A stretch of 64,000 nucleotides of DNA from Agrobacterium vitis (lineage in GTDB: Bacteria > Pseudomonadota > Alphaproteobacteria > Rhizobiales > Rhizobiaceae). Shown here one piece after another: positions 1-64,000 of the stretch (position 1 is the first letter of the stretch; each line of letters begins with the position of its first letter). The translations under genes were made by a program, and so were the position numbers. The notes beneath the pieces were generated by a model that saw nothing but the letters and a program-made list of their open reading frames with translations, was not told where the DNA came from and did no database searches. The stretch is from contig NZ_CP118259.1 in NCBI RefSeq assembly GCF_013337045.2, forward strand, positions 2,940,001 through 3,004,000. The letters run 5' to 3'.

Positions 1-234
1 TTTGCTGTGAGGCGGGTTCTAGGCCCACTCCCTCAATATGTCAAAGGGGTTTTTGAAAACTAAATCATTTTTTTAGTAACATATTGATAAATAAGAGAAA
101 TAGCGACAATAAAATCAGGCGGTATCGTTCGCCGCGGCGTTCTAGCCGTGAAATTCGGACATCTGACGGGCAAAACTCCACCAATAGATGTCTTTTCATG
201 GACAGGAGAGCATCCCCTCCCTAAAGTAGCATGG
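1..234. other. Leader region without a gene
   Basis: I see no convincing gene here. The stretch is AT-rich around 50-120. The short open frames in it have no recognisable protein features. It probably carries the promoter of the riboswitch transcript that follows, but I could not pick out a clear -35/-10 pair. Confidence 0.5.
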
Positions 235-425
235 TATCGGTTCTGCAAGTGTCAAAAACGCGCGCGGATGAAAAGGGAATACGGTGAGGACGACCCAAGT
301 AAGGGCCGAAACCGTGGCTGCCCCCGCAACTGTGAACGGCGAGCGATGTCCATCATGCCATTGGCCCCAAGGCCGATAAGGCGGACAAAGCCCAGACCCG
401 TGAGCCAGGAGACCTGCCGATACTC
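235..425 (+). promoter_or_regulatory. Cobalamin (B12) riboswitch
   Basis: The conserved core of the adenosylcobalamin riboswitch is readable in order: AAAAGGGAA near 270, the GCTGCCCCCGCAACTGT block at about 317-333, and the B12 box GCCAGGAGACCTGCC at about 404-418. It ends some 60 nt before the start codon of a CbiM-like transporter gene on the same strand. By family knowledge, cobalamin binding lowers expression of the downstream uptake gene. The outer boundaries are approximate. Confidence 0.95.
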
Positions 426-487
426 ATGCCGCGAAAGCGGTTCTCACCATCCCCGCGCGGAGGGCGCGGAAGAAAGGACTTGATCAC

Positions 488-1141
488 ATGCATATAGAAG
501 TCGGGATTATTGATCCGGTCAGGATAGCGCTTGCCAATGCCGCTGCGCTGTCACTGGTTGCCTCGCAACTGCCTGCACTTTGGCGTCATCCCCTGATGCT
601 CCCTAAGACGGCGCTTGCCGCCGTTGCTTTCTCAATCATGATGCAGGTCTGGCATCTGCCAGTAGGGCCATCGGAATTGCACCTGATCGGTGCGACCACA
701 ATTTATCTTCTCTTCGGCTTTACGCCCGCCATGCTGGGCTTTGCGCTTGGCCTCATATTACAGGCATTTCTATTTGAGCCGGGGGATATTCCTCATCTCG
801 GCGTCAATGCCCTGTCGCTGATGCTGCCGATGATGGTGGTCCATTATACCTTTGGGAAACGTCTTTTCTCCGGCGAAATCGGCAAGCGCTTCAATCTCGC
901 CAGGGTATTGGGACTGGATGCCACCTATTATGCCGGGGTGTCAGCCATGGTCGGTTTCTGGCTGGCTATTTCTAACGACGGGCTTGCGTTTGCCGATTGG
1001 GGACGCTGGGTCATTGCTTATGCACCGGTATTTGCCATTGAGGCATGCATCACATTTACCATCGTACTCGGCATACGGCGGATACGGCACCTTCCCGTCA
1101 CCAGCCAGATCACCGAGATCGACCGTTTGACCTTTGCCTGA
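488..1141 (+). CDS. CbiM-like energy-coupling factor transporter permease
   Basis: This 217-residue integral membrane protein has about six hydrophobic segments. It is related to the CbiM family of cobalt/ECF transporter permeases. The N-terminal MHIEVGI and the repeated patterns AALSLVASQLPALW and HLIGATTIYLLFGFTPAMLG fit that family. The cobalamin riboswitch directly upstream ties it to cobalt or corrinoid supply. No CbiN, CbiQ or CbiO subunit lies beside it, so either the energising module is elsewhere or it works as a solo permease. The substrate (cobalt versus a B12 precursor) is inferred from regulation, not from residues. A hairpin terminator follows at 1167. Confidence 0.85.
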   Translation: MHIEVGIIDPVRIALANAAALSLVASQLPALWRHPLMLPKTALAAVAFSIMMQVWHLPVGPSELHLIGATTIYLLFGFTPAMLGFALGLILQAFLFEPGDIPHLGVNALSLMLPMMVVHYTFGKRLFSGEIGKRFNLARVLGLDATYYAGVSAMVGFWLAISNDGLAFADWGRWVIAYAPVFAIEACITFTIVLGIRRIRHLPVTSQITEIDRLTFA

Positions 1142-1166
1142 GATCAGCGCAGTTTAAGAGAGTGGA

Positions 1167-1200
1167 AAGCGCGCGTGCGATGGCCGCGCGCTTTTTTCTT
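1167..1200 (+). terminator. Rho-independent terminator after the CbiM-like gene
   Basis: A perfect 9-bp stem (AAGCGCGCG with CGCGCGCTT) is followed by a T-rich run. It lies 26 nt after the stop codon and isolates the riboswitch gene from purC. Confidence 0.85.
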
Positions 1201-1356
1201 TGAAAATCCCACCGCGATGGGTTAGGCGCGCTAGGACTGCATCATGGTGAGAGCAGCCGGTTGGAATGTTCATGACGTGTTTGGGCAATAAAATTGACTT
1301 ACTCGCTTGAACCAGATCACCAACGCGAGATGGCAGCGACATAAAGGGGCCAAGCG

Positions 1357-2307
1357 ATGCGCATTTTGAAAGAAGCTTTTTTTCCCGAGCTTCCCAACTA
1401 TTATCGCGGCAAGGTCAGAGAAAATTACGATCTGCCGGATGGCAGCCGTATCATTATATCGACAGATCGTTTGAGCGCTTTCGACCGTATTCTGGCGTGC
1501 ATCCCATATAAAGGTCAGGTCCTGACGCAGACGGCGCGCTACTGGTTTGAACAGACCGCGGATATTTGCCCCAACCATGTCATTGCCTATCCCGATCCTG
1601 CCATTGTCATCGGCAAGCGCCTGACGATCCTCCCCGTGGAAGTGGTGGTGCGCGGCTATCTGGCCGGTACGACCGGAACATCGATCCTGACGCTCTATAA
1701 AAAGGGCCAGCGAACGATGTATGGCATGACATTGCCGGACGGCATGCGTGATAATCAGAAACTGCCGCAGGCGATCATTACGCCGACCAGCAAGGAATTT
1801 GACGGCGGTCACGATGCACCGCTTACACCAGCCGAGATTATCGAAAAGGGCCTGCTGACGCCTGATCAATGGCAGCAGCTTTCCCAATATGCGCTGGCTC
1901 TTTTTGCTCGCGGCCAGCAGAAGGCGGCCGAACGCGGCCTTATTCTCGTCGATACCAAATATGAATTCGGCACGGACGAGGCAGGTAACATCCTTCTGGC
2001 TGATGAAATTCACACGCCAGACAGTAGCCGTTACTGGATTGCTGAAACTTATGAACAGGCTTTCGCCCAGGGAACCCGACCTGCCAGCTTCGACAAGGAC
2101 TTCGTACGGTCCTGGGTGGCGGAACGATGCGATCCGTATAAGGACGATATTCCGGAAATTCCACAGGACCTGGTCGAGGCAACCTCCAAAGTCTATATCC
2201 AGGCCTATGAAGCCATCACAGGATTGACGTTCCAGGCCGATGTTTCCGGTGAAACGCCCTTGGATCGCGTGAAAGCAAACCTCTTCTCCTATCTAGACCG
2301 GCGCTGA
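1357..2307 (+). CDS. purC: Phosphoribosylaminoimidazole-succinocarboxamide synthase
   Basis: SAICAR synthase joins CAIR and aspartate using ATP in purine biosynthesis in the cytoplasm. Both family signatures are present: [15 protein letters not shown] at residues 91-105 and LVDTKYEFG in the C-terminal half. The N-terminal [13 protein letters not shown] and [11 protein letters not shown] match the nucleotide-binding end. At 316 residues it is the long form, against about 240 in the E. coli type. It stands alone, not in a pur operon. Rhizobia often carry a second, shorter purC with purSQL, so this may be one of two copies. ATG start with a weak upstream ribosome site. Confidence 0.95.
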
Positions 2308-2312
2308 CAATC

Positions 2313-2981
2313 ATGACAGCGCCCAAAAGCACTGGCAAGCCCACCGGACGAAGCGCTGGCAAGCGGGAACCGTGCCGTCCGCGCAGGTCACGTCGTCCGG
2401 CGGCCGAAACTCGCCAGGAAATCCTCCGGGCGGCGGAGGAGCTGTTTCGCCAGCGCGGGTACCAACAGGTAGCGATGGCGGATATCGCAGCAGAGCTGGA
2501 AATGTCTCCGGCCAATGTATTCAAGCATTTTCATTCCAAAACCGCGCTGGTCGATGCGATCGCGACAGCCCATCTCGAAAAACTAATGGCCGGGCTCGCT
2601 GACCTGGAACTGCTTCCTTCACCTGAGATGAAATTGCTGCAGATGGCAGAGCAACTCCTGAGCAAACTGCTGCAGGACGTTTGCGACAATCCACACCTAT
2701 TCAAAATGATCGTGCTGACCACCGATCTGGAACTCACCGCCGCCGATCTCTACAGGGAAAAGATTTGCGCCATTTTCGAAAATATCGTCCTTGAAGGCGT
2801 GGCGACGGGCGACTTTTTCGTAAGAGACCCGCGTCATACTGCATCCGTCATTGCCACCGCTTTGGAAGGGGTTATCCATCCACTTTCAATCACGCGGGAA
2901 AAGCCCGAAATTCTCCATATTCGCTGCCGGGATCTGATCGGCCTGGTGACGACCGCACTGCAAAATCCACTTGCAAAGTGA
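2313..2981 (+). CDS. ameR: TetR family repressor, AmeR-like
   Basis: This 222-residue TetR protein has its helix-turn-helix at about residues 33-83 (TRQEILRAAEELFRQRGY, then MSPANVFKHFHSKTALVDAI). The DNA-binding domain and the C-terminal end (LQNPLAK) closely resemble Agrobacterium AmeR, the repressor of the ameABC efflux genes. That resemblance is from memory of the AmeR sequence, not an alignment. It lies 5 nt after purC and 172 nt upstream of the efflux operon on the same strand. The likely role is ligand-relieved repression of the pump. A spaced inverted repeat in the 2982-3153 gap (arms at 3084-3092 and 3124-3132, 8 of 9 pairs) is a possible operator. Confidence 0.8.
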   Translation: MTAPKSTGKPTGRSAGKREPCRPRRSRRPAAETRQEILRAAEELFRQRGYQQVAMADIAAELEMSPANVFKHFHSKTALVDAIATAHLEKLMAGLADLELLPSPEMKLLQMAEQLLSKLLQDVCDNPHLFKMIVLTTDLELTAADLYREKICAIFENIVLEGVATGDFFVRDPRHTASVIATALEGVIHPLSITREKPEILHIRCRDLIGLVTTALQNPLAK

Positions 2982-3153
2982 CGGTTGTTAATTTACGTCA
3001 CGAGATACGCCGTTTGTAGGCAAGCCGTGTCCTGGATGCCATCGCGCAAAAAACATCGGCCGATAGAGCGGTTACGGAATGTTATTGTCTTGTGATCATT
3101 TTCTTTTACTGAAACTGTCAGAACAAGACTATCTCGGAAATTAGGATCTGCGC

Positions 3154-4395
3154 ATGGCCAGACATCTCACCCTGTCATCCATTATTCTCGTGGCGGCGCT
3201 TGCGCTGAGCGGATGCAGCGATGATGGGAAAAAGCAAGCCGGCGGCCCGGGTGGACCAGGGGGCCCAGGGGGCGAGAGACCGCCAAGCCCAGTCAGCGTT
3301 CTCGCGATTAAAAAATCCACCGCACCGCTGACGACCGTCTTGTCGGGCCGAGCAGAAGCATTCCAATCCGCAGACATTCGTCCACGGGTCGGCGGGGTGA
3401 TCAAGGAAATCGCCTTCAAGGAAGGCAACTTCGTCAAGGCTGGCGATCTGCTCTACAAGATCGACGAGGATACCTATAGGGCCTCATTGGACGAAGCCAA
3501 GGCGACCTTGGAAAAGTCCGAGGCGAGCGTACCGGCTGCCGAGGCAAATCTTCAGCGCTATGAGCGTCTGGCCAATACCGGTGCGTCGCAAAAGGAATAT
3601 GAAGACGCCCAAACGACGCTGCTCCAGGCAAAGGCATCCGTGTCTGAATCGCGCGCCTCTCTTCAGACCGCACAGATCAACCTGGATCTGACATCGGTAA
3701 AGGCACCCTTCGATGGCGTCACATCGGCAACCAATTATTCGATCGGCAACGTCGTCACGGCCAGCCAGACAGAATCGTTGATGACCCTGCGGCAGATCGA
3801 TCCGATCTATATCTCCCTGAACGAATCCAGCCTGCATCTCCAGCGTCTGCGCGCCGCCATCGCCGCCAGCAATCTAAAGCGCAACGGCAACAAGGCCGAT
3901 GCCGATGCTGAAACGACCGATATCCGGCTGACGATGGAAGACGGTACTGAATATCCGCATGTCGGCAAGATCGACATGTCCGAAATGGCGGTCAGCACCT
4001 CAACCGGAACAGTGACCATTCGTGCATTGTTCGATAATCCTGACAACCTCATCCTGCCCGGCATGTATGTCCGCGCTACGATCACGGTTGGCGAAGAAGA
4101 CGGTTATCTCATTCCGCAGCGCGCTGCGAGCCGCAATGCCAATGGCGACCTGACCGCCAAATTTGTAAACGCAGAAAATAAAGTTGAAACCCGGACATTC
4201 CGCAGCAGCAAGCTGTCTGGCAACAACTGGCTGGTCAACGACGGCGTCAAGGAAGGGGACCAGTTGATCCTCGATGGCTTCCAGTCGATCACCGACAACG
4301 CCATCGTCAAGCCGGTTCCCTCGGAAATCGATTCGAAGGGCTTCGTTATTGCGCCCGCCGCCGCGAAGACTGCTACGGAAGCACCGAAATCATGA
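3154..4395 (+). CDS. ameA: RND efflux periplasmic adaptor lipoprotein, AmeA-like
   Basis: This is the 413-residue membrane fusion protein of a tripartite RND multidrug pump. A lipoprotein signal ends at LSGC (Cys21), followed by a Gly-Pro-rich linker of about 18 residues. The barrel/lipoyl start (RVGGVIKEIAFKEGNFVKAGD), the alpha-helical hairpin (about residues 105-175) and the second lipoyl half (VKAPFDGVTS) are in the usual AcrA order. It is the first gene of adaptor-pump-channel and sits downstream of an AmeR-like repressor. Confidence 0.9.
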   Translation: MARHLTLSSIILVAALALSGCSDDGKKQAGGPGGPGGPGGERPPSPVSVLAIKKSTAPLTTVLSGRAEAFQSADIRPRVGGVIKEIAFKEGNFVKAGDLLYKIDEDTYRASLDEAKATLEKSEASVPAAEANLQRYERLANTGASQKEYEDAQTTLLQAKASVSESRASLQTAQINLDLTSVKAPFDGVTSATNYSIGNVVTASQTESLMTLRQIDPIYISLNESSLHLQRLRAAIAASNLKRNGNKADADAETTDIRLTMEDGTEYPHVGKIDMSEMAVSTSTGTVTIRALFDNPDNLILPGMYVRATITVGEEDGYLIPQRAASRNANGDLTAKFVNAENKVETRTFRSSKLSGNNWLVNDGVKEGDQLILDGFQSITDNAIVKPVPSEIDSKGFVIAPAAAKTATEAPKS

Positions 4396-4439
4396 TGTCA
4401 AAGGACATCTCCTGCAACATCGTGATCAGGAATTAACTC

Positions 4440-7400
4440 ATGGCAAAATTCTTCATACGGCGACCGATTTTCGCCTGGGTGATCGCGATCGTGATCATGC
4501 TGGGCGGCGGGCTTGCCATCACCAGCCTTTCGATCTCGCAATATCCGGAAATCGCACCACCTTCTGTCCGCATCAGCGCCACCTATACCGGTGCCAGCGC
4601 CGATACCGTGAAGAAAACCGTTACTCAGATCATTGAGGACGGCATGACCGGCCTTGATGGCCTGACATACATGACGTCCTCGTCCACGTCCGGATCTTCA
4701 TCCATTACGCTGACCTTCGACAACAGCATCGATCCGGATATGGCCCAAGTCCAGGTCCAGAACAAACTGCAATTGGTGGAATCACAATTACCGTCCGTGG
4801 TGCAAAATCTCGGCATCGAAGTGACGAAATCGACCTCCAGTATCCTGTTGGTCGGCGCTCTCGTATCCACGGATGGCAAGCGCACATCGGCAGACCTCGG
4901 CGACATCTTTTCAGCTCAGATCGAAGACCAGGTGAAGCGCCTGGAAGGCGTCGGCAATATCAATGCCTTCGGCTCCGCCTTTGCTATGCGCATCTGGCTC
5001 GATCCATTCAAGCTGCGCAAGTTCCAGCTGACGCCAGCCGACGTGACATCGGCCATCGAAGCGCAAAATACCCAGATTTCGGTCGGCTCGGTCGGCGGTC
5101 TTCCTGCCGTGGAAGGACAGCAAATCAACGTCACGATGACAGCTCAGAGCCAGCTGACCACTGTGTCGGACTTTGAGCGGATCATTTTGAAGGTCGATAC
5201 CAGCGGCGCCAATGTTCGTTTGAGCGATGTCGCCCGCGTTGAAATCGGCCAGGAAAGTTACACGTCCACCTCCCGCTCAAACCGGCAGGCTGCCTCCGGC
5301 TTCGCGGTCAACCTTGCGACGGGCGCGAACGCACTCGATACCGCTTCGCGTGTCAAGGCGAAACTGGCGCAGATTGCACCCGCCTTGCCGAAAAATGTCA
5401 GCGTCATCTACCCATATGACACAACGCCGTTTGTGTCCTTGTCGATCGAAAAGGTCGTTCATACGCTGATCGAAGCCATTGTGCTGGTGTTCTTCGTATT
5501 GTTGATCTTCCTGCAGAATCTGCGGGCGACATTCATTCCGATGATTGCCGTGCCCGTCGTGCTGCTTGGAACCTTCGGCATCTTGGCGCTGACGGGATAT
5601 TCAATCAACACGCTGACCATGTTTGCCATGGTGCTTGCCATCGGTCTTCTCGTTGATGACGCTATCGTCGTCGTTGAAAATGTCGAGCGCATCATGTCCG
5701 AGGAGGGCCTTCCTCCCCTGGAGGCGACCCAGAAATCCATGGGTGAAATCACTGGCGCCATCGTCGGCATCGCCCTGGTGTTGACGGCCGTGTTTGTTCC
5801 CATGGCATTTTTCGGTGGCTCGACCGGTATTATCTATCGTCAGTTTTCGGTCACCATCATCTCGGCAATGCTGCTTTCTGCGGTTGTCGCTATCGTTCTG
5901 ACACCTGCGCTTTGCGCGACGATACTGAAACCGATCGACAAGAGTCATAAGAAGACCACCGGTCCAGCCGCATGGTTCAATCGCAATTTCGACCGCACGA
6001 CCAATGGCTACGTCTGGTCCATTGGTCACCTGCTAAGGCGCCCGCTTCGGCTTCTTTTGATATTCGCTGTCCTGGTCGGCGGTTGCGCCTGGCTGTTCCT
6101 GCGCCTGCCCTCTTCCTTCCTGCCACAGGAAGACCAGGGCGTGCTGATGACGATCGTCCAGCTGCCGAATGGCTCGACCTCGGCACAGACGGGCGAAGTG
6201 ATGAAAAAAGTCGAGGATTATCTTCTCGACAAGGAATCCAGCGTTGTCGACTCGGTTTTCGCCGTCAATGGTTTCAGCTTCAACGGAAGTGGCCAGAACT
6301 ATGGCCTGGTTTTCGCTAAGCTGAAGGATTTCGATCTGCGCAAAGAGCCGAATATGGCCGCTGGTGCCATCGTTCAACGAGCGATGGGTTATTTCATGAC
6401 CATTCGTGAAGCGCAGGTCTTTCCAATCCTGCCACCGGCCATTCAGGGCATGGGTAACTCCAGTGGTTTTTCCTTGTATCTCGTCGATAACGGGAACCAC
6501 GGCTCTGAAGCACTGTCTATTGCCGCCAAACAGCTGCTGGCGCAGGCCAATAGCAGCGGCATTATCACGGCCATGCGTCCGAACGACCGCGATGAGGAAA
6601 GTCAGGTCAAGCTTATCCTCGACCAGGAAAAGCTCAGCGCCATGGGCGTGACAATTTCTGACGCAAACTCCATGCTGACGACGATTTTCGCTGGCACCAA
6701 TGTCAATGACTTCACGCTGAACAACAAGATCAAGAAGGTCTACGTACAGGCCGATGCGCCCTATCGTATGCAGGCCGAGGACATAAAGTATTGGGATGCC
6801 CGCAATTCGAGCAATGAGATGGTCCCCTTCTCATCGTTCACGGATGCAAAATGGGTTAACGGGCTTCCCTCTATTTCCGCTTTCAACGCCGTCACAGCCT
6901 TCTCCCTTGACGGTTCGGCGGCACCCGGCGTCAGCTCCGGCGATGCCATGAACGAAGTGGAGCGGCTGGTGTCGAAAATGGACGGTGGCTACACCGTCGC
7001 CTGGCAGGGCATTTCCTATCAGGAAAGATTATCGGGATCGCAGGCGCCTCTGCTCTACGCCTTGTCGGTTTTGATCGTCTTCCTGTGCCTCTCGGCATTG
7101 TATGAAAGCTGGTCAATCCCCTTCTCGGTCATCATGGCCGTGCCAATCGGCATTCTCGGCGCCGTCGCCGCGGCAACCTTGATGGGGCAGGACAACGACG
7201 TCTACTTCAAGGTCGGGCTGCTCACCACGATAGGCCTGGCGGCAAAGAACGCCATTCTGATCGTCGAGTTTGCCAAGGAGCGGCAGGAACACGGATTGAG
7301 CCTGATGGATGCGACCCTGGAGGCGGCAAGACTTCGTCTTCGGCCGATCATCATGACATCGCTCGCCTTCATTCTCGGTGTTGTTCCGCTGGCAATCGCC

Positions 7401-7574
7401 ACTGGCGCGGGCTCTGCCGCGCAGAATGCAATCGGCATCGGCGTACTCGGTGGTATGCTTTCTGCAACACTGCTGGGAATTTTCTTTGTTCCATCCTTTT
7501 TTGTTATTGTCAGACGCGCTTCAAACCGTGCAAAAGCCAAAGAAGAGCTGTTACAAGCTGAGCAGAAACGATAG
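4440..7574 (+). CDS. ameB: RND multidrug efflux pump, AmeB-like
   Basis: This 1044-residue inner-membrane HAE1-family pump has the full AcrB/MexB length. It begins MAKFFIRRPIFAWVIAI, which is typical of the family. TM4 carries the proton-relay Asp pair (IGLLVDDAIVVVEN, around residue 405). The two large periplasmic loops and the second TM bundle (GLLTTIGLAAKNAILIVEFA) are intact. It exports amphiphilic drugs using the proton gradient, together with the adaptor before it and the channel after it. Plant-derived compounds are the usual substrates suggested in Agrobacterium, but the sequence does not show specificity. Confidence 0.93.
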   Translation: MAKFFIRRPIFAWVIAIVIMLGGGLAITSLSISQYPEIAPPSVRISATYTGASADTVKKTVTQIIEDGMTGLDGLTYMTSSSTSGSSSITLTFDNSIDPDMAQVQVQNKLQLVESQLPSVVQNLGIEVTKSTSSILLVGALVSTDGKRTSADLGDIFSAQIEDQVKRLEGVGNINAFGSAFAMRIWLDPFKLRKFQLTPADVTSAIEAQNTQISVGSVGGLPAVEGQQINVTMTAQSQLTTVSDFERIILKVDTSGANVRLSDVARVEIGQESYTSTSRSNRQAASGFAVNLATGANALDTASRVKAKLAQIAPALPKNVSVIYPYDTTPFVSLSIEKVVHTLIEAIVLVFFVLLIFLQNLRATFIPMIAVPVVLLGTFGILALTGYSINTLTMFAMVLAIGLLVDDAIVVVENVERIMSEEGLPPLEATQKSMGEITGAIVGIALVLTAVFVPMAFFGGSTGIIYRQFSVTIISAMLLSAVVAIVLTPALCATILKPIDKSHKKTTGPAAWFNRNFDRTTNGYVWSIGHLLRRPLRLLLIFAVLVGGCAWLFLRLPSSFLPQEDQGVLMTIVQLPNGSTSAQTGEVMKKVEDYLLDKESSVVDSVFAVNGFSFNGSGQNYGLVFAKLKDFDLRKEPNMAAGAIVQRAMGYFMTIREAQVFPILPPAIQGMGNSSGFSLYLVDNGNHGSEALSIAAKQLLAQANSSGIITAMRPNDRDEESQVKLILDQEKLSAMGVTISDANSMLTTIFAGTNVNDFTLNNKIKKVYVQADAPYRMQAEDIKYWDARNSSNEMVPFSSFTDAKWVNGLPSISAFNAVTAFSLDGSAAPGVSSGDAMNEVERLVSKMDGGYTVAWQGISYQERLSGSQAPLLYALSVLIVFLCLSALYESWSIPFSVIMAVPIGILGAVAAATLMGQDNDVYFKVGLLTTIGLAAKNAILIVEFAKERQEHGLSLMDATLEAARLRLRPIIMTSLAFILGVVPLAIATGAGSAAQNAIGIGVLGGMLSATLLGIFFVPSFFVIVRRASNRAKAKEELLQAEQKR

Positions 7575-7588
7575 GTTAAAAAACAGTT

Positions 7589-7612
7589 GCCGCGCTCCAA
7601 AAAAAGCGCGGC
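7589..7612 (+). terminator. Intra-operon hairpin between pump and channel genes
   Basis: A perfect 8-bp stem (GCCGCGCT with AGCGCGGC) and an A-rich 8-nt loop are followed by only a short T run (ATTTTC). It lies between ameB-like and ameC-like and may attenuate or stabilise the transcript rather than end it. Confidence 0.5.
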
Positions 7613-7685
7613 ATTTTCGAGATTGTGGCGGTCGCGGCCCATTGCTTGCTCGGCGCGCCTTCGGATTGAAACAGGGATAGAATAG

Positions 7686-9137
7686 ATGGTCTCCGTACGC
7701 TTAGCTGCGCCCTTTGCAATGCTGCTTCTGTCAGGTTGCGTGATGGGTCCCGAGCACAGCCCGCCACAAACAGCACTTCCTGCCAAGTTTACAGAAGGCG
7801 GGACCAAATCTGCGCAGGACACAACCACTGTTCAGTGGTGGACTGCGTTCAACGATGCGCGCCTCAACACGCTGATCAACCAGGGTGTCAACCAGAATCT
7901 CGATGTTCTGCAGGCACTGGAGCGGATCGAACAGGCGCGCGCGACAGTCGTCACCTCATCTGCCGGCGGCCTACCAAGCCTGACGGGCACGGCAAGCGAA
8001 AGCGGCAGCCAGACCAATGGCGGCTATAATTCTCAGCCCCGCGCTTGGGAATCCAAAGGCGAGCTTTCCGCGTCCTGGCTTCTCGATCTCTGGGGTCAAT
8101 ACCGCCGCGCCAAGCAGAGCGCTACGGCGTCGCTTGATGCTGCCTATGCCAGCGTCGATACGTCTCGCCTGACCTATCTCTCCGATCTGGCGACAGCCTA
8201 TATCGATGCCCGCTACTATCAGGCTCGAATCGCAATCGCCAACGAAGCCGTCAAGTCTCGTCGCGAAACTCTGGCGCTGACCAAGCTCCAGCTTGAGGCC
8301 GGTGCTGCTTCGCGCCTCGACGTCGTGCAGTCCGAAGGTCTGGTCAACTCGCAGCTGGCGGATATTCCCGGCTTTGAAGCCAACTTCTATAGCAATGCCT
8401 ATCATATCTCGACGCTCCTTGGCCTTCCGGCCTCGACGCTCATCAACGATCTGAAGAAGCATGCTCCTCAGCCGGTTGCCCGTCGTGTGGTTCTGTCGGG
8501 AATTCCGGCCGACCTGATCCGCAACCGTCCTGACATTCGCAAGGCAGAACGCGATCTGGCCGCTGCCGTCTATGACATTGGCAATGCGCAGGCGCAGTTG
8601 TTGCCTTCGATCACGCTCAGTGGTTCGATTTCGCCGTCCTATGTTCATTCGAACACCCATGGCACAGCCAATACCTGGTCCTTCGGTCCATCGCTCAGTC
8701 TGCCTATTTTCGATGGCGGTACATTGCGCGCCAATGTCAAGAACGCCCAGTCGGTCGCTCGTGAAAAATACCTGGCCTGGAAGCAGACTGTGCTGAACGG
8801 CGTCGAAGACGTTGAAAGCGCGCTTGCTGCCTATAACCGCGATGCTCGCGCCGTTGCAGCCAATCGCGCCTATGTAAAGTCCTATAAGGAAGCGCTCGAA
8901 CTTTCGACCGCATCCTATAAGGACGGTGCTTCGTCCCTGCTCGACGTCTTGGATGCGCAGCGTGAGTTGACCACCGCTCAGGCCAGCCTTGCCGAGTCGA
9001 TCCAGCAAATGGCCAATGACTATGTGACACTGAATGTGGCCATTGGCGGCGGCTATAATTTCAATGGCAAGGCCCAGGCTATTGAAGCCACCGTCAAGCC
9101 TGCGGATATCCCGCCCGCACTTGCCAAAGCCAAGTAA
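7686..9137 (+). CDS. ameC: Outer-membrane efflux channel lipoprotein, NodT/OprM type (AmeC-like)
   Basis: This 483-residue TolC-family channel has a lipoprotein signal ending LSGC (Cys18). Two repeats of the outer-membrane efflux domain follow, including the family's Q-W-W-T region near the start (VQWWTAFNDARLNTLI). The RPDIRKAERDLAAAVYDIGNAQAQLLPSI segment recurs in OprM proteins. It completes the tripartite pump with the two upstream genes. It is 111 nt downstream of the pump gene, which is longer than typical, and has a hairpin between. A strong terminator follows. Confidence 0.9.
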   Translation: MVSVRLAAPFAMLLLSGCVMGPEHSPPQTALPAKFTEGGTKSAQDTTTVQWWTAFNDARLNTLINQGVNQNLDVLQALERIEQARATVVTSSAGGLPSLTGTASESGSQTNGGYNSQPRAWESKGELSASWLLDLWGQYRRAKQSATASLDAAYASVDTSRLTYLSDLATAYIDARYYQARIAIANEAVKSRRETLALTKLQLEAGAASRLDVVQSEGLVNSQLADIPGFEANFYSNAYHISTLLGLPASTLINDLKKHAPQPVARRVVLSGIPADLIRNRPDIRKAERDLAAAVYDIGNAQAQLLPSITLSGSISPSYVHSNTHGTANTWSFGPSLSLPIFDGGTLRANVKNAQSVAREKYLAWKQTVLNGVEDVESALAAYNRDARAVAANRAYVKSYKEALELSTASYKDGASSLLDVLDAQRELTTAQASLAESIQQMANDYVTLNVAIGGGYNFNGKAQAIEATVKPADIPPALAKAK

Positions 9138-9156
9138 GCATCAGACTTTTCATGCA

Positions 9157-9190
9157 AACGCCCGGCGATCCTGATCGCCGGGCGTTTTTT
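9157..9190 (+). terminator. Terminator of the efflux operon
   Basis: AACGCCCGGCGAT and ATCGCCGGGCGTT form a stem of about 13 bp with a 4-nt loop, followed by T6. It sits 20 nt after the channel gene. Confidence 0.9.
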
Positions 9191-9268
9191 ATTGATGGTC
9201 ACTTTGTTTGCATTGCGTATTGCCGACAGCACCGAATGCAAGCGTCTTTAAAATTGCCGCATAATAGC

Positions 9269-9302
9269 AAAAAGCCCGGCTCGCAAAGGAGACCGGGCTT
9301 TT
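9269..9302 (-). terminator. Terminator of efp (works on both strands)
   Basis: AAAAGCCCGG and CCGGGCTTTT form a stem of about 10 bp with A and T runs on both sides. It lies 55 nt beyond the efp stop on the minus strand. Confidence 0.85.
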
Positions 9303-9356
9303 CATTAATCAAACATCAGGCAGAAACGACAGGTCGAAGTGCCGGAGCGTTGGACA

Positions 9357-9926
9357 TCAGTCCTTGGCACGCTCAACATAGGAATTGTCTTCAGTGGCAA
9401 TCACCACGCGGGTTCCGGCATTGATATGCGGCGGTACCAGGGTGCGGATGCCGTTGGAAAGCATCGCAGGCTTATAAGACGAGGATGCCGTCTGGCCTTT
9501 GACGACCGGTTCGGTCTCCATGATTTCCAGCGTCACATGGCGCGGCAGGTCAAGCGCCAGCGCAACACCTTCATACATGGAAATAACGCAGGTCATGCCT
9601 TCCTGGAGATAGGCCTTCTGGTCACCCATGGTATCGACATCAACGACGATCTGGTCGTAGTTTTCCGGATTCATGAAGTGGAAGCCTTCACCATCCTCGT
9701 AGAGGAACTGGTGGTTGACGTCTTCGACGAAAGCGCGCTCCACCTGCTCGGTCGTGCGCCAGCGTTCGGACACTTTCACACCGTCAACGATGCGGCGCAT
9801 GTCGATCTGGGTCACCGGCGTGCCTTTGCCGGGATGGAAGTTTTGCGCGGTAAGCACGACATAGAGCTTGCCGTCGACTTCGAGAACATTGCCCTTGCGG
9901 ACCGAAGAGGCGATGACCTTGACCAT
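9357..9926 (-). CDS. efp: Elongation factor P
   Basis: EF-P binds the ribosome between the P and E sites and relieves stalling on polyproline. The protein is 189 residues: KOW-like domain I, then two OB domains. The modification loop is HPGKG with the acceptor at Lys34, as in EF-P proteins carrying beta-lysine. The open frame extends upstream on the minus strand, but [13 protein letters not shown] is the family start, so I place the start codon at 9926-9924. It is divergent from epmA, 162 nt away, whose product modifies it. Confidence 0.95.
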
Positions 9927-10088
9927 TCGGAATTCCTTGTATCTCTCAAACACACATCGTAAAGGACGACCCGGCGCCCCTTTGACATGCTGTGACGTTG
10001 CATGGGGCGCACCTAACCCAAATTTGCCGAAATAGCCAGCCCGTGTTGCAGCCGAATTGCCGGCCAAGGACGAAAGATTAAGAGTGCA

Positions 10089-11162
10089 ATGACTGGAATG
10101 AGCGAAAAGCGCCTCTCCGCCTCCCCTTGGTGGACACCGCGGGTCCATGCAGACCGCCGCCCCTTCCTGCTTGGCCGCAATGCCATCCAGGCCGCCCTGC
10201 GGCTCTATTTCAGCCGTAACGACATCCTGGAGATCGACACCGCAACCTTGCAGATCTCGCCCGGCAACGAGGCGCACTTGCATGCCTTCGCAACGAGCGC
10301 CATTGGCAATGACGGGCAGGCGTATCCTCTTTACCTGCATACATCACCGGAATTTGCCTGCAAGAAACTGCTGGCCGCCGGCGAGCCACGGATCGCCTGC
10401 TTTGCCCATGTCTATCGCAACCGGGAGCGTGGTCCCCTGCACCACCCGGAATTCACCATGCTGGAATGGTATCGCGCCGGGGAACCCTATGAGCGGCTGA
10501 TGGACGATTGTGCTGCCATCCTGGCCCTTGCCGCCGAAACGACAGGAACCCGGCAATTTTCCTTCCGCGGCGGCGTTTGCGATCCCTTTGCGCCGTTTGA
10601 GCGGCTCAGCGTTGCCGATGCTTTTGCGCGCCATGCGGGCATCGATCTTCTGGGCAGCGTGTTTGCCGGCGGCGAAACCGACCGCGACCATCTGGCCGCA
10701 CAGCTACGGCAGGTAGGCATGCGCGTTGCCGAAGACGATGGCTGGGCCGATCTGTTCAGCCGGGTGATCGTTGAAAAAGTCGAACCGCATCTGGGCTTTG
10801 GCCGGCCCACCATTCTCGACCGCTATCCGGTGGCGGAAGCCGCCCTTGCCCGGCCCGCGGCTGACGATCCGCGCGTCGCCGAGCGGTTCGAACTTTATGC
10901 CTGCGGCGTCGAACTGGCCAATGCCTTCGGCGAGTTGACCGATCCGCAGGAGCAACGCCGTCGCTTCATGCTGGAAATGGCGGAGAAGCAGCGGGTGTAC
11001 GGCGAAACCTATCCGCTGGACGAGGATTTTCTGGAGGCGCTGGCCATCATGCCGGAAGCGTCAGGTATCGCGCTCGGTTTCGACCGGCTGGTGCTGCTGG
11101 CGACTGGTGCGCAGCGGATCGAGCAGGTGTTGTGGACACCGGTGGCGGAGCCGCAACCGTGA
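10089..11162 (+). CDS. epmA: EF-P lysine aminoacylase EpmA (GenX/PoxA)
   Basis: This 357-residue protein has the class II lysyl-tRNA synthetase catalytic core without the N-terminal anticodon-binding OB domain, as in EpmA. Motif 2 is readable as [24 protein letters not shown], and motif 3 as [16 protein letters not shown] near the end. By family knowledge it activates (R)-beta-lysine and attaches it to Lys34 of EF-P. It is divergent from efp and overlaps epmB by a few bases, so the three genes form one functional unit. A second ATG at 10098 is an alternative start. Confidence 0.93.
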
Positions 11163-12208
11163 CCGCTCCCGTCAGAACCGTGAAAACTGTCGGAGAACTG
11201 GTCGAGACCGGACTTGTTGCTGCCGAAACCGGTGCGCAACTGGAAGCGGTCGCTGCCCGCTACGCCATCGCCATCACCCCCGCCATGCTGGCGCTGATCG
11301 ACCCAAACGACCCCAAAGACCCGATTGCCGCGCAATTCGTCCCACAAGCCGGTGAATTGGAGCATCAGCCGGTGGAGCGGGCCGATCCGATCGGTGACCA
11401 TGCCCATAGCCCGGTCGAAGGCATTGTCCATCGCTATCCCGACAGGGTTCTGTTGAAGGTGGTGCATAGCTGCCCGGTCTATTGCCGTTTCTGCTTTCGC
11501 CGCGAAATGGTCGGACCGGAAGGCGATGGCCTGCTCTCAGGCCCGGCGCTGGACGCCGCCATTGCCTATATCCGTGACCACAAGGATATCTGGGAGGTCA
11601 TCTTTACCGGCGGCGATCCGCTTGTTCTGTCGCCACGCCGGCTGCGGTCGATCTTGCAGCAATTGGGCACCATCGATCATGTCCGGATCATCCGGTTTCA
11701 CAGCCGTGTTCCCGTCGCCGATCCGGCCCGTATCGACAAGGATCTGATCGACGCCTTGCAGGCGAGCGGCAAGACCACCTATATCGCCATACACGCCAAC
11801 CACCCACGCGAACTGACGCCGCAAGCCCGGGCGGCGAGCGAAAAGCTCCTGCAAGCTGGCTTTGCGCTTTTAAGTCAAACAGTGCTGCTGAAGGGCGTTA
11901 ATGACGATGTTGCTGTGCTGGCGGATCTGATGCGCGCTTTCGTCGACATGCGTATCCGGCCGTATTACCTGCATCACCCGGATCTGGCGCCCGGCACCGG
12001 CCATTTCCGCCTCAGCATAGAGGAAGGCCAGGCGATCGTCTCGGCCTTGCATGGGCATCTGTCGGGTCTCTGTCAGCCGACTTACGTGCTGGATATTCCC
12101 GGCGGCCACGGCAAGGCGCCGATCGATGCGAGCCGGATCAGCAAGGAAGGCGATCATTATCGGGTCACGGACTTCCATGGACATCACCATATTTATCGTG
12201 ATCAGTAG
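11159..12208 (+). CDS. epmB: EF-P beta-lysylation radical SAM aminomutase EpmB
   Basis: This is a lysine 2,3-aminomutase family radical SAM enzyme. The cluster motif is CPVYCRFC (CxxxCxxC) within HSCPVYCRFCFRREMVG, and the SAM-binding GGDPL follows (VIFTGGDPLVLS). It makes (R)-beta-lysine from lysine for EpmA. I chose the GTG at 11159 because it overlaps the epmA stop (GTGA) and has a GCGGAG ribosome site 8 nt upstream. A GTG at 11132 would add nine residues. The length of about 349 residues suits EpmB, which is shorter than catabolic KamA. The 12209-12440 gap after it is notably AT-rich. Confidence 0.93.
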   Translation: MTAPVRTVKTVGELVETGLVAAETGAQLEAVAARYAIAITPAMLALIDPNDPKDPIAAQFVPQAGELEHQPVERADPIGDHAHSPVEGIVHRYPDRVLLKVVHSCPVYCRFCFRREMVGPEGDGLLSGPALDAAIAYIRDHKDIWEVIFTGGDPLVLSPRRLRSILQQLGTIDHVRIIRFHSRVPVADPARIDKDLIDALQASGKTTYIAIHANHPRELTPQARAASEKLLQAGFALLSQTVLLKGVNDDVAVLADLMRAFVDMRIRPYYLHHPDLAPGTGHFRLSIEEGQAIVSALHGHLSGLCQPTYVLDIPGGHGKAPIDASRISKEGDHYRVTDFHGHHHIYRDQ

Positions 12209-12440
12209 AAATCATTTTCACAATCAAAAGTATACAATTTTCAAAGATACAACCTTTAGAAAATTCAGATAAACCCAAAAAAAGCCGAGAATATTAAACC
12301 TTAAAGATTTGAAATTTCAACGATCCTGTTAGAATCTTAGACACGATCAAAAGAATTGAGATATTCATATTAGCCTAATCTTACGATTTCTGGTCTATTG
12401 CAATTCTCCTGATCAGACAGATTTCCTAAGAGGGGTTGAG

Positions 12441-12692
12441 ATGAACGAGACCATTCGGACTATTCTGGGCAGAGTTGGCGGCTTACAGGTTGCCGTTGCA
12501 GAGATCGCGGCTGATGCCGATCTTTATGCGCTGGGACTGTCTTCTTTTGCATCGGTGCAACTGATGCTCGGCATAGAAGAAGCCTTTGACATTGAATTTC
12601 CCGACCATCTGCTCAACCGCAAATCCTTTGCCAGCATCGAGGCCATCGAACGCACGGTGCGCCAGATCCTGGAGGGTCGGAAGGTCGCCTGA
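12441..12692 (+). CDS. Acyl-carrier-protein-like protein of the amino acid activation cassette
   Basis: This 83-residue phosphopantetheine carrier domain has the attachment region ALGLSSFASVQLM, with Ser35 aligned to the Ser of the usual DSL motif (here SSF). It is followed by acidic helix III (IEEAFDIEFPDHLL). It overlaps the next gene by one base and lies two genes before an amino acid:[carrier protein] ligase. The partner carrier proteins of such ligases are small ACPs of this kind. It therefore probably carries an aminoacyl thioester, not a fatty acid. It opens a four- or five-gene operon after a 232-nt AT-rich gap that should hold the promoter. There is a good GAGGGG ribosome site. Confidence 0.88.
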   Translation: MNETIRTILGRVGGLQVAVAEIAADADLYALGLSSFASVQLMLGIEEAFDIEFPDHLLNRKSFASIEAIERTVRQILEGRKVA

Positions 12693-13906
12693 TGACCGCT
12701 CCGGCTACTCACGCCCTCAACGTCAGGACTCCCGCCGGTAATCTCTCCGAAAGGGCAGCCCGCGTTGCCGCTATTGCCGCAAAATATGCCGAGGATGTCG
12801 ACCGCGAAGGCCGGTTTCCGCGCGAGACCGTGGACGCATTGAAGGCAGAGCAGCTGCTCGGCATCCAGATCCCCGCAGGACTTGGCGGTGAAAATGCCGG
12901 ATTTGCCGCAATTGCCGAGATCTGCACCACGCTTGGCCAGGCCTGCGCCTCCAGCGCGATGATTTTCGCCATGCATCACATCAAATGTTCCAGCCTCGTG
13001 GAACATGCCCAGGACAATGCCTGGCAGCGCAGCTTCATGGCACGGGTTGCCGATGAGCAATTGCTGCTTGGCTCCGCGACGACCGAAGGCGGCATTGGCG
13101 GCAATCTGCGCAATTCCATCTGCGCCATTGAGGTCGATGGCGGCACCTGCCGGCTGGAAAAGGACGCCACCGTCATTTCCTATGGATCAGAGGCCGATGC
13201 GATCCTGATCACTTCGCGCGCCCATAAGGATGCCGCACCGTCCGACCAGGTCATGACCGTATTTCTCAAGGGCCAATATAGCCTGGACAAGACCGTGGAC
13301 TGGGACACACTCGGTATGCGCGGCACTCGGTCCGATGGCTTCCTGTTCAAGGGCGAAGCGCCCGCCATCCAGATCCTGCCAAAACCCTTTGCCGACATTG
13401 CCGCCCAGTCGATGCTGGCCGCCTCCCATATTCTGTGGAGCGGCGTCTGGTACGGCATCGCCGTTGATGCCGTGGCGAGAGCACAGAGCTTCGTGCGCGC
13501 CGCCGCCCGCAAGAGCCAGAACAGCTCGCAACAAGGCCAGATGCCGCCCGGTGCCTTGCATCTGGCGCAAGCCGCCAATCTGTTGCAGCTGGTGCGCTCC
13601 AATGTGGTGGCGGCGCTCAAAGCCTATGAAGAGGCCAAAAATGACGGCGACAAGCTGTCGTCCTTCGGTTTTTCGGTGGCGATGAACAATGTCAAGATTG
13701 CCTCGTCCGAGACGATCATCGACATCATCAATCAGGCCATGCTGATCTGCGGCATCATGGGCTACAAAAACGGCACACCCTACAGCCTTGGCCGCCATCT
13801 GCGCGACGCGCATTCCGCCCGGCTGATGATTTCCAATGACCGCATTCTCGCCAACACATCAACGATGTTGCTGGTCCACAAACTCGACACACGTCTGCTG
13901 GGGTAA
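12692..13906 (+). CDS. Acyl-CoA dehydrogenase-like flavoprotein
   Basis: This 404-residue protein has acyl-CoA dehydrogenase architecture. The N-terminal helical domain runs to about residue 125. A beta-barrel with the FAD-contact stretch [17 protein letters not shown] follows, then a C-terminal four-helix domain ending [20 protein letters not shown]. It is translationally coupled to the carrier protein gene. In other systems ACAD-like enzymes oxidise aminoacyl groups on carrier proteins (for example prolyl-carrier oxidation to pyrrole). Oxidation of an aminoacyl-S-carrier is therefore the attractive reading here, but the substrate is inferred from context only. A general ACAD role in lipid metabolism is the alternative. 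Confidence 0.8.
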
Positions 13907-13910
13907 GCAA

Positions 13911-14819
13911 ATGGATACGCAAGCCAATTTTCTGGACCGGCTGTTCGATGCCGGCCTGCTGATCGATACTGGCGTGGACGGGCTTTATGGCCGCAGCGGC
14001 CAGTTCGAAGATGTGATCGCCGCTTTCGAGCGGCTGATCGACCGGTTCGGTGGCGCAGATGGTGCTGAAGCTCTGCGCTTTCCGCCGGGCATGAACCGCG
14101 CTTTTTTCGAGACCAGCGGCTATATGAAGAGCTTTCCGCAGCTGGCCGGCACCGTGCACAGCTTCTGCGGCAACGAGCTTGACCATGTCAGCCTGCTGAA
14201 ATGCATGGATGCTGATGAGGACTGGACGAAGGACCAGAAGGCAACCGATATCGTGTTGACGCCTGCCGCCTGCTATCCGCTCTATCCAACCATTGCCAAG
14301 CGTGGCCCGATTGCAGCCTCCGGCGCACTGTTTGACTTGCAATCCTATTGTTTCCGCCATGAACCCTCGACCGATCCGGCCCGCCAGCAGCTGTTTCGCA
14401 TGCGCGAATATGTCTGCATGGGTTCAGAAAGCCATGTCACCGATTTCCGCCAGACCTGGATGGATCGCGGCCTGAAAATGATGGAAGAGGTGGCATTGCC
14501 GGTTGAAATCGACATTGCCAACGATCCGTTCTTCGGACGCGCTGGCAAGATGCTGGCCAATAACCAGCGCGACCAGAACCTGAAATTCGAATTGCTGATC
14601 CCGATCACCTCGGTCGCCAAGCCCACCGCCTGCATGAGCTTCAACTATCATCAGGATGCCTTTGGCAGCAAATGGGGCCTGAACCTGGAAGATGGTTCGG
14701 TTGCCCATACCGCTTGCGTTGGCTTCGGTCTGGAGCGGATCGCCCTGGCGCTGTTCCATCACCACGGGCTGGACGTCAAGGCTTGGCCGCAATCGGTGCG
14801 CAGCGCACTCTGGGGCTGA
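13911..14819 (+). CDS. Amino acid--[carrier protein] ligase, seryl-tRNA-synthetase-like
   Basis: This 302-residue class II synthetase catalytic core has no tRNA-binding domain. It belongs to the family described in Bradyrhizobium and Agrobacterium that loads glycine or alanine onto a carrier protein. The putative zinc ligands are Cys121 (PAACYPLYP), Glu166 (motif 2, [11 protein letters not shown]) and Cys269 ([12 protein letters not shown], motif 3). These sit ten residues below the Cys131/Glu176/Cys279 I recall for the Bradyrhizobium enzyme. The open frame continues upstream inside the dehydrogenase gene, but [11 protein letters not shown] follows that gene's stop by 4 nt. It needs the carrier at 12441. 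Confidence 0.9.
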
Positions 14820-15787
14820 TGATGACCACGGTCCTGCCGCTCGATCCGGCCCTCTACCAGCCGCATGCACTGCATTCGGCTGAGCGCATGTGGCCGGAAA
14901 CCAATTGCTATGTCGATCTGTGGATCGAGGTCCTTTCCGTGCTGGGCCTGCCGCCGGAGGCCATGCTGGGTTTTACCCTGACCCAGGATTTCGAGGGCGA
15001 CCAGTTCACCTTCTTCAAGGCGCCGCTGGAAGATCTCGAAGCGCTTTACGGCATTCGCGTCACAGAACTGGCAATTTTCGACCGAGCTGAGGCGCATGTG
15101 GCCCAGCAGATCAGCCGTGGCCGGTTGTGCCTTGTCGAAATGGACAGCTATTTCATGCCCGATACGGCAGGTGTCGGCTATCGCCAGCACCATGGCAAGA
15201 CCACGGTCGGTATCAACCGGCTGGATCTGGCGGGCAGATCAATGGACTATTTCCACAATGGCGGGTTTTTCCGGCTGGAAGCTGAGGATTTCGACGGAAT
15301 TTGGCAATTAGCGGCTCCGGAGGCCGCACTTCCATTCCTGCCCTATACGGAATTTGCCAAATTCCCCGAAACTCGGCCTGACGAGACGCATCTGCGCCAG
15401 GTCGCTGAGCGGCTTTTCGCCTTTCACTTTGCCCGCCGCCCGCAAGACAATCCCTTTGCGGCGTTTGCAGTGGTCTTTCCAGCCCAGGTGGAGGCCATCG
15501 CGGAGCGGCCCTTCGGCTATTTTCATACCTATGCCTTCAACACGTTGCGGCAATTCGGGGCGAATTTCGAGCTTCTAGCCAGTCACTTGCATTGGCTTGC
15601 AGCAGACGATCGCTATACGAGCGAAATTGCCGAAGCATTGCGGATTTCCGAGCTGGCAAAAACCGTCCAGTTCCAACTGGCCCGCGCCGTCACCCGCAAG
15701 AAATTCGAACCACTGAAAGCAGCGCTTGACCCCGCGATTGACGCATGGGACAGGCTGATGACGGGGCTTGCCAGCAAGATCGGCTGA
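14819..15787 (+). CDS. DUF1839 family protein
   Basis: This 322-residue protein belongs to DUF1839, found next to amino acid:[carrier protein] ligases. No catalytic motif is certain. Conserved-looking stretches are ERMWPETNCYVDLWIEVL, LTQDFEGDQFTFFK and LVEMDSYFMPDTAGVGYR. The last two, with Glu and Asp and the single Cys of ETNCY, could serve a transferase that takes the aminoacyl group from the carrier. That role is a guess from position. The start overlaps the ligase stop (TGATG), so the two genes are coupled. A longer frame extends upstream but runs through the ligase gene. Confidence 0.75.
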   Translation: MMTTVLPLDPALYQPHALHSAERMWPETNCYVDLWIEVLSVLGLPPEAMLGFTLTQDFEGDQFTFFKAPLEDLEALYGIRVTELAIFDRAEAHVAQQISRGRLCLVEMDSYFMPDTAGVGYRQHHGKTTVGINRLDLAGRSMDYFHNGGFFRLEAEDFDGIWQLAAPEAALPFLPYTEFAKFPETRPDETHLRQVAERLFAFHFARRPQDNPFAAFAVVFPAQVEAIAERPFGYFHTYAFNTLRQFGANFELLASHLHWLAADDRYTSEIAEALRISELAKTVQFQLARAVTRKKFEPLKAALDPAIDAWDRLMTGLASKIG

Positions 15788-15841
15788 GACCAGATCGGGT
15801 CATTCAGGCACCGTCTTGCCGTTATGAGGGACGCATAGCCA

Positions 15842-18289
15842 ATGATCACCTATCTCGATGCCGACATCCGCCCACTGGAAGCCGGTTGGACCTTGCTGGT
15901 CTGCGAGCCAGGCACCTATGACAGCCCGAAGGCATTGCACCGCGCCAGCGCCCGCCTTCAGGCACCAGTACCCGGCACCGTTGCCCAGGCGCTGACCAAG
16001 GCGGGCCTATTCGATCCTGATCATCCAAGCCCGCTGCATGGCAAGGACATCTGGTATCTCCGCCCCCTGACCGGCGAACAGCCCGGCCCGGCGGTGCTGC
16101 GCTTCGAAGGCTTGGCGACCATTGCCGAGGTCTATTTGAACGACAGGCTGATCCTGTCATCGCAGAGCATGTTCGAGGCCCATGATGTCGATGTAATCCT
16201 GACCGGCTCGGACGACCTGTCGATCTGCTTTCGCGCGCTCAAGCCTCATCTGGAAAGACGAGGTCCAAGAGCCCGCTGGCGACCGCAGATGATGAGCGAC
16301 CAGGGCCTGCGGCTGGTGCGCGCAACCGCCCTTGGCCATATGCCCGGCTGGTGCCCTGACATTCATGCGGTTGGGCCGTACCGGCCAATCAGCCTGATCC
16401 GCCCGGGCGCAAGCACGATAACCGACCTCGCGCTGCACGCCGATCTCGATGAAAACGGCACCGGGCTGCTCGACATCGCATTCCAGCTGACTGGCAGTGT
16501 GACAGCCATATCCGTGACATGTGCGGGTGAGACTCTCGATCTCAAAGCCGATGCCGACGGCCATGTCGCGGGCCAGCTTCGTCTTCCCACTGTTGCGCCC
16601 TGGTGGCCGCGCACCCATGGTGAGCCGGTGCTGCACGACATTCACCTGACGCTGGATGGAAAGCCGCATTCGCTTGGTCTCACCGGCTTTCGCCGCATCC
16701 GGATCGACCGGGGCGCGGATGGCAAGGATTTCGCGATCTTCGTCAATGGCGTGAAAATCTTCTGCCGGGGTGCCGTCTGGACCAATGCCAACCTGACCCG
16801 CCTGCCCAGCACCGCCGAGGATTATGCGTCCTGGCTGAGCATGGCCGCAGATGCCAGCATGAACATGGTCCGCATCGGCGGCACCATGACCTATGAAAGC
16901 GCCGATTTCTTCAGGCTTTGCGATCGGCTAGGACTGATGGTCTGGCAGGATATCATGCTGGCCAATTTCGACTATCCCGCTGCCGACGAGACCTTTGCCG
17001 ACCATATCCACCTGGAAGTGGAACAGCTGTTAAGCGCCGTACAGTCCTCTCCCTCGCTGGCAATCCTGTGCGGCGGCAGCGAAGTCTATCAGCAGGGCGC
17101 CATGCTGGGCCTGCCGGAAACCAGCTGGAAAGGCCCTGTCTTCACCAGCCTTCTGCCGCAGCTCTGCGCGCGCTTTGCACCACATCTGCCTTATGTGGAA
17201 AATTCACCGATGGGTGGCACAATGCCCTTCAGCCCGGATACCGGCGTCACCCATTATTACGGCGTCGGTGCCTATTGCCGCCCGCTTGAGGACGCCCGTC
17301 GCGCCCAAGTCCGCTTTGCCGCCGAATGCCTGGCCTTTGCCCATGTCCCCCAGCAACAGGTGCTGGACAGGCATTTGCCCGTGTCACCGGTTCATGATCC
17401 CCGCTGGAAAGCGCGTGTGCCGCGAGACCGGGGCGCCTCCTGGGATTTCGAGGATATTCGCGACCATTATCTCGCCCTGCTCTACGGTGTCGATCCGGCC
17501 GGGTTGCGCCGGGAAAATCCGGCGCGTTACCTGCATCTGTCGCGGGCGGTCAGTGGAGAGGTGCTGGAGGAAACCTATGCGGAATGGCGCCGGCCCGGTT
17601 CATCCTGCAATGGCGCGCTGGTCTGGATCTTTCAGGACCTGAACATCGGTCCCGGCTGGGGGCTGGTGGATGCGACCGGAGCGCCGAAACCCGTCTGGTA
17701 CGCGGCGCGGCGCGCCTTCAGCCCCATCCGCATCACCATGACCGACGAAGGCACCAATGGGCTAGATGTGCATCTTTGCAATGACACGATGCGGCAACAG
17801 ACTCTGACCCTGGATCTCACTTGCCTGCGCGACGGTAAATCCCCGGTCGTAGCCGCAAGGCGTGCCGTCATCTTGCCCCCGCAAAGCGGCATGACATTGC
17901 ATGCCACCGATCTGTTCGGAGCGTTTTTCGACACGACCTATGCCTTCCGCTTCGGGCCGCCCGCCCATGACGTCGCGGTGGCGACCCTGAGCACCCCGGA
18001 AAACGGCGAGATCGTCAGTCAGTCCTTTCACTTCCCGCAAGGACGCGCCCCGGCCATGCATGACGCAGAGATCAGCACCACGCTCTCGCAGGAAAAGGAT
18101 GGCTGGTGGCTGATGCTGGAAACCGACCGGCTGGCCCAATCCGTCCATATCGCCCTTGAAGACGGCCGCAGCACCGACGATTTCTTTCATCTGGCGCCCG
18201 GTTTTGCCCGCCGGGTCAGGCTTCTAACATCGGACAAACCCAGCGGCGAAATCCTGAGCGGCTCTGCCTTACGACGCTTCCGGTTCTGA
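15842..18289 (+). CDS. Glycoside hydrolase family 2 protein, beta-mannosidase-like
   Basis: This 815-residue protein has the GH2 order: jelly-roll sugar-binding domain (about 20-190), immunoglobulin-like domain (about 200-295), TIM barrel (about 300-590) and C-terminal beta domains. The likely acid/base is Glu414 in LCGGSEVYQQ, where beta-mannosidases have GNNE. The likely nucleophile is Glu495 in RFAAECLAFAHVP, matching the SEFG-type strand end. No signal peptide is visible, so it appears cytoplasmic. It lies 54 nt after the DUF1839 gene on the same strand. It may trim a glycan precursor or remodel the polymer made by this locus. Its tail overlaps the convergent hydrolase gene by 21 bp. Confidence 0.82.
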   Translation: MITYLDADIRPLEAGWTLLVCEPGTYDSPKALHRASARLQAPVPGTVAQALTKAGLFDPDHPSPLHGKDIWYLRPLTGEQPGPAVLRFEGLATIAEVYLNDRLILSSQSMFEAHDVDVILTGSDDLSICFRALKPHLERRGPRARWRPQMMSDQGLRLVRATALGHMPGWCPDIHAVGPYRPISLIRPGASTITDLALHADLDENGTGLLDIAFQLTGSVTAISVTCAGETLDLKADADGHVAGQLRLPTVAPWWPRTHGEPVLHDIHLTLDGKPHSLGLTGFRRIRIDRGADGKDFAIFVNGVKIFCRGAVWTNANLTRLPSTAEDYASWLSMAADASMNMVRIGGTMTYESADFFRLCDRLGLMVWQDIMLANFDYPAADETFADHIHLEVEQLLSAVQSSPSLAILCGGSEVYQQGAMLGLPETSWKGPVFTSLLPQLCARFAPHLPYVENSPMGGTMPFSPDTGVTHYYGVGAYCRPLEDARRAQVRFAAECLAFAHVPQQQVLDRHLPVSPVHDPRWKARVPRDRGASWDFEDIRDHYLALLYGVDPAGLRRENPARYLHLSRAVSGEVLEETYAEWRRPGSSCNGALVWIFQDLNIGPGWGLVDATGAPKPVWYAARRAFSPIRITMTDEGTNGLDVHLCNDTMRQQTLTLDLTCLRDGKSPVVAARRAVILPPQSGMTLHATDLFGAFFDTTYAFRFGPPAHDVAVATLSTPENGEIVSQSFHFPQGRAPAMHDAEISTTLSQEKDGWWLMLETDRLAQSVHIALEDGRSTDDFFHLAPGFARRVRLLTSDKPSGEILSGSALRRFRF

Positions 18290-20203
18290 CACGGGTTCTT
18301 TGCCTGCGGATACACCGGCTTTGATCTGCTGGGCAGGCAATTTCGACGCCTGAACCGTCATCGCCAGCGCTTTGATTTCCTCGAAATAGCGCTGCTGGGC
18401 AGCGGCGGGAGAGAAATTATGATCCGTTTCCGCCAGAATGTCGGTGCGGACATTGGGATAACGTTCCAATTTGCGGCCCTGGGGACCGAAATGCTGATAG
18501 AAATGGTCAAGACCAACGTCCTGCTCGCTATAGAGCAGCACAAGCGGCGTCTTTCGCTTTGCCAGAGCGGCAAAGGCGACGCGCACGGCCCGATGCTCCA
18601 GCCGGACATCGCGGCTGAAGACCTGGGCGAGGCCAAGGCGGCTCAACACACGACGTACGCCAACCAGTGCGAAGTTGCGGGTCGCGTTTTTCACATCCAC
18701 CTTGCCCCGCCAGAGACGCCGCAAGGTTTGCATCTGAAACAGCCGATGCTTGTAGGTATCGAGCGAACGCGGCACCACAGCTAGCCCGTCTTCCACCCGC
18801 CGTCTCTTATCCCAATAGAAGACGAAGGGATTGACGAGGCAGGCTCCGGCAATGCGATGATCCTTGGTCATGCAGGAAAACCCGAGATAACCGCCACTGC
18901 ACCGTCCGGCCACCACACTGGGCAGCAGTGAACGCTCTTCGAGAACGGCAAGCGCCGCTTCCACATCGTCATATTGGGTTTCGGCGTATAGCACCTGATC
19001 CGGCAGGCCCGGCACCGGCGGGCTATCGCCGACATTGGCAACATCGAAGCGCAGGGAGGCAATACCGTCGCCTGCAAGCTTGCGCGCCATGGCGACACCC
19101 GAGCGTCCCCATCCCGCACTGCGGTCATAGGCAGTGTTGAGCAACAGAACGCTTGCGCCACAGCGGGGACCAGTCGGCTCGCACAAAATACCATAAAGCC
19201 GTTTGCCCCGGCCAAACCGAAGGGCCGTCTCGCGAAAATCCACGCCATCGAGGTGCGCCTGATCTTCGTCCTGTGCGGATACCGCTGACGGATCGATAGC
19301 CAACAGACGCTTCTGCTCGCCAAGCGCTGCCGCCCGGCGAACGATCCAGCTTATGACATTTTCAGCCGCCACCATGGGCATGCGGGCCATGGCGGGATTG
19401 CCGACCATCGCATCATAGCCCGGATAGTCGATGCTCTCGACGCGGGCGCCTTTCGCTTCAATCTGCTTTGCCATTTGCCCGTCACCGGGCCGATCCGCCC
19501 GGTTGACGAACAGATGCGGGATGGAGCGATGCGGCTGCACGGCGGAAAAATCGGCTTTCTTCAAGGCCGAAGCCTTTGCATCCGGCATCACATGCCCGGC
19601 AATGGCCGTCATACCGCTGAGCCGCAAATGTTCGGCCAGGCCCAATCCGTCATCGATGACCCGCGCCCAGAACTGCAATTCCCTGAGATAAGCACGACCC
19701 GAGGCCACGGGAGCCATGGCGACAAATCCCGCCAGGCCATCGAGGTCTGCGGCCATGCCCACGCCAAGTGATGCACCCAGCCCATGCCCCAGCAAAATCA
19801 CCGGCAAGCCGCCGGTCTTTTCGGCAAGGACGTCAAGCGCGGCGCGGATCGTATCTTGCCAGAGCGACAGGCCAAGCGTTCGGTCCGGCGGGTCCAGCGC
19901 ATCGCCCGTGCCGGGATAATCGAAGCGCAGACTGGCAATGCCCTCACACGCCAGTTCTTCCGCAATGATGCGGAAAAGCTTGTGCGTGCACATTTCCTCA
20001 AAGCCCCAGGGCTGGAGAAACAGCACCGCGCATTTGCGCACCACACCTTGCTTGGCGCCCTCCGCCGGCTGATAGAGCCCGAAGGTGCCAGCAAAGCTGA
20101 CCGGCTGAGCCACAGCATGCTGGTGCGGCTGAAGCCGCTGGCCAGATGCCGGGCCAACCCGCTCGGTTATCGCTTCCATCAACCTGCCCTTTCCTTGCCC
20201 CAC
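18269..20203 (-). CDS. Two-domain alpha/beta hydrolase
   Basis: This 644-residue protein has two tandem alpha/beta-hydrolase domains (about 40-295 and 325-630). Both have the oxyanion-side strand (CAVLFLQPWGF; SVLLLNTAYDRSAGW) and a D-x-P/N-G-D acid region (RFDYPGTGD; RFDVANVGDS). The nucleophile elbows are unusual. In the first domain the motif reads GHGLG (139-143), with Gly where Ser belongs. In the second it reads GRCSG (433-437), with Cys435 at the nucleophile position. Hydrolases of this two-part kind accompany exopolysaccharide loci. An esterase or acyl-transfer role on the polymer is plausible. The GTG at 20203 is the longest start; an ATG at 20179 is also good. Confidence 0.75.
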   Translation of the reverse strand: MGQGKGRLMEAITERVGPASGQRLQPHQHAVAQPVSFAGTFGLYQPAEGAKQGVVRKCAVLFLQPWGFEEMCTHKLFRIIAEELACEGIASLRFDYPGTGDALDPPDRTLGLSLWQDTIRAALDVLAEKTGGLPVILLGHGLGASLGVGMAADLDGLAGFVAMAPVASGRAYLRELQFWARVIDDGLGLAEHLRLSGMTAIAGHVMPDAKASALKKADFSAVQPHRSIPHLFVNRADRPGDGQMAKQIEAKGARVESIDYPGYDAMVGNPAMARMPMVAAENVISWIVRRAAALGEQKRLLAIDPSAVSAQDEDQAHLDGVDFRETALRFGRGKRLYGILCEPTGPRCGASVLLLNTAYDRSAGWGRSGVAMARKLAGDGIASLRFDVANVGDSPPVPGLPDQVLYAETQYDDVEAALAVLEERSLLPSVVAGRCSGGYLGFSCMTKDHRIAGACLVNPFVFYWDKRRRVEDGLAVVPRSLDTYKHRLFQMQTLRRLWRGKVDVKNATRNFALVGVRRVLSRLGLAQVFSRDVRLEHRAVRVAFAALAKRKTPLVLLYSEQDVGLDHFYQHFGPQGRKLERYPNVRTDILAETDHNFSPAAAQQRYFEEIKALAMTVQASKLPAQQIKAGVSAGKEPVSEPEAS

Positions 20204-20336
20204 GGCACTCTCTCAAAGACGGCTACTGCATAATCCCTTAAATCTCCATGGATTTAAGGTGAAAATTATTGAGCTTATATAAAGGACGCCAGCAGACCTT
20301 GTTCCAACCGGAAGCACAAGGGAGGCTGTAGCCCCC

Positions 20337-21857
20337 TCAGCTCCGTTTGGGTGTCGCGGTCAGCAACATCAAAACCACATTCAAAGGCCCCGCCAGCCGT
20401 TTTGGCAAACGGGCGATCAGCCCTGCCATGACCGATACATCCGCCTCCGGCACGGCCCGCAACAGCCGCAGCGCCAGGCAATAGACGCTGACGGCGCCGA
20501 CAATGGCAAGGACAAGGCCACCGATACCCGGCACCACATCCTGCACCGCCAAAGCCGCCGCCGCACAACAGCCAGCAGCTACGGTAACCTTGAAAAGACT
20601 AAACCCCAGCGGCGCCAATGACCCTTCGAACCGCATCCAGCGCAGCATCGCCAGGCTCATGGCGGTAAACACCACGATCCGCACGAAAGCCGCACCTTCT
20701 CCCCCGTAGGAAGGCACAAGCAAAACATCCCCAACCAGCATGATAAACGCACCGCCCAGCCCGACAAACAGTCTTTGGCGGATTTTATCGAGGGCAAACA
20801 GATATTGTGTCGCCACCTGACAGGCAACGGCAACCGGCACAGACAGCGCTAGCAGCGTCAGCATCGGCGCGCTCGGGGCAAAGGCATCACCAAACACCAG
20901 CGTGACCAGCCGATGCGACACCGCCGCCAGACCCAGGCTCATCGGCAGCGTGAAATAGGCAAGACTGCGCACCACGCTTTCAAACATCGCCACAGGCAAC
21001 CGTCCGCCCGGCGCGCGGTGCAGATGTTCGGCATAATAAGGCACAAGACTGCCGGAAAGCTGGATCGGCACCTGCAAGGCAAGATTGGTCAGCGAGAACG
21101 CCACGGAATAGTAGCCGACGGTCTCGATCCCCTGGTAGCGTTGCAGGAAGAACAGCTCGATCCGGTTCAGGAAGATCGAATCCACCATGAATTCCAGCGA
21201 GAGCACGAAGGAGGAGCCAAGCAGATAACGAAGGCCGATACCGCAGCTTTTCACCTTGTGGCGCAACAGGGCGGCAGCAAAGAGAAACTGGGAAATATAG
21301 GCCAGAACATAACCGAACAGCGCGCCCGGTACGCCAAACAGCAGTGTGCCCGCGATGACGCCGACCAGTTGCAGCAGCCCCGCCGTCAAGGTCATGCGGA
21401 AGAAAATATCCACCCGCTGTTCGCCAATCAGGTAGTTCTTGGCAAACATCCCAATGGCCTGCGTGGCAAACAACAACGCCGTCACCACCAGCACTTCAGG
21501 CGCGGTTTCTGCCCAATGCCTGCTTTCAGCCACCCAGAAAAACAGGAAATAGAAGGCTAGCAACAGCAATGTCGAGCCAACCACCGGCCAAAGCAGATAG
21601 GCGGCGAACCCTTTGCGGTCGGCTTCGCCATAGCCCTGCCCTTTCAGCTGCGGCAGCAGACGCAGCAATAACACGCCGGTGCCAAGTTCGGCCACCAGTG
21701 CCGCCGTGGAGGCAAGCCAGACGGAAAAGGCGATAATGCCATTGGCTTCCGGGCCAAGAACCCGTGCCGTGAAGATCGAGCATATGAATCCCGTCGCCAG
21801 CAGGGTCAGCCCCGCCGCCGCATTGAACGCGGAATTTGCGACTATTCCATTGCTCAT
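20337..21857 (-). CDS. Polysaccharide flippase, Wzx-like (PST family)
   Basis: This 506-residue membrane protein has about 12-14 hydrophobic segments. The N-terminal region FICSIFTARVLGPEANGIIAFSVW is typical of the polysaccharide transport (RfbX/Wzx) superfamily. It is expected to move an undecaprenyl-linked repeat unit across the inner membrane. It is first in distance from the centre of a minus-strand run with two glycosyltransferases, and lies opposite the Wzz/Wzy-like genes. Substrate specificity cannot be read from the sequence. Confidence 0.85.
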   Translation of the reverse strand: MSNGIVANSAFNAAAGLTLLATGFICSIFTARVLGPEANGIIAFSVWLASTAALVAELGTGVLLLRLLPQLKGQGYGEADRKGFAAYLLWPVVGSTLLLLAFYFLFFWVAESRHWAETAPEVLVVTALLFATQAIGMFAKNYLIGEQRVDIFFRMTLTAGLLQLVGVIAGTLLFGVPGALFGYVLAYISQFLFAAALLRHKVKSCGIGLRYLLGSSFVLSLEFMVDSIFLNRIELFFLQRYQGIETVGYYSVAFSLTNLALQVPIQLSGSLVPYYAEHLHRAPGGRLPVAMFESVVRSLAYFTLPMSLGLAAVSHRLVTLVFGDAFAPSAPMLTLLALSVPVAVACQVATQYLFALDKIRQRLFVGLGGAFIMLVGDVLLVPSYGGEGAAFVRIVVFTAMSLAMLRWMRFEGSLAPLGFSLFKVTVAAGCCAAAALAVQDVVPGIGGLVLAIVGAVSVYCLALRLLRAVPEADVSVMAGLIARLPKRLAGPLNVVLMLLTATPKRS

Positions 21858-21911
21858 TGCCTCACCATGTCCGTGGTGTTCTCCGTGTCCACAAGGCTGC
21901 CATCCATTTCA

Positions 21912-23063
21912 TCACCCCGCAAACAAGACATCGACCGTCTCGTCCCAGCTTAAAACACCATCGGTCACAATCGTCTGTCGATCAAAATCCCCTGCGGCTG
22001 AAAACGCTGCGCGGATCGAGTCCGGATCGGCGGGGTCATAGCCCATGACATGGTCCCGCCCCATGGCGGCAAAATGCGGCGCGACAATCGGCAAGCGGCA
22101 ATAGCTATACTGGATCATCTTCAGGCTCGATTGGCTGAGATAATCGGCACTTGCCCCATCCCGGTAAGGCGCGATGCCGAGATCGGCGAATTTGATGAAC
22201 GGCACGATCCGCTCGAATGCCTGTTCACCATGGGCGACGATATTGGGCAGCACCCGGCGCGGCAATGACTTGGCCCCGAACAGATGGAAGGTCCAGTCCG
22301 GGTTGGCCGCGGCCATGACATCAATGGCATCGGCATCGAACAGCATGTCGCCAATACTGACGGCGTGTTTGCGGCCTTGGTAGGCACCGCTCTGATAGGG
22401 GTTTTGACCACTCGCATCGAAGGCTGCCTTGTCAATGCCATGGGGCAGGTAAAGCAGCGGCGCATCGCTTGGAAAATCCGCTAACAGCGCCTGGGCCAGC
22501 ACATGGACGCTATCGTAAAGGCCGATGGTCTTTTCAAGCGTCCGGTAGACGGCAGGCGGCACGCCGATGGTCGAAAGCCGGTCGGCGACATGATAGATGA
22601 TCCGGGCCTTCGGCGCATGCTGACGAAGCACCGGGGCCAGCAGCGGCGAAGGCCCGCTTTCCACCAGGATATGAGTGTAAGAAGACAGTCCGTCGCGGAC
22701 CGCTTTGGGCAAAAACGCACTGACGCGCGAAAACAGCGGATCAGCCAGGCGGTTAAGCCAGGAAAATTTCAGGTTCATGGGGTGGAAAAGCTGAAACCAG
22801 ATGAATTGCCGCAGTCCCTCGCTCAAACCCTCCCAGCGGTTGAGGCGATGGGTGCGGGCAAAGGCGTAACGCCCGTCCTTCAGCAGCCGGCTGATCGGGC
22901 TGAGCCGCCAGACCAGAAAATCCACCCTGTCGCCCCGCGACAGCAGGCTGTCCGCCATGAAATGCAGATCGACCTTGCGCGGCGCATCGGCGAAATGCTG
23001 CCCGGTCACAACAAGAACATGGCGGGGCGGTTTAACATCAGTCATCACCTGGGCATTGCTCAT
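21912..23063 (-). CDS. Glycosyltransferase, GumK-like
   Basis: This 383-residue GT-B glycosyltransferase starts with VLVVTGQHFADAPRKVDLHFMA. It contains HAVSIGDMLFDADAIDVM and GIAPYRDGASADYLSQSSLKMIQYSYC in the donor-binding half. This resembles GumK, the glucuronosyltransferase of xanthan synthesis (GT70), rather than common GT4 enzymes; the similarity is from memory. It would add a uronic acid or other sugar to the repeat unit at the inner membrane. The start overlaps the preceding glycosyltransferase stop by 4 nt. Confidence 0.75.
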   Translation of the reverse strand: MSNAQVMTDVKPPRHVLVVTGQHFADAPRKVDLHFMADSLLSRGDRVDFLVWRLSPISRLLKDGRYAFARTHRLNRWEGLSEGLRQFIWFQLFHPMNLKFSWLNRLADPLFSRVSAFLPKAVRDGLSSYTHILVESGPSPLLAPVLRQHAPKARIIYHVADRLSTIGVPPAVYRTLEKTIGLYDSVHVLAQALLADFPSDAPLLYLPHGIDKAAFDASGQNPYQSGAYQGRKHAVSIGDMLFDADAIDVMAAANPDWTFHLFGAKSLPRRVLPNIVAHGEQAFERIVPFIKFADLGIAPYRDGASADYLSQSSLKMIQYSYCRLPIVAPHFAAMGRDHVMGYDPADPDSIRAAFSAAGDFDRQTIVTDGVLSWDETVDVLFAG

Positions 23064-24253
23064 GCCGCAGCCTCTTGCCCGCAGCGGTGGATGGCAGGCA
23101 GGGCGCGCCGGTAAAGGGCAATGTAGCGTTCCGCCACGCCTTCCCAGGAATAGCGGTTGACATCAGCGGCAAGCGCGTGGCGCAGATCGGCACCCTGGGC
23201 TTCCAACCGGGCAAACGCCGTTTCAATCGACGTCGCTGCGCGCGCGGCATCGGCAAAATCGGCAAGCTCAATGCCGGAATGCTGGGCTGCCAGCGCCTGG
23301 TAGGCATCGTTTTCATGCAGGACAGGCACCAGACCGGCGCTCATTGCCTCCACGGCCACCAGGCCGAAGCCTTCATAATCGGATGCCGAGGCAAAGATCG
23401 AGGCCTTGGACATCAACTGGCCCAGAAGACGATTGTCGGGTTGCAGATGCAGGCCGACATGATCAGCCAGACCATTGGCGTCGATGAGCGCGCTGACATC
23501 CTGCGCCGACAGATCCGATGGCGAGCCAGCAATATCGAGCCGCCACTGCGGATCGCGCTTCACCAGCACGGCCATGGCCTGCAACAGATGATCAAGCCGC
23601 TTGTTCACCGAAAAACGGCCAATCGTCACGATCCGTTTGACCGGCTGGCGCGAGGCCAGACCGGAAAACTTGCTGGTGTCGACGCCATTTTCAATCAACA
23701 CCGAGTGCCTGGGCTGGATGACCTTGAACAGAGCAAGGTCCGAGGCGCTACAGCACACCACCGAACGATACGCGCTCGCCGATAACCGGGTCAGGCTGCT
23801 GAACCAGATCTGCTTGATGGCGGCGAATTTGCGGGTGTGAAAAAAACCGCCATGGGTGGTCGCCACCATCGTCGCGCCATGCAGGAAACGACCGATCGCC
23901 AGAGCATCGAAAAAGAAATCCACCCCATGGACATGGACAAGATCGGCATCGCGGATATGGCGAAAGGCGGAAAAGGCCAGCGGGTAACGGCTGCTGCCGC
24001 GATAGGGGATGCGCACCACCTCCACGCCTTCAATCACTTCAAAGGCTGGCAGGACCTTGTGCGGATCGGAAAACAGCCGGTCGAGGGTGACGACCCGTAC
24101 CCTGAACCCGCGCTGTAACAGCTCCCTGCTCAGGCTGGAGACCACATCTTCCAATCCGCCCCGGCCCGGCGGATATTGCCGCACCACCTGGACGATCAAA
24201 GGTGCGGATGAGGGCTTGGCCTCCCTTGCCGCTCGCCTTGCGCCGATGATCAT
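23060..24253 (-). CDS. Glycosyltransferase family 4 protein
   Basis: This GT4-type GT-B glycosyltransferase has the N-terminal PPGRGGLEDVVSSLSRELLQRG and the C-terminal donor-site stretch ASDYEGFGLVAVEAMSAGLVPV, with the E-x7-E pattern of retaining enzymes. I place the start at the ATG ending at 24253, giving 397 residues. It has a GGGGG ribosome-site-like run 8 nt upstream, whereas the longer frame begins with a TTG. It is the first gene of the minus-strand polysaccharide operon, divergent from the Wzz-like gene across about 270 nt. Confidence 0.87.
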   Translation of the reverse strand: MIIGARRAAREAKPSSAPLIVQVVRQYPPGRGGLEDVVSSLSRELLQRGFRVRVVTLDRLFSDPHKVLPAFEVIEGVEVVRIPYRGSSRYPLAFSAFRHIRDADLVHVHGVDFFFDALAIGRFLHGATMVATTHGGFFHTRKFAAIKQIWFSSLTRLSASAYRSVVCCSASDLALFKVIQPRHSVLIENGVDTSKFSGLASRQPVKRIVTIGRFSVNKRLDHLLQAMAVLVKRDPQWRLDIAGSPSDLSAQDVSALIDANGLADHVGLHLQPDNRLLGQLMSKASIFASASDYEGFGLVAVEAMSAGLVPVLHENDAYQALAAQHSGIELADFADAARAATSIETAFARLEAQGADLRHALAADVNRYSWEGVAERYIALYRRALPAIHRCGQEAAA

Positions 24254-24520
24254 GCCAATACCCCCGGGTTTCAACGGAAAGAACCTCAATTTCCTGATCG
24301 TTTGGTTAGAATGCCTTGAAACATTGGTAAAGCAACTTGTGCATAAATGTCCTATCCTTGCACAAACGCGGTAAAGAATCGTGATTAACGGGCCAAATTG
24401 TTAGGTATCATTAACCATGGCCTGCCATTTTAGCGGTTAGCCAGCGGATTTTCCGCCTCGGAGCAACGGTATGACAATGCCCTCAGAAGGACAACCGGCT
24501 GGAGTTTTCCGGTCCTGGAC

Positions 24521-26707
24521 ATGAAAATGGACATCGACATTTTTCAAATTCCCGGGATCTTGCGACGGCGCTGGTATTACCTGGCGTTTTTTGCCGCACT
24601 GTTTGCCGGTCTGGCGCTTCTCTATGCGCTCAGCCTGAAGCCTGTCTATGTATCCTCCACGCAGATCCTGCTCGATCCGCGCGGCCTGTCGGCCACCAGC
24701 AACGACAGCCGTCAGCCGACAGCCGCCGTGCAAAGCGACCCGGCCAGCCTCGACAGCCAGATCTATGTGGTGCTTTCCAGCGCCGTGCTGGGGGAAGTGG
24801 TCAACCGGCTCGACCTGACGAAAGACCCCTATCTCTATGCGGGCAAGCCAGACAGCGCCGCATCCCTCGCTGAGGTCATGGCCGCCACCATCGGCGGGCT
24901 GGTCCGGCATGTGAAAGTCGAGCGCGAAGGCCAGTCCTTCATCATGTCGATTACGGTCGAGCACCGCATCGCCAAAACGGCTGCCGACATTGCCAATATG
25001 ATTGCCACCGTCTACCTGAAACAGGTGGACGAAGCCCGCTCCGATGCCGCGCGCCGGGCCAGCGCCGCCTTCCAGGCGCAGGCCAGTGAATTGCGCGACC
25101 GGGTGTTGAAGGCCGAAAGGGCGGTCGAGGAATTCCGCTCAGCCAACGGTCTGGCCAGCACCGGCGTCACCGGGCTGGTGATCGACCAGCAATTGGCCGG
25201 GCTGAACCAGCAATTGATCGCGGCACGCGGCGCGGAAGAACAGCAGCAGGCGATTTACCAGCAAACCCGCAATCTCACCGTTGCCGCCGTTGAAAACGGC
25301 AATATTCCAGAAGCGGTGCAATCCACCACGGTCGGGCTGCTGCGCGACCGCTATGTCCAGCTACAGGACCGCCAGGCCGAAGCCTCCGCCAATCTCGGCG
25401 GCAATCACCCGCAGTTGAAGGCGATCAATTCGCAGGTGGCGAGCATGCGCCAGGCCATCCAGCAGGAGCTGGACCGTGTGCGCCAGTCGATGAAGCTCAA
25501 CTATGACCGGGCGGTTGCCAACCGCAAGGCGCTGGAAACCCAGCTGCAAAGCCTGACGAAAACCAGTTTCGACAGCGGCGCCCGCCAGATCACCCTGCGC
25601 CAGCTGGAAAGCGAAGCCGAAGCCATCCGCACCATTTACAAGGCCTTCCTCAACCGCGCCGAGGAACTGAGCCAGGAACAGACGATCTCCATCAACAATT
25701 CCCGCGTTATCACCGAGGCAGTGGCGACAGCAAAATCGGTCACCACTCTCAAGGTGATGATCCTTGCCGCCGCCATCCTGTTTGGTCTCGCCTTCGGCAG
25801 CACGCTGGCGGTGGTGCTGGAACTGCTGTCGCGCAAGGATATCGACGCCCCCCGGCAAGACCGCATCGTGCCTGTCGCCGCGACCCCTACCAACAGTGAA
25901 CCACAATTAGCGCCGCCGGTTGCGTCATCACGTCATATCGCTCTGATTGCTGACGCAACGGAGCCGAAAAGGCCTAGATCCCGCAATCCGTTCAGTTTTA
26001 TCACCGCCTTTGGCCGCCGGCTGGTTTCGCCTCTTGTCCCAGCATCCAACCCGGCAAACACACAACAACCGGCTGCGGGCGGTGCGTGGTCCCATGCGGT
26101 TGCCAACACAGCCGGTTTTCTGATCGAATGCGGGGAAGGCTATGCTGATCTGACCGTTCTCTTCGTTGCAGCCGGCAGGCCGGTGGCCAGCGCCTTTATT
26201 GGCGATGTGGCGCAGAAGCTGGTTGATCGGGATCGCGGCGTGCTGCTGGCCAATGGAACCATGCTGGACCACCGCTTAGCGATCCGCTCGCACAGAAAAA
26301 CCAATGCCCGGCCAAGCCTTGCCCAGGCATTGCAGCAGCCCGATCTTGAAGACGCACCTCTTTCGCATATCCTGCGCTACGAGCGTATTGCCCTGCCCCA
26401 TAACCAGCCAGCCCGGCCAGCAGCGGGAGCATCAGCCGCCTCCGTCCGCCCTACCTATTCGCGATTTGTCGAGCAAAGCCTTCAGGCGGAAACCGATTTC
26501 ACCTTGATCAATGCCTGCGGCGCCGGGTTCAATGCCAGCGGAGCTGGCAGCGAACAGCATCTTACTGCCCTTGCCGCCGAGGCCGATGTCATTCTCGTTT
26601 TGACCACGGCGCAAGACGAGACCGCCGCCCTGGATGAACTGCTGATACGGATGGGCGAAGACGCAGAACGGGTCGTGGGTCGCATTGTGCTTGAGACCGC
26701 CGGATGA
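24521..26707 (+). CDS. Wzz/GumC-like polysaccharide co-polymerase with degenerate kinase-like tail
   Basis: This 728-residue protein controls chain length and export of Wzy-dependent polymers. A Wzz domain comes first, with TM1 at about 22-40 (YLAFFAALFAGLALLYAL). A long coiled-coil region (about 165-385) ends in a GNVR-like segment (ITLRQLESEAEAIRTIYKAFLNRAEE). TM2 lies at about 405-430. The C-terminal half (about 470-728) looks like a BY-kinase/CpsD fold, but I find no Walker A GxxxxGKS/T, so it is probably inactive as a kinase. There is no Tyr cluster at the end. It overlaps the next gene by 4 nt. Alternative start: ATG at 24527. Confidence 0.87.
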   Translation: MKMDIDIFQIPGILRRRWYYLAFFAALFAGLALLYALSLKPVYVSSTQILLDPRGLSATSNDSRQPTAAVQSDPASLDSQIYVVLSSAVLGEVVNRLDLTKDPYLYAGKPDSAASLAEVMAATIGGLVRHVKVEREGQSFIMSITVEHRIAKTAADIANMIATVYLKQVDEARSDAARRASAAFQAQASELRDRVLKAERAVEEFRSANGLASTGVTGLVIDQQLAGLNQQLIAARGAEEQQQAIYQQTRNLTVAAVENGNIPEAVQSTTVGLLRDRYVQLQDRQAEASANLGGNHPQLKAINSQVASMRQAIQQELDRVRQSMKLNYDRAVANRKALETQLQSLTKTSFDSGARQITLRQLESEAEAIRTIYKAFLNRAEELSQEQTISINNSRVITEAVATAKSVTTLKVMILAAAILFGLAFGSTLAVVLELLSRKDIDAPRQDRIVPVAATPTNSEPQLAPPVASSRHIALIADATEPKRPRSRNPFSFITAFGRRLVSPLVPASNPANTQQPAAGGAWSHAVANTAGFLIECGEGYADLTVLFVAAGRPVASAFIGDVAQKLVDRDRGVLLANGTMLDHRLAIRSHRKTNARPSLAQALQQPDLEDAPLSHILRYERIALPHNQPARPAAGASAASVRPTYSRFVEQSLQAETDFTLINACGAGFNASGAGSEQHLTALAAEADVILVLTTAQDETAALDELLIRMGEDAERVVGRIVLETAG

Positions 26708-28014
26708 CGGTGGCGGCGCAAACCGGGCCGACCGGCACCGGCGACCGGTCCCTGACGCAGGATGAGACGCAGCAGCCAGCGTTTCTTCCCGAATGGCTGA
26801 TCTCGGCGCTTGCCTCCTTCGCTGTCATCGGCGGGCTGGTGCTCAATCTGTTTCTCTGCTTCGTTAACACCCGGATCATGCCAGTCAGCGACACCCATGT
26901 CATGCTGGGGGAAATGACCACGCTGGGCGCTGCCTTCCTACTGGCCGTCGACCGGCGCCCCGGCCTCTACCTCACCCTGCTACTATTCGTCAGCTACATG
27001 CTGATGATCTTTGCCTTGCGCGGCGCGCTGGATCTAAAAGCACTCCGCGACATCTTCATCCCGGTCGGATTCTATTTCATGGGCCGCAGGGTTGCCCATG
27101 TCGGGCTGGCGGACCGGCTGGTGATCGCCTGTGGCCTGATCGTGCTGACCGTCGCGCTTTACGAATATCTGGCGCTTGAAAGCTATCTCGATTATTTCAA
27201 TGTGCTCGGCTATTACATCGCCCGCGGCACCGTGACACTTCAGGAAAGCTTCGGCCAGACACGGGGTCTGTTCATTTCCGGGCTGCGACCGGAGCCGCGC
27301 ACCCTCCTGCCCTTTCTTGGCCAGCACCGGGTGTCCTCGGTGTTTCTGGAACCGGTCTCAGCCGGCAATTTCGGCGTCATCCTCTATGCCTGGGCGCTGT
27401 TTCGACCCGCCATGCCGTGGCGGCTGATCGTCATGGCGCTGGCCATGATCAGCATTGTTCTGGCCGATGCCCGCTTCGGCTTCTTCACCTGCGTCGCCAT
27501 TACCCTGCTTTTGCCGCTCTACCGCTTCATTCCGAAAACCGTCTGGCTGGTCGCCCCGTTCCTGCTGCTCGCCGTGATTGCCGCCTATGGGCTGATCGTC
27601 GGCGCCGAAGGCGGTGCCAACGATCTGTCAGGCCGGTTGAAAGTGACGGCAGGCATTCTCAACAGCCTGGACTTCCAGGTGGTTCTCGGCGCAAAGACCA
27701 CCGATGCCTTTACCGCCGATTCCGGCATTTCCTACACGCTGACCAATTTCGGCCTGTTCGGCTTTGTCGGGCTCTGGGCGGCTTTCGTGCTCTCACCGAT
27801 GAAAGACCCCAGGGCCTGGGCGTTTAGGGGCATGATGGTGGTCTATCTTCTGCTGCTGATGCTGATCAGCAACTCCTTCTATTCGATCAAGACCGCCGCC
27901 CTGATGTGGTTCCTGATCGGCACCGCCGATGCGGTAGACTGGACCAAAGTTCTGGCCTACCGTGACCGCAAGGATGGGCAATCCGCAGACGCTGCGGAGA
28001 AATCGCGCAGATAA
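26704..28014 (+). CDS. Polymerase/ligase-like membrane protein (Wzy/O-antigen ligase type)
   Basis: This 436-residue integral membrane protein has about 10-11 hydrophobic segments. A large loop near the middle contains RGLFISGLRPEPRTLLPFLGQ and SVFLEPVSAGNFGVILYAW; the S-x-F-x-E-P-V motif recurs in Wzy/WaaL-like polymerases. It is coupled to the Wzz-like gene (ATGA overlap), which supports a role in polymerising the repeat unit in the periplasm. Its last 58 bp overlap the end of the convergent GH5 gene. Confidence 0.78.
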   Translation: MTVAAQTGPTGTGDRSLTQDETQQPAFLPEWLISALASFAVIGGLVLNLFLCFVNTRIMPVSDTHVMLGEMTTLGAAFLLAVDRRPGLYLTLLLFVSYMLMIFALRGALDLKALRDIFIPVGFYFMGRRVAHVGLADRLVIACGLIVLTVALYEYLALESYLDYFNVLGYYIARGTVTLQESFGQTRGLFISGLRPEPRTLLPFLGQHRVSSVFLEPVSAGNFGVILYAWALFRPAMPWRLIVMALAMISIVLADARFGFFTCVAITLLLPLYRFIPKTVWLVAPFLLLAVIAAYGLIVGAEGGANDLSGRLKVTAGILNSLDFQVVLGAKTTDAFTADSGISYTLTNFGLFGFVGLWAAFVLSPMKDPRAWAFRGMMVVYLLLLMLISNSFYSIKTAALMWFLIGTADAVDWTKVLAYRDRKDGQSADAAEKSRR

Positions 28015-29048
28015 GGGGTCAGGCCGGCCAATTGCGGCCTGTCACCGGACTTGCCCGGCTGGATGTTGAGCATTTCGGTTTCCGGCCACCAGTCACCGGC
28101 CACCCAATAAGCCCAGCCGACCCAGCGATCCGGGTTCTTCTCCACCACAGCCACCATGTCCTTGATGCCCTTGACGCAGGGCTCTCCACCCGGCGCGCCG
28201 AATTCGCCGAGATAGCCACGCTTGTCATTCTTGCGCAGCCAATCGGTAAACGCCTCAATGGCGGCCACCGCGTCACCTGCCCGGCTGCATTCATCCTTGG
28301 TGCCGGAAAAATCCGCGTCGAAATACTGGTGAACCTCATAGGCATAATTGTTGCCGGGGTCCTTCACCCCCAGCATGACCTCGCCATTGGCGCCGCCATA
28401 GCCATCGCTTTGCCAGCTATGCGCACCTGTCCAGGACACGCCCGGCACGAGAATAAGGTTTTTCGCCCCAACATGGCGAATGGCAGCAATGGCGGCATTG
28501 GCTGCCGGAAGCCATTGGCGCGCGGGCATGTCATAAGGCTCATTCATCAAGCCGAAAACGATGGTTGGATCATTGGCATAATGAGCGGCCAGCCGCATCC
28601 ACAAATCCGCGAAGGCCTCGACAGACACGTCCGGGCCATTGATCTGTTTTTGATGATAGACCGCGAAATTATGCGGATCGAGCACGACCCGCAGATGCGC
28701 CGCCTTCAGCTGCGCAACGGCTGTATCCAGGCGTTTCAGCTCGTCAGCGTCGAAGGCACTGTTGAGCTTGGGTTGCAGACGTTCCCATTTAAAGGGAAGG
28801 CGCACGGAGTTGAAGCCTTTCTCGGCAAAGTAATCGATGGTCCTGGCACTGGGATAGGTATAGGCCCTGTCCGGTGCGCCGCCAATCTCGCCGAATTCCG
28901 CGCCAGAAAGGTTGACCCCTCGCATGCAGGCCTGACCGGCCCAAGCCTGCCCGCTGATGACCGGTGCCACCGAAAGCGTGAGAGCCACAGACATGGTTAT
29001 GGTTCTTTTCAACACGATTTCATACCTGTCCGTCGTCATCGCTGCCAT
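27957..29048 (-). CDS. Secreted glycoside hydrolase family 5 (endoglucanase-like)
   Basis: This protein is about 363 residues from the ATG at 29048, which has an AGGA ribosome site upstream. A signal peptide covers roughly residues 1-37 (TMSVALTLSVAPVISGQAWA). The GH5 acid/base is in FGLMNEPYD and the nucleophile in GYLGEFGAPGG. The strand ends VRLPFKWERLQP and VVLDPHNFAVYH are also present. It should act in the periplasm or outside, cutting beta-glucan-type linkages. In polysaccharide clusters such enzymes trim or release the polymer. A TTG-type longer frame to 29159 exists but would bury the signal peptide. Confidence 0.87.
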   Translation of the reverse strand: MAAMTTDRYEIVLKRTITMSVALTLSVAPVISGQAWAGQACMRGVNLSGAEFGEIGGAPDRAYTYPSARTIDYFAEKGFNSVRLPFKWERLQPKLNSAFDADELKRLDTAVAQLKAAHLRVVLDPHNFAVYHQKQINGPDVSVEAFADLWMRLAAHYANDPTIVFGLMNEPYDMPARQWLPAANAAIAAIRHVGAKNLILVPGVSWTGAHSWQSDGYGGANGEVMLGVKDPGNNYAYEVHQYFDADFSGTKDECSRAGDAVAAIEAFTDWLRKNDKRGYLGEFGAPGGEPCVKGIKDMVAVVEKNPDRWVGWAYWVAGDWWPETEMLNIQPGKSGDRPQLAGLTPYLRDFSAASADCPSLRSR

Positions 29049-29407
29049 TTTCTTATCCTCGTTTTTCGTTCTGTCACGCAGGCAGCTGTTGTGCTGGCAA
29101 ACAGCGACTGGACCTATTTGCGCTGTCATTCGGCGCCCTAACCCGACGTTGCGACACAATTCGGCGCATGAAGACGCAATCGGACCACCTTTTGCCCCAC
29201 AAACCCGGCAGTCTCATTCTCACGGCCTTCGACACTTTTCCTTAAAAGAAAAATAGTTTACTAGACTGAGGCAAGAACCCCCGGATTGATCGGGATTGAC
29301 AATGGATTATGCATCATAAATCAGAAGGCTAACAACCCGCTTCTTCAGGCGGAGGACGCTTTAACGGAAAGAGGCCGTACAAACCGGCCACATCAGAGGA
29401 AGACGAG
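29049..29407. other. Intergenic region between GH5 and purU
   Basis: There is no gene in this 359-nt stretch. It must hold the promoters of the two divergent genes. A TTGACA at 29296-29301 is a candidate -35 for purU, but I find no good -10 at the normal distance. I recognise no riboswitch. Confidence 0.5.
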
Positions 29408-30292
29408 ATGACGAGTTATGTTCTGACGGTATCCTGCCCATCCAAGCGCGGCATTGTCGCGGCCCTTTCCGGATATCTGGCGGAAATGGGATGCAATATC
29501 GTCGACAGCTCGCAATTCGACGATCTGGGTACCGACCGTTTTTTCATGCGCGTCAGCTTTATTTCCGAACAGGGCGCAAGCCGCGAAAAGATCGAGGCGG
29601 GCTTGGCACCCATTATCGATAGTTTCCAGATGGAGATCGGGCTTTACGATGCGACAGAGCGGGTCAAGGTGCTGCTGATGGTGTCACGCTTCGGCCATTG
29701 CCTGAACGACCTTTTGTACCGCTGGAAAATCGGCGCCCTGCCCATCGATATCGTCGGCGTGGTCTCCAACCATTTCGACTACCAGAAGGTCGTGGTTAAT
29801 CACGACATTCCCTTCCATCACATCAAGGTGACGAAGGACAACAAGCCGCAGGCCGAAGCCCAGCTGATGGACCTTGTGCAACAGACCGGTACCGAACTGA
29901 TCGTGCTGGCCCGTTATATGCAGGTCCTCTCTGACGCGATGTGCCAGAAAATGTCGGGCAAGATCATCAACATCCACCATTCCTTCCTGCCGAGCTTCAA
30001 GGGTGCCAATCCCTACAAGCAGGCCTTCGAGCGCGGCGTGAAGCTGATCGGGGCCACCGCGCATTATGTCACCGCCGATCTCGACGAAGGCCCGATCATC
30101 GAGCAGGATGTCGCGCGTGTCACCCATGCCCAGAACGCCGAGGATTACGTGTCGATCGGCCGCGATGTGGAAAGCCAGGTTCTCGCCCGCGCCATCCACG
30201 CCCATATCCATCACCGCACCTTCATCAACGGCAACAAGAGCGTGGTTTTTCCAGCCAGCCCAGGCTCCTATGCGTCGGAACGGATGGGATAA
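29408..30292 (+). CDS. purU: Formyltetrahydrofolate deformylase
   Basis: PurU hydrolyses 10-formyl-THF to formate and THF, balancing one-carbon pools. The protein is 294 residues. An N-terminal ACT domain (about 1-85, SYVLTVSCPSKRGIVAALSG) is followed by the formyltransferase fold. Its active-site stretch is NIHHSFLPSFKGANPYKQA, then ATAHYVTADLDEGPIIEQD, with the catalytic Asn-His-Asp set in place. It is monocistronic. There is a GAGGAAGACGAG ribosome-site region just before ATG. Confidence 0.95.
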   Translation: MTSYVLTVSCPSKRGIVAALSGYLAEMGCNIVDSSQFDDLGTDRFFMRVSFISEQGASREKIEAGLAPIIDSFQMEIGLYDATERVKVLLMVSRFGHCLNDLLYRWKIGALPIDIVGVVSNHFDYQKVVVNHDIPFHHIKVTKDNKPQAEAQLMDLVQQTGTELIVLARYMQVLSDAMCQKMSGKIINIHHSFLPSFKGANPYKQAFERGVKLIGATAHYVTADLDEGPIIEQDVARVTHAQNAEDYVSIGRDVESQVLARAIHAHIHHRTFINGNKSVVFPASPGSYASERMG

Positions 30293-30558
30293 CCAGGCAT
30301 TTACGGATTGAGCCGGACCGCATCTGAGGCGAAATCGGCTCTTTCCACACCTCAAACGTTTATTGCCCATGTTATTTTATGGATGGGCGATGGACGCGCG
30401 GATTCTCTCTGCTAGAGTTTGTCATGAAACATGGTTATCGGCTTTCCAATGCGAGAAACCAAAAGAAGACAGACATGAGCTTGCATGATGCAGGTCGGAC
30501 CGGAGTTCAGACCGGACAGGCCCAGCTCTCAGCCGATTGATTCTGCAGGAGGCAGTCC

Positions 30559-33483
30559 ATGCCAAACACCCTTCTCTTTCAGCGCACCGGGCTTGCGCGG
30601 CCTCACGTGACGCTTGAGGCGGCAGTGACCCTGCTGAAAGAGCAGTATGGCCTTGAAGGCACCGTCAAGGAGCTGGGTTCCCAACAGGACCGCAATTTCC
30701 GCGTGGATACCGGTGATCGCCGCTTCGTGCTGAAAATCTGCCGCCAGGAGTATGCGAGCGTCGAACTGGAAGCCCAGAATGCGGCCTTGCGGCATCTGGC
30801 GCAAATCCCCGATGCCCCGAAGGCCCCGGAACCAGTACCCTCCCTCAGCGGAGAGGAGATCGTGGCCGTCACGCTTGATGAGGAAAGCTATTACGCCCGC
30901 CTGCTGACCTATATCGAGGGCGAATCCCTTAGCCAGCGAAGCTATCTTGCGCCTGCGACCATGCGCGCCATTGGCAGCTTTTGCGCCAGCATGGCATTGG
31001 CGCTGGCCGATTTCGACCATCCGGGCCTGGAGCGTGACCTGCAATGGGATCTGCGGCGTGCCGGACCGGTCACCTTGCATTTGCTGGCCTCTGTCAGCGA
31101 ACCTAAACGCCGTGACGATGTCGCCAAGGCGATGATCGTCACCATGCGTCATATCAATCCGTTACTGGGTGACCTGCGCCTTCAGGCCGTGCATCACGAC
31201 TTGACCGGCGACAACATCATGGGCGCGCCCGATGCCGCCGGTCGGCTTCTGCCGCAAGCCGTGATCGATTTCGGTGATCTGGTGACCGGCTGGCTGGTGG
31301 GCGACCTTGCCGTGACCTGCGCGGCACTCTTGCACCAGGCCGATGGCGATCCCTTCGGTGTGCTGCCGGTCATCCAGGCTTTTCACGCGCTTTACCCGTT
31401 GAATGAAGCCGAGATCAAAGCCCTTTGGCCCCTGATCGTCGCACGCGCTGCCGTGCTGGTGGCCAGCAGCGAGCAGCAATTGTCGATCGATCCGGACAAT
31501 GATTATGTCTCCGGCAATCTGGAACATGAACGGGAAATTTTCACCCTCGCCACCTCCCTGCCCTTCTCGGTCATGGAAGCGGCGATCCTTGCCGCGCTTG
31601 GACATGAACCACCGGAGGAGCGTCCGGTGCTTGGCCGACTGTTGCCCGGCATCGATCCGCTCAGCGTGCATCTGACCGACCTGTCCACCCTCAGCCCCGC
31701 GCTGATTGAGGACGATTGGGCGGATGCCCAGATCGACTGGAAGCTGCTGGCCAAGGCCGCCGCCGATACCGGCGTTGCCGCAACCCGCTACGGTGAATGC
31801 CGCCTGTCCTATACCAGGCTTTTGTCGCCGCGCATGCCAGCGACCTTTGCGCTGCATGTCGATGCCTGCCTGCCAGCCGGAACCGAGGCCGTTGTACCCT
31901 TCGATTGCGTGCTGAAGCGCACCAGCCAGCACTTCATCTTGATGGCGCCGGATCTGGCCCTGCATATCCATGGGCTGGAATGCCAGTTTGAAGACGGCAC
32001 GCCATTGCAGGCGGGAACACCACTTGGCCGGATTGCCGGTGCCGAAGGGTCCGTGGGCGGGCTGCGATTGCAGCTGTGCCGCGACACCGACCTCGTGCCG
32101 CCACTGTTTGCCAGACCCGATCACGCCTATGCGTGGCGGCGCGTCTGCCTGTCGCCCGCCGCCTTGTTCGGCGTCGATCTGGATGCGCCGTTGGCAAGTG
32201 GCGAAGCCCTGCTTGCGACCCGCAGCGAGCATTTTGCCAGCCCGCAAAAGCACTATTATGCCCATCCGCCGCAGATCGAGCGTGGTTTTGGCGAACATCT
32301 GTTCGATATGGCGGGCCGCGCCTATCTTGATATGGTCAACAATGTCGCCACCGTCGGCCATGGCCACCCCCGCCTTGCCCATGCCGCCTGGACGCAGTGG
32401 TCGCGTCTCAACACCAATTCCCGCTTTCATTACCGCGCCGTCGCCGAATTTTCTGAGCGGTTGGCGAACCTTGCGCCGGAAGGACTGGACACGGTCTTCC
32501 TGGTCAATAGCGGCTCGGAAGCCGTGGACCTCGCCATCCGGCTTGCCTGGGCAGCCAGCGGCAAACGCAACCTGGTCAGCCTGAAGGAAGCCTATCACGG
32601 CTGGACAATGGCAAGCGACGCAGTCTCCACCTCGATTGCCGATAATCCGCGCGCGCTGGAAACCCGCCCGGACTGGGTATGGCCCGTCACCGCCCCCAAC
32701 AGCTATCGCGGCCCGTATAAGGGACAAGACAGCGCTGCCGCCTATATCGCTGAGGTGGAAAAGACATTGGAGGACATCGATGCTGGAGGCGCAGGCCTCG
32801 CCGGTTTCATCGCAGAAAGCCTGTTTGGCAATGCGGGAGGCATCGCCTTGCCACCCGGCTATCTCCAGGGTGTCTATCCCTTGATCCGCGCGCGCGGCGG
32901 GCTGTGCATCGCCGATGAAGTTCAGGTCGGCTATGGCCGCCTCGGCCATCATTTCTGGGGTTTTGAGCAGCAGGGCGTCATCCCTGATATCATCACCATC
33001 GCCAAGGGCATGGGCAATGGCCAGCCGCTCGGCGCCGTCATCACCACCAAGGCGATTGCCGATGCCTTCGAGCACGATGGCTATTTCTTCTCATCCTCCG
33101 GCGGCAGCCCGGTCAGTTCGGTGATCGGCATGACCGTACTGGACATCATGCGCGACGAAAACTTGCAGGACAATGCCCGCGATGTCGGCGACTTCCTGCG
33201 CGAAAAACTGGAGGATCTGGTTGCCGTCCATCCCATGGCTGGTGCCGTGCACGGCATGGGGCTTTATCTCGGTCTCGAACTGGTCCGCGACCGCCAGACG
33301 CTGGAACCAGCGGCCCAGGAGACCGCCGCGATCTGTGAACGGCTGCTCGACCTCGGCATCATCATGCAGCCGACCGGCGACCATCTCAACGTCCTGAAGA
33401 TCAAGCCACCGCTCTGCCTGACCTATGAAAGCGCCAGCTTCTTCGTGGCCATGCTGGACAAGGTCCTGACCGAAGGCTGGTAA
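30559..33483 (+). CDS. Fused aminoglycoside-phosphotransferase-like kinase and class III aminotransferase
   Basis: This 974-residue protein has three parts. An APH/choline-kinase-like domain (about 1-330) has the catalytic-loop motif VHHDLTGDNIMG. A middle beta-rich barrel (about 420-530, LHVDACLPAGTEAVVPFD) resembles a duplicated-hybrid/M23-like fold. A class III PLP aminotransferase (about 555-974) has GSEAVDLAIRLAWAASG, the acidic CIADEVQVGYGR, and the Schiff-base Lys in IIIAKGMGNGQPLG-type context (TIAKGMGNGQPLG). Separate kinase and phospholyase enzymes of these families act on hydroxylysine or ethanolamine phosphate. The fusion suggests phosphorylation followed by PLP-dependent elimination. 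The true substrate is unknown. Confidence 0.88.
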   Translation: MPNTLLFQRTGLARPHVTLEAAVTLLKEQYGLEGTVKELGSQQDRNFRVDTGDRRFVLKICRQEYASVELEAQNAALRHLAQIPDAPKAPEPVPSLSGEEIVAVTLDEESYYARLLTYIEGESLSQRSYLAPATMRAIGSFCASMALALADFDHPGLERDLQWDLRRAGPVTLHLLASVSEPKRRDDVAKAMIVTMRHINPLLGDLRLQAVHHDLTGDNIMGAPDAAGRLLPQAVIDFGDLVTGWLVGDLAVTCAALLHQADGDPFGVLPVIQAFHALYPLNEAEIKALWPLIVARAAVLVASSEQQLSIDPDNDYVSGNLEHEREIFTLATSLPFSVMEAAILAALGHEPPEERPVLGRLLPGIDPLSVHLTDLSTLSPALIEDDWADAQIDWKLLAKAAADTGVAATRYGECRLSYTRLLSPRMPATFALHVDACLPAGTEAVVPFDCVLKRTSQHFILMAPDLALHIHGLECQFEDGTPLQAGTPLGRIAGAEGSVGGLRLQLCRDTDLVPPLFARPDHAYAWRRVCLSPAALFGVDLDAPLASGEALLATRSEHFASPQKHYYAHPPQIERGFGEHLFDMAGRAYLDMVNNVATVGHGHPRLAHAAWTQWSRLNTNSRFHYRAVAEFSERLANLAPEGLDTVFLVNSGSEAVDLAIRLAWAASGKRNLVSLKEAYHGWTMASDAVSTSIADNPRALETRPDWVWPVTAPNSYRGPYKGQDSAAAYIAEVEKTLEDIDAGGAGLAGFIAESLFGNAGGIALPPGYLQGVYPLIRARGGLCIADEVQVGYGRLGHHFWGFEQQGVIPDIITIAKGMGNGQPLGAVITTKAIADAFEHDGYFFSSSGGSPVSSVIGMTVLDIMRDENLQDNARDVGDFLREKLEDLVAVHPMAGAVHGMGLYLGLELVRDRQTLEPAAQETAAICERLLDLGIIMQPTGDHLNVLKIKPPLCLTYESASFFVAMLDKVLTEGW

Positions 33484-33503
33484 CAGGCTTCGCCTGATGA
33501 CGC

Positions 33504-33740
33504 TTAGAAAGCGGTAAACGTCATTGTCGTCAGCGAACGGACCACGCCGGGTACGGCCGAAATCTGCTCGTTGACGAATTTGCCGACGTCCTGCCCATCC
33601 TCGATATAGACCTTCATCAGCAGATCATATTCGCCCGAGGTGGAATAAAGTTCTGAGACGATCTCCGCCTTATAGATCGCATCGGCCACCTCATAGGTCT
33701 TGCCGGGAACACATTGCAACTGAACGAAAATGGGTTTCAT
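33504..33740 (-). CDS. Stand-alone Lrp/AsnC ligand-binding domain (RAM) protein
   Basis: This 78-residue protein (MKPIFVQLQCVPGKTYEVAD to TTMTFTAF) matches only the C-terminal effector-binding domain of Lrp/AsnC regulators and lacks the DNA-binding part. The reading frame extends upstream to 33974, but that part shows no helix-turn-helix. The start at 33740 is the normal one for SMLRP-type proteins. Such proteins bind amino acids and may pair with full-length Lrp. It converges with the kinase-aminotransferase gene, 20 nt from its stop. Confidence 0.87.
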   Translation of the reverse strand: MKPIFVQLQCVPGKTYEVADAIYKAEIVSELYSTSGEYDLLMKVYIEDGQDVGKFVNEQISAVPGVVRSLTTMTFTAF

Positions 33741-33856
33741 GGAAATAGATCCTGAGATTGCGCGTCGAAAAGTCTGAAAGACCGTGCAGGCAATGCCTAC
33801 ACTTTTTCTATTCGATACCGCAAATGCAAGTGGGGTGTCATCCTGCAATCGCGAAC

Positions 33857-33882
33857 TCGCCTGCGCAAAGATGCGCAGGCGA
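33857..33882 (-). terminator. Strong hairpin after the MerR-ATPase gene
   Basis: A perfect 11-bp stem (TCGCCTGCGCA with TGCGCAGGCGA) and a 4-nt loop lie 25 nt past the stop codon at 33908. There is no clear T run, so it may act as a 3-prime stabiliser or a weak terminator. Confidence 0.55.
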
Positions 33883-33907
33883 ATGGCAATCTCCCAGGCA
33901 GCAGCAC

Positions 33908-34939
33908 TTATGGATGAGGCCTGAAAGCAACGATACCCCGGCTGCGTGCCCGAACCTCCGGTGAGGCAAGACATGTGGAAAGGGCCTCATAGCCGGGCGC
34001 ACCGGGATAAGGCGCGACTACGCTTGGGGGGCTGTGGTTCGCCGGGCAAAAAATGATGGCTTCGTCCCCCGTCACCGCATCCAGGTCGAGGATCGACGCC
34101 GATCGGGTCATGAGGAACAGCGGACGTGATTGGGAGCAGAGATGGCGCAGGTAACCGGTCAATGCCTCCTGCGTGGCGCGATCCAGGCCATCCTCCACCA
34201 TGTCGATAACCAGGCAGGCCGGGCCGTGGGCTTCCAGCCCGACCAGAAGGGCCGTCAAGGCATCAGAAGGAACAGCCCCTTCCTCCAGAAGCCAAGCCAA
34301 GGCCCGCTCAATCCTTTCCTTTAAACAGAGATCGGCATCAAGGCGCGCCTTTGCTGCACTGCCCGTGTCTTCAAGCCGGTCCAGACCAAGGAATGCTGCA
34401 TCAGGAAAAGCGGCGGCGATGGCATGGGCAAGCCTGGTCTTGCCGCAGCCGAGTGGACCGACAATATAATTGATTGGACGAATATCCAGCAGCTCGAAGC
34501 GTTCTCCACCCCATGGCCAAGGAAGATCCAGGGCAAGCCGAACATCGCCACTGCGACGGGACAGGCTTACCAGATCGGAAAACGACGGGACAGTCCCGAC
34601 GGCTATATCCTGGCGCAGCGCCCGGATTTTCTCCAGGGCTTCCGCCGTCTGCCGGATGGTCCGTTCAAGCGCGGACTGATGCCGCGCGAAAGCCGGTTCG
34701 AGGCATTGCGGGTCCCCTTCCAGCACGCGCTTGACCTCTGCAAGACTGAGGCCAAGGTCTCGCAGGGCAATGATGTCCGTGGCGCGAGCCATTTCGGCGG
34801 GACCGTAAGTCCTCCACCCGGCAGTGGTGCGGACCGGTGTTATCAACCCTTTTTGCTCGTAGAGCCTCAAGGCCTTCATCGATACGCCGAGCCGGCGCGC
34901 GGCCTCGGAAGCATTCAGATATTGAGCGGAATACGTCAC
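33908..34939 (-). CDS. MerR family regulator fused to a P-loop ATPase domain
   Basis: This 343-residue protein has an N-terminal MerR helix-turn-helix and wing (about 8-75, NASEAARRLGVSMKALRLYEQKGLI) and a dimerisation helix (about 80-120). The rest is a nucleotide-binding domain. It has Walker A at GPLGCGKTRLAHAIAAAFPD, a Walker B-like ACLVIDMVEDGLD, and a following RPLFLMTRSASILDLDAV segment. ATP binding coupled to MerR-type promoter control is unusual. The start codon is GTG with an AGGTGA ribosome site. It is divergent from the exonuclease gene. A 12-bp palindrome at 34965 could be its own operator. The inducer is unknown. Confidence 0.83.
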   Translation of the reverse strand: MTYSAQYLNASEAARRLGVSMKALRLYEQKGLITPVRTTAGWRTYGPAEMARATDIIALRDLGLSLAEVKRVLEGDPQCLEPAFARHQSALERTIRQTAEALEKIRALRQDIAVGTVPSFSDLVSLSRRSGDVRLALDLPWPWGGERFELLDIRPINYIVGPLGCGKTRLAHAIAAAFPDAAFLGLDRLEDTGSAAKARLDADLCLKERIERALAWLLEEGAVPSDALTALLVGLEAHGPACLVIDMVEDGLDRATQEALTGYLRHLCSQSRPLFLMTRSASILDLDAVTGDEAIIFCPANHSPPSVVAPYPGAPGYEALSTCLASPEVRARSRGIVAFRPHP

Positions 34940-34964
34940 GAATCACCTCGTTCGTTGTTGACCG

Positions 34965-34976
34965 CCATACGTATGG
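34965..34976. promoter_or_regulatory. Candidate operator of the MerR-ATPase regulator
   Basis: CCATACGTATGG is a perfect 12-bp palindrome. It lies 26 nt upstream of the MerR-ATPase start and 74 nt before the exonuclease start. Its place in the divergent promoter region suits a MerR-type operator, but I see no clean flanking -35/-10 pair. Confidence 0.45.
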
Positions 34977-35049
34977 AAGCGGCCCCAAGGGACAGGTCAA
35001 GAGCAAATTCGCTCTACACTTCTTAAGCCTCCCGCCCTATTTTAGCATC

Positions 35050-36063
35050 ATGATCAAGCCCGAGGCCCTGCTGCATCCGACTCCTGCCGGTCTCTATTGT
35101 CCGATCGGCGATTTTTATGTCGATCCGGTGCGGCCGGTGGCCCGGGCGCTGATTACGCATGGCCATTCCGACCATGCCCGCGCTGGCCATGATAAAGTGC
35201 TGGCCACCCGGCAGACGCTCGACATCATGGCATTACGCTACGGTGCGGACTTTGCCGGATCGTCCCAGGCGATTGATTTTGGCGAAACCGTCACGATGGA
35301 CGGCGTTGCCGTCGGTTTTCACCCAGCTGGACACGTTCTGGGGTCGGCGCAGATTTCGATTGAGCGGCTGGGAACCCGCATCGTCGTTTCCGGCGATTAC
35401 AAACGTCGGCCCGATGCCACTTGTGCGGCTTTCGTGCCGGTGCCGTGCGATGTGTTCATCACTGAGGCAACCTTTGCGCTGCCGGTCTTTCACCATCCCG
35501 ATCCGGCACTGGAAATCGGCAAGCTTTTGCGGTCGCTCGAACAGTTTCCGCAACGCAGCCATCTGGTCGGGGCCTATGCGCTGGGCAAGGCGCAGCGGGT
35601 GATCTCGCTGATCCGTCAAGCGGGCTATGACAAGCCGATCTATATTCATGGTGCGCTCGCCAAGCTCTGCGACTATTACCAGAGCCAGGGCATCGAGCTG
35701 GGAGAATTGCGCCCCGCAACGGTGGAAAACGGCGGTTCCAGCCATTTCGAAGGCGCTATCGTCATTGGCCCGCCTTCGGCTTTTGCCGATCGCTGGGCGC
35801 GACGCTTTCACGACCCACTGCCGATTTTCGCCTCTGGCTGGATGATGGTGCGGCAAAGGGCCAAGCAGCGCGGGGTCGAATTGCCGCTGGTCATTTCCGA
35901 TCATTGCGACTGGCCGGAACTGATCGAGACGATCCGCGAATTGCAACCCGGTGCCGTCTGGGTCACACATGGGCGCGAAGAGGCGCTGGTGCGCTGGTGC
36001 GAGTTGAACGGTATCGCCGCCAAGCCGCTGCATCTGGTCGGCTATGAAGACGAGGGCGATTGA
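35050..36063 (+). CDS. Ligase-associated DNA exonuclease, metallo-beta-lactamase fold
   Basis: This 337-residue member of the beta-CASP/metallo-beta-lactamase nucleases is of the type encoded next to ATP-dependent ligases. The metal motif is THGHSDHARAGH (HxHxDH), and a later AGHVLGSAQI and VSGDYKRRPD give further ligands. The C-terminal ISDHCDW and VTHGREEA are also typical. The frame extends upstream to 34837, but the family start MIKPEALLHPTPAGLYC is at 35050. It overlaps the ligase gene by one base, so the two are made together for DNA repair. I see no Lhr-like helicase gene, which often completes this set. Confidence 0.92.
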   Translation: MIKPEALLHPTPAGLYCPIGDFYVDPVRPVARALITHGHSDHARAGHDKVLATRQTLDIMALRYGADFAGSSQAIDFGETVTMDGVAVGFHPAGHVLGSAQISIERLGTRIVVSGDYKRRPDATCAAFVPVPCDVFITEATFALPVFHHPDPALEIGKLLRSLEQFPQRSHLVGAYALGKAQRVISLIRQAGYDKPIYIHGALAKLCDYYQSQGIELGELRPATVENGGSSHFEGAIVIGPPSAFADRWARRFHDPLPIFASGWMMVRQRAKQRGVELPLVISDHCDWPELIETIRELQPGAVWVTHGREEALVRWCELNGIAAKPLHLVGYEDEGD

Positions 36064-37679
36064 TGCGCGCCTTTGCCACCCTTCTCGACCGCCTCGTCCT
36101 GACCCCGAGCCGCAATGCCAAGCTCAAGCTGTTGGCCGATTATTTTTCAAGCGTGCCGGACCCGGACCGGGGCTATGCGCTGGGCGTTCTGGCGGGAACG
36201 CTTGATCTGAAAACAGTCAAGCCAGCCCTCCTGAAAGACCTAGTGCTGGAGCGGATGGACCCGGTTCTCTTCGGCTATTCCTATGATTATGTCGGTGACC
36301 TCGCCGAAACCATTTCGCTGGTCTGGGATCAGGACCGTGACGAAAAAGCCGAGATTGCCGAACCGAGCCTCGGCGAGGTCGTCGCCCTCATGCAATCGCT
36401 TGGCCGCACCCAGGTGCGGGGTGCCGTGCGCGATCTGCTCGACCAACTCGACACGTCAGGTCGCTTTGCCTTTCTCAAACTTGCAACCGGCGGCTTGCGG
36501 ATCGGGGTTTCGGCAAGGCTTGCCAAACAGGCGCTTTCCGACATGTCGGGCAAGGATGTCGGGGAGATCGAGACGCTCTGGCATGGGCTGGTGCCGCCCT
36601 ATGTGAGCCTGTTTGCCTGGCTTGAGGGCGGCGGAGACAAGCCCGTGCTGGCGACACCGGCTATCTTTCATTCGGTCATGCTGTCCAATCCGGTCGGCAA
36701 TGGCGATCTGGATGGTCTCGATCCCGCCGATTATGCCGCCGAGTGGAAATGGGACGGTATCCGGGTGCAGCTTTCGCGCCATGGAGACACCTGCCGCCTC
36801 TACTCCCGCTCCGGCGACGACATTTCCGGGGCTTTTCCCGATATTGTCGCGGCGGCGAATTTCGATGGAGTGATCGATGGCGAATTGCTGGTCGGCGGCA
36901 CCGCCCGCTCCAACCAGCCGACCCGCAGCTTTTCCGATCTTCAGCAACGGTTGAACCGCAAGAGCGTCACGACGAAAATGCTCAGCGATTACCCGGCCTT
37001 TATCCGTGCCTATGATCTGTTGTTTACCGGCGATCAGGATGTACGAAATCTTGGCTATGAGGCACGCCGGGGGTTGCTTGCAGAAATTGTCGAAAAAGCC
37101 CCGGCCACGCGCTTCGATCTCTCGCCGCTGATTGCTTTTTCCAGCTGGGACGAGCTGGACGCGCTGCGGCACGCCCCGCCCGATCCGGTCATCGAAGGGG
37201 TGATGATCAAGCGCCGCGACAGTATCTACCAGGCGGGACGCGCCAAGGGGCCATGGTTCAAGTGGAAAAAGCAACCGCTGAACGTCGATGCGGTGCTGAT
37301 GTATGCGCAGCGCGGCCATGGCAAGCGCTCCAGCTATTATTCCGATTTTACCTTCGGGGTCTGGATGCATATGCCAGAAGGTGGCGACCAACTGGTGCCG
37401 GTGGGCAAGGCCTATTTCGGCTTTACCGACCAAGAGCTGGAAATTCTCGATAAATATGTGCGCAACAACACCATCGACCGGTTCGGACCAGTCCGCTCGA
37501 TCCGCGCCGAGCCGGATCATGGGTTCGTGGTAGAGGTGGCCTTTGAAGGGCTGAACCGGTCCACCCGGCATAAATCCGGCGTCGCCATGCGCTTTCCCAG
37601 GATTTCGCGGTTGCGGGATGACAAACTCCCGCGTGATGCCGACCGGCTGGAAACGCTGCTGCATATGCTGCCAGCATGA
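36063..37679 (+). CDS. ATP-dependent DNA ligase (cisplatin-resistance type)
   Basis: This 538-residue ligase has an N-terminal alpha-helical domain (about 1-200). The adenylation domain has motif I EWKWDGIRVQ (adenylated Lys229), motif III AYDLLF, motif IV EGVMIKR and motif V PWFKWKK. An OB domain follows. It seals nicks using ATP, besides the essential NAD-dependent LigA that must be elsewhere. The start is the ATG at 36063 overlapping the exonuclease stop; a TTG three bases earlier is less likely. It has no LigD-type nuclease or polymerase domain. Confidence 0.92.
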   Translation: MRAFATLLDRLVLTPSRNAKLKLLADYFSSVPDPDRGYALGVLAGTLDLKTVKPALLKDLVLERMDPVLFGYSYDYVGDLAETISLVWDQDRDEKAEIAEPSLGEVVALMQSLGRTQVRGAVRDLLDQLDTSGRFAFLKLATGGLRIGVSARLAKQALSDMSGKDVGEIETLWHGLVPPYVSLFAWLEGGGDKPVLATPAIFHSVMLSNPVGNGDLDGLDPADYAAEWKWDGIRVQLSRHGDTCRLYSRSGDDISGAFPDIVAAANFDGVIDGELLVGGTARSNQPTRSFSDLQQRLNRKSVTTKMLSDYPAFIRAYDLLFTGDQDVRNLGYEARRGLLAEIVEKAPATRFDLSPLIAFSSWDELDALRHAPPDPVIEGVMIKRRDSIYQAGRAKGPWFKWKKQPLNVDAVLMYAQRGHGKRSSYYSDFTFGVWMHMPEGGDQLVPVGKAYFGFTDQELEILDKYVRNNTIDRFGPVRSIRAEPDHGFVVEVAFEGLNRSTRHKSGVAMRFPRISRLRDDKLPRDADRLETLLHMLPA

Positions 37680-37690
37680 CCATCAGGTCA

Positions 37691-37733
37691 TAAAAAAGCG
37701 GCGCCAGAACCATCATGGTTTCCAGCGCCGCAC
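37691..37733 (-). terminator. Terminator of the CsbD gene
   Basis: Read on the minus strand, GCGGCGC and GCGCCGC pair outside an inner AACCAT/ATGGTT stem, and a T6 run follows. It lies 43 nt past the csbD stop. Confidence 0.85.
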
Positions 37734-37775
37734 CCGCAAGACGACATCATGTCGCCAGACTGCGGTTAGAGTATA

Positions 37776-37973
37776 TTAGTGGCGTTTGACCCAATCGTCG
37801 ATCTCTCGGTCGGCCTCATCCTGGCCTTTTCCATAGAGTTCCTGCAATTTGCCGCTCAATTGTTTGCGATTACCAGCAATAATATCCAGGTCGTCGCCGG
37901 TCAGCTTGCCCCATTGCGCCTGGGCCTTGCCTTTGAATTGTTCCCAATTGCCTTCAACACGGTTCCAGTTCAT
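37776..37973 (-). CDS. CsbD family stress protein
   Basis: This 65-residue hydrophilic protein begins MNWNRVEGNWEQFKGKAQAQWGKLTGDDL, the CsbD signature. CsbD proteins are small general-stress products of unknown mechanism. An EcfG-type promoter at 38058-38082 on the minus strand, 85 nt upstream, places it in the general stress regulon, matching the sigma-B control of the Bacillus relative. Confidence 0.92.
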   Translation of the reverse strand: MNWNRVEGNWEQFKGKAQAQWGKLTGDDLDIIAGNRKQLSGKLQELYGKGQDEADREIDDWVKRH

Positions 37974-38057
37974 CGCGGTCTCCTCTTCCGATTGGCGATT
38001 TCAAGAAGCCCGTGCCGCTGTCAAACATCAGCGGTCCGAGCATGGTAGCATGAGATT

Positions 38058-38082
38058 AACGTCATGCAACCTTGAAGGTTCC
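38058..38082 (-). promoter_or_regulatory. EcfG-type promoter of csbD
   Basis: On the minus strand it reads GGAAC-N17-GTT (GGAAC at 38082-38078, GTT at 38060-38058), the general stress sigma factor consensus of alphaproteobacteria. It is back to back with a second such promoter at 38165. Confidence 0.85.
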
Positions 38083-38164
38083 GATTATGCCGATCTGGTG
38101 CGACGGTAGACGACCGTTGACATCATGCCACGCGAGAGGGGTGACCCGAAAATAGTTGAAAAAT

Positions 38165-38189
38165 GGAACCCTTGGGCTTGAGCAACGTT
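38165..38189 (+). promoter_or_regulatory. EcfG-type promoter of the DUF883 gene
   Basis: GGAAC at 38165-38169, a 17-nt spacer and GTT at 38187-38189 lie 70 nt before the DUF883 start codon. Confidence 0.87.
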
Positions 38190-38259
38190 TGTTGATAGAG
38201 TTCGCGCCGCAGACGGGATAACGGTTTGCGCAGCCTTAAAATCCAGAAGGAGTTCGTCC

Positions 38260-38559
38260 ATGGTCGATATCAATGAAGCCATCAATGATGTGGAAGCAGA
38301 AGCACGGTCCAAGGAACTCGAAGCACAGATCGAGCAGCTCAAGCAGGATGTCGCGTCGCTGACGAGCACGCTCGCCTCCCTCGGCAGCGCAACATTGCAT
38401 CAGGTCGGCGACAAGGCATCGGATGCAATCAGCTCCGCACGCAGCAGCGTTTCCGCGCTGGAACAGGATCTGGAAGATAAAATTCGGGCAAAGCCGTTGC
38501 AGTCTGTGGCGATTGCCGCCGGTCTCGGTTTTATCTTCGCCCTGCTGTCACGGCGCTAA
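38260..38559 (+). CDS. DUF883 (YqjD/ElaB-like) membrane-anchored stress protein
   Basis: This 99-residue protein has a long amphipathic or coiled-coil N-terminal part (EAEARSKELEAQIEQLKQDV). A single C-terminal membrane segment (SVAIAAGLGFIFALLSRR) ends in Arg-Arg. This is the layout of YqjD/ElaB, which tether ribosomes to the membrane in stationary phase in E. coli. Whether this one binds ribosomes is unknown. There is an AGGAG ribosome site and an EcfG promoter upstream. It runs into the holin-like gene after 3 nt. Confidence 0.85.
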   Translation: MVDINEAINDVEAEARSKELEAQIEQLKQDVASLTSTLASLGSATLHQVGDKASDAISSARSSVSALEQDLEDKIRAKPLQSVAIAAGLGFIFALLSRR

Positions 38560-38562
38560 TCA

Positions 38563-38997
38563 ATGTTCGGTTTGCTCACACGTCTGACACTGGTGGCCGC
38601 AGAAGGCGTGAAGCCCAGGATCGACAAAGCCCGGCGCAACGCTATCGCTGGTGTCATTGCCGGGTTTTGTTTCCTGATTGCCATCGTTGCGGCGATTGTT
38701 TCCGGCTGGATCTTCCTGGCGGCGGAGATCGGTGCTGGCCCCGCCGGGCTGGTGATTGCAGGCGTCGCGGTGTTGATCGGCCTGATCACTCTGGCGATCG
38801 TCTCCATCATCAATCGCCGCGAGGCACGCAGGCGGGCATTTCTTCAAACCGCGACGCTGGCAGCGACCGATCCACTGACCATGGGCCTGATGGGGCGTTT
38901 GCCCGGGATGCTGAAGGTCAACCCCATCGTCGGGGTCGCGGCGGTCGGCATGCTCGCCTACTTGTTTGCGCGGAGCCAGGGGATCGGCCGTAAGTAA
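38563..38997 (+). CDS. Holin-like/DUF1469 membrane protein
   Basis: This 144-residue protein has two adjacent hydrophobic helices (AIAGVIAGFCFLIAIVAAIV and AGPAGLVIAGVAVLIGLITL) and a third near the C terminus (VGVAAVGMLAYLFARS). It belongs to the phage-holin/DUF1469 family that commonly follows YqjD-like genes (the yqjD-yqjE arrangement). It is not evidence of a prophage. It is co-transcribed with the DUF883 gene from the stress promoter. Its function in the envelope is unknown. Confidence 0.8.
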   Translation: MFGLLTRLTLVAAEGVKPRIDKARRNAIAGVIAGFCFLIAIVAAIVSGWIFLAAEIGAGPAGLVIAGVAVLIGLITLAIVSIINRREARRRAFLQTATLAATDPLTMGLMGRLPGMLKVNPIVGVAAVGMLAYLFARSQGIGRK

Positions 38998-39107
38998 CGG
39001 CGACGCCCACAGCAGTTGTTAAGTGCAGTCATAACCTCAACCGACGACGGAGCCCTGTTTCGGCGGTGTTCTTTGTCGCCTTGTTTTTAACCGAAAGGAC
39101 CAAATTC

Positions 39108-39620
39108 ATGGCCAAAGTTGCAGAAGTATTGAAGCCCAGAGCCCGGGACGAAAAAATCAGCATCGGTCTCGAAGACGCCTACCGCGAACAGGCCTCCAAG
39201 GATCTCTCCAAGATTCTCGCGGCCACCTATGCCCTGACAATCAAGACCCAGGTCTATCACTGGAATGTTGTTGGTCCGCTGTTCAAGCCGATCCACGAAC
39301 TGACGGAAGAACATTACAACACGCTGTTTGCCGCCGTCGACATTATTGCCGAGCGTATTCGCGCCCTCGGACATCTTGCCCCGGTCAATCTGCAAAGCAG
39401 CAGCAATTTCGCACCAAAGACTGGCGAGACCCAGCATCACGCCGCCATCGACATGGTCAAGGATTTGATCGCCGACCACGAGGCTGCCGTGCGCCAGATG
39501 CGTGAGGTCGGCGAGGCTGCCGACGAAGCGGGCGATCTGGTTACATCAGACATGCTGACAGCCCGCCTGACCTTCCACGAAAAGGCATTGTGGATGCTGC
39601 GGGCGATTATCGCTTCCTAA
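39108..39620 (+). CDS. dps: Dps DNA-protection ferritin-like protein
   Basis: This 170-residue Dps protein forms a dodecamer that stores iron and uses peroxide to oxidise it, shielding DNA. The inter-subunit ferroxidase motif is clear: YHWNVVGPLFKPIHELTEEHY. The start at 39108 (MAKVAEVLKPRARDEK) has GAAAGGACC upstream; the frame extends back to 39066 without family support. I find no GGAAC-N17-GTT site in the 110-nt upstream gap, so it may use another promoter or read-through from 38165. Confidence 0.93.
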   Translation: MAKVAEVLKPRARDEKISIGLEDAYREQASKDLSKILAATYALTIKTQVYHWNVVGPLFKPIHELTEEHYNTLFAAVDIIAERIRALGHLAPVNLQSSSNFAPKTGETQHHAAIDMVKDLIADHEAAVRQMREVGEAADEAGDLVTSDMLTARLTFHEKALWMLRAIIAS

Positions 39621-39638
39621 GAGCATTTTTAGCAAAAT

Positions 39639-39660
39639 GCGGGAGCCGGTTTCCCGAAAA
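39639..39660. repeat. Short rhizobial extragenic repeat copy
   Basis: GCGGGAGCCGGTTTCCCGAA reads in reverse as TTCGGGAAACCGGCTCCCGC. It is of the same GGGAAAACCGG...CCC family as the pair at 47855-47990. It lies between dps and the terminator. Confidence 0.5.
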
Positions 39661-39676
39661 GATACGCTATAACAAC

Positions 39677-39715
39677 AAAAGCGTCATGTGCCTTGCAAAA
39701 CACATGACGCTTTTT
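39677..39715. terminator. Bidirectional terminator between dps and nepR paralogue
   Basis: AAAGCGTCATGTG pairs perfectly over 13 bp with CACATGACGCTTT, with an A run before and T run after. It serves dps on the plus strand and the nepR paralogue on the minus strand. Confidence 0.92.
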
Positions 39716-39754
39716 CTATATTTCCTATCACCTAGCGTGCCATAAACACCGGTT

Positions 39755-39949
39755 TCAGGCTTTATCTGACTTGGACTTCGCCGCCTGCTCAGCAGCATCG
39801 AGCCTTTCCAAGAGATCCAGAAAGTGATCCGGGGTCCCCTCCTCGACAATCTCATCGTAATAGGTTTTCAAACGCGCCGCGATCATGGCATTGGCTTGGC
39901 TCTGCTTTGCCGGAGCCTTGACGGATTTCGAGGACTTTTTTTCGGACAT
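39755..39949 (-). CDS. NepR-type anti-sigma factor, second copy
   Basis: This 64-residue protein has the NepR core YYDEIVEEGTPDHFLDLLERLDAAE at about residues 30-54 (two helices that bind either EcfG or phosphorylated PhyR). The flanks are Lys/Ser-rich. The open frame runs to 40168, but MSEKKSSKSVK is the natural start. S. meliloti also has two such proteins. Unlike the copy beside ecfG, this one has no GGAAC-N17-GTT promoter that I can find. It is divergent from phyR, 754 nt away. Confidence 0.87.
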   Translation of the reverse strand: MSEKKSSKSVKAPAKQSQANAMIAARLKTYYDEIVEEGTPDHFLDLLERLDAAEQAAKSKSDKA

Positions 39950-40634
39950 GATGTCAATGCCTGCGGCCTGGAGAGGGAGTTTGTTATATGATACGCATTC
40001 TATCAAGAAATAGATCGCAGCAAGAGCGATCCTGGTTTTTTGATCCAAGACAGTTACAAACAAGATAATAGCACTATGCAGGACATGGTTTTCTTGATCT
40101 TTATCAAATAGAGATCCGAACATTCGAACATATAAATCAACCGCATCCGATGCATTCACCCTGAACACCGGAATGAATATCGCTGCTTGTTTAAACCACT
40201 GTGGAGATCTATAGCAATTCTAGAAATCCAGGGGGTGTTGGTCGTATCAAAACCTTTTATCCCTCCTGATTGAAAAGCGTTCAATGATGTGAGCGGAAAA
40301 GGATTGTCGCAAAATTTGCGTCTTGAACTTCGCCGGTCCGCTAGCATAAGCTCATGAGCACCATCTGATTTCAACGCATGCCTCATTCCCTCCCCGGACT
40401 CGTCGACAGTGATTTGCCTTGCCCGTTTTAAGACGAAAATCATTGAAGATCGCTCTTCTTACTCTTCTCAAATAACTCAAGTCTCTGATAGATTTGGTAT
40501 ATTGCAATTTCTTCGAGGCGAGACCACTTACAGTTTCTTTGCACCGCAATAGAGGTGCAGGTCATGAAGTGGATAGAATGGATCGATATCGACCGGCAAC
40601 CCGCACGGATCGGGCAAATAGCCGGATGAAATTT
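39950..40634. other. Long gene-free region between the nepR paralogue and phyR
   Basis: About 685 nt hold no credible protein gene. The frames present have no family features and are AT-rich with poor codon use. Upstream control of both divergent genes lies here, and there is room for a small RNA, but I see no strong hairpin with a T run to support one. Confidence 0.55.
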
Positions 40635-40659
40635 GGAACTTTTTTTGGATCCCCACGTT
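40635..40659 (+). promoter_or_regulatory. EcfG-type promoter of phyR
   Basis: GGAAC at 40635-40639, a 17-nt spacer and GTT at 40657-40659 lie 45 nt before the phyR start. This is positive autoregulation of the stress switch. Confidence 0.88.
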
Positions 40660-40703
40660 TGCTAGCGAGTTTATGCTGCATTCGTGCAAACTGGAGAAGC
40701 TGA

Positions 40704-41498
40704 ATGTCCCTTACCACCCGCGTCGCTGCTCATATTCCTTATTTGAGGCGATATGCCCGAGCTGTCACGGGCTCGCAGACATCGGGCGACGCCTATGTCG
40801 CCGCTGTTCTGGAGGCTCTGATCGCCGATCTTTCGGTCTATCCCGAAGCCAGCAGTGATCGGGTTTCGCTTTATAAACTGTTTGTCACGATTTTCGGCTC
40901 GACCCATGTCGAAATCCGGCCGATGACCTCGCCTTTCGCCTGGGAAAAACGGGCCGCCTCCAATCTATTGGCCGTTCCTCCGCGTGAGCGCCATGCTTTC
41001 CTGCTGATATCAGTCGAAGGCTTTACCTATGAGGAAGCCGCAGAAGTGCTCGGCGTCAGCGACAGCGAATTCCGGGGTCTGTTTAACCAGGCCGCCGTGG
41101 AAATCTCCCGCCAGGTGGCAACCGACATCATGATCATCGAAGACGAACCGCTGATCGCGCTCGATATTGAGCAGATGGTGGAGGATCTCGGTCATCGCGT
41201 GACTGGCATTGCCCGCACCCACAAGGAAGCCGTGGAGCTTTATGGCCGAACCAACCCGAAAATGGTGCTTGCCGACATCCAGCTTGCCGATGGAAGCTCC
41301 GGCATCGACGCGATCAACGATATCCTGAAGGTGGATACCGTGCCGGTGATCTTCATTACCGCCTTCCCGGAGCGTTTGCTGACTGGCGAGCGGCCAGAAC
41401 CTGCGTTTCTCGTCACCAAGCCGTTCAATCCCGATATGGTCAAGGCACTGATCAGCCAGGCACTGTTCTTCAACGAACATGCCAAACAGGATGCCTGA
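40704..41498 (+). CDS. phyR: PhyR general stress response regulator
   Basis: This 264-residue anti-anti-sigma factor has an N-terminal sigma-like domain (about 1-138; region-4-like GFTYEEAAEVLGVSDSEFRGL). It is fused to a receiver domain (about 141-260; IIEDEP acidic pocket, phospho-acceptor Asp191 in VLADIQLADG, Lys in LVTKPFNP). When phosphorylated, it binds NepR and frees EcfG. It is preceded by an EcfG promoter. A histidine kinase gene follows on the same strand, and nepR-ecfG lies 3.7 kb further on. Confidence 0.96.
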   Translation: MSLTTRVAAHIPYLRRYARAVTGSQTSGDAYVAAVLEALIADLSVYPEASSDRVSLYKLFVTIFGSTHVEIRPMTSPFAWEKRAASNLLAVPPRERHAFLLISVEGFTYEEAAEVLGVSDSEFRGLFNQAAVEISRQVATDIMIIEDEPLIALDIEQMVEDLGHRVTGIARTHKEAVELYGRTNPKMVLADIQLADGSSGIDAINDILKVDTVPVIFITAFPERLLTGERPEPAFLVTKPFNPDMVKALISQALFFNEHAKQDA

Positions 41499-41675
41499 GG
41501 GCGGGGCCATGCGATTTTGGACCGGTCTGGTTCGGCATCGCAATCAATGAGGGGATAGCGTCAAAGCACGAGGCGCCGGATAAAACGGGTCGTCATTGCG
41601 ATGTTGGTGAAACTATGCAGGCGCATGGATGCCGCGCGCCCTTGAAAAAGGGCTACCGCCGCTGGAGAGAAGCAC

Positions 41676-42671
41676 TTGGTAAATCGGTTGACATGGTTCG
41701 AACCGCAGCGTGCTGACAGGCCCTTGCGTGAGTTCTTCATCACAGCCCTGCTGGATATTGGCGCAAGTCTGACCCTTCAGGATATGGACGGGCGCTATAT
41801 CTGCATTACATCCCTGCCTCAGCGCTGGCCGCTCGCCCATGGCGAAGAACCCAGTGACGACTCGATTTTCGGACCCGAAATCGGCGCCCAGTTGCGGGAG
41901 CTGAAAGCCGGGCTGGTGGAGGCGGACCAGGGAGCGGAACTGAGTGTGGAGCCGGGCGACGACACGGTGTTTGAATTTCGCTGCCGAATGATCCGCATCA
42001 GCCCGGAAGACGTCTGCATGATGACGATCCTGGTAGACCGGACCGAGGAAAAACGCCGCGAACGGCTGTTGCGTGCGCTATTGCGTGAAGTCAGCCACCG
42101 TTCGAAAAACCTGCTGGCGATTATTCAAAGCATCGCTTTCCAGACGGCCCGGTATTCCGGGACGCTCGACCAGTTTCTGGGCAAGTTTCGTGGCAGGCTG
42201 CATGCACTGTCGATGTCGCAGGACCTGATTACCGATTCCAGTTGGCGTGGCGCTTATTTCCAGGATCTCGTCCGCCAGCAATTGGAAAAATACGTGCCGG
42301 AAACGGCAAATCTTGTTCAGGTATCCGGTGACAATGTTCTGCTGTCACCCAATGCATCTCTGCATATCGGGCTCGCCCTGCATGAACTGATCGTCAACGC
42401 GGTCAGCCACGGCGACTTCATCAGCCAACGCAAGAAAATCGAGGTCTCCTGTCATCAGCAATGGACACGCAATGGCGAGGAAATCAGGGTGACCTGGAAC
42501 GAGCCGATTGAAACGCTGGCCGGCGAGGATCTGGAACGCGCCAGGGGACGGTTCGGCAGCACGGTGCTCGAACGTGTTGTGCCCGCCTCCGTCAACGGCC
42601 ATGTCGTCCACCGTTTCGACAAGGACAGCGTCTATTACGAACTGACCTTTCCAGTCGAACTGCATGAATAA
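41676..42671 (+). CDS. HWE/HisKA_2-type sensor histidine kinase
   Basis: This 331-residue cytoplasmic kinase has an N-terminal PAS-like sensor part (about 10-125, DIGASLTLQDMDGRYICITS) and no membrane segment. The phospho-acceptor is His141 in LLREVSHRSKNLLAIIQSIA. The ATPase domain has HELIVNAVSHGD and the W-x-E of HWE kinases (VTWNEP). Such kinases commonly phosphorylate PhyR, and it lies directly downstream of phyR (178 nt). The start I prefer is a TTG at 41676 with GGAGAG 5-9 nt upstream. The signal it senses is unknown. Confidence 0.88.
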   Translation: MVNRLTWFEPQRADRPLREFFITALLDIGASLTLQDMDGRYICITSLPQRWPLAHGEEPSDDSIFGPEIGAQLRELKAGLVEADQGAELSVEPGDDTVFEFRCRMIRISPEDVCMMTILVDRTEEKRRERLLRALLREVSHRSKNLLAIIQSIAFQTARYSGTLDQFLGKFRGRLHALSMSQDLITDSSWRGAYFQDLVRQQLEKYVPETANLVQVSGDNVLLSPNASLHIGLALHELIVNAVSHGDFISQRKKIEVSCHQQWTRNGEEIRVTWNEPIETLAGEDLERARGRFGSTVLERVVPASVNGHVVHRFDKDSVYYELTFPVELHE

Positions 42672-42920
42672 CTGTATTTCACGCTGCGATCCCTGACCAG
42701 GGAACCTATTCCTCTTGCCAGTCTTTTGTGAATGCGGGCTTTCGTGAGTGCCGGCTTTTGTGAGTGCGTTTACACGCCGCAACACTGCACCCCGCCGCAA
42801 TATGGCGCATCGGAAACGATGCACGTCCGCTTGCGATACAATTCAAACCTGCTGCATAATCCTGTCGCGACACCATACCGGGTTGCGAGCGATTGTGCAG
42901 GAGCGAGCCATGGAGCCCTG

Positions 42921-43988
42921 ATGCGCCTCTTTAATTGTTCCAATTGCAGAAACATGGTGTTCTTCGATAACACCCAATGCCTGTCCTGCCATTCCCTGCT
43001 GGGTTTTCGCCCATCCGATAACGGGTTTATTGCCATTGATTCCAGTAATGCTGCGCTGATTGATGGCGTGCCGCAGCAGGGCTTTATCCGGCTCTGCGCC
43101 AATGCGCGCTATGATGCCTGCAATTGGCTGGTCGAGGACGGCGAGGAATTTTGTCTCGCCTGCCGCCACAATCTGGTTATTCCGGATCTCTCCAGTGGCG
43201 ACAATCTCGAAAACTGGCGCAAGATCGAGAATGCCAAGCATGTGTTGTTTTATTCGCTCCAGCGTTTCGGCCTTTCATTGGTCACCCGCACCGAAGCAAC
43301 CCCGGACGGACTGGCGTTCGAGTTCCTGGAAGACGATTCAGCCCGCACCGGCGGGCAGCCCGTCATGACCGGCCATGATTCAGGCCTGATCACCCTGAAT
43401 ATCGCCGAGGGCTCAGATGCGGAGCGTGAAGCAAGGCGCGTCGCGCTGGGCGAACCGTTTCGGACCCTGATTGGACATTTCCGCCACGAAGTTGGCCATT
43501 ACTACTGGAATGTCCTGGTGCGCGACGGCAACCAACTGGCGCAATGCCGGGCAATTTTCGGCAATGACGAAGAAGATTACGGCGAAGCCCTGCAACGGCA
43601 TTATGCCAATGGACCGGTTCCGGGCTGGGAGGGCAGCTTCATCAGCGCCTATGCCGCCAGCCACCCCTGGGAAGATTTCGCCGAAACCTGGGCGCACTAC
43701 ATCCATATTGTCGATGCCCTGGAAACAGCCTACGCCTTCGGCCTGCGCACCCGTCCGATCATCGACGAACAAAGCCTGACCGTGAAAGTCGATTTCGACC
43801 CCTATAGAGTGGATGGTGTCAGAGCCCTGATCGATGCATGGGTTCCGCTGACAGTCGCCGTCAACAGTATCAACCGCAGCATGGGTCAACCGGATCTCTA
43901 CCCCTTTGTGCTGTCGGCGCCCGTCTTGGTGAAACTGCAATATATCCATGATCTCATTCATGGGGCCACGCATAAAGCCGACATCTGA
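42921..43988 (+). CDS. Zinc-ribbon metallopeptidase-like protein (COG4307 type)
   Basis: This 355-residue protein has N-terminal Cys pairs (CSNCRN, CLSCHS, then CNWL and CLACRH), which should form one or two zinc ribbons. A metallopeptidase HExxH motif follows in HFRHEVGHYYWNVLV, with a downstream acidic segment (PWEDFAETWAHYIHI) that can supply the third ligand. The family is widespread in rhizobia but its substrates are not known. The longer frame from 42732 lacks family features, so I start at MRLFNCSNC. A near-miss EcfG site at 42701 (last motif CTT) is not counted. Confidence 0.82.
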   Translation: MRLFNCSNCRNMVFFDNTQCLSCHSLLGFRPSDNGFIAIDSSNAALIDGVPQQGFIRLCANARYDACNWLVEDGEEFCLACRHNLVIPDLSSGDNLENWRKIENAKHVLFYSLQRFGLSLVTRTEATPDGLAFEFLEDDSARTGGQPVMTGHDSGLITLNIAEGSDAEREARRVALGEPFRTLIGHFRHEVGHYYWNVLVRDGNQLAQCRAIFGNDEEDYGEALQRHYANGPVPGWEGSFISAYAASHPWEDFAETWAHYIHIVDALETAYAFGLRTRPIIDEQSLTVKVDFDPYRVDGVRALIDAWVPLTVAVNSINRSMGQPDLYPFVLSAPVLVKLQYIHDLIHGATHKADI

Positions 43989-44152
43989 CATCGACCTGCA
44001 TCGGGAAACCTATCGGTTTCCCCGATGCACTCGCAACTGGTCACTGTGATATTTTTGCGACAGTACGCCCACGTTGCCCTTCTCCCGCCAGCGCCATCAG
44101 GAACAAGCGAATAGCCGGGCCGTTACCCTCTTGAAGGGTAAGGAGATTGGCC

Positions 44153-44467
44153 ATGATGAGCTTTGCGGCAATAATGGTGATTGTTGCTTGTCATCCCGAA
44201 CGAACGGATTGCATAGACCGGCCAGTCGCAGTGATCGACTATGCCGATGCAAACCTGTGCCGGGCAGATCTGCCGGAAAAATTGCGTCGTCTGGAAGGCT
44301 ATGCCCTGAAGATGTATGGGGATTGTATTCCCATCGCGCCCGGCTTGCTGGCAGGAAAAACCGGCATTCGCTCCATCATGGGAGTGAGCGAACTGCAAGC
44401 GCTAAAAAGCCAGGGCGGTTCCCAAAAACAGGTGCAGGCTGTGGCCCTGGACAATAACCGCTTCTGA
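44153..44467 (+). CDS. Small hypothetical exported protein
   Basis: This 104-residue protein has no family I recognise. It starts at the ATG at 44153, which has an AAGGAG ribosome site 8 nt upstream. The N terminus MMSFAAIMVIVAC could be a short signal or lipoprotein-like segment ending at Cys. Further Cys residues (CID, CRAD, GDCIP) suggest disulfides in the periplasm. It is followed by a strong terminator. Coding potential is moderate, and it could be missing from other genomes. Confidence 0.5.
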   Translation: MMSFAAIMVIVACHPERTDCIDRPVAVIDYADANLCRADLPEKLRRLEGYALKMYGDCIPIAPGLLAGKTGIRSIMGVSELQALKSQGGSQKQVQAVALDNNRF

Positions 44468-44561
44468 AATTTTTCAGATACCCATAAAACCCTGGACACG
44501 CCAAGGGCATTGTGAGGTGTGTCACACGCTCGCTTTGCTTTCCATTGCAGTCCGCAAACGC

Positions 44562-44591
44562 AACAAGGCCCGGCAATTGCCGGGCCTTGTT
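44562..44591. terminator. Bidirectional terminator
   Basis: AACAAGGCCCGGCAATTGCC continues as a perfect 30-nt palindrome (stem about 13 bp). It lies between the small hypothetical gene and the minus-strand DUF1328 gene. Confidence 0.85.
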
Positions 44592-44612
44592 GTTATTATC
44601 AGTTCGCAAAGG

Positions 44613-44777
44613 TCAGGCGCGCCTGAACAGACGGCTTACCAACGAAATCAGGAAGAGCACGATGAAGACAAAGAACAGGATCTTTGCAATACCGGCCGAA
44701 GCCCCGGCAATGCCACCAAAACCCAATGCGGCGGCGATAAGAGCGACGACGAGAAAGACGAGAGAATAATACAGCAT
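44613..44777 (-). CDS. DUF1328 small membrane protein (first copy)
   Basis: This 54-residue protein has two hydrophobic helices with the Gly-rich family centre ([22 protein letters not shown]). The start is MLYYSLVFL at 44777; the frame before it is unlikely. An EcfG-type promoter sits 32 nt upstream on the minus strand. A paralogue with the same promoter distance is at 47549. The function is unknown, but the family is a regular member of the alphaproteobacterial general stress regulon. Confidence 0.88.
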
Positions 44778-44808
44778 GGATTTGAACTCCGTTATCAACT
44801 GATTTAGA

Positions 44809-44833
44809 AACGAAAAGCCTGGGCTAAAGTTCC
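44809..44833 (-). promoter_or_regulatory. EcfG-type promoter of the first DUF1328 gene
   Basis: On the minus strand it reads GGAAC (44833-44829), a 17-nt spacer and GTT (44811-44809), 32 nt before the start codon. Confidence 0.87.
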
Positions 44834-45134
44834 ATCCGCCTCGTCAAGGCGTCATTTTTTGTCGCAAACCCGCTAGCGACAAGCTGGAAGCTCTGGAAAA
44901 TTCTTCCCGCCTCAAGCGCAGCACACCGTCTGGCTCCAGAGATCGCTGTCTTCAACCGCCGGCAATTGAGGACCGTTATCATTTCACCTTAATTTGATGA
45001 AATGCTATCACTCGACATCTTGTTCGCTATATGCGAAATTTCAATTTAACACTTTATATTTTCAGCATAATTTCCTCCTCACCTCGTGTCTGACGCCAGA
45101 GACTAACCCGGAGAAAAAATATGCAGGGAGAAGC
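44834..45134. other. Gene-free stretch between two stress promoters
   Basis: This 300-nt AT-rich stretch separates the minus-strand DUF1328 promoter from the plus-strand nepR-ecfG promoter. A 7-bp inverted repeat (44859-44865 with 44876-44882) is the only structure I see. Confidence 0.5.
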
Positions 45135-45159
45135 GGAACCTTCTCAGATATGGTCCGTT
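45135..45159 (+). promoter_or_regulatory. EcfG-type promoter of nepR-ecfG
   Basis: GGAAC at 45135-45139, a 17-nt spacer and GTT at 45157-45159 lie 35 nt before the nepR start. The sigma factor therefore drives its own operon. Confidence 0.9.
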
Positions 45160-45193
45160 AAGCCTGACATTAAAATCAACCGTCAGAGACATC

Positions 45194-45409
45194 ATGAACA
45201 ACCAGCATAATCATCGTGACGCAGGAGAGGATGGAACCGGGGGAATCCCGGCTGAGGCACACGGCACGATCAGCAGCAAGCTCCGGCAATTCTATGATTC
45301 CGTCCAGGAGGAGGGAATTCCGGACCGTTTCATGGACTTGCTTGAGCGTCTGGATGCCGCCGAACAAAATGCGGGGAAACAGTGCGACAGGAAGGACACT
45401 GCTCGATGA
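45194..45409 (+). CDS. nepR: NepR anti-sigma factor
   Basis: This 71-residue protein has the NepR core FYDSVQEEGIPDRFMDLLERL at about residues 33-53, with variable ends. It holds EcfG inactive until phosphorylated PhyR takes it away. It is translationally coupled to ecfG (ATGA overlap), the standard arrangement. It shares most of its core with the second copy at 39755. Confidence 0.93.
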   Translation: MNNQHNHRDAGEDGTGGIPAEAHGTISSKLRQFYDSVQEEGIPDRFMDLLERLDAAEQNAGKQCDRKDTAR

Positions 45410-45972
45410 CCCTTGAAAAGCAATCGGATGATCGCGGCTTCAAGAGAGATATGCTGGCTGCCCTGCCCAATCTACGTGCGTTTGCCGTGTCGCTGGCCGG
45501 ACGGCATCACGTTGCGGACGATCTTGTCCAGGATACGATCATGAAAGCCTGGGCAAAGCAGGATCATTTCGAACCGGGCACCAATATGAAAGCCTGGTTG
45601 TTCACCATTCTGCGCAACGAATTCTATTCGCAAATGCGCAAACGCGGTCGTGAGGTCTCCGACCCCGACGGCATTTTCACCTCACAGCTGGCTGTTCATC
45701 CTCAGCAATACGGTTCGCTGGACCTTCAGGACTTCAAAAAGGCGCTCGATCAACTGCCGAGCGACCAGCGCGAAGCCATTATTCTGGTGGGTGCCTCCGG
45801 TTTCGCCTATGAGGAAGCAGCGGAAATTTGCGGTTGCGCTGTTGGCACCATCAAGAGCCGGATCAATCGGGCGCGAAACCGCCTGCAGGAAATTCTTGGT
45901 GTGAGCGGTGAAGGCGATTTCGGTCCCGACGCCCATGACGCTGCGGTAACGAAACGCGCATTTGCGGTATAA
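45406..45972 (+). CDS. ecfG: General stress ECF sigma factor EcfG
   Basis: This 188-residue ECF sigma factor has region 2 (HHVADDLVQDTIMKAWAKQDHF) and region 4 (LPSDQREAIILVGASGFAYEEAAEICGCAVGTIKSRINRARNRL), the EcfG/RpoE2 group pattern. It directs transcription from GGAAC-N16/17-GTT promoters, six of which are visible between 38 and 48 kb. The start at 45406 overlaps the nepR stop. A hairpin terminator follows at 45979. Confidence 0.95.
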   Translation: MTLEKQSDDRGFKRDMLAALPNLRAFAVSLAGRHHVADDLVQDTIMKAWAKQDHFEPGTNMKAWLFTILRNEFYSQMRKRGREVSDPDGIFTSQLAVHPQQYGSLDLQDFKKALDQLPSDQREAIILVGASGFAYEEAAEICGCAVGTIKSRINRARNRLQEILGVSGEGDFGPDAHDAAVTKRAFAV

Positions 45973-45978
45973 TGACAT

Positions 45979-46013
45979 CTTCCGGTCAGCGTGCGGGTCG
46001 CGCCGACCGGAAG
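45979..46013. terminator. Hairpin between ecfG and the response regulator gene
   Basis: CTTCCGGTC and GACCGGAAG pair perfectly over 9 bp. It sits 6 nt after the ecfG stop and 10 nt before the end of the convergent gene, so it can serve both. Confidence 0.7.
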
Positions 46014-46022
46014 ATTTGCTTG

Positions 46023-46451
46023 TCATCTGTTTGGCCCCTGATCGGCGCCATTCCCCTCGATTTTTGTCTCTAAACCAGCACCCATCGGATCTCGATTGGC
46101 TGCTGCTTCGAATACCGCAGCCAGCAACCGTTGCTCGTCAAACGGCTTTGTCAGGAGCGCAAAGCCAGGTTCTGGCTGGCTAAACCCCGGCACCTCATCG
46201 AAGGAGGTCAGAAACACCACCCCCGCATTGTGACTTCGAATAAGATCGAACCGCGTACGGTTCTGCTCCGGCATGATGGTCGCATCGATCAGCACCACAT
46301 CATAGCGGGCTTCGCTCAATCTCAATGGCATATCGCGAGGGAGGCAAACGGTGATTTTGCCGCCTGCAACTTCCGTCAGCACGACCTCGATCTCGATAGC
46401 GATCAAGGCCTGTTTTTCAGCAACGAGTACATGCAGCGGTTTTTCAGTCAT
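46023..46451 (-). CDS. Single-domain response regulator with degenerate acidic pocket
   Basis: This 142-residue receiver-domain protein has no output domain. The phospho-acceptor strand is present (VVLIDATI, Asp at about 56), as are the Thr/Ser strand (VVFLTSF) and the conserved Lys (LLTKPF). At the first strand the usual acidic pair is replaced: LVAEKQALIA has E-K-Q where most receivers have D/E-D-x. Metal binding and phosphorylation may be altered. It converges on ecfG and may be part of the stress phosphorelay, for example as a phosphate sink or a constitutive binder. Confidence 0.85.
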   Translation of the reverse strand: MTEKPLHVLVAEKQALIAIEIEVVLTEVAGGKITVCLPRDMPLRLSEARYDVVLIDATIMPEQNRTRFDLIRSHNAGVVFLTSFDEVPGFSQPEPGFALLTKPFDEQRLLAAVFEAAANRDPMGAGLETKIEGNGADQGPNR

Positions 46452-46592
46452 TGATTAACCTTTTTGCTTAAAAGCCCTTATCGGTGCTGCATCGCTCCGG
46501 GTCATTTAAAAAAGACATGTCACCTGTCCTCAATCAGGAACATTTGTTCCTCCTGATACTTTACTGAAAATAAAAGCAAATAAGGAGACGGA

Positions 46593-47366
46593 ATGCCAGA
46601 GGAACCGGCAAGGCATGGAGAACGGCTCAAGAACGGAATTCACACGGCCTGTCTGGTCTGCCCAATCCGCCTCAATGACCATTTCCGCGAATTCACACCC
46701 GGCGAGCTCGAATTCGTCCGCGCATTCCGAAAGGGTGAATTTCATGCTGACGCGGGGACGACAATCCTTGTTGAAGGCAGCCATAGTGCTCATCTTTACA
46801 CAACCCTGACCGGCTGGGGATTTCGTTATAAAATCCTCGAGGATGGTCGCAGGCAGATTCTGAATTACGTGGTTCCGGGTGATATGATCGGTTTGCAGGG
46901 CGCGGTTTTCGATGAAATGGCCCATTCCGTTGAAGCACTGACACCCATGCGGCTTTGCGTCTTTGAGCGAGAGCGGCTTTTTTCCCTTTTTGAAAAGCAT
47001 CCAGGCCTTGGCTACGACCTGACCTGGATCGCGTCACGCGAAGAAAGCATGCTGGATGATCATCTGATCAGCATTGGCCGGCGCACCGCACTGGAGCGCG
47101 CTGCCTATCTGCTGGCTTTCCTGGATGATCGCGGCCGGGTGGCTGGGCTTGTCGACGCGGAGAAACCCTATTTACCGATCACTCAGGTCCACGTTGCCGA
47201 CACGCTCGGCCTTTCGATCGTTCACACCAACAAGACTTTGAAAAAGCTGACCGCCCGTGGCCTGATCCGCTGGCTGGACCGTGGGTGCGAAATCCTTGAC
47301 AGCGCCGGTCTTCAGGCTGCTGCAAACTGGACGCCCGATGGCATGATGCGCCGTCCTTTTATCTGA
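46593..47366 (+). CDS. Crp/Fnr family transcriptional regulator
   Basis: This 257-residue protein has a cyclic-nucleotide-binding-like beta-roll (about 35-150) and a C-terminal winged helix-turn-helix (about 165-240; ITQVHVADTLGLSIVHTNKTL). Near the N terminus are two Cys (TACLVCP), fewer than the four needed for an Fnr Fe-S cluster, so it is not a classic oxygen sensor. Rhizobial genomes have many such paralogues of unknown signal. An inverted repeat (GGAAC-ATTT-GTTCC, 46537-46550) lies about 43 nt before the start and could be an operator. Confidence 0.87.
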   Translation: MPEEPARHGERLKNGIHTACLVCPIRLNDHFREFTPGELEFVRAFRKGEFHADAGTTILVEGSHSAHLYTTLTGWGFRYKILEDGRRQILNYVVPGDMIGLQGAVFDEMAHSVEALTPMRLCVFERERLFSLFEKHPGLGYDLTWIASREESMLDDHLISIGRRTALERAAYLLAFLDDRGRVAGLVDAEKPYLPITQVHVADTLGLSIVHTNKTLKKLTARGLIRWLDRGCEILDSAGLQAAANWTPDGMMRRPFI

Positions 47367-47424
47367 CGGTGATTTTTGTCCGAGATCAAACGGTACAATA
47401 CAATTCTTCCCTCCTACAAAGAAA

Positions 47425-47460
47425 CCGAAGTCCGTCAGCTGGAGATCCGGCGGACTTCGG
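47425..47460 (+). terminator. Hairpin after the Crp/Fnr gene
   Basis: CCGAAGTCCG and CGGACTTCGG form a perfect 10-bp stem with a 16-nt loop. There is no T run after it. Confidence 0.6.
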
Positions 47461-47548
47461 CTTCGCCCGCCTTGGGGGGCAAGGAACGGGCATCTTCTCC
47501 CGCGCCGAATGGCGCAGGATAAGGCGAGTCTATTTTAATGCATGTATT

Positions 47549-47713
47549 TTATGCGACGATGACAATGCCGCTGACCAAGGCGATGATGAAGATTACCAAC
47601 ACGATAAAGATCAGGATTTTCGCAATACCGGCAGAAGCCCCGGCCACACCTCGGAAGCCAAGAAGGCTGGCGACGGCGGCAATCAGCAGAAAAATCAAAA
47701 TCCAGTGCAGCAT
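47549..47713 (-). CDS. DUF1328 small membrane protein (second copy)
   Basis: This 54-residue two-helix protein (MLHWILIFLLIAAVASLLGF, then [19 protein letters not shown]) is a paralogue of the one at 44613. The frame extends upstream to 47887 without family support. It has its own EcfG promoter 33 nt before the start, almost the same spacing as the first copy. The presence of two close copies suggests duplication within the stress island. Confidence 0.88.
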   Translation of the reverse strand: MLHWILIFLLIAAVASLLGFRGVAGASAGIAKILIFIVLVIFIIALVSGIVIVA

Positions 47714-47745
47714 GACAGGCTCCTTGAAATAATTATCGGCAGGAG

Positions 47746-47770
47746 AACGGCAAGCGACTGAAAATGTTCC
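47746..47770 (-). promoter_or_regulatory. EcfG-type promoter of the second DUF1328 gene
   Basis: On the minus strand it reads GGAAC (47770-47766), a 17-nt spacer and GTT (47748-47746), 33 nt before the start codon. Confidence 0.87.
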
Positions 47771-47854
47771 TTCATTGGCAAGGGGCGATACCCGGCATGG
47801 GCAATTTTCCATGGTCTTCGCAGGCAACAATCCGCCAAGCTTCATGCCCGCTAC

Positions 47855-47990
47855 TCGGGAAAACCAAGAGCCACTTTTCCCTGGCAAGCGCGAGAGACGG
47901 CCCGCTTCATTCTGAAACAGGCAGTCTCTCTGATCTTCTGTTGGAGCTTGCCTGATCGGGAAAACCGGGGGCCACTTTTCCCTGGCAAGC
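47855..47990. repeat. Pair of 35-nt direct repeats (rhizobial extragenic repeat)
   Basis: Copies at 47855-47889 and 47956-47990 match at 32 of 35 positions. Each begins TCGGGAAAACC and ends CCACTTTTCCCTGGCAAGC. GGGAAAA and TTTTCCC let each copy fold into a hairpin. A related element in reverse orientation is at 39639. They lie in a 428-nt gene-free region before exbB. Confidence 0.75.
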
Positions 47991-48034
47991 TCGGGGGCAA
48001 GCTCAGGGAAAATGCATCCTTGGCAAGATTATAC

Positions 48035-48051
48035 TTGAAAACATCACTCAA
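48035..48051 (+). promoter_or_regulatory. Iron-responsive operator (IRO/RirA-type) before exbB
   Basis: TTGA-N9-TCAA (core TGA at 48036-48038, TCA at 48048-48050) is the rhizobial iron-responsive operator pattern. It lies 91 nt upstream of the exbB start. By family knowledge RirA would repress the TonB system when iron is plentiful. Confidence 0.72.
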
Positions 48052-48141
48052 CTTTAATATCGACAAACAATTAAAGGCACTGCACCGCCATGCGCGGAAC
48101 ATGCCGGCACCGGCAATGGATTTTGATCGGAAGGTTGTTTG

Positions 48142-49155
48142 ATGGCGTATCGTCGCTCCTCTTCGCTCGCTCGCGTGAGCATGACCGTGGTTATTGGCTC
48201 GGGCCTGCTGATAACCGGCACGCTGATGAGCTCAGCCACCGCCTTCGCCCAGCAAGGGACGGCACAAGCTCAAACCACAAGCGAACCGACCCTAGCCACA
48301 CCTGTCCAAACATTGCCGCAAGAAACGCCTGCGGCACCTGCCAATTTGACAGCTCCACCAGCCGATACTGCTGTGTCACCTTCTCCCACGGAAGGCGTCG
48401 CAATGGACGCTCCCGCCGCAGTGCAGCGCTCCGATATTCCCCACGATCTTTCCCCTGTTGGCATGTTCATGGCTGCCGACTGGGTCGTTAAGTCAGTGAT
48501 GATTGCACTTGGCCTTGCCTCGGTCGCAACCTGGACCATCCTGCTTGTCAAAACCCTTCAGCTTTCCGGCTCAAAGGCGAGACTGCGGCGCGGTCTGGCC
48601 GTGCTGCAGGAAGCGCGATCCCTCTCGCAAGCGGCGGGCGCATTGCAGAAGCGGCGCGGCACAGTGCCAGATATGCTGCTGATCGCTGCACGCGAGTTGA
48701 AACTATCAGAGCCTGCGCTTGATTATGCCGGCAATGACGGCGTCAAGGAACGGGTAAGCTCGGCCCTGTCGCGGATCGAATCGCGCGCCGGGCGCCGCAT
48801 GACCGCCGGAACCGGCATTCTTGCCACCATCGGCTCGATCGGTCCCTTTGTCGGTCTGTTCGGCACCGTCTGGGGCATTATGAATTCCTTCATTGGCATT
48901 TCACAGTCGCAGACCACCAATCTTGCCGTCGTCGCGCCCGGTATTGCCGAAGCGCTGCTGGCCACCGCGATCGGTCTGGTTGCCGCCATTCCCGCCGTGG
49001 TGATCTATAACGTGTTTGCCCGCGCGGTGACCGGCTATCGCCAGCAATTGCTGGATGCGGCAACAGCGGTGGAACGGCTGGTCAGCCGGGATCTCGATTT
49101 CCGCAAGGTGCCGGCCGATGTGCGCGCCGCCCGCCTCAAGGTGGTGACGGAGTAA
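48142..49155 (+). CDS. exbB: Biopolymer transport protein ExbB (TonB system)
   Basis: This 337-residue inner-membrane proton-channel subunit has an N-terminal signal sequence (to about 37) and an Ala/Pro/Thr-rich extension typical of rhizobial ExbB. TM1 is at about 112-135. The pore helices are in GSIGPFVGLFGTVWGIMNSF and AEALLATAIGLVAAIPAVVIYN. With ExbD it powers TonB for uptake of siderophores or heme. I chose the ATG at 48142, with GGAAGG 7 nt upstream, over a TTG three bases earlier. Confidence 0.93.
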   Translation: MAYRRSSSLARVSMTVVIGSGLLITGTLMSSATAFAQQGTAQAQTTSEPTLATPVQTLPQETPAAPANLTAPPADTAVSPSPTEGVAMDAPAAVQRSDIPHDLSPVGMFMAADWVVKSVMIALGLASVATWTILLVKTLQLSGSKARLRRGLAVLQEARSLSQAAGALQKRRGTVPDMLLIAARELKLSEPALDYAGNDGVKERVSSALSRIESRAGRRMTAGTGILATIGSIGPFVGLFGTVWGIMNSFIGISQSQTTNLAVVAPGIAEALLATAIGLVAAIPAVVIYNVFARAVTGYRQQLLDAATAVERLVSRDLDFRKVPADVRAARLKVVTE

Positions 49156-49159
49156 TCCG

Positions 49160-49627
49160 ATGGCTGGAGGTATCCGCGAAAATTCCGGCGACGATCTAGT
49201 TGAAAATCACGAGATCAATGTCACCCCTTTCATCGATGTCATGCTGGTTTTGCTGATCATCTTCATGGTGGCGGCTCCGTTGGCGACTGTCGATGTCAAT
49301 GTCGATCTCCCCGCCTCCAGCGCCACACCGGCCAAACGGCCGGACGAGCCGGTCTATCTCACCCTGAAACAGGATCTCAGCCTGGCGCTTGGCAATGACA
49401 CGGTCAGCCGCGACAGGCTGCCGACCGTGCTGGAACAGGTCTCCAAGGGCAATAAAGACACGCGGATTTTCCTGCGCGCCGATAAGAATGTCGGCTACGG
49501 CGAATTCATGACGGTGATGAACCTGCTGCGCGACGCAGGTTATCTGAAGATCGCCCTGGTTGGGGTGGAAACATTGCCGCAGGCGACCAGCATTACGCCA
49601 CCCGCAGAGGATACCAACGGCCAATGA
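49160..49627 (+). CDS. exbD: Biopolymer transport protein ExbD
   Basis: This 155-residue protein has one TM helix carrying the essential proton-relay Asp: EINVTPFIDVMLVLLIIFMV (Asp26). A periplasmic domain follows. It is 4 nt after exbB and overlaps tonB by 4 nt. Confidence 0.95.
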   Translation: MAGGIRENSGDDLVENHEINVTPFIDVMLVLLIIFMVAAPLATVDVNVDLPASSATPAKRPDEPVYLTLKQDLSLALGNDTVSRDRLPTVLEQVSKGNKDTRIFLRADKNVGYGEFMTVMNLLRDAGYLKIALVGVETLPQATSITPPAEDTNGQ

Positions 49628-50577
49628 GCAGGCAAGCGGACCCGACAGGGCGGCGCAGTTCCGCCCTCGATTGGTTGCTCTGGTGTACAGCCGGAACCCT
49701 GGTGTTTGCCGCCCATGCCGGTGCCGTGGCGCTGATGCTGCAACAGCCGGAAGAGCCGTTGGCCGACGGTGCTCCGCCCGCTGCGATCATGATTGAGCTG
49801 GCTCCCGAACCGGTTGCTACCAAGGTCGAGGAAAACCAGATCACGCCCGATCAGCAGGATGCCGAAGAGGTAAAATCCGAGGCGGTGGAGAAGCCGCCAC
49901 AGCCGGTCGAGCCGCCACCCGTGCCACAGCCGCCCGAGGCGCAGCCACCGGAACCGACACCGCCTGAAAAAATCGAAGAAACACCACCACCGCCACCCGA
50001 GGTCGCGGAAGTGCAGCCCGAGCCACCACCGGAACCCGAGCCCAAACCGGTGGAAGAACCGACGGTCGAGGAACAGGTAACGAAGGAACTGGAAAATGTG
50101 GAAGTCCCACTGCCGGTAACTCGTCCAGTGCAAAAGCCGGTGGAGACTGCAGACACGACACCGGTTAAAAAGAAGCAACCGAAAGCCACCCCGCAGCCGC
50201 AGGCCCAGAAAGCCCAGCGCGAGGCCCAGGCAGAGGTGACGCAATCGGACCGGACGGCGGCTTCCAACACCAGTTCCGGCCTGTTTTCATCGAGTGTCAG
50301 CCCGCAAAATTGGCAGGCACGGCTGGCTTCCTATCTTGAGCGACGCAAGCGCTATCCAAGCGAAGCCCGCGCCAACAAGGAGGAAGGCACGGTTTACGCC
50401 CGCTTCCAGATCGATGACAGCGGCAATGTTCTCTCGGTGTCGATTTCCCGGTCTTCAGGGTTTGCAAATCTGGATCAGGCAACGGTCGATGCCATAAAAC
50501 GTGCCTCACCGGTGCCAGCACCTCCACTAGGTGTCAGCAAGACGATTACGGTACCGTTCCGCTTCAATCTCAAATAA
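49624..50577 (+). CDS. tonB: Energy transducer TonB
   Basis: This 317-residue protein has an N-terminal anchor (about 18-38, WLLWCTAGTLVFAAHAGAVA). A long Pro/Glu- then Pro/Lys-rich spacer (about 70-190) crosses the periplasm. The C-terminal TonB domain (about 225-317) contains RRKRYPSEARANKEEGTVYARFQIDDSG, split here between its first strand and SRSSGFANLDQATVDAIKRA. It couples ExbB/ExbD energy to outer-membrane receptors, none of which is encoded in this window. Confidence 0.94.
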   Translation: MSRQADPTGRRSSALDWLLWCTAGTLVFAAHAGAVALMLQQPEEPLADGAPPAAIMIELAPEPVATKVEENQITPDQQDAEEVKSEAVEKPPQPVEPPPVPQPPEAQPPEPTPPEKIEETPPPPPEVAEVQPEPPPEPEPKPVEEPTVEEQVTKELENVEVPLPVTRPVQKPVETADTTPVKKKQPKATPQPQAQKAQREAQAEVTQSDRTAASNTSSGLFSSSVSPQNWQARLASYLERRKRYPSEARANKEEGTVYARFQIDDSGNVLSVSISRSSGFANLDQATVDAIKRASPVPAPPLGVSKTITVPFRFNLK

Positions 50578-50585
50578 CAACTGGA

Positions 50586-50621
50586 AAAAGGCATCTCCCG
50601 TCAGCCAAGCACGGGAGATGC
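50586..50621. terminator. Shared terminator of tonB and the GH105 gene
   Basis: GCATCTCCCGT and ACGGGAGATGC form a perfect 11-bp stem. On the minus strand a CTTTTT run follows. The stop codon of the GH105 gene (50601-50603) lies at the hairpin. Confidence 0.8.
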
Positions 50622-51716
50622 GGAGTGTGTCGCGCAACGCAGACGCTCCGCTTCAGCCATCATCAATGGACCAACACCCTTGATGTCGTCGTCGTTCAAC
50701 GCCTCAGACAGGTAATAGGCGGGCGTTCCATCCCGGTAGACGCCACCAAATCCGCCCAGACCAGCCACACAACAAATCTGCTTCATCACCATCCGGCCAG
50801 AGGCGTTGGGACCAAGTGCATGGCGGTGAAGACTTTCCAATGCCTCCGCCCCAATCTCCGCCTTTGCCCCCGCAATTCCGAGCCGGGCTGCCTTCAGAGA
50901 GGCATAGGCGAACATCGCCGTGGCGGAGCTTTCAGGATAATTGCCGGGAAGATCGGGCTGATCGATGACCTGCAACCAGCGGCCATCCGCCGTGCGCAAG
51001 TGTGAAAGCCGGGCGAGAAGTCCGCCAAGCTTTTCGGCCAGCATCGACTTATCCGCTCCCTCTGGCACCAGGCCGTAGAGATCGACCATGGCCATCGCCA
51101 GCCAACCGATCGCACGTGCCCAATGGGCGGGCGACAGGCCGGTTTGCGGATCGGCCCAGGCTTGCAGGCGTTCCTCATCATAGCCGTGGCGATAAAGCCC
51201 GCTCACACCATCCGAGGTCAGCTCGAGCGTAACCAGCAATTCTTCCAGCGCATCGCGGACCATCGTCTCCTCGCCAGCCAACTTTCCGTATTCGGCCTTG
51301 AAGGCGAGACCCATATAGAGCCCGTCCAGCCAGACCTGATGGGGATAGCGCAGCTTGTGCCAATAAGGTCCGGCACCAAGGCGCGGATGGCTTTGCAACT
51401 GCCGGGCAAGCCGGTCCGCAGCAATCCGGTAACGATTGTCATCCGTCGTTTTCAGCAGGAAAATCAGCGCCCGGCCCGGCAGGATATTGTCGATATTATA
51501 CTCGGTCAGCACGTAATCACGCATCTGGCCCTGGTCATCCAACTGGTCATCGACCAGCCGCTTCAGATGCGCCGACCATCTGGTATCACCGGTCGCCTCG
51601 TAAAGGGCAATCAGCCCGGCATAGAGACAACCGTCCTCATAGCACCAGCTGCCGCCCTTATACGGCTGATAATCACGGGCATAGGCGTCGAAATACTCGA
51701 CCAGATCGACAGTCAT
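50601..51716 (-). CDS. Glycoside hydrolase family 105 (unsaturated glucuronyl/rhamnogalacturonyl hydrolase-like)
   Basis: This 371-residue alpha/alpha-barrel protein resembles YteR/YesR of GH105. These enzymes remove unsaturated uronic acids from lyase-cut pectin such as rhamnogalacturonan. The family aromatic strip and catalytic region are seen in SPAHWARAIGWLAMAMVDL. I start at the ATG at 51716, which has GGGAGG 8 nt upstream; a longer frame to 51803 is less likely. There is no signal peptide, so it is cytoplasmic, which fits import of oligosaccharides by a transporter located elsewhere. Confidence 0.83.
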   Translation of the reverse strand: MTVDLVEYFDAYARDYQPYKGGSWCYEDGCLYAGLIALYEATGDTRWSAHLKRLVDDQLDDQGQMRDYVLTEYNIDNILPGRALIFLLKTTDDNRYRIAADRLARQLQSHPRLGAGPYWHKLRYPHQVWLDGLYMGLAFKAEYGKLAGEETMVRDALEELLVTLELTSDGVSGLYRHGYDEERLQAWADPQTGLSPAHWARAIGWLAMAMVDLYGLVPEGADKSMLAEKLGGLLARLSHLRTADGRWLQVIDQPDLPGNYPESSATAMFAYASLKAARLGIAGAKAEIGAEALESLHRHALGPNASGRMVMKQICCVAGLGGFGGVYRDGTPAYYLSEALNDDDIKGVGPLMMAEAERLRCATHSASPVLG

Positions 51717-51849
51717 ACGGCAGGCCTCCCAAACGATACGGGCGCCGATCCTCCAACCCTCGCCACGAACGGCCAAGTTCATCCGGCTTGCCATCATTGT
51801 CAATCGCCATGTCGCCCGCCGATAACCGTTAAGGCGTCAAATCAGGATG

Positions 51850-52008
51850 TTACCTGCGCAGGATGACCCAGATCGCATGGATGATGCCGGGGATATAGCC
51901 GCACAATGTCAGCAAAATATTCAGCCAGAATTGCAGGCCAATACCGACCTGAAGGAAAACCCCGACCGGGGGCAGAAGAATGGCAAACAGAATGCGAACG
52001 ACGTCCAT
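51850..52008 (-). CDS. Pmp3/YqaE family stress membrane peptide
   Basis: This 52-residue protein (MDVVRILFAILLPPVGVFLQ, then LNILLTLCGYIPGIIHAIWV, ending ILRR) has the two-helix Pmp3/UPF0057 layout with the conserved LPPxGVFLQ and CGYIPGIIHA motifs. Relatives affect membrane potential and salt tolerance. I found it by reading the minus strand directly, since it is too short for usual cut-offs. There is no EcfG promoter upstream. Confidence 0.92.
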   Translation of the reverse strand: MDVVRILFAILLPPVGVFLQVGIGLQFWLNILLTLCGYIPGIIHAIWVILRR

Positions 52009-52094
52009 GACCTATCCTTTGTGCAACACATGTCCATGCAGAAATGGATATCGAGGCAAAAGGGTCCATAGCGAAGATCATGAAATTTTGGTCA

Positions 52095-53150
52095 TCAACT
52101 GGAGGAAGTCCCGGCCCGTAACACCATCCCATAGAGATCCCGAGGCTCATCAGGGTCGGCCAGCAGGTCCAACTCGGTGAAAAGCCCGGTCTCAGCCAAC
52201 TTGCTGCGCACATAGCGCAGAGCCGAAAAATCCTCGATGGCAAAGCCGACCGAATCGAACAGGGTGATCTGGCGCGAATCGCTCCGTCCCTTGGCCGCGC
52301 CGGTCATGACCTGCCACAGTTCGGTGACGGGATGATCGGACGGCATTTGCTGGATCTCCCCCTCGATCCGGGTTTGGGGAGGATATTCGACGAAAATTTC
52401 GGCACGGTTGAGGATATCGCGGTGCAATTCAGTCTTGCCGGGGCAATCGCCGCCAACCGCGTTGATATGAACACCGGGGCCGACCATGTTATCGGTGAGA
52501 ATGGTGGCGCATTGCTTGTCGGCGGTGACGGTGGTGATGATATCGGCGCCCTCGACCGCCTCCTGCGAGGAATGGCACAGCGTTATCGCCAATCCGCTTC
52601 CCCCAAGGTTGCGCAGGCATTTGTCGCTGGCACTACGATCGATATCATAAAGCCGAAGATGCGTCACGCCGCAGATCGCCTTGAAGGCCAGCGCCTGAAA
52701 CTCGGCTTGCGCGCCATTGCCAATCACCGCCATGCAGCGGGCATCGGGCCGGGCCAGGTATTTGGCCGCGACAGCCGAGGTCGCCGCCGTACGCAATGCC
52801 GTTAGAATGGTCATTTCCGACAGCAGCATCGGATAGCCATTGCCGACATCCGACAACACGCCGAAGGCTGTCACCGTCTGGCGGCCTTGGCGCATGTTCT
52901 TCGGATGGCCATTGACATATTTGAAGCCATAGAGCGTGCCGTCACTGGTCGGCATCAACTCGATCACCCCGTCGCTGGAATGGGAGGCGATGCGTGGCGT
53001 CTTGTCAAACACCTCCCAGCGGCGAAAGTCCTCCTCGATCACTTCGGCAAGTTCGGTCAGGAAGGTCTCGACCCCGATCCGCAGCACCAGTTTCATCATA
53101 TGATCGACGCTGACGAAGGGGACGATATTCAGATTGGCAATAGCACTCAT
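52095..53150 (-). CDS. ocd: Ornithine cyclodeaminase
   Basis: This 351-residue NAD-dependent enzyme converts ornithine to proline and ammonia. It shows the ornithine cyclodeaminase/mu-crystallin fold. An N-terminal substrate part has ELMPTSDGTLYGFKYVNGHP. The Rossmann motif is MAVIGNGAQAEFQALAFKAI, and the catalytic segment GVHINAVGGDCPGKTELH contains the active Asp. It is coupled to the arginase gene (TGATG), so the operon takes arginine to ornithine to proline. The TTG at 53153 is a less likely start. Confidence 0.93.
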   Translation of the reverse strand: MSAIANLNIVPFVSVDHMMKLVLRIGVETFLTELAEVIEEDFRRWEVFDKTPRIASHSSDGVIELMPTSDGTLYGFKYVNGHPKNMRQGRQTVTAFGVLSDVGNGYPMLLSEMTILTALRTAATSAVAAKYLARPDARCMAVIGNGAQAEFQALAFKAICGVTHLRLYDIDRSASDKCLRNLGGSGLAITLCHSSQEAVEGADIITTVTADKQCATILTDNMVGPGVHINAVGGDCPGKTELHRDILNRAEIFVEYPPQTRIEGEIQQMPSDHPVTELWQVMTGAAKGRSDSRQITLFDSVGFAIEDFSALRYVRSKLAETGLFTELDLLADPDEPRDLYGMVLRAGTSSS

Positions 53151-54082
53151 CAAACGCTCCCGGCGTAATCGCGTGTGGGGCGGTCCATGACCTGCCGTCC
53201 CATCAGGCTTGCCGTCAGATCGGCCATCAGGATGGCGGTACGGCCCCGCTCGTCCAGGAAAGGGTTGAGTTCGACCAGATCGAGGCTGGAGACTAGGCCG
53301 CTGTCATGCAGCATTTCCATCACCAGATGCGCCTCGCGGAAGGTGGCGCCACCCGGCACCGTGGTGCCAACGGCGGGCGCAATCATCGGATCGAGAAAAT
53401 CCACATCGAAACTGACATGCAGCAAGCCATTCGCGGCCCGAACCTTGTCCAGAAAAGCCCGCAGCAGCACGGCAACGCCATGCTCATCGATCATCCGCAT
53501 GTCATGCACGGTGATGCCGGTCCGGCGCAAAGCCGCCCGTTCGGCTGGATCGACACTGCGGATACCGATCATTGCCACACGAGCCGGATCGACCGCTTCG
53601 ACCAGATCCGGAAAATAGCCGGTAAACCCCGGTTGGCCGGTGAAATACGCGACCGGCGTACCATGCAGATTGCCGCTTTCCGTGGTCTCCAGCGTATGGA
53701 AATCGGTATGGGCATCCAGCCAGAGCACGAAAAGCGGGCGGCCTTGTTCCGCCGCCCGGCGCGCCAGTCCCGGCACCGTGCCAGCCGAAAGCGCGTGGTC
53801 ACCACCCAGAAATATCGGCATACCGTCCGCACTTTCGCGGTAGGCGACCTCGGACAAAGTCTCGATCCAGGCGACGGTTTCCGGCAGGTGATGCACAGCC
53901 GGATTGGGATGATTGAGGGTCTTGAAGGCGGCAGGCGCGACATTGCCGAGATCGGTAACGCGATGGCCAAGATCTTCCAGCATCGGGCCGAGCCCGGCGA
54001 TGCGCAGCGCACTCGGTCCCATTTCACAGCCCAGACGGCCCGCGCCGATCTGCAAGGGAACTCCGATCAATCTGCACTCCAT
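53150..54082 (-). CDS. Arginase
   Basis: This 310-residue ureohydrolase splits arginine to ornithine and urea. The binuclear manganese motifs are complete: GGDHALS, LDAHTDFHT, SFDVDFLDP and SSLDLVELNP. It is the first gene of an arginase-ocd operon, divergent from an Lrp-type regulator 78 nt away. The gap holds TTCAA-N4-TTGAA (54107-54120), a possible binding site for that regulator. Confidence 0.94.
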   Translation of the reverse strand: MECRLIGVPLQIGAGRLGCEMGPSALRIAGLGPMLEDLGHRVTDLGNVAPAAFKTLNHPNPAVHHLPETVAWIETLSEVAYRESADGMPIFLGGDHALSAGTVPGLARRAAEQGRPLFVLWLDAHTDFHTLETTESGNLHGTPVAYFTGQPGFTGYFPDLVEAVDPARVAMIGIRSVDPAERAALRRTGITVHDMRMIDEHGVAVLLRAFLDKVRAANGLLHVSFDVDFLDPMIAPAVGTTVPGGATFREAHLVMEMLHDSGLVSSLDLVELNPFLDERGRTAILMADLTASLMGRQVMDRPTRDYAGSV

Positions 54083-54160
54083 GCGTCTCTCCTGTTGTTG
54101 TCACTATTCAACCATTTGAAACTGGCGATTTGAACGATATAGATTGGCAATAATGTCCAT

Positions 54161-54652
54161 ATGGCTTATCGTTATGGCAGTTTTATTGCTCAAAGTGAGA
54201 AGGCCGTGGACGATCTCGATGAAAAGCTGGTCACGCTTCTGCGCCATAACGGCCGGCGCAGCATTTCCGATCTGGCGCTGGAAACCGGCGCGTCGCGTGC
54301 GACAGTCCGGGCGCGGTTGGAACGGCTGGAGCGTGATGGTACCATTCTCGGCTATACCGTGATCCTGCGGGCCGATACGGTCGATCTCGGTGTGCGTGGC
54401 ATCATGATGATCGAAATCCAGGGCCATGTCACCGACAAGGTGATCCGGGCTCTGAGCGGTTTTCCCGAGATTTCCGCCGTGCATTCGACCAATGGGCGCT
54501 GGGACCTGATCGTTGAACTGGGCGCGGCAACCCTGACGGATTTCGACAGTGTCTTGCGACGTGTGCGACTGGTTCCCGGCATTACCAATAGCGAAACCAG
54601 CCTCATTCTCTCGACGCCGCGCTCAACCCGGGCAAGGCTGTCGAAGCCGTGA
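54161..54652 (+). CDS. Lrp/AsnC family regulator of arginine catabolism
   Basis: This 163-residue protein has an N-terminal helix-turn-helix (about 15-65, DEKLVTLLRHNGRRSISDLALETGASRATVRARLERLERDG in two blocks) and a C-terminal ligand domain (about 75-150). It is divergent from arginase-ocd. By analogy with ArcR/PutR-type Lrp proteins of Agrobacterium, it probably activates that operon in response to arginine or ornithine. The ligand is inferred. Confidence 0.87.
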   Translation: MAYRYGSFIAQSEKAVDDLDEKLVTLLRHNGRRSISDLALETGASRATVRARLERLERDGTILGYTVILRADTVDLGVRGIMMIEIQGHVTDKVIRALSGFPEISAVHSTNGRWDLIVELGAATLTDFDSVLRRVRLVPGITNSETSLILSTPRSTRARLSKP

Positions 54653-54689
54653 GCTGAAACCGTCTCTGTAAAAAACACGAGACGAAAAA

Positions 54690-54715
54690 GGCCGTGCAGG
54701 ACGCCCCGCACGGCC
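54690..54715. terminator. Hairpin after the Lrp gene
   Basis: GGCCGTGC and GCACGGCC pair over 8 bp with a 10-nt loop; AAAAA precedes it. No T run follows on the plus strand, but on the minus strand the stem runs into CTTTTTCG. Confidence 0.6.
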
Positions 54716-54795
54716 TCATCTACCTCAAAACCTCATCCAGGGCATTTCACCCTTTGCAGCCGCAGGTCCGCCAGTGCGGTTAATACAATCAGAGG

Positions 54796-55227
54796 TTATT
54801 GTGGGTATATCACGCCTTTCTTAAGAATGACATTGGCATAAAGGCGGGGTTCGCCAGTTTGCACAACTGTATGGGCCGCCTTGACGCGGGGATAGAAATC
54901 CGGTCCCAGCAGCGGGACGACCGGCTGTTTTGGCTCATGGGCGGCGCAGCAGGCGATGATTTCGGCATGGACCGGGTCAAGTGCATCGCGATCCTTGCCG
55001 ACGGTGGAGCGGAAAATCGCTTCCGGCACGAAATCATCGATGGGCAGAACGGAGAGAATGGCATCCAGCACCGGAATAAGGCCGAGCCCATCCAGCCGCA
55101 CCAACCGCTTTGCATGTTCGAGACCCGGATAATTGCCATCGACAATGGCGATTTCATCGCCATGACCCATGGCCCGCAGGGTGGCCAACAATTCGGGACT
55201 AAGGATGGGGTTGAGGCCCTTCAGCAT
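54796..55227 (-). CDS. RbsD/FucU family sugar mutarotase
   Basis: This 143-residue member of the RbsD/FucU family contains MLKGLNPILSPELLATLRAM, then GHGDEIAIVDGNYPG with the catalytic His and Asp, and a C-terminal RLYANVILKKGV. These enzymes interconvert anomers of free sugars after transport. The length and motifs are closer to FucU (about 140) than to RbsD. Beside a fructose-type transporter, it may supply the ring form the kinase uses. Its start is immediately next to the ROK regulator stop. Confidence 0.87.
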   Translation of the reverse strand: MLKGLNPILSPELLATLRAMGHGDEIAIVDGNYPGLEHAKRLVRLDGLGLIPVLDAILSVLPIDDFVPEAIFRSTVGKDRDALDPVHAEIIACCAAHEPKQPVVPLLGPDFYPRVKAAHTVVQTGEPRLYANVILKKGVIYPQ

Positions 55228-56457
55228 TTACAGTAACTCCTTGAACAAAACATTCTGATCCAAAAGATAACGGGAAAACAGCGGCAGGCTGGCACCGCCA
55301 ACCGACCGTGCCTGGTGGCCCACGGCGCCTTCGACGATCTCGGGCATCAATACGCCCTGGAGGTCGAGATCACGCGCTGCCTCCTGTATGGCCACGACCA
55401 GACGCTGGCGCACCCATTGCGGAAAACCGCCATCGATGACGGCGGCGGAAAAGTCGATGATCGATGCCGCCGCCACAATCGCCTGGGCCAGCGCTGCGGC
55501 GGTATCGCGGATCCAGATTTCCAGCGGCTCGCCATAGTCCACCCAGTCGCTCGGCGAATACCACAGGGACTGGCTATCCTGTCCATAGTCGCGCAGCAGG
55601 TTTTCCAATACGAAAATCGACGCGATCTTCAAAAGCTGGACGGTTTTGCCATCGCGCCTTTGCACCGGCAACGGCCCAACCGCGCCAGCTGTGCCGGTGC
55701 GCCCGGAAAACAGCGAGGAATTCAGCACGATGCCGCCGCCCACGAAGGAGCCGAGGAAAAAATAGACGAAATCCGGATAGTGCGGCCCGACCCCGAACAC
55801 CAGTTCGGCAGCACAGGCGCTGGTCGCATCGTTCTGGATGAAGACCGGATAACCAATCCGGGCCGCGACATCGGCTTTCAGATCGGTATCGCGCCAGACA
55901 TCCATTTCCTCTGATGGCGCTCCGGTCTCTTCCGCCCAGCTCCACAGTTCGAACGGGGCTGCGATACCCACACCGGCAATTCGGGCCCGCTCCGCGACGG
56001 AAAGCCTGCCCTCAATATCGGAAATGCCGCCGACGATGAAATCCAGCAAGAGGCCGGGCATCGGATAAGGATAGGTCCGACGCACCTCATGGCGGATCGT
56101 GCCGACGAAATCCATCAGCACCAGATTGGCGCTTCGTCTTCCGATCTTGACCCCAAACGAATAGACCGCATCCGGATTGAGCCGCATCGGCACCGAAGGC
56201 TGGCCGACGCGTCCGCGCACCGGCTCTCCGCGCACCAGCAGCTTTTCGCGCTCCAGCACCCGCATGATCACCGTCACCGTCTGGGCCGAGAGACCGCTGC
56301 GCCGGGCAATTTCCGCCTTGGACAGGCTGCCATGCCGGCGCACCAGCGACATGACCAGCCGCTCGTTATAGGCGCGCACGCCGACCTGATTGGCGCCGCC
56401 ACTCGTCTCGAGGGCAGCGGGCGGCATCGCCAGACCCGCATTCATTCCCTCTGTCAT
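55228..56457 (-). CDS. frcR: ROK family transcriptional regulator (FrcR-like)
   Basis: This 409-residue ROK repressor has an N-terminal winged helix (about 35-90, RRHGSLSKAEIARRSGLSAQTVTVIMRVLE) followed by a sugar-kinase-like ROK domain. In the latter, FLGSFVGGGIVLNSSLFSGRTG is a glycine-rich effector site. The usual ROK zinc Cys motif is not clear. It is divergent from frcBCAK across 350 nt, which is the position of frcR in S. meliloti, so it likely controls that operon. Confidence 0.85.
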   Translation of the reverse strand: MTEGMNAGLAMPPAALETSGGANQVGVRAYNERLVMSLVRRHGSLSKAEIARRSGLSAQTVTVIMRVLEREKLLVRGEPVRGRVGQPSVPMRLNPDAVYSFGVKIGRRSANLVLMDFVGTIRHEVRRTYPYPMPGLLLDFIVGGISDIEGRLSVAERARIAGVGIAAPFELWSWAEETGAPSEEMDVWRDTDLKADVAARIGYPVFIQNDATSACAAELVFGVGPHYPDFVYFFLGSFVGGGIVLNSSLFSGRTGTAGAVGPLPVQRRDGKTVQLLKIASIFVLENLLRDYGQDSQSLWYSPSDWVDYGEPLEIWIRDTAAALAQAIVAAASIIDFSAAVIDGGFPQWVRQRLVVAIQEAARDLDLQGVLMPEIVEGAVGHQARSVGGASLPLFSRYLLDQNVLFKELL

Positions 56458-56807
56458 CGATCATCCTCCCATCCCGCCCAACCCGGCCAGAGAGCCGCGT
56501 GCGACAAGAATTTCCAGGCCCCGAGCTCCGCCGGATCGGCATTTCGCCATCCTGGCCCGGCAACCAATTCTGCTGAGCATCCTGCTCCGTATCAACCCGG
56601 CACAGGCTCCTCCCGCCCTGCCAAGACCGCGCCAAGCATGCCACAGTGGATTAATAATTCAACTCGATTTATTTATTGACAGGGATTTGGAATAGTGTTT
56701 TCTTGAGGCAGGAAGCATGGGGGGCCAACACGGGAGAGGTGATGGACCATGCGAACCGGACGGCCCCTTGAGAGGGTGCGTTTATCTTTGTCCTTGGGAG
56801 GATCCAT
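56458..56807. other. Divergent control region frcR / frcB
   Basis: This 350-nt gene-free region must contain the promoters of both directions. TTGACA at 56676-56681 is a candidate -35 for frcB, but the -10 is poor. An AT-rich block (56650-56680, with repeated ATTTATT) may include the ROK operator. A GGGAGG ribosome site precedes frcB. Confidence 0.55.
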
Positions 56808-57833
56808 ATGAAGACCAATTTGATCGGCGCCACGCTTGGCGCCCTGGCTCTTGGCGTTGTCTTTTCGACAGGCGCGCAGGCCGCTGACGTGTCAGCCTGC
56901 CTGATCACCAAAACCGATACCAATCCCTTCTTCGTCAAGATGAAGGAAGGCGCATCCGCCAAGGCCAAGGAACTGGGCGTTACGCTGAAGTCCTATGCCG
57001 GCAAGATCGACGGCGACAGCGAAAGCCAGGTTGCTGCGATCGAAACCTGCATTGCCGATGGCGCAAAGGGTATCCTGCTGACCGCCTCCGACACCAAGGG
57101 CATCGTGCCTGCCGTCAAGGAAGCCCGTGACGCCGGCCTTCTGGTTATTGCCCTCGACACGCCGCTCGACCCGGTCAATGCTGCGGATGCGACCTTCGCA
57201 ACCGACAACCTGCTGGCTGGCAAGCTGATTGGTCAGTGGGCTGCTGCAACGCTCGGCGACAAGGCCAAGGACGCCAAGGTTGCCTTCCTTGACCTGACGC
57301 CTGCCCAGCCATCGGTTGACGTCATGCGCGACCAGGGCTTCATGATCGGCTTCGGCATCGACCCGAAGGACCCGAACAAGATCGGCGACGAAACCGATCC
57401 GCGCATCGTTGGCCACGACATCACCAACGGTAATGAAGAGGGCGGCCGTACGGCCATGGAAAACCTTCTCCAGAAAAACCCGAATATCAACGTCGTCCAC
57501 ACGATCAATGAGCCTGCTGCTGCCGGTGCCTACGAAGCCCTCAAGGCCGTTGGCAAGCAGAAGGACGTGCTGATCGTATCGGTTGACGGCGGCTGCCCTG
57601 GCGTGAAAAACGTCAAGGAAGGCGTGATCGGCGCAACCTCGCAGCAATATCCGCTGATGATGGCTGCACTCGGCATCGAAGCAATCAAGAAGTTCGCCGA
57701 CACCGGCACCAAGCCGCAGCCTACCGCTGGCAAGGACTTCTTCGACACCGGTGTTTCGTTGGTCACCGACAAGCCGGCCAAGGGCGTTCCGTCGATTGAC
57801 GTTGCCGAAGGCCTGAAGAAGTGCTGGGGCTGA
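56808..57833 (+). CDS. frcB: Fructose ABC transporter substrate-binding protein FrcB
   Basis: This 341-residue periplasmic binding protein of the ribose/galactose (type I) class has a signal peptide of about 24 residues ending GAQA. From [21 protein letters not shown] onward it is nearly the same as S. meliloti FrcB as I recall it, including [20 protein letters not shown] and the C-terminal KCWG. That protein binds fructose, mannose and ribose. It is first in frcBCAK. Two hairpins separate it from frcC. Confidence 0.92.
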
Positions 57834-57856
57834 TCTGCTCCAAAAAAATTCGCAGT

Positions 57857-57929
57857 AGAAGGGCGGCTCAGGCCGCCCTTCTGGTAAGCGGTTTCTGCAA
57901 CCAAGGCTATCAGCAATAGCCCTTGGTTG
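57857..57929 (+). other. Two consecutive hairpins between frcB and frcC
   Basis: The first is AGAAGGGCGGC with GCCGCCCTTCT, a perfect 11-bp stem and 4-nt loop (57857-57882). The second pairs CAACCAAGG with CCTTGGTTG and extends over GGCTA/TAGCC with one bulge (57898-57929). Neither has a T run. Such hairpins protect the 3-prime end of binding-protein mRNA, giving more FrcB than FrcC and FrcA. Confidence 0.7.
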
Positions 57930-58029
57930 AATAAGTAAGTTCTACAATGCCGCAGGCGGCCGTCGGCAATTGGTGCCACGGTCCAGCCCGGCCCTCAAGC
58001 CTCAGAAGAGGTCCACGGGAGGAAAGCCG

Positions 58030-59112
58030 ATGAGCGAGCCAAAAGCCGCCACCAAACCTCATCTTGAATACGAGAATGTGCTGTCGGGCAGTGCCACTGC
58101 GGTCGCGCAGTTCGATACCAACGACAAGACGCCATTGCAAAAGTTTCAGCACTTCCTGCATTCCAGCCCGGCTGCCGTGCCGTTGATCGTGCTGATTCTG
58201 TCACTGATCGCGTTCGGCGTCATTCTGGGTGGCAAATTCTTTTCGCCCTTTGCCCTAACGCTGATTTTGCAGCAGGTTGCCATTACTGGCATCATCGGTG
58301 CAGCCCAGACCCTGATTATCCTCACCGCTGGTATCGACCTGTCGGTGGGCGCCATCATGGTCTTGTCTTCTGTCGTCATGGGGCAATTTGCCGTTCACTA
58401 TGGCGTGCCTGGCCCGCTTGCCGTGCTGTGCGGCTTTGCCGTCGGCGGCATTTGCGGCTTCATCAATGGCGTGCTGGTGGCCCGCGTCAAGCTGCCCCCC
58501 TTCATTGTCACGCTCGGCATGTGGCAGATCGTGCTGGCAGCCAATTTCCTGTATTCCGGCAACGAGACAATCCGCTCGCAAGACCTGGGCACCAATGCGC
58601 CCATCCTGCAATATTTTGGCCAAAGCTTTAAACTGGGCGGCGCCGTGCTAACCTATGGCGTGATTGCACTCGCCCTTCTGGTTGCCGTGCTCTGGTATGT
58701 CTTAAACAACACCGCCTGGGGCCGCCATCTCTATGCAGTTGGCGACGATCCCGATGCAGCGGAATTGTCTGGCGTCAATGTCAAACGCATGCTGATTTCC
58801 GTCTACACGCTTGCCGGCCTGATCTGTGCGCTGGGTGGTTGGGCGATGATTGGCCGTATCGGCTCGGTATCGCCAACGGCTGGTCAGTTTGCCAATATCG
58901 AATCCATCACCGCAGTGGTGATTGGCGGCATGTCGCTGTTTGGTGGCCGTGGTTCCATCATGGGCATGCTGTTTGGCGCGCTGATCGTCGGCGTATTCCA
59001 GCTTGGCCTGCGTATGGCCGGCACCGACCCGCAATGGACCTATATGCTGATTGGCGTGCTGATCATTGCCGCCGTTGCAATTGACCAATGGATCAGAAAG
59101 GTAGCTGGCTAA
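58030..59112 (+). CDS. frcC: Fructose ABC transporter permease FrcC
   Basis: This 360-residue RbsC-type permease has about eight to ten TM helices and an extended hydrophilic N terminus (about 45 residues). The family stretch ILTAGIDLSVGAIMVLSSVV and the coupling region AAELSGVNVKRMLISVYTLAGL are present. I start at MSEPKAATKPHLEYE (58030), with GGAGGAAAG upstream, not at the longer frame from 57970. The stop overlaps the ATG of frcA. Confidence 0.92.
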   Translation: MSEPKAATKPHLEYENVLSGSATAVAQFDTNDKTPLQKFQHFLHSSPAAVPLIVLILSLIAFGVILGGKFFSPFALTLILQQVAITGIIGAAQTLIILTAGIDLSVGAIMVLSSVVMGQFAVHYGVPGPLAVLCGFAVGGICGFINGVLVARVKLPPFIVTLGMWQIVLAANFLYSGNETIRSQDLGTNAPILQYFGQSFKLGGAVLTYGVIALALLVAVLWYVLNNTAWGRHLYAVGDDPDAAELSGVNVKRMLISVYTLAGLICALGGWAMIGRIGSVSPTAGQFANIESITAVVIGGMSLFGGRGSIMGMLFGALIVGVFQLGLRMAGTDPQWTYMLIGVLIIAAVAIDQWIRKVAG

Positions 59113-59894
59113 TGGCACAAGAACCCATTCTCACCGCCCGTGGCCTCGTCAAGCGTTATGGCCGTGTAACCGCCCTCGACAACGCCGATTTTGATCTGTA
59201 CCCGGGTGAAATTCTCGCGGTCATTGGTGACAACGGTGCTGGTAAGTCCTCGTTGATCAAGGCTATTTCCGGCGCCGTGACACCGGATGAAGGCGAGATC
59301 AAGCTCGAAGGCAAGACCATCAACTTCCGTTCGCCGATTGATGCCCGCAAGGCCGGCATTGAAACCGTGTATCAGAATCTTGCCCTGTCTCCGGCCCTCT
59401 CGATTGCCGACAACATGTTCCTGGGCCGTGAAATGCGCAAACCCGGCATCATGGGCAGCCTGTTTCGTGCTCTCGACAAGCCAGCTATGGACAAGTTTGC
59501 CCGTGAAAAGCTTTCCGAGCTTGGCCTTATGACCATCCAAAACATTAACCAGGCTGTGGAAACCCTCTCGGGTGGCCAGCGGCAGGGTGTTGCCGTGGCA
59601 CGCGCTGCGGCTTTCGGTTCGAAAGTGGTTATCCTCGACGAACCGACGGCGGCGCTCGGCGTCAAGGAAAGCCGCCGTGTGCTGGAGCTGATCCAGGACG
59701 TGCGCTCGCGCGGCATGCCGATCGTGCTGATTTCGCACAATATGCCGCATGTGTTCGAAGTGGCCGATCGCATCCATATCCACCGGCTTGGCAAGCGTCT
59801 CTGCGTGATCAATCCGAAGGATTACACCATGTCGGATGCCGTTGCCTTCATGACGGGCGCGAAGGAAGCCCCAGCGGAAGCGATTGCCGCATGA
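59112..59894 (+). CDS. frcA: Fructose ABC transporter ATPase FrcA
   Basis: This 260-residue single-domain ABC ATPase is half the length of RbsA-type proteins. It has Walker A GDNGAGKSS, signature LSGGQRQGVAVARA and Walker B VVILDEPTAALG. The start at 59112 (MAQEPILTARGLVKRYG) overlaps the frcC stop. It ends in an ATGA overlap with the kinase gene. Confidence 0.93.
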   Translation: MAQEPILTARGLVKRYGRVTALDNADFDLYPGEILAVIGDNGAGKSSLIKAISGAVTPDEGEIKLEGKTINFRSPIDARKAGIETVYQNLALSPALSIADNMFLGREMRKPGIMGSLFRALDKPAMDKFAREKLSELGLMTIQNINQAVETLSGGQRQGVAVARAAAFGSKVVILDEPTAALGVKESRRVLELIQDVRSRGMPIVLISHNMPHVFEVADRIHIHRLGKRLCVINPKDYTMSDAVAFMTGAKEAPAEAIAA

Positions 59895-60526
59895 CGGTTT
59901 CCGTCTCCTCGCTGACAGATGATATAATCCGGCTGGCCCAAGAGGCCAGCCGTTTCATGATCGCCGTTGCCGGACCGCCAGGCGCGGGCAAGTCCACCCT
60001 GTCGGAAGCCTTGCGCGAGGCGCTGATTGCGCGCGGCGAAACCGCGGAAATCCTGCCGATGGACGGGTTTCACATGGACAATGGCATTCTGGAACAGCGC
60101 GGCCTGCTGAAGCGCAAGGGCGCACCGGAAACCTTCGACGTGCGCGGCTTTCTCGACATCGTCACGGCGGTAAAAGCTGGCGACGAGGAGGTTCTCGTAC
60201 CGGTCTTTGACCGCGACCGCGAATTGGCTATTGCCTCGGCCCGGCCAATTGCACCGGACATCCGTTTCATACTGGTCGAGGGCAATTACCTGCTTCTCGA
60301 TCGCGCGCCCTGGACACGCCTGCAAAGCTGCTTCGACCTGACGGTCTTCGTCGGCCCACCGCTGGACGTGCTGGAACAGCGCCTGCGGGACCGTTGGGTT
60401 CATTACGGACTGGACGAGGCCGCAATCGCCTGGAAATTGAATGGCAACGACTTGCCGAATGGCCGATTGGTGATCGAAGCGTCCCGGCCCGCTGATATCA
60501 GTGTTGATATCGTCGCCATCGCGTGA
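59891..60526 (+). CDS. frcK: Sugar kinase-like P-loop protein FrcK
   Basis: This 211-residue kinase of the uridine kinase/pantothenate kinase group has the P-loop VAGPPGAGKSTLSEAL and the following LPMDGFHMDNGIL with a catalytic Asp. It is the last gene of frcBCAK, in the same order as S. meliloti, where its exact substrate was left open. Phosphorylation of the imported sugar is likely. Coupling to frcA supports this. Confidence 0.9.
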   Translation: MTVSVSSLTDDIIRLAQEASRFMIAVAGPPGAGKSTLSEALREALIARGETAEILPMDGFHMDNGILEQRGLLKRKGAPETFDVRGFLDIVTAVKAGDEEVLVPVFDRDRELAIASARPIAPDIRFILVEGNYLLLDRAPWTRLQSCFDLTVFVGPPLDVLEQRLRDRWVHYGLDEAAIAWKLNGNDLPNGRLVIEASRPADISVDIVAIA

Positions 60527-60588
60527 AACCGTATATTTCCTGGAAACAGGGTGGGATAAGCCTCGACTCCCACCAAAAATCTGCTTAC

Positions 60589-60608
60589 AAAATAAGCACG
60601 CTTATTTT
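60589..60608. promoter_or_regulatory. AT-rich perfect inverted repeat after frcK
   Basis: AAAATAAGC and GCTTATTTT pair perfectly with an AC spacer. The spacer is too short for a terminator loop, so it is more likely a protein-binding site in the promoter region of the amino acid transporter. Confidence 0.45.
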
Positions 60609-60647
60609 CAGCACAATGTCATTGACAGCTGCCCCCTTCCTCGCTCT

Positions 60648-60663
60648 ATTTGTATAGTCAAAT
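60648..60663. promoter_or_regulatory. Candidate HutC-type operator
   Basis: ATTTGTATAGTCAAAT is an imperfect palindrome with a GTATAGTC core, compatible with the GTnTAnAC-like sites of the HutC subfamily of GntR repressors. It lies 73 nt before the binding-protein gene. A GntR-like gene begins at the end of the window in the same operon. Confidence 0.4.
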
Positions 60664-60736
60664 GGCCGAGAAACGGCTGAGGGGAATTGCACCGGTACGA
60701 GAGATCGCCGGGTAGCGGGCAACTGGAGAAATTGTG

Positions 60737-61564
60737 ATGCAGAAAAGACTGTTGCTGAAGGCGGCGCTTGGGGCTGCCCTGTTGTTTGGCGCGAGCCTTT
60801 CGGCCCATGCCGAAGATGCGCTGGCGAAGATCAAGGCCGCAGGCACCTTGAAGGTCGGCACCGAGACCGCCTTTGCGCCCTTCGACTTTATTGATGCTGG
60901 CGACCACGTTGGCCTCAATGTCGATATGTTTGCAGAAATCGGCAAGGAACTTGGCGTGAAGATCGAGTGGATCGCGCTGCCCTGGGATGGCGTTCTGCCG
61001 GGCCTTGAAGCTGGCAAGTTCGATATTGTCGCTGGCCCCGCCACCATCACCAAGGCCCGCATGGAGCGCTATCGCTTCACTGCCCCGATTGCCGAAGCCA
61101 CGGTTGCCATCCTGAAAAAGGCCGGCGACAAGACCATCACCAAGCCGGAAGATCTGGCAGGCAAGGCGGTCGGCGTCGGCAAGGCCACCGCCCAACTGGC
61201 CCAGCTTCAGGAATTTTCGGCCACCTTGCCGAAAAAGATCGAGGTGCGTGAATATGTCTCCTTCAACGATGCCTATGCCGACATGGCGGCGGGCCGCGTC
61301 GTGGCAGTTGCCAATTCACTCCCCAATATCGCCTTCGTCGCCAAGCAGCGTAACGGCGCTTTCGAAGTCGTGCTGCCGCCATTCGGCAAGAAGAGCTATT
61401 TCGGCTTTATCGGCACCAAGGATGCCGACCACGCCAGCCTGATCGACGCCGTCGATGCCGCACTCATCAAGATGAAGAGCGATGGCCGCATGGCGAAATT
61501 GCAGGAAAAGTGGTTTGGCACCAAGTTTGATACGCCTGATAGCTTGAAAGACCCGGCGTTTTGA
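60737..61564 (+). CDS. Amino acid ABC transporter substrate-binding protein
   Basis: This 275-residue family 3 periplasmic binding protein has a signal peptide of about 24 residues ending SAHA. GTLKVGTETAFAPFDFIDAG and GVLPGLEAGKFDIVAGPATITKARMERYRFTAP are the normal ligand-site segments for polar amino acids, with the Arg that holds the carboxylate. I start at the ATG at 60737 with GGAG 8 nt upstream; a GTG one codon earlier is possible. The likely ligand is histidine because of the gene that follows the operon, but residues do not prove it. Confidence 0.88.
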   Translation: MQKRLLLKAALGAALLFGASLSAHAEDALAKIKAAGTLKVGTETAFAPFDFIDAGDHVGLNVDMFAEIGKELGVKIEWIALPWDGVLPGLEAGKFDIVAGPATITKARMERYRFTAPIAEATVAILKKAGDKTITKPEDLAGKAVGVGKATAQLAQLQEFSATLPKKIEVREYVSFNDAYADMAAGRVVAVANSLPNIAFVAKQRNGAFEVVLPPFGKKSYFGFIGTKDADHASLIDAVDAALIKMKSDGRMAKLQEKWFGTKFDTPDSLKDPAF

Positions 61565-61620
61565 GGTGAGCTATCCTGAGGCAATGCCTTTGGAGCAGCA
61601 TATAATCTCTTGATATGCCG

Positions 61621-61801
61621 CCTACCCCCCTCTGCCTTGCCAGGCATCTCCCCCTCAAGGGGGGAGATCGACTCGCGGGAAGCGCCGATTTCCTCAGCCA
61701 GCATGATATTTTAACGGCTATATCGGTTTGAACTGATAATTTTCGTCTATCCAATCTCCCCCCTTGAGGGGGAGTGTCCGGCAGGACAGAGGGGGGTATC
61801 C
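61621..61801. repeat. Rhizobial intergenic palindromic element (RIME-like) inside the operon
   Basis: Two arms of about 50 nt (61621-61670 and 61751-61801) are inverted copies. Each contains CTCCCCCTCAAGGGGGGAGAT or its complement, split by a Gly/Cys-rich CTCTG-CTTGCC type end. Each arm also folds on itself. It sits between the binding-protein gene and the first permease gene. The name RIME is by resemblance. Confidence 0.7.
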
Positions 61802-61849
61802 CGCCCGCTGCCATCTATTGTGGTCCGCCATGGCGGAGACTGGGGTGCC

Positions 61850-62491
61850 ATGTCATTCAAACTCTTCTTTCTGCTGGTTAAGGCCGCCGGATGGACGCTG
61901 GGCATCAGCGTGATTTCGATTGCCATCGGCTTTTTACTGGCCGTACTCCTGTCCGGTGCCATGCTCTCCGGCAAACGGCTCTACACAATGCCCACAGAAC
62001 TGTTCATCAGCTTCTTTCGCGGCGTGCCGCTCTTGGTGCAATTGCTGCTGATTTACAATCTCCTGCCGTTTATTGGCATCAACGTGCCAAGCGTGGTGGC
62101 CGCCATCATCGGCTTGTCGCTCTGCACCGCCGCCTATCAGGCCGAAAACCTGCGGGGTGGCTTTGAAAGCGTGCCGAAAGGCTTGATCGAGGCCGCCGAT
62201 ATGGCTGGCTTCTCAGCACGGCAAACCTTTTTGCGCATCAAACTTCCTATTGCGCTTCGGCTCACCTTTCCCGCCTTGGTCAATGAAGCGATCATGATCC
62301 TCAAATCCTCGTCGCTGGTATCCGTCGTCGGCATAGTCGAGCTGACTCGTATGGCGCAGGATCTGGCCGCTTCCACCTATTTGCCGCTTGAACTGTTTGC
62401 CTCGGCAGCACTGATTTATCTGATTATCTGCTGGAGTGTTGCGCTTTTGAGTGGCGTGGCTGAACGCGTCCTTCCGGGAGCCGTAAAATGA
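61850..62491 (+). CDS. Amino acid ABC transporter permease (first subunit)
   Basis: This 213-residue HisM/HisQ-type permease has about five TM helices. The N-terminal signature FISFFRGVPLLVQLLLIYNL and the coupling loop EAADMAGFSARQTFLRIKLPIAL are present. I start at MSFKLFFLL (61850); the longer frame from 61820 begins with GTG. It is separated from the binding-protein gene by a large palindromic repeat and overlaps the second permease by 4 nt. Confidence 0.9.
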   Translation: MSFKLFFLLVKAAGWTLGISVISIAIGFLLAVLLSGAMLSGKRLYTMPTELFISFFRGVPLLVQLLLIYNLLPFIGINVPSVVAAIIGLSLCTAAYQAENLRGGFESVPKGLIEAADMAGFSARQTFLRIKLPIALRLTFPALVNEAIMILKSSSLVSVVGIVELTRMAQDLAASTYLPLELFASAALIYLIICWSVALLSGVAERVLPGAVK

Positions 62492-63156
62492 TTTTTGATC
62501 CCAAAGTCATTCTCGATCATCTGCCGGAAATTTTCAGCGGCACCGTCACCACCTTATGGATCTGGATTGTCGGCATGTTGCTGGGTGTGCTCGTGGGCTT
62601 TCTGGTGGCAACAGGCCGTCGCTACGGCGGAAAATTTCTGGATATTCCGCTGGGGCTGATGGTGGAAGTGCTGCGTGGCACACCGTTTCTGATCCAGATT
62701 TTTCTGGTCTATTACGGCGGCCCCTATGTTGGCCTGTCGCTGGACCCGATTCCTTGCGGATTGATTGGCCTCACCGTCTATTCCGCTGCCTATTATTCCG
62801 AGATTTTCCGGGCTGGTTACAGCTCCGTTCCCCATGGGCATGTGGAAGCGGCGGAATGCCTCGGCTTGACACGCCTTCAAACCATCCGCCGCATTCTCCT
62901 GCCGGAAATGGCGCTGATTGTGCTGCCGCCTTGCGTCAATCTCGCCATCATCCTTCTCAAGGAATCGGCGGTGTTGTCTATCATCACCGTTCCCGAACTC
63001 ACCGCCACCGTCAGCGCCATAGGGTCTGCCCAATATGCCTTTCTGGAGGCGATTTTCGTGCTGGCGGTTATTTACTGGGTCATTGTGGAGGCCACCGCCT
63101 GGGCGGCCCGCAAGGCTGAATCCCGTTTGAGCAGATTGAGGTTTTCCGCGCCATGA
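62488..63156 (+). CDS. Amino acid ABC transporter permease (second subunit)
   Basis: This 222-residue permease of the same family has the signature MVEVLRGTPFLIQIFLVYYG and the coupling loop EAAECLGLTRLQTIRRILLPEM. It forms the heterodimeric channel with the previous gene product. ATGA-type overlaps on both sides indicate tight coupling. Confidence 0.92.
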   Translation: MIFDPKVILDHLPEIFSGTVTTLWIWIVGMLLGVLVGFLVATGRRYGGKFLDIPLGLMVEVLRGTPFLIQIFLVYYGGPYVGLSLDPIPCGLIGLTVYSAAYYSEIFRAGYSSVPHGHVEAAECLGLTRLQTIRRILLPEMALIVLPPCVNLAIILLKESAVLSIITVPELTATVSAIGSAQYAFLEAIFVLAVIYWVIVEATAWAARKAESRLSRLRFSAP

Positions 63157-63944
63157 CGATTCCCGCTATTTCCGTCTCCAAGCTCGTCAAGCGCTTTGGC
63201 ACCAACACCGTGTTGAATGACATCAACCTCGATATCCCCGAGGGCAAGGTCTCGTGCCTGATTGGCCCTTCCGGCTCTGGCAAGAGCACGCTGCTCCGCT
63301 GCATGGCCTTTCTGGAAGAGGCCAGCGAGGGCATGATCACCGTCAGTGGCGAGGCGCTTGGCTACTTTGAGCGGCCCGATGGCCAACGCGAACGCCTGCC
63401 CGCAGCCCAGATCCGCGCCGTGCGCTCACATATCGGCATGGTGTTTCAGCAATTCAATCTCTGGCCGCATATGACCGCGCTTGGCAATGTGTCTGAAGCA
63501 TTGAAAACCGTGCATAAAATACCCAAGCGCGAGGCAGAAAACCGCGCCATGGTGCAGCTGAAAAAGGTAGGGCTGGAGAACCGCGCGGGCCATTACCCCT
63601 CCCAGCTCTCCGGCGGGCAACAACAGCGTGTGGCCATTGCCCGCGCCTTGGCCTTGCAGCCCAAAATCATGCTGTTTGATGAGCCAACCTCGGCGCTGGA
63701 CCCAGAATTGACTGGCGAAGTGCTAACCGTGATGCGTGACTTGGCGGCGGAAGGCATGACCATGGTGGTGGTAAGTCACGAAATTGGCTTTGCCGCCACG
63801 GTGGGCCAGCAGATCAGCTTTCTCGATCACGGCAAACTGCTGTTTACTGGCGCGCCATCCGATGTTTTTGCCAAGCCGCGCCATCCGAGATTGGAGCAGT
63901 TCCTTGACACCTATCTGGATCGCGGCGCATCGATGCTGGCATGA
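63153..63944 (+). CDS. Amino acid ABC transporter ATP-binding protein
   Basis: This 263-residue ABC ATPase of the polar amino acid group has Walker A GPSGSGKSTLLR, Q-loop VFQQFNLWPHMTAL, signature LSGGQQQRVAIARAL, Walker B IMLFDEPTSALDPE and the switch His in VVVSHEIGF. It powers the two permeases before it. Its stop overlaps the start of the next gene. Confidence 0.94.
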   Translation: MTIPAISVSKLVKRFGTNTVLNDINLDIPEGKVSCLIGPSGSGKSTLLRCMAFLEEASEGMITVSGEALGYFERPDGQRERLPAAQIRAVRSHIGMVFQQFNLWPHMTALGNVSEALKTVHKIPKREAENRAMVQLKKVGLENRAGHYPSQLSGGQQQRVAIARALALQPKIMLFDEPTSALDPELTGEVLTVMRDLAAEGMTMVVVSHEIGFAATVGQQISFLDHGKLLFTGAPSDVFAKPRHPRLEQFLDTYLDRGASMLA

Positions 63945-64000
63945 TGACAGACGACACCGACACACCCAGCAAATCCCTGCACCAGCGCATTCTGGATGAT
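63941..64000 (+). CDS. hutC: Start of a GntR-like regulator, probably HutC (cut by window end)
   Basis: Only 20 codons are visible: MMTDDTDTPSKSLHQRILDD. The SLHQRILDD stretch matches how histidine utilisation repressors of the GntR/HutC family begin. The ATG overlaps the transporter ATPase stop, so it is coupled. If right, the transporter imports histidine and hut genes should follow. With so little sequence this is tentative. Confidence 0.5.
   Translation, partial: MMTDDTDTPSKSLHQRILDD

What the first reader, a model, noticed from the sequence alone, without database searches (positions are those of the whole stretch)
12441..15787. Aminoacyl-carrier-protein cassette at the head of a polysaccharide locus
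A carrier protein, an acyl-CoA dehydrogenase-like enzyme, a seryl-tRNA-synthetase-like amino acid:[carrier protein] ligase and a DUF1839 protein form one coupled operon. It leads straight into a GH2 gene and Wzx/Wzy-type polysaccharide genes. The ligase keeps the C-E-C zinc set and the carrier keeps its phosphopantetheine Ser. The ligase family's chemistry is known, but its end product in rhizobia is, as far as I know, not settled. Here the context points to an amino-acid-decorated glycan or glycan-linked metabolite.
Basis: partly seen in the sequence, partly recalled or inferred. Interest (0 to 1): 0.85.

Follow-up and report, generated by a model that had tools for sequence, protein, structure and literature searches.

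The report
Amino acid to sugar linking cassette
A set of five bacterial genes probably loads an amino acid onto a small carrier protein, oxidises it and joins it to an amino sugar, which would give a long-orphaned enzyme family a testable job in making cell-surface sugars.

The parts
12441..12692 (+). freestanding carrier protein, phosphopantetheine Ser S35 (assignment by family)
   Evidence: NF005480 over cut-off; like Atu2571 2jq4 and the carrier in 4h2w; S35 in 111 of 111 sequences
12692..13906 (+). acyl-CoA-dehydrogenase-fold flavoprotein without a Glu at the usual catalytic position; likely oxidase or monooxygenase of the aminoacyl carrier
   Evidence: Pfam ACAD domains; relatives in PDB are both true ACADs and KijD3/DnmZ-type enzymes; H95, H246, R371, D372 invariant
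13911..14819 (+). amino acid:[carrier protein] ligase, seryl-tRNA-synthetase-like
   Evidence: NF005479 520.8 bits; 4h2w 1e-96, Bll0957 3mey 2e-91
14822..15787 (+). DUF1839, predicted aminoacyl-carrier-protein:amine (amino sugar) amide synthase, CcbD-like fold; C29, H124, H145 (start could be 14819)
15842..18289 (+). GH2 glycosidase of the beta-mannosidase kind, fifth gene of the cassette; E414 and E495
   Evidence: both Glu in 110 of 110 sequences; gene found in 110 of 111 loci
18269..20203 (-). double alpha/beta-hydrolase protein, frequent neighbour of the cassette
   Evidence: below cut-off to exosortase-A-associated hydrolases 1 and 2; homologue in 32 of 80 named loci
20337..21857 (-). Wzx-type flippase
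   Evidence: PF13440, PF01943
21912..23063 (-). GumK-like glucuronosyltransferase
   Evidence: PF22059 186 bits
23060..24289 (-). GT4 glycosyltransferase
   Evidence: PF00534, PF13439
24521..26707 (+). Wzz/GNVR chain-length protein
   Evidence: PF02706, PF13807
26704..28014 (+). putative polymerase-like membrane protein (no Pfam match)
   Evidence: the 19 genomes with strong homologues (over 250 bits) all have DUF1839
27957..29159 (-). GH5 glycosidase
   Evidence: PF00150 177 bits

Best explanation
The cassette is a carrier-protein pathway that makes an aminoacyl amide on a sugar. The ligase activates a small amino acid with ATP and loads it on the carrier's phosphopantetheine (shown for relatives in the literature; family membership shown here). 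The flavoprotein oxidises the carrier-bound aminoacyl group (inferred from its constant pairing with the ligase and its missing dehydrogenase Glu). DUF1839 takes the acyl group onto Cys29 and passes it to an amine, most likely the amino group of an amino sugar, as CcbD does (inferred from fold, residues and context). GH2 trims or releases a beta-linked sugar of the product or its precursor in the cytosol (weakest step). In this genome and about half of the others the acceptor probably belongs to a Wzx/Wzz-type surface polysaccharide encoded next door.
Against: 10 of 25 genomes have none of the three polysaccharide families within 10 kb, among them all 3 of family f93. Of eight annotated plasmid loci, seven (Azospirillum lipoferum, A. 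brasilense, Mycetohabitans, Rhizobium gallicum, R. leguminosarum, Caballeronia, Phyllobacterium) list no Wzx, Wzz or Wzy product within 12 kb; the eighth, Shinella, has O-antigen-ligase-family and GumC genes (that annotation is incomplete). Three of 9 ligase loci without DUF1839 also have a Wzz homologue nearby, so the polysaccharide link is not special to DUF1839. No sequence-level match of DUF1839 to CcbD or BtrH. In the alignment of 80 DUF1839 proteins 11 lack C29, and in 3 of 111 loci (L138, L163, L165) the copy inside the cassette lacks it while another copy in the genome keeps it. AziU3 shares the fold but its chemistry, as I recall it, is ring formation, so fold alone does not fix the reaction. 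No amino-sugar gene was seen among the neighbouring genes scanned. GH2 has no counterpart in the lincosamide passages read.
Confidence: 0.6

Rival explanations
1. The product is a small soluble aminoacyl-sugar metabolite (lincosamide-like logic), and polysaccharide genes are only frequent neighbours or suppliers of sugar precursors.
For: The cassette has none of the three polysaccharide families within 10 kb in 10 of 25 genomes and sits on plasmids, for example beside nif genes in Rhizobium gallicum. CcbD's acceptor is a sugar derivative, not a polymer. GH2 shows no obvious signal peptide (my reading of the sequence, no tool).
Against: Linkage to flippase, chain-length or initiating-transferase genes far above chance in five families; strong homologues of the polymerase-like protein only in genomes with DUF1839. 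No exporter is a constant member of the loci compared.
Confidence: 0.25
2. DUF1839 is a glycan- or cell-wall-processing enzyme of the papain group, not a transferase from the carrier.
For: [quoted passage not shown] Papain-type cysteine enzymes appear lower in the fold list.
Against: CcbD, CtaG and AziU3 stand about 9 Z units above the best peptidase and also cover the helical C-terminal half, whereas the matched range of most listed peptidases ends near residue 185. Found beside a carrier and its loader in 111 of 111 loci.
Confidence: 0.08
3. The loaded carrier feeds a nonribosomal-peptide-like product, as first suggested for the ligase family (reported in the 2010 note).
For: The loading chemistry is that of an adenylation domain.
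Against: No condensation domain or NRPS was named by Pfam or by the annotations among the neighbours looked at; three plasmid loci had no annotation. DUF1839 matches a sugar amide synthase fold.
Confidence: 0.05

Closest known systems
aa:CP ligase system of Agrobacterium (Atu2571-Atu2574) and Bradyrhizobium (Bll0957, Bll0958)
   Same: Same ligase, carrier and flavoprotein families; the carrier matches Atu2571, and the 2010 note describes the same neighbours for Atu2574.
   Different: Loci of the Bll0957 kind (L180-L182, likeness to Bll0957 read from the sequence) and six other ligase-only loci lack DUF1839 and GH2; the carrier, found in 7 of 9, is on the other strand. Known biochemistry covers the loading step; I saw no product assigned.
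Lincosamide synthetase (LmbC/LmbN/LmbD, CcbC/CcbZ/CcbD)
   Same: Separate loader, a carrier, and a Cys-dependent amide synthase of the same fold as DUF1839.
   Different: Loader is an adenylation domain there, a tRNA-synthetase relative here; the carrier is a domain of a larger protein there, freestanding here; flavoprotein and GH2 are not mentioned there; no sequence similarity found between DUF1839 and CcbD.
Butirosin side-chain pathway (BtrI, BtrJ, BtrO, BtrH; recalled, BtrH's role also)
   Same: Carrier-bound amino acid, flavin oxidation, papain-type transferase, amino-sugar acceptor. A BtrH_N profile matches AziU3 by sequence at 2e-4, so BtrH probably shares this fold group.
   Different: hhalign of DUF1839 with seven BtrH_N relatives is not significant (probability 0.8%, E 0.071).
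Papain-like cysteine enzyme superfamily, DUF1839 entry (PMC10318531, passages read)
   Same: DUF1839 already placed in the superfamily with a Cys-(Thr/Ser)-His site.
   Different: That survey suggests glycan processing; the passages read do not link DUF1839 with CcbD. H124 is about as conserved as the Thr.

Membership tests
amino acid:[carrier protein] ligase | SerRS-like catalytic core without tRNA-binding domain, over curated cut-off | tested here: met
   302 aa, NF005479 520.8 bits against 357; 4h2w and 3mey over residues 6-300
amino acid:[carrier protein] ligase | Cys-Glu-Cys zinc ligands (assignment recalled) | tested here: met
   C121, E166, C269 in 112 of 112
amino acid:[carrier protein] ligase | loads an amino acid on the neighbouring carrier | not testable with these tools
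   needs enzyme assay
CcbD-type carrier-dependent amide synthase | same fold over the whole chain | tested here: met
CcbD-type carrier-dependent amide synthase | catalytic Cys and His | tested here: met
   C29 and H124 each in 111 of 112 sequences (best copy per locus). Spacing D108-H124 (16) is close to CcbD Asp114-His131 (17). No residue-wise superposition was available, so the equation is inferred. Some paralogues lack C29.
CcbD-type carrier-dependent amide synthase | third catalytic acid (Glu) | tested here: inconclusive
   no invariant acid identified at that spacing; H145 (112 of 112) or D142 (95 of 112) may serve
CcbD-type carrier-dependent amide synthase | sequence homology | tested here: not met
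   profile of 80 DUF1839 proteins finds no CcbD, CtaG or AziU3 up to E 10
CcbD-type carrier-dependent amide synthase | amide bond from carrier-bound amino acid to amino sugar | not testable with these tools
   needs enzyme assay
BtrH_N family (PF14399) | match to the family model or significant profile comparison | tested here: not met
   only PF08893 matched; hhalign E 0.071
acyl-CoA dehydrogenase | catalytic Glu base | tested here: not met
   I or V in 111 of 111 at the C-terminal position (residue 380; placed by hand against the recalled MCAD motif); invariant H246 lies near the alternative position
nitrososynthase-type N-oxygenase (KijD3, DnmZ) | closest relatives by sequence | tested here: inconclusive
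   3m9v, 4kcf, 4zxv at 5e-13 to 4e-12, no better than two dehydrogenases at 1e-13 and 4e-13
GH2 beta-mannosidase-type glycosidase | acid/base and nucleophile Glu | tested here: met
   E414 and E495 in 110 of 110; both align with Glu of 2vjx, the nucleophile also with 5n6u, whose chain has Cys at the acid/base column. That these two are catalytic is recalled for the family.
Wzx/Wzy-dependent polysaccharide locus | flippase and chain-length protein nearby | tested here: met
Wzx/Wzy-dependent polysaccharide locus | recognisable polymerase | tested here: inconclusive
   26704-28014 matches no Pfam family

The most novel reading that the evidence does not exclude
A tRNA-synthetase-loaded counterpart of lincosamide synthetase, spread over alpha- and betaproteobacteria, decorates amino sugars of different surface polysaccharides with an N-oxidised or otherwise oxidised small amino acid, a glycan modification that I have not seen described (no dedicated literature search for it was made).
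Probability: 0.2. Interest if true: 0.82.

Novelty: new variant of a known kind. Interest (0 to 1): 0.6.

Why it matters
The role of amino acids on these carriers was still called unknown in a 2022 review. A specific reaction, donor, catalytic cysteine and class of acceptor can now be tested with a solved relative as guide. If right, bacteria use a carrier route, rather than tRNA or a full NRPS, to put amino acids on sugars, and DUF1839 gets a function.

Tried and rejected
Single-sequence AlphaFold2 of DUF1839 gave a useless model (pLDDT 43); replaced by the alignment model. Sequence-level links of DUF1839 to solved structures or to BtrH_N failed. DUF6005 (AsbE) as a further comparison gave one locus only and was not pursued. 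Calling the flavoprotein a nitrososynthase was rejected as too strong. 'Obligate polysaccharide gene' was rejected.

Limits of the counts. The linkage sample is 25 DUF1839-positive genomes: 5 of 32 of the same genus (own genome included), G045 and G054, and all positives. The own genome suggested the test, so 10 of 20 without the same genus is the cleaner figure. Contig ends cut some neighbourhoods (G609, G670). Chance was computed from match numbers and rounded genome sizes, with positions typed in. Of the 111 loci, L088 and L166 are the same place. In one search, 'EFP' is an antisense ORF of the EF-P gene and 'orf28' an antisense ORF of the GH5 gene. Weaker homologues of the polymerase-like protein: G043 (32% identity, 134 bits), which has no DUF1839, and nine cassette genomes with 27-30% (G001, G016, G019, G020, G022, G025, G035, G476, G668); none of these ten is in the 19.

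Literature. The CcbD, CtaG and AziU3 structure papers and the Mocibob 2010/2013 papers were not read; what CtaG and AziU3 do is recalled. PMC10318531, PMC12945683, PMC9437257, PMC4351081, PMC10817482, PMC11317620, PMC10888616, PMC11941606: passages only. A search for texts holding two of CcbD, AziU3, BtrH, DUF1839, AsbE, CtaG found only PMC10318531; DUF1839 alone found the same paper; a CtaG/closthioamide search found none. 'Not in print' is limited to that library.

Full report
Observation. The carrier matches NF005480 and the solved Atu2571 carrier; the ligase matches NF005479 at 520.8 bits, 4h2w at 1e-96 and Bll0957 (3mey) at 2e-91; the second gene has acyl-CoA-dehydrogenase domains; the fourth is DUF1839 (464 bits). 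After 54 nt follows a GH2 gene. The polysaccharide genes are convergent, on the other strand: a double alpha/beta-hydrolase, a Wzx flippase, a GumK-like and a GT4 transferase; then, on +, Wzz and a membrane protein without a Pfam match, and a GH5 gene on -. The closest named records are Agrobacterium (Allorhizobium) vitis (94-97% identity of DUF1839 in three records). The genome has one DUF1839 gene.

Extent of the cassette. In 80 loci from named genomes all five genes, carrier, flavoprotein, ligase, DUF1839 and GH2, were found in 80 of 80. By best match they run in this order on one strand in 108 of 111; in L138 and L165 the best DUF1839 match is a second copy, while a weaker copy lies between ligase and GH2, and the third case is L159. 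DUF1839 is uncommon outside close relatives: 34 of 60 relatives, 5 of 385 genomes of the class sample, 16 of 398 of the phylum sample, the own genome counted each time. The ligase is wider: 28 of 398 over its cut-off. In 9 loci of the ligase-only kind the flavoprotein stands next to the ligase in all 9, DUF1839 and GH2 were found in none, and the carrier was detected, on the opposite strand, in 7; three distant ligase relatives had none of the other cassette genes. This suggests that loading and oxidation form one unit, and that DUF1839 and GH2 are an added transfer and trimming unit.

Flavoprotein. It lacks a Glu at the usual position (I or V in 111 of 111; position set by hand) and has invariant H95 and H246. 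Solved relatives are mixed: two dehydrogenases at 1e-13 and 4e-13, then KijD3 and DnmZ, N-oxygenases of amino sugars by recall, at 5e-13 to 4e-12. I take it as an oxidase or monooxygenase of the aminoacyl carrier, about 60% likely.

GH2. It belongs to the beta-mannosidase kind, with both presumed catalytic Glu kept in 110 of 110 sequences, so an active glycosidase is likely. Its place in the pathway is unknown; trimming of an aminoacyl glycoside is a guess.

Link to polysaccharide. In 25 genomes with DUF1839 I located Wzx (PF13440), initiating transferase (PF02397) and Wzz (PF02706) genes genome-wide. In 15 of 25 one lies within 10 kb, against at most 0.94 expected; 5 of 7 families have a linked member (P about 6e-5 by family), including all 4 genomes of family f237, which by likeness to the Cupriavidus and Burkholderia loci is betaproteobacterial. 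Without the five same-genus genomes it is 10 of 20. In 10 of 25 there is none, among them all 3 of f93. In the 80 named loci, homologues of the window's own Wzx, GumK, GT4, Wzz or polymerase-like protein lie within the flanks in 37. Arrangements differ between lineages, which speaks for repeated association and not mere shared descent. Of eight annotated plasmid loci seven list no Wzx, Wzz or Wzy product within 12 kb, though A. brasilense has a GT9 gene about 5 kb before the carrier gene, and the Mycetohabitans stretch an aminoarabinosyltransferase and an LTA synthase gene. In Cupriavidus CH34, not annotated in this collection, a mannose-1-phosphate guanylyltransferase-type gene lies beside the cassette. 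Three of the 9 ligase-only loci have a Wzz homologue too, so part of this link may belong to the ligase unit. The polymerase-like protein 26704-28014 has strong homologues (over 250 bits) in 19 of 87 genomes searched, and all 19 have DUF1839; within the window's own family 17 of 38 genomes with DUF1839 and 0 of 13 without (Fisher 0.002, relatedness ignored). A weaker homologue (32%) occurs in G043 without DUF1839. Thus this polysaccharide may need the cassette, while the cassette does not need this polysaccharide. One genome, G054, has a polysaccharide deacetylase gene nearby, which could free an amino group.

Prior art. [quoted passage not shown] That Atu2574 is a DUF1839 protein I infer from gene order; I did not look it up. 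The 2023 superfamily survey suggests glycan processing for DUF1839. A 2022 review says the role of carrier aminoacylation is unknown (passages). What is added here: the fold match with a known amino-acid-to-amino-sugar amide synthase, the five-gene definition, the second ligase type without DUF1839, and numbers for the polysaccharide link, for and against.

Verdict. A predicted carrier-protein pathway for aminoacyl sugars; best reading 0.6, with acceptor and amino acid open. New variant of a known kind.

Noticed in passing
window 9357-12208: EF-P (- strand, start of the protein recognised by eye), an EpmA-like lysyl-tRNA-synthetase relative (10089-11162) and an EpmB-like lysine 2,3-aminomutase (11132-12208) lie directly upstream; EpmA and EpmB homologues occur in 66 of 80 named loci.
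   Followed up: partly
L138, L163, L165 (Cupriavidus CH34 and two unnamed relatives): Two DUF1839 genes per genome; the copy inside the cassette has Arg or Gln in place of the catalytic Cys, while a separate copy keeps Cys, perhaps an enzyme and partner pair.
   Followed up: partly
L180-L188: Ligase and flavoprotein loci without DUF1839 or GH2, carrier on the opposite strand where found (7 of 9); Wzz homologue nearby in 3 of 9.
   Followed up: partly
window 18269-20203: The protein has two alpha/beta-hydrolase domains resembling, below cut-off, the two exosortase-A-associated hydrolases.
   Followed up: no
L134 9307-9480: On a Rhizobium gallicum nif plasmid an exopolysaccharide production repressor gene is annotated just before the cassette.
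   Followed up: no
Bradyrhizobium diazoefficiens bll0957 and bll0958 (literature): A table passage of PMC10888616 lists ligase and flavoprotein genes among those changed in a phaR mutant under low oxygen.
   Followed up: no
window 30559-33483: A 974-residue fusion of an APH-type phosphotransferase domain with a class III aminotransferase.
   Followed up: no
L158 6233-7186: A polysaccharide deacetylase gene lies near the cassette in one genome.
   Followed up: no
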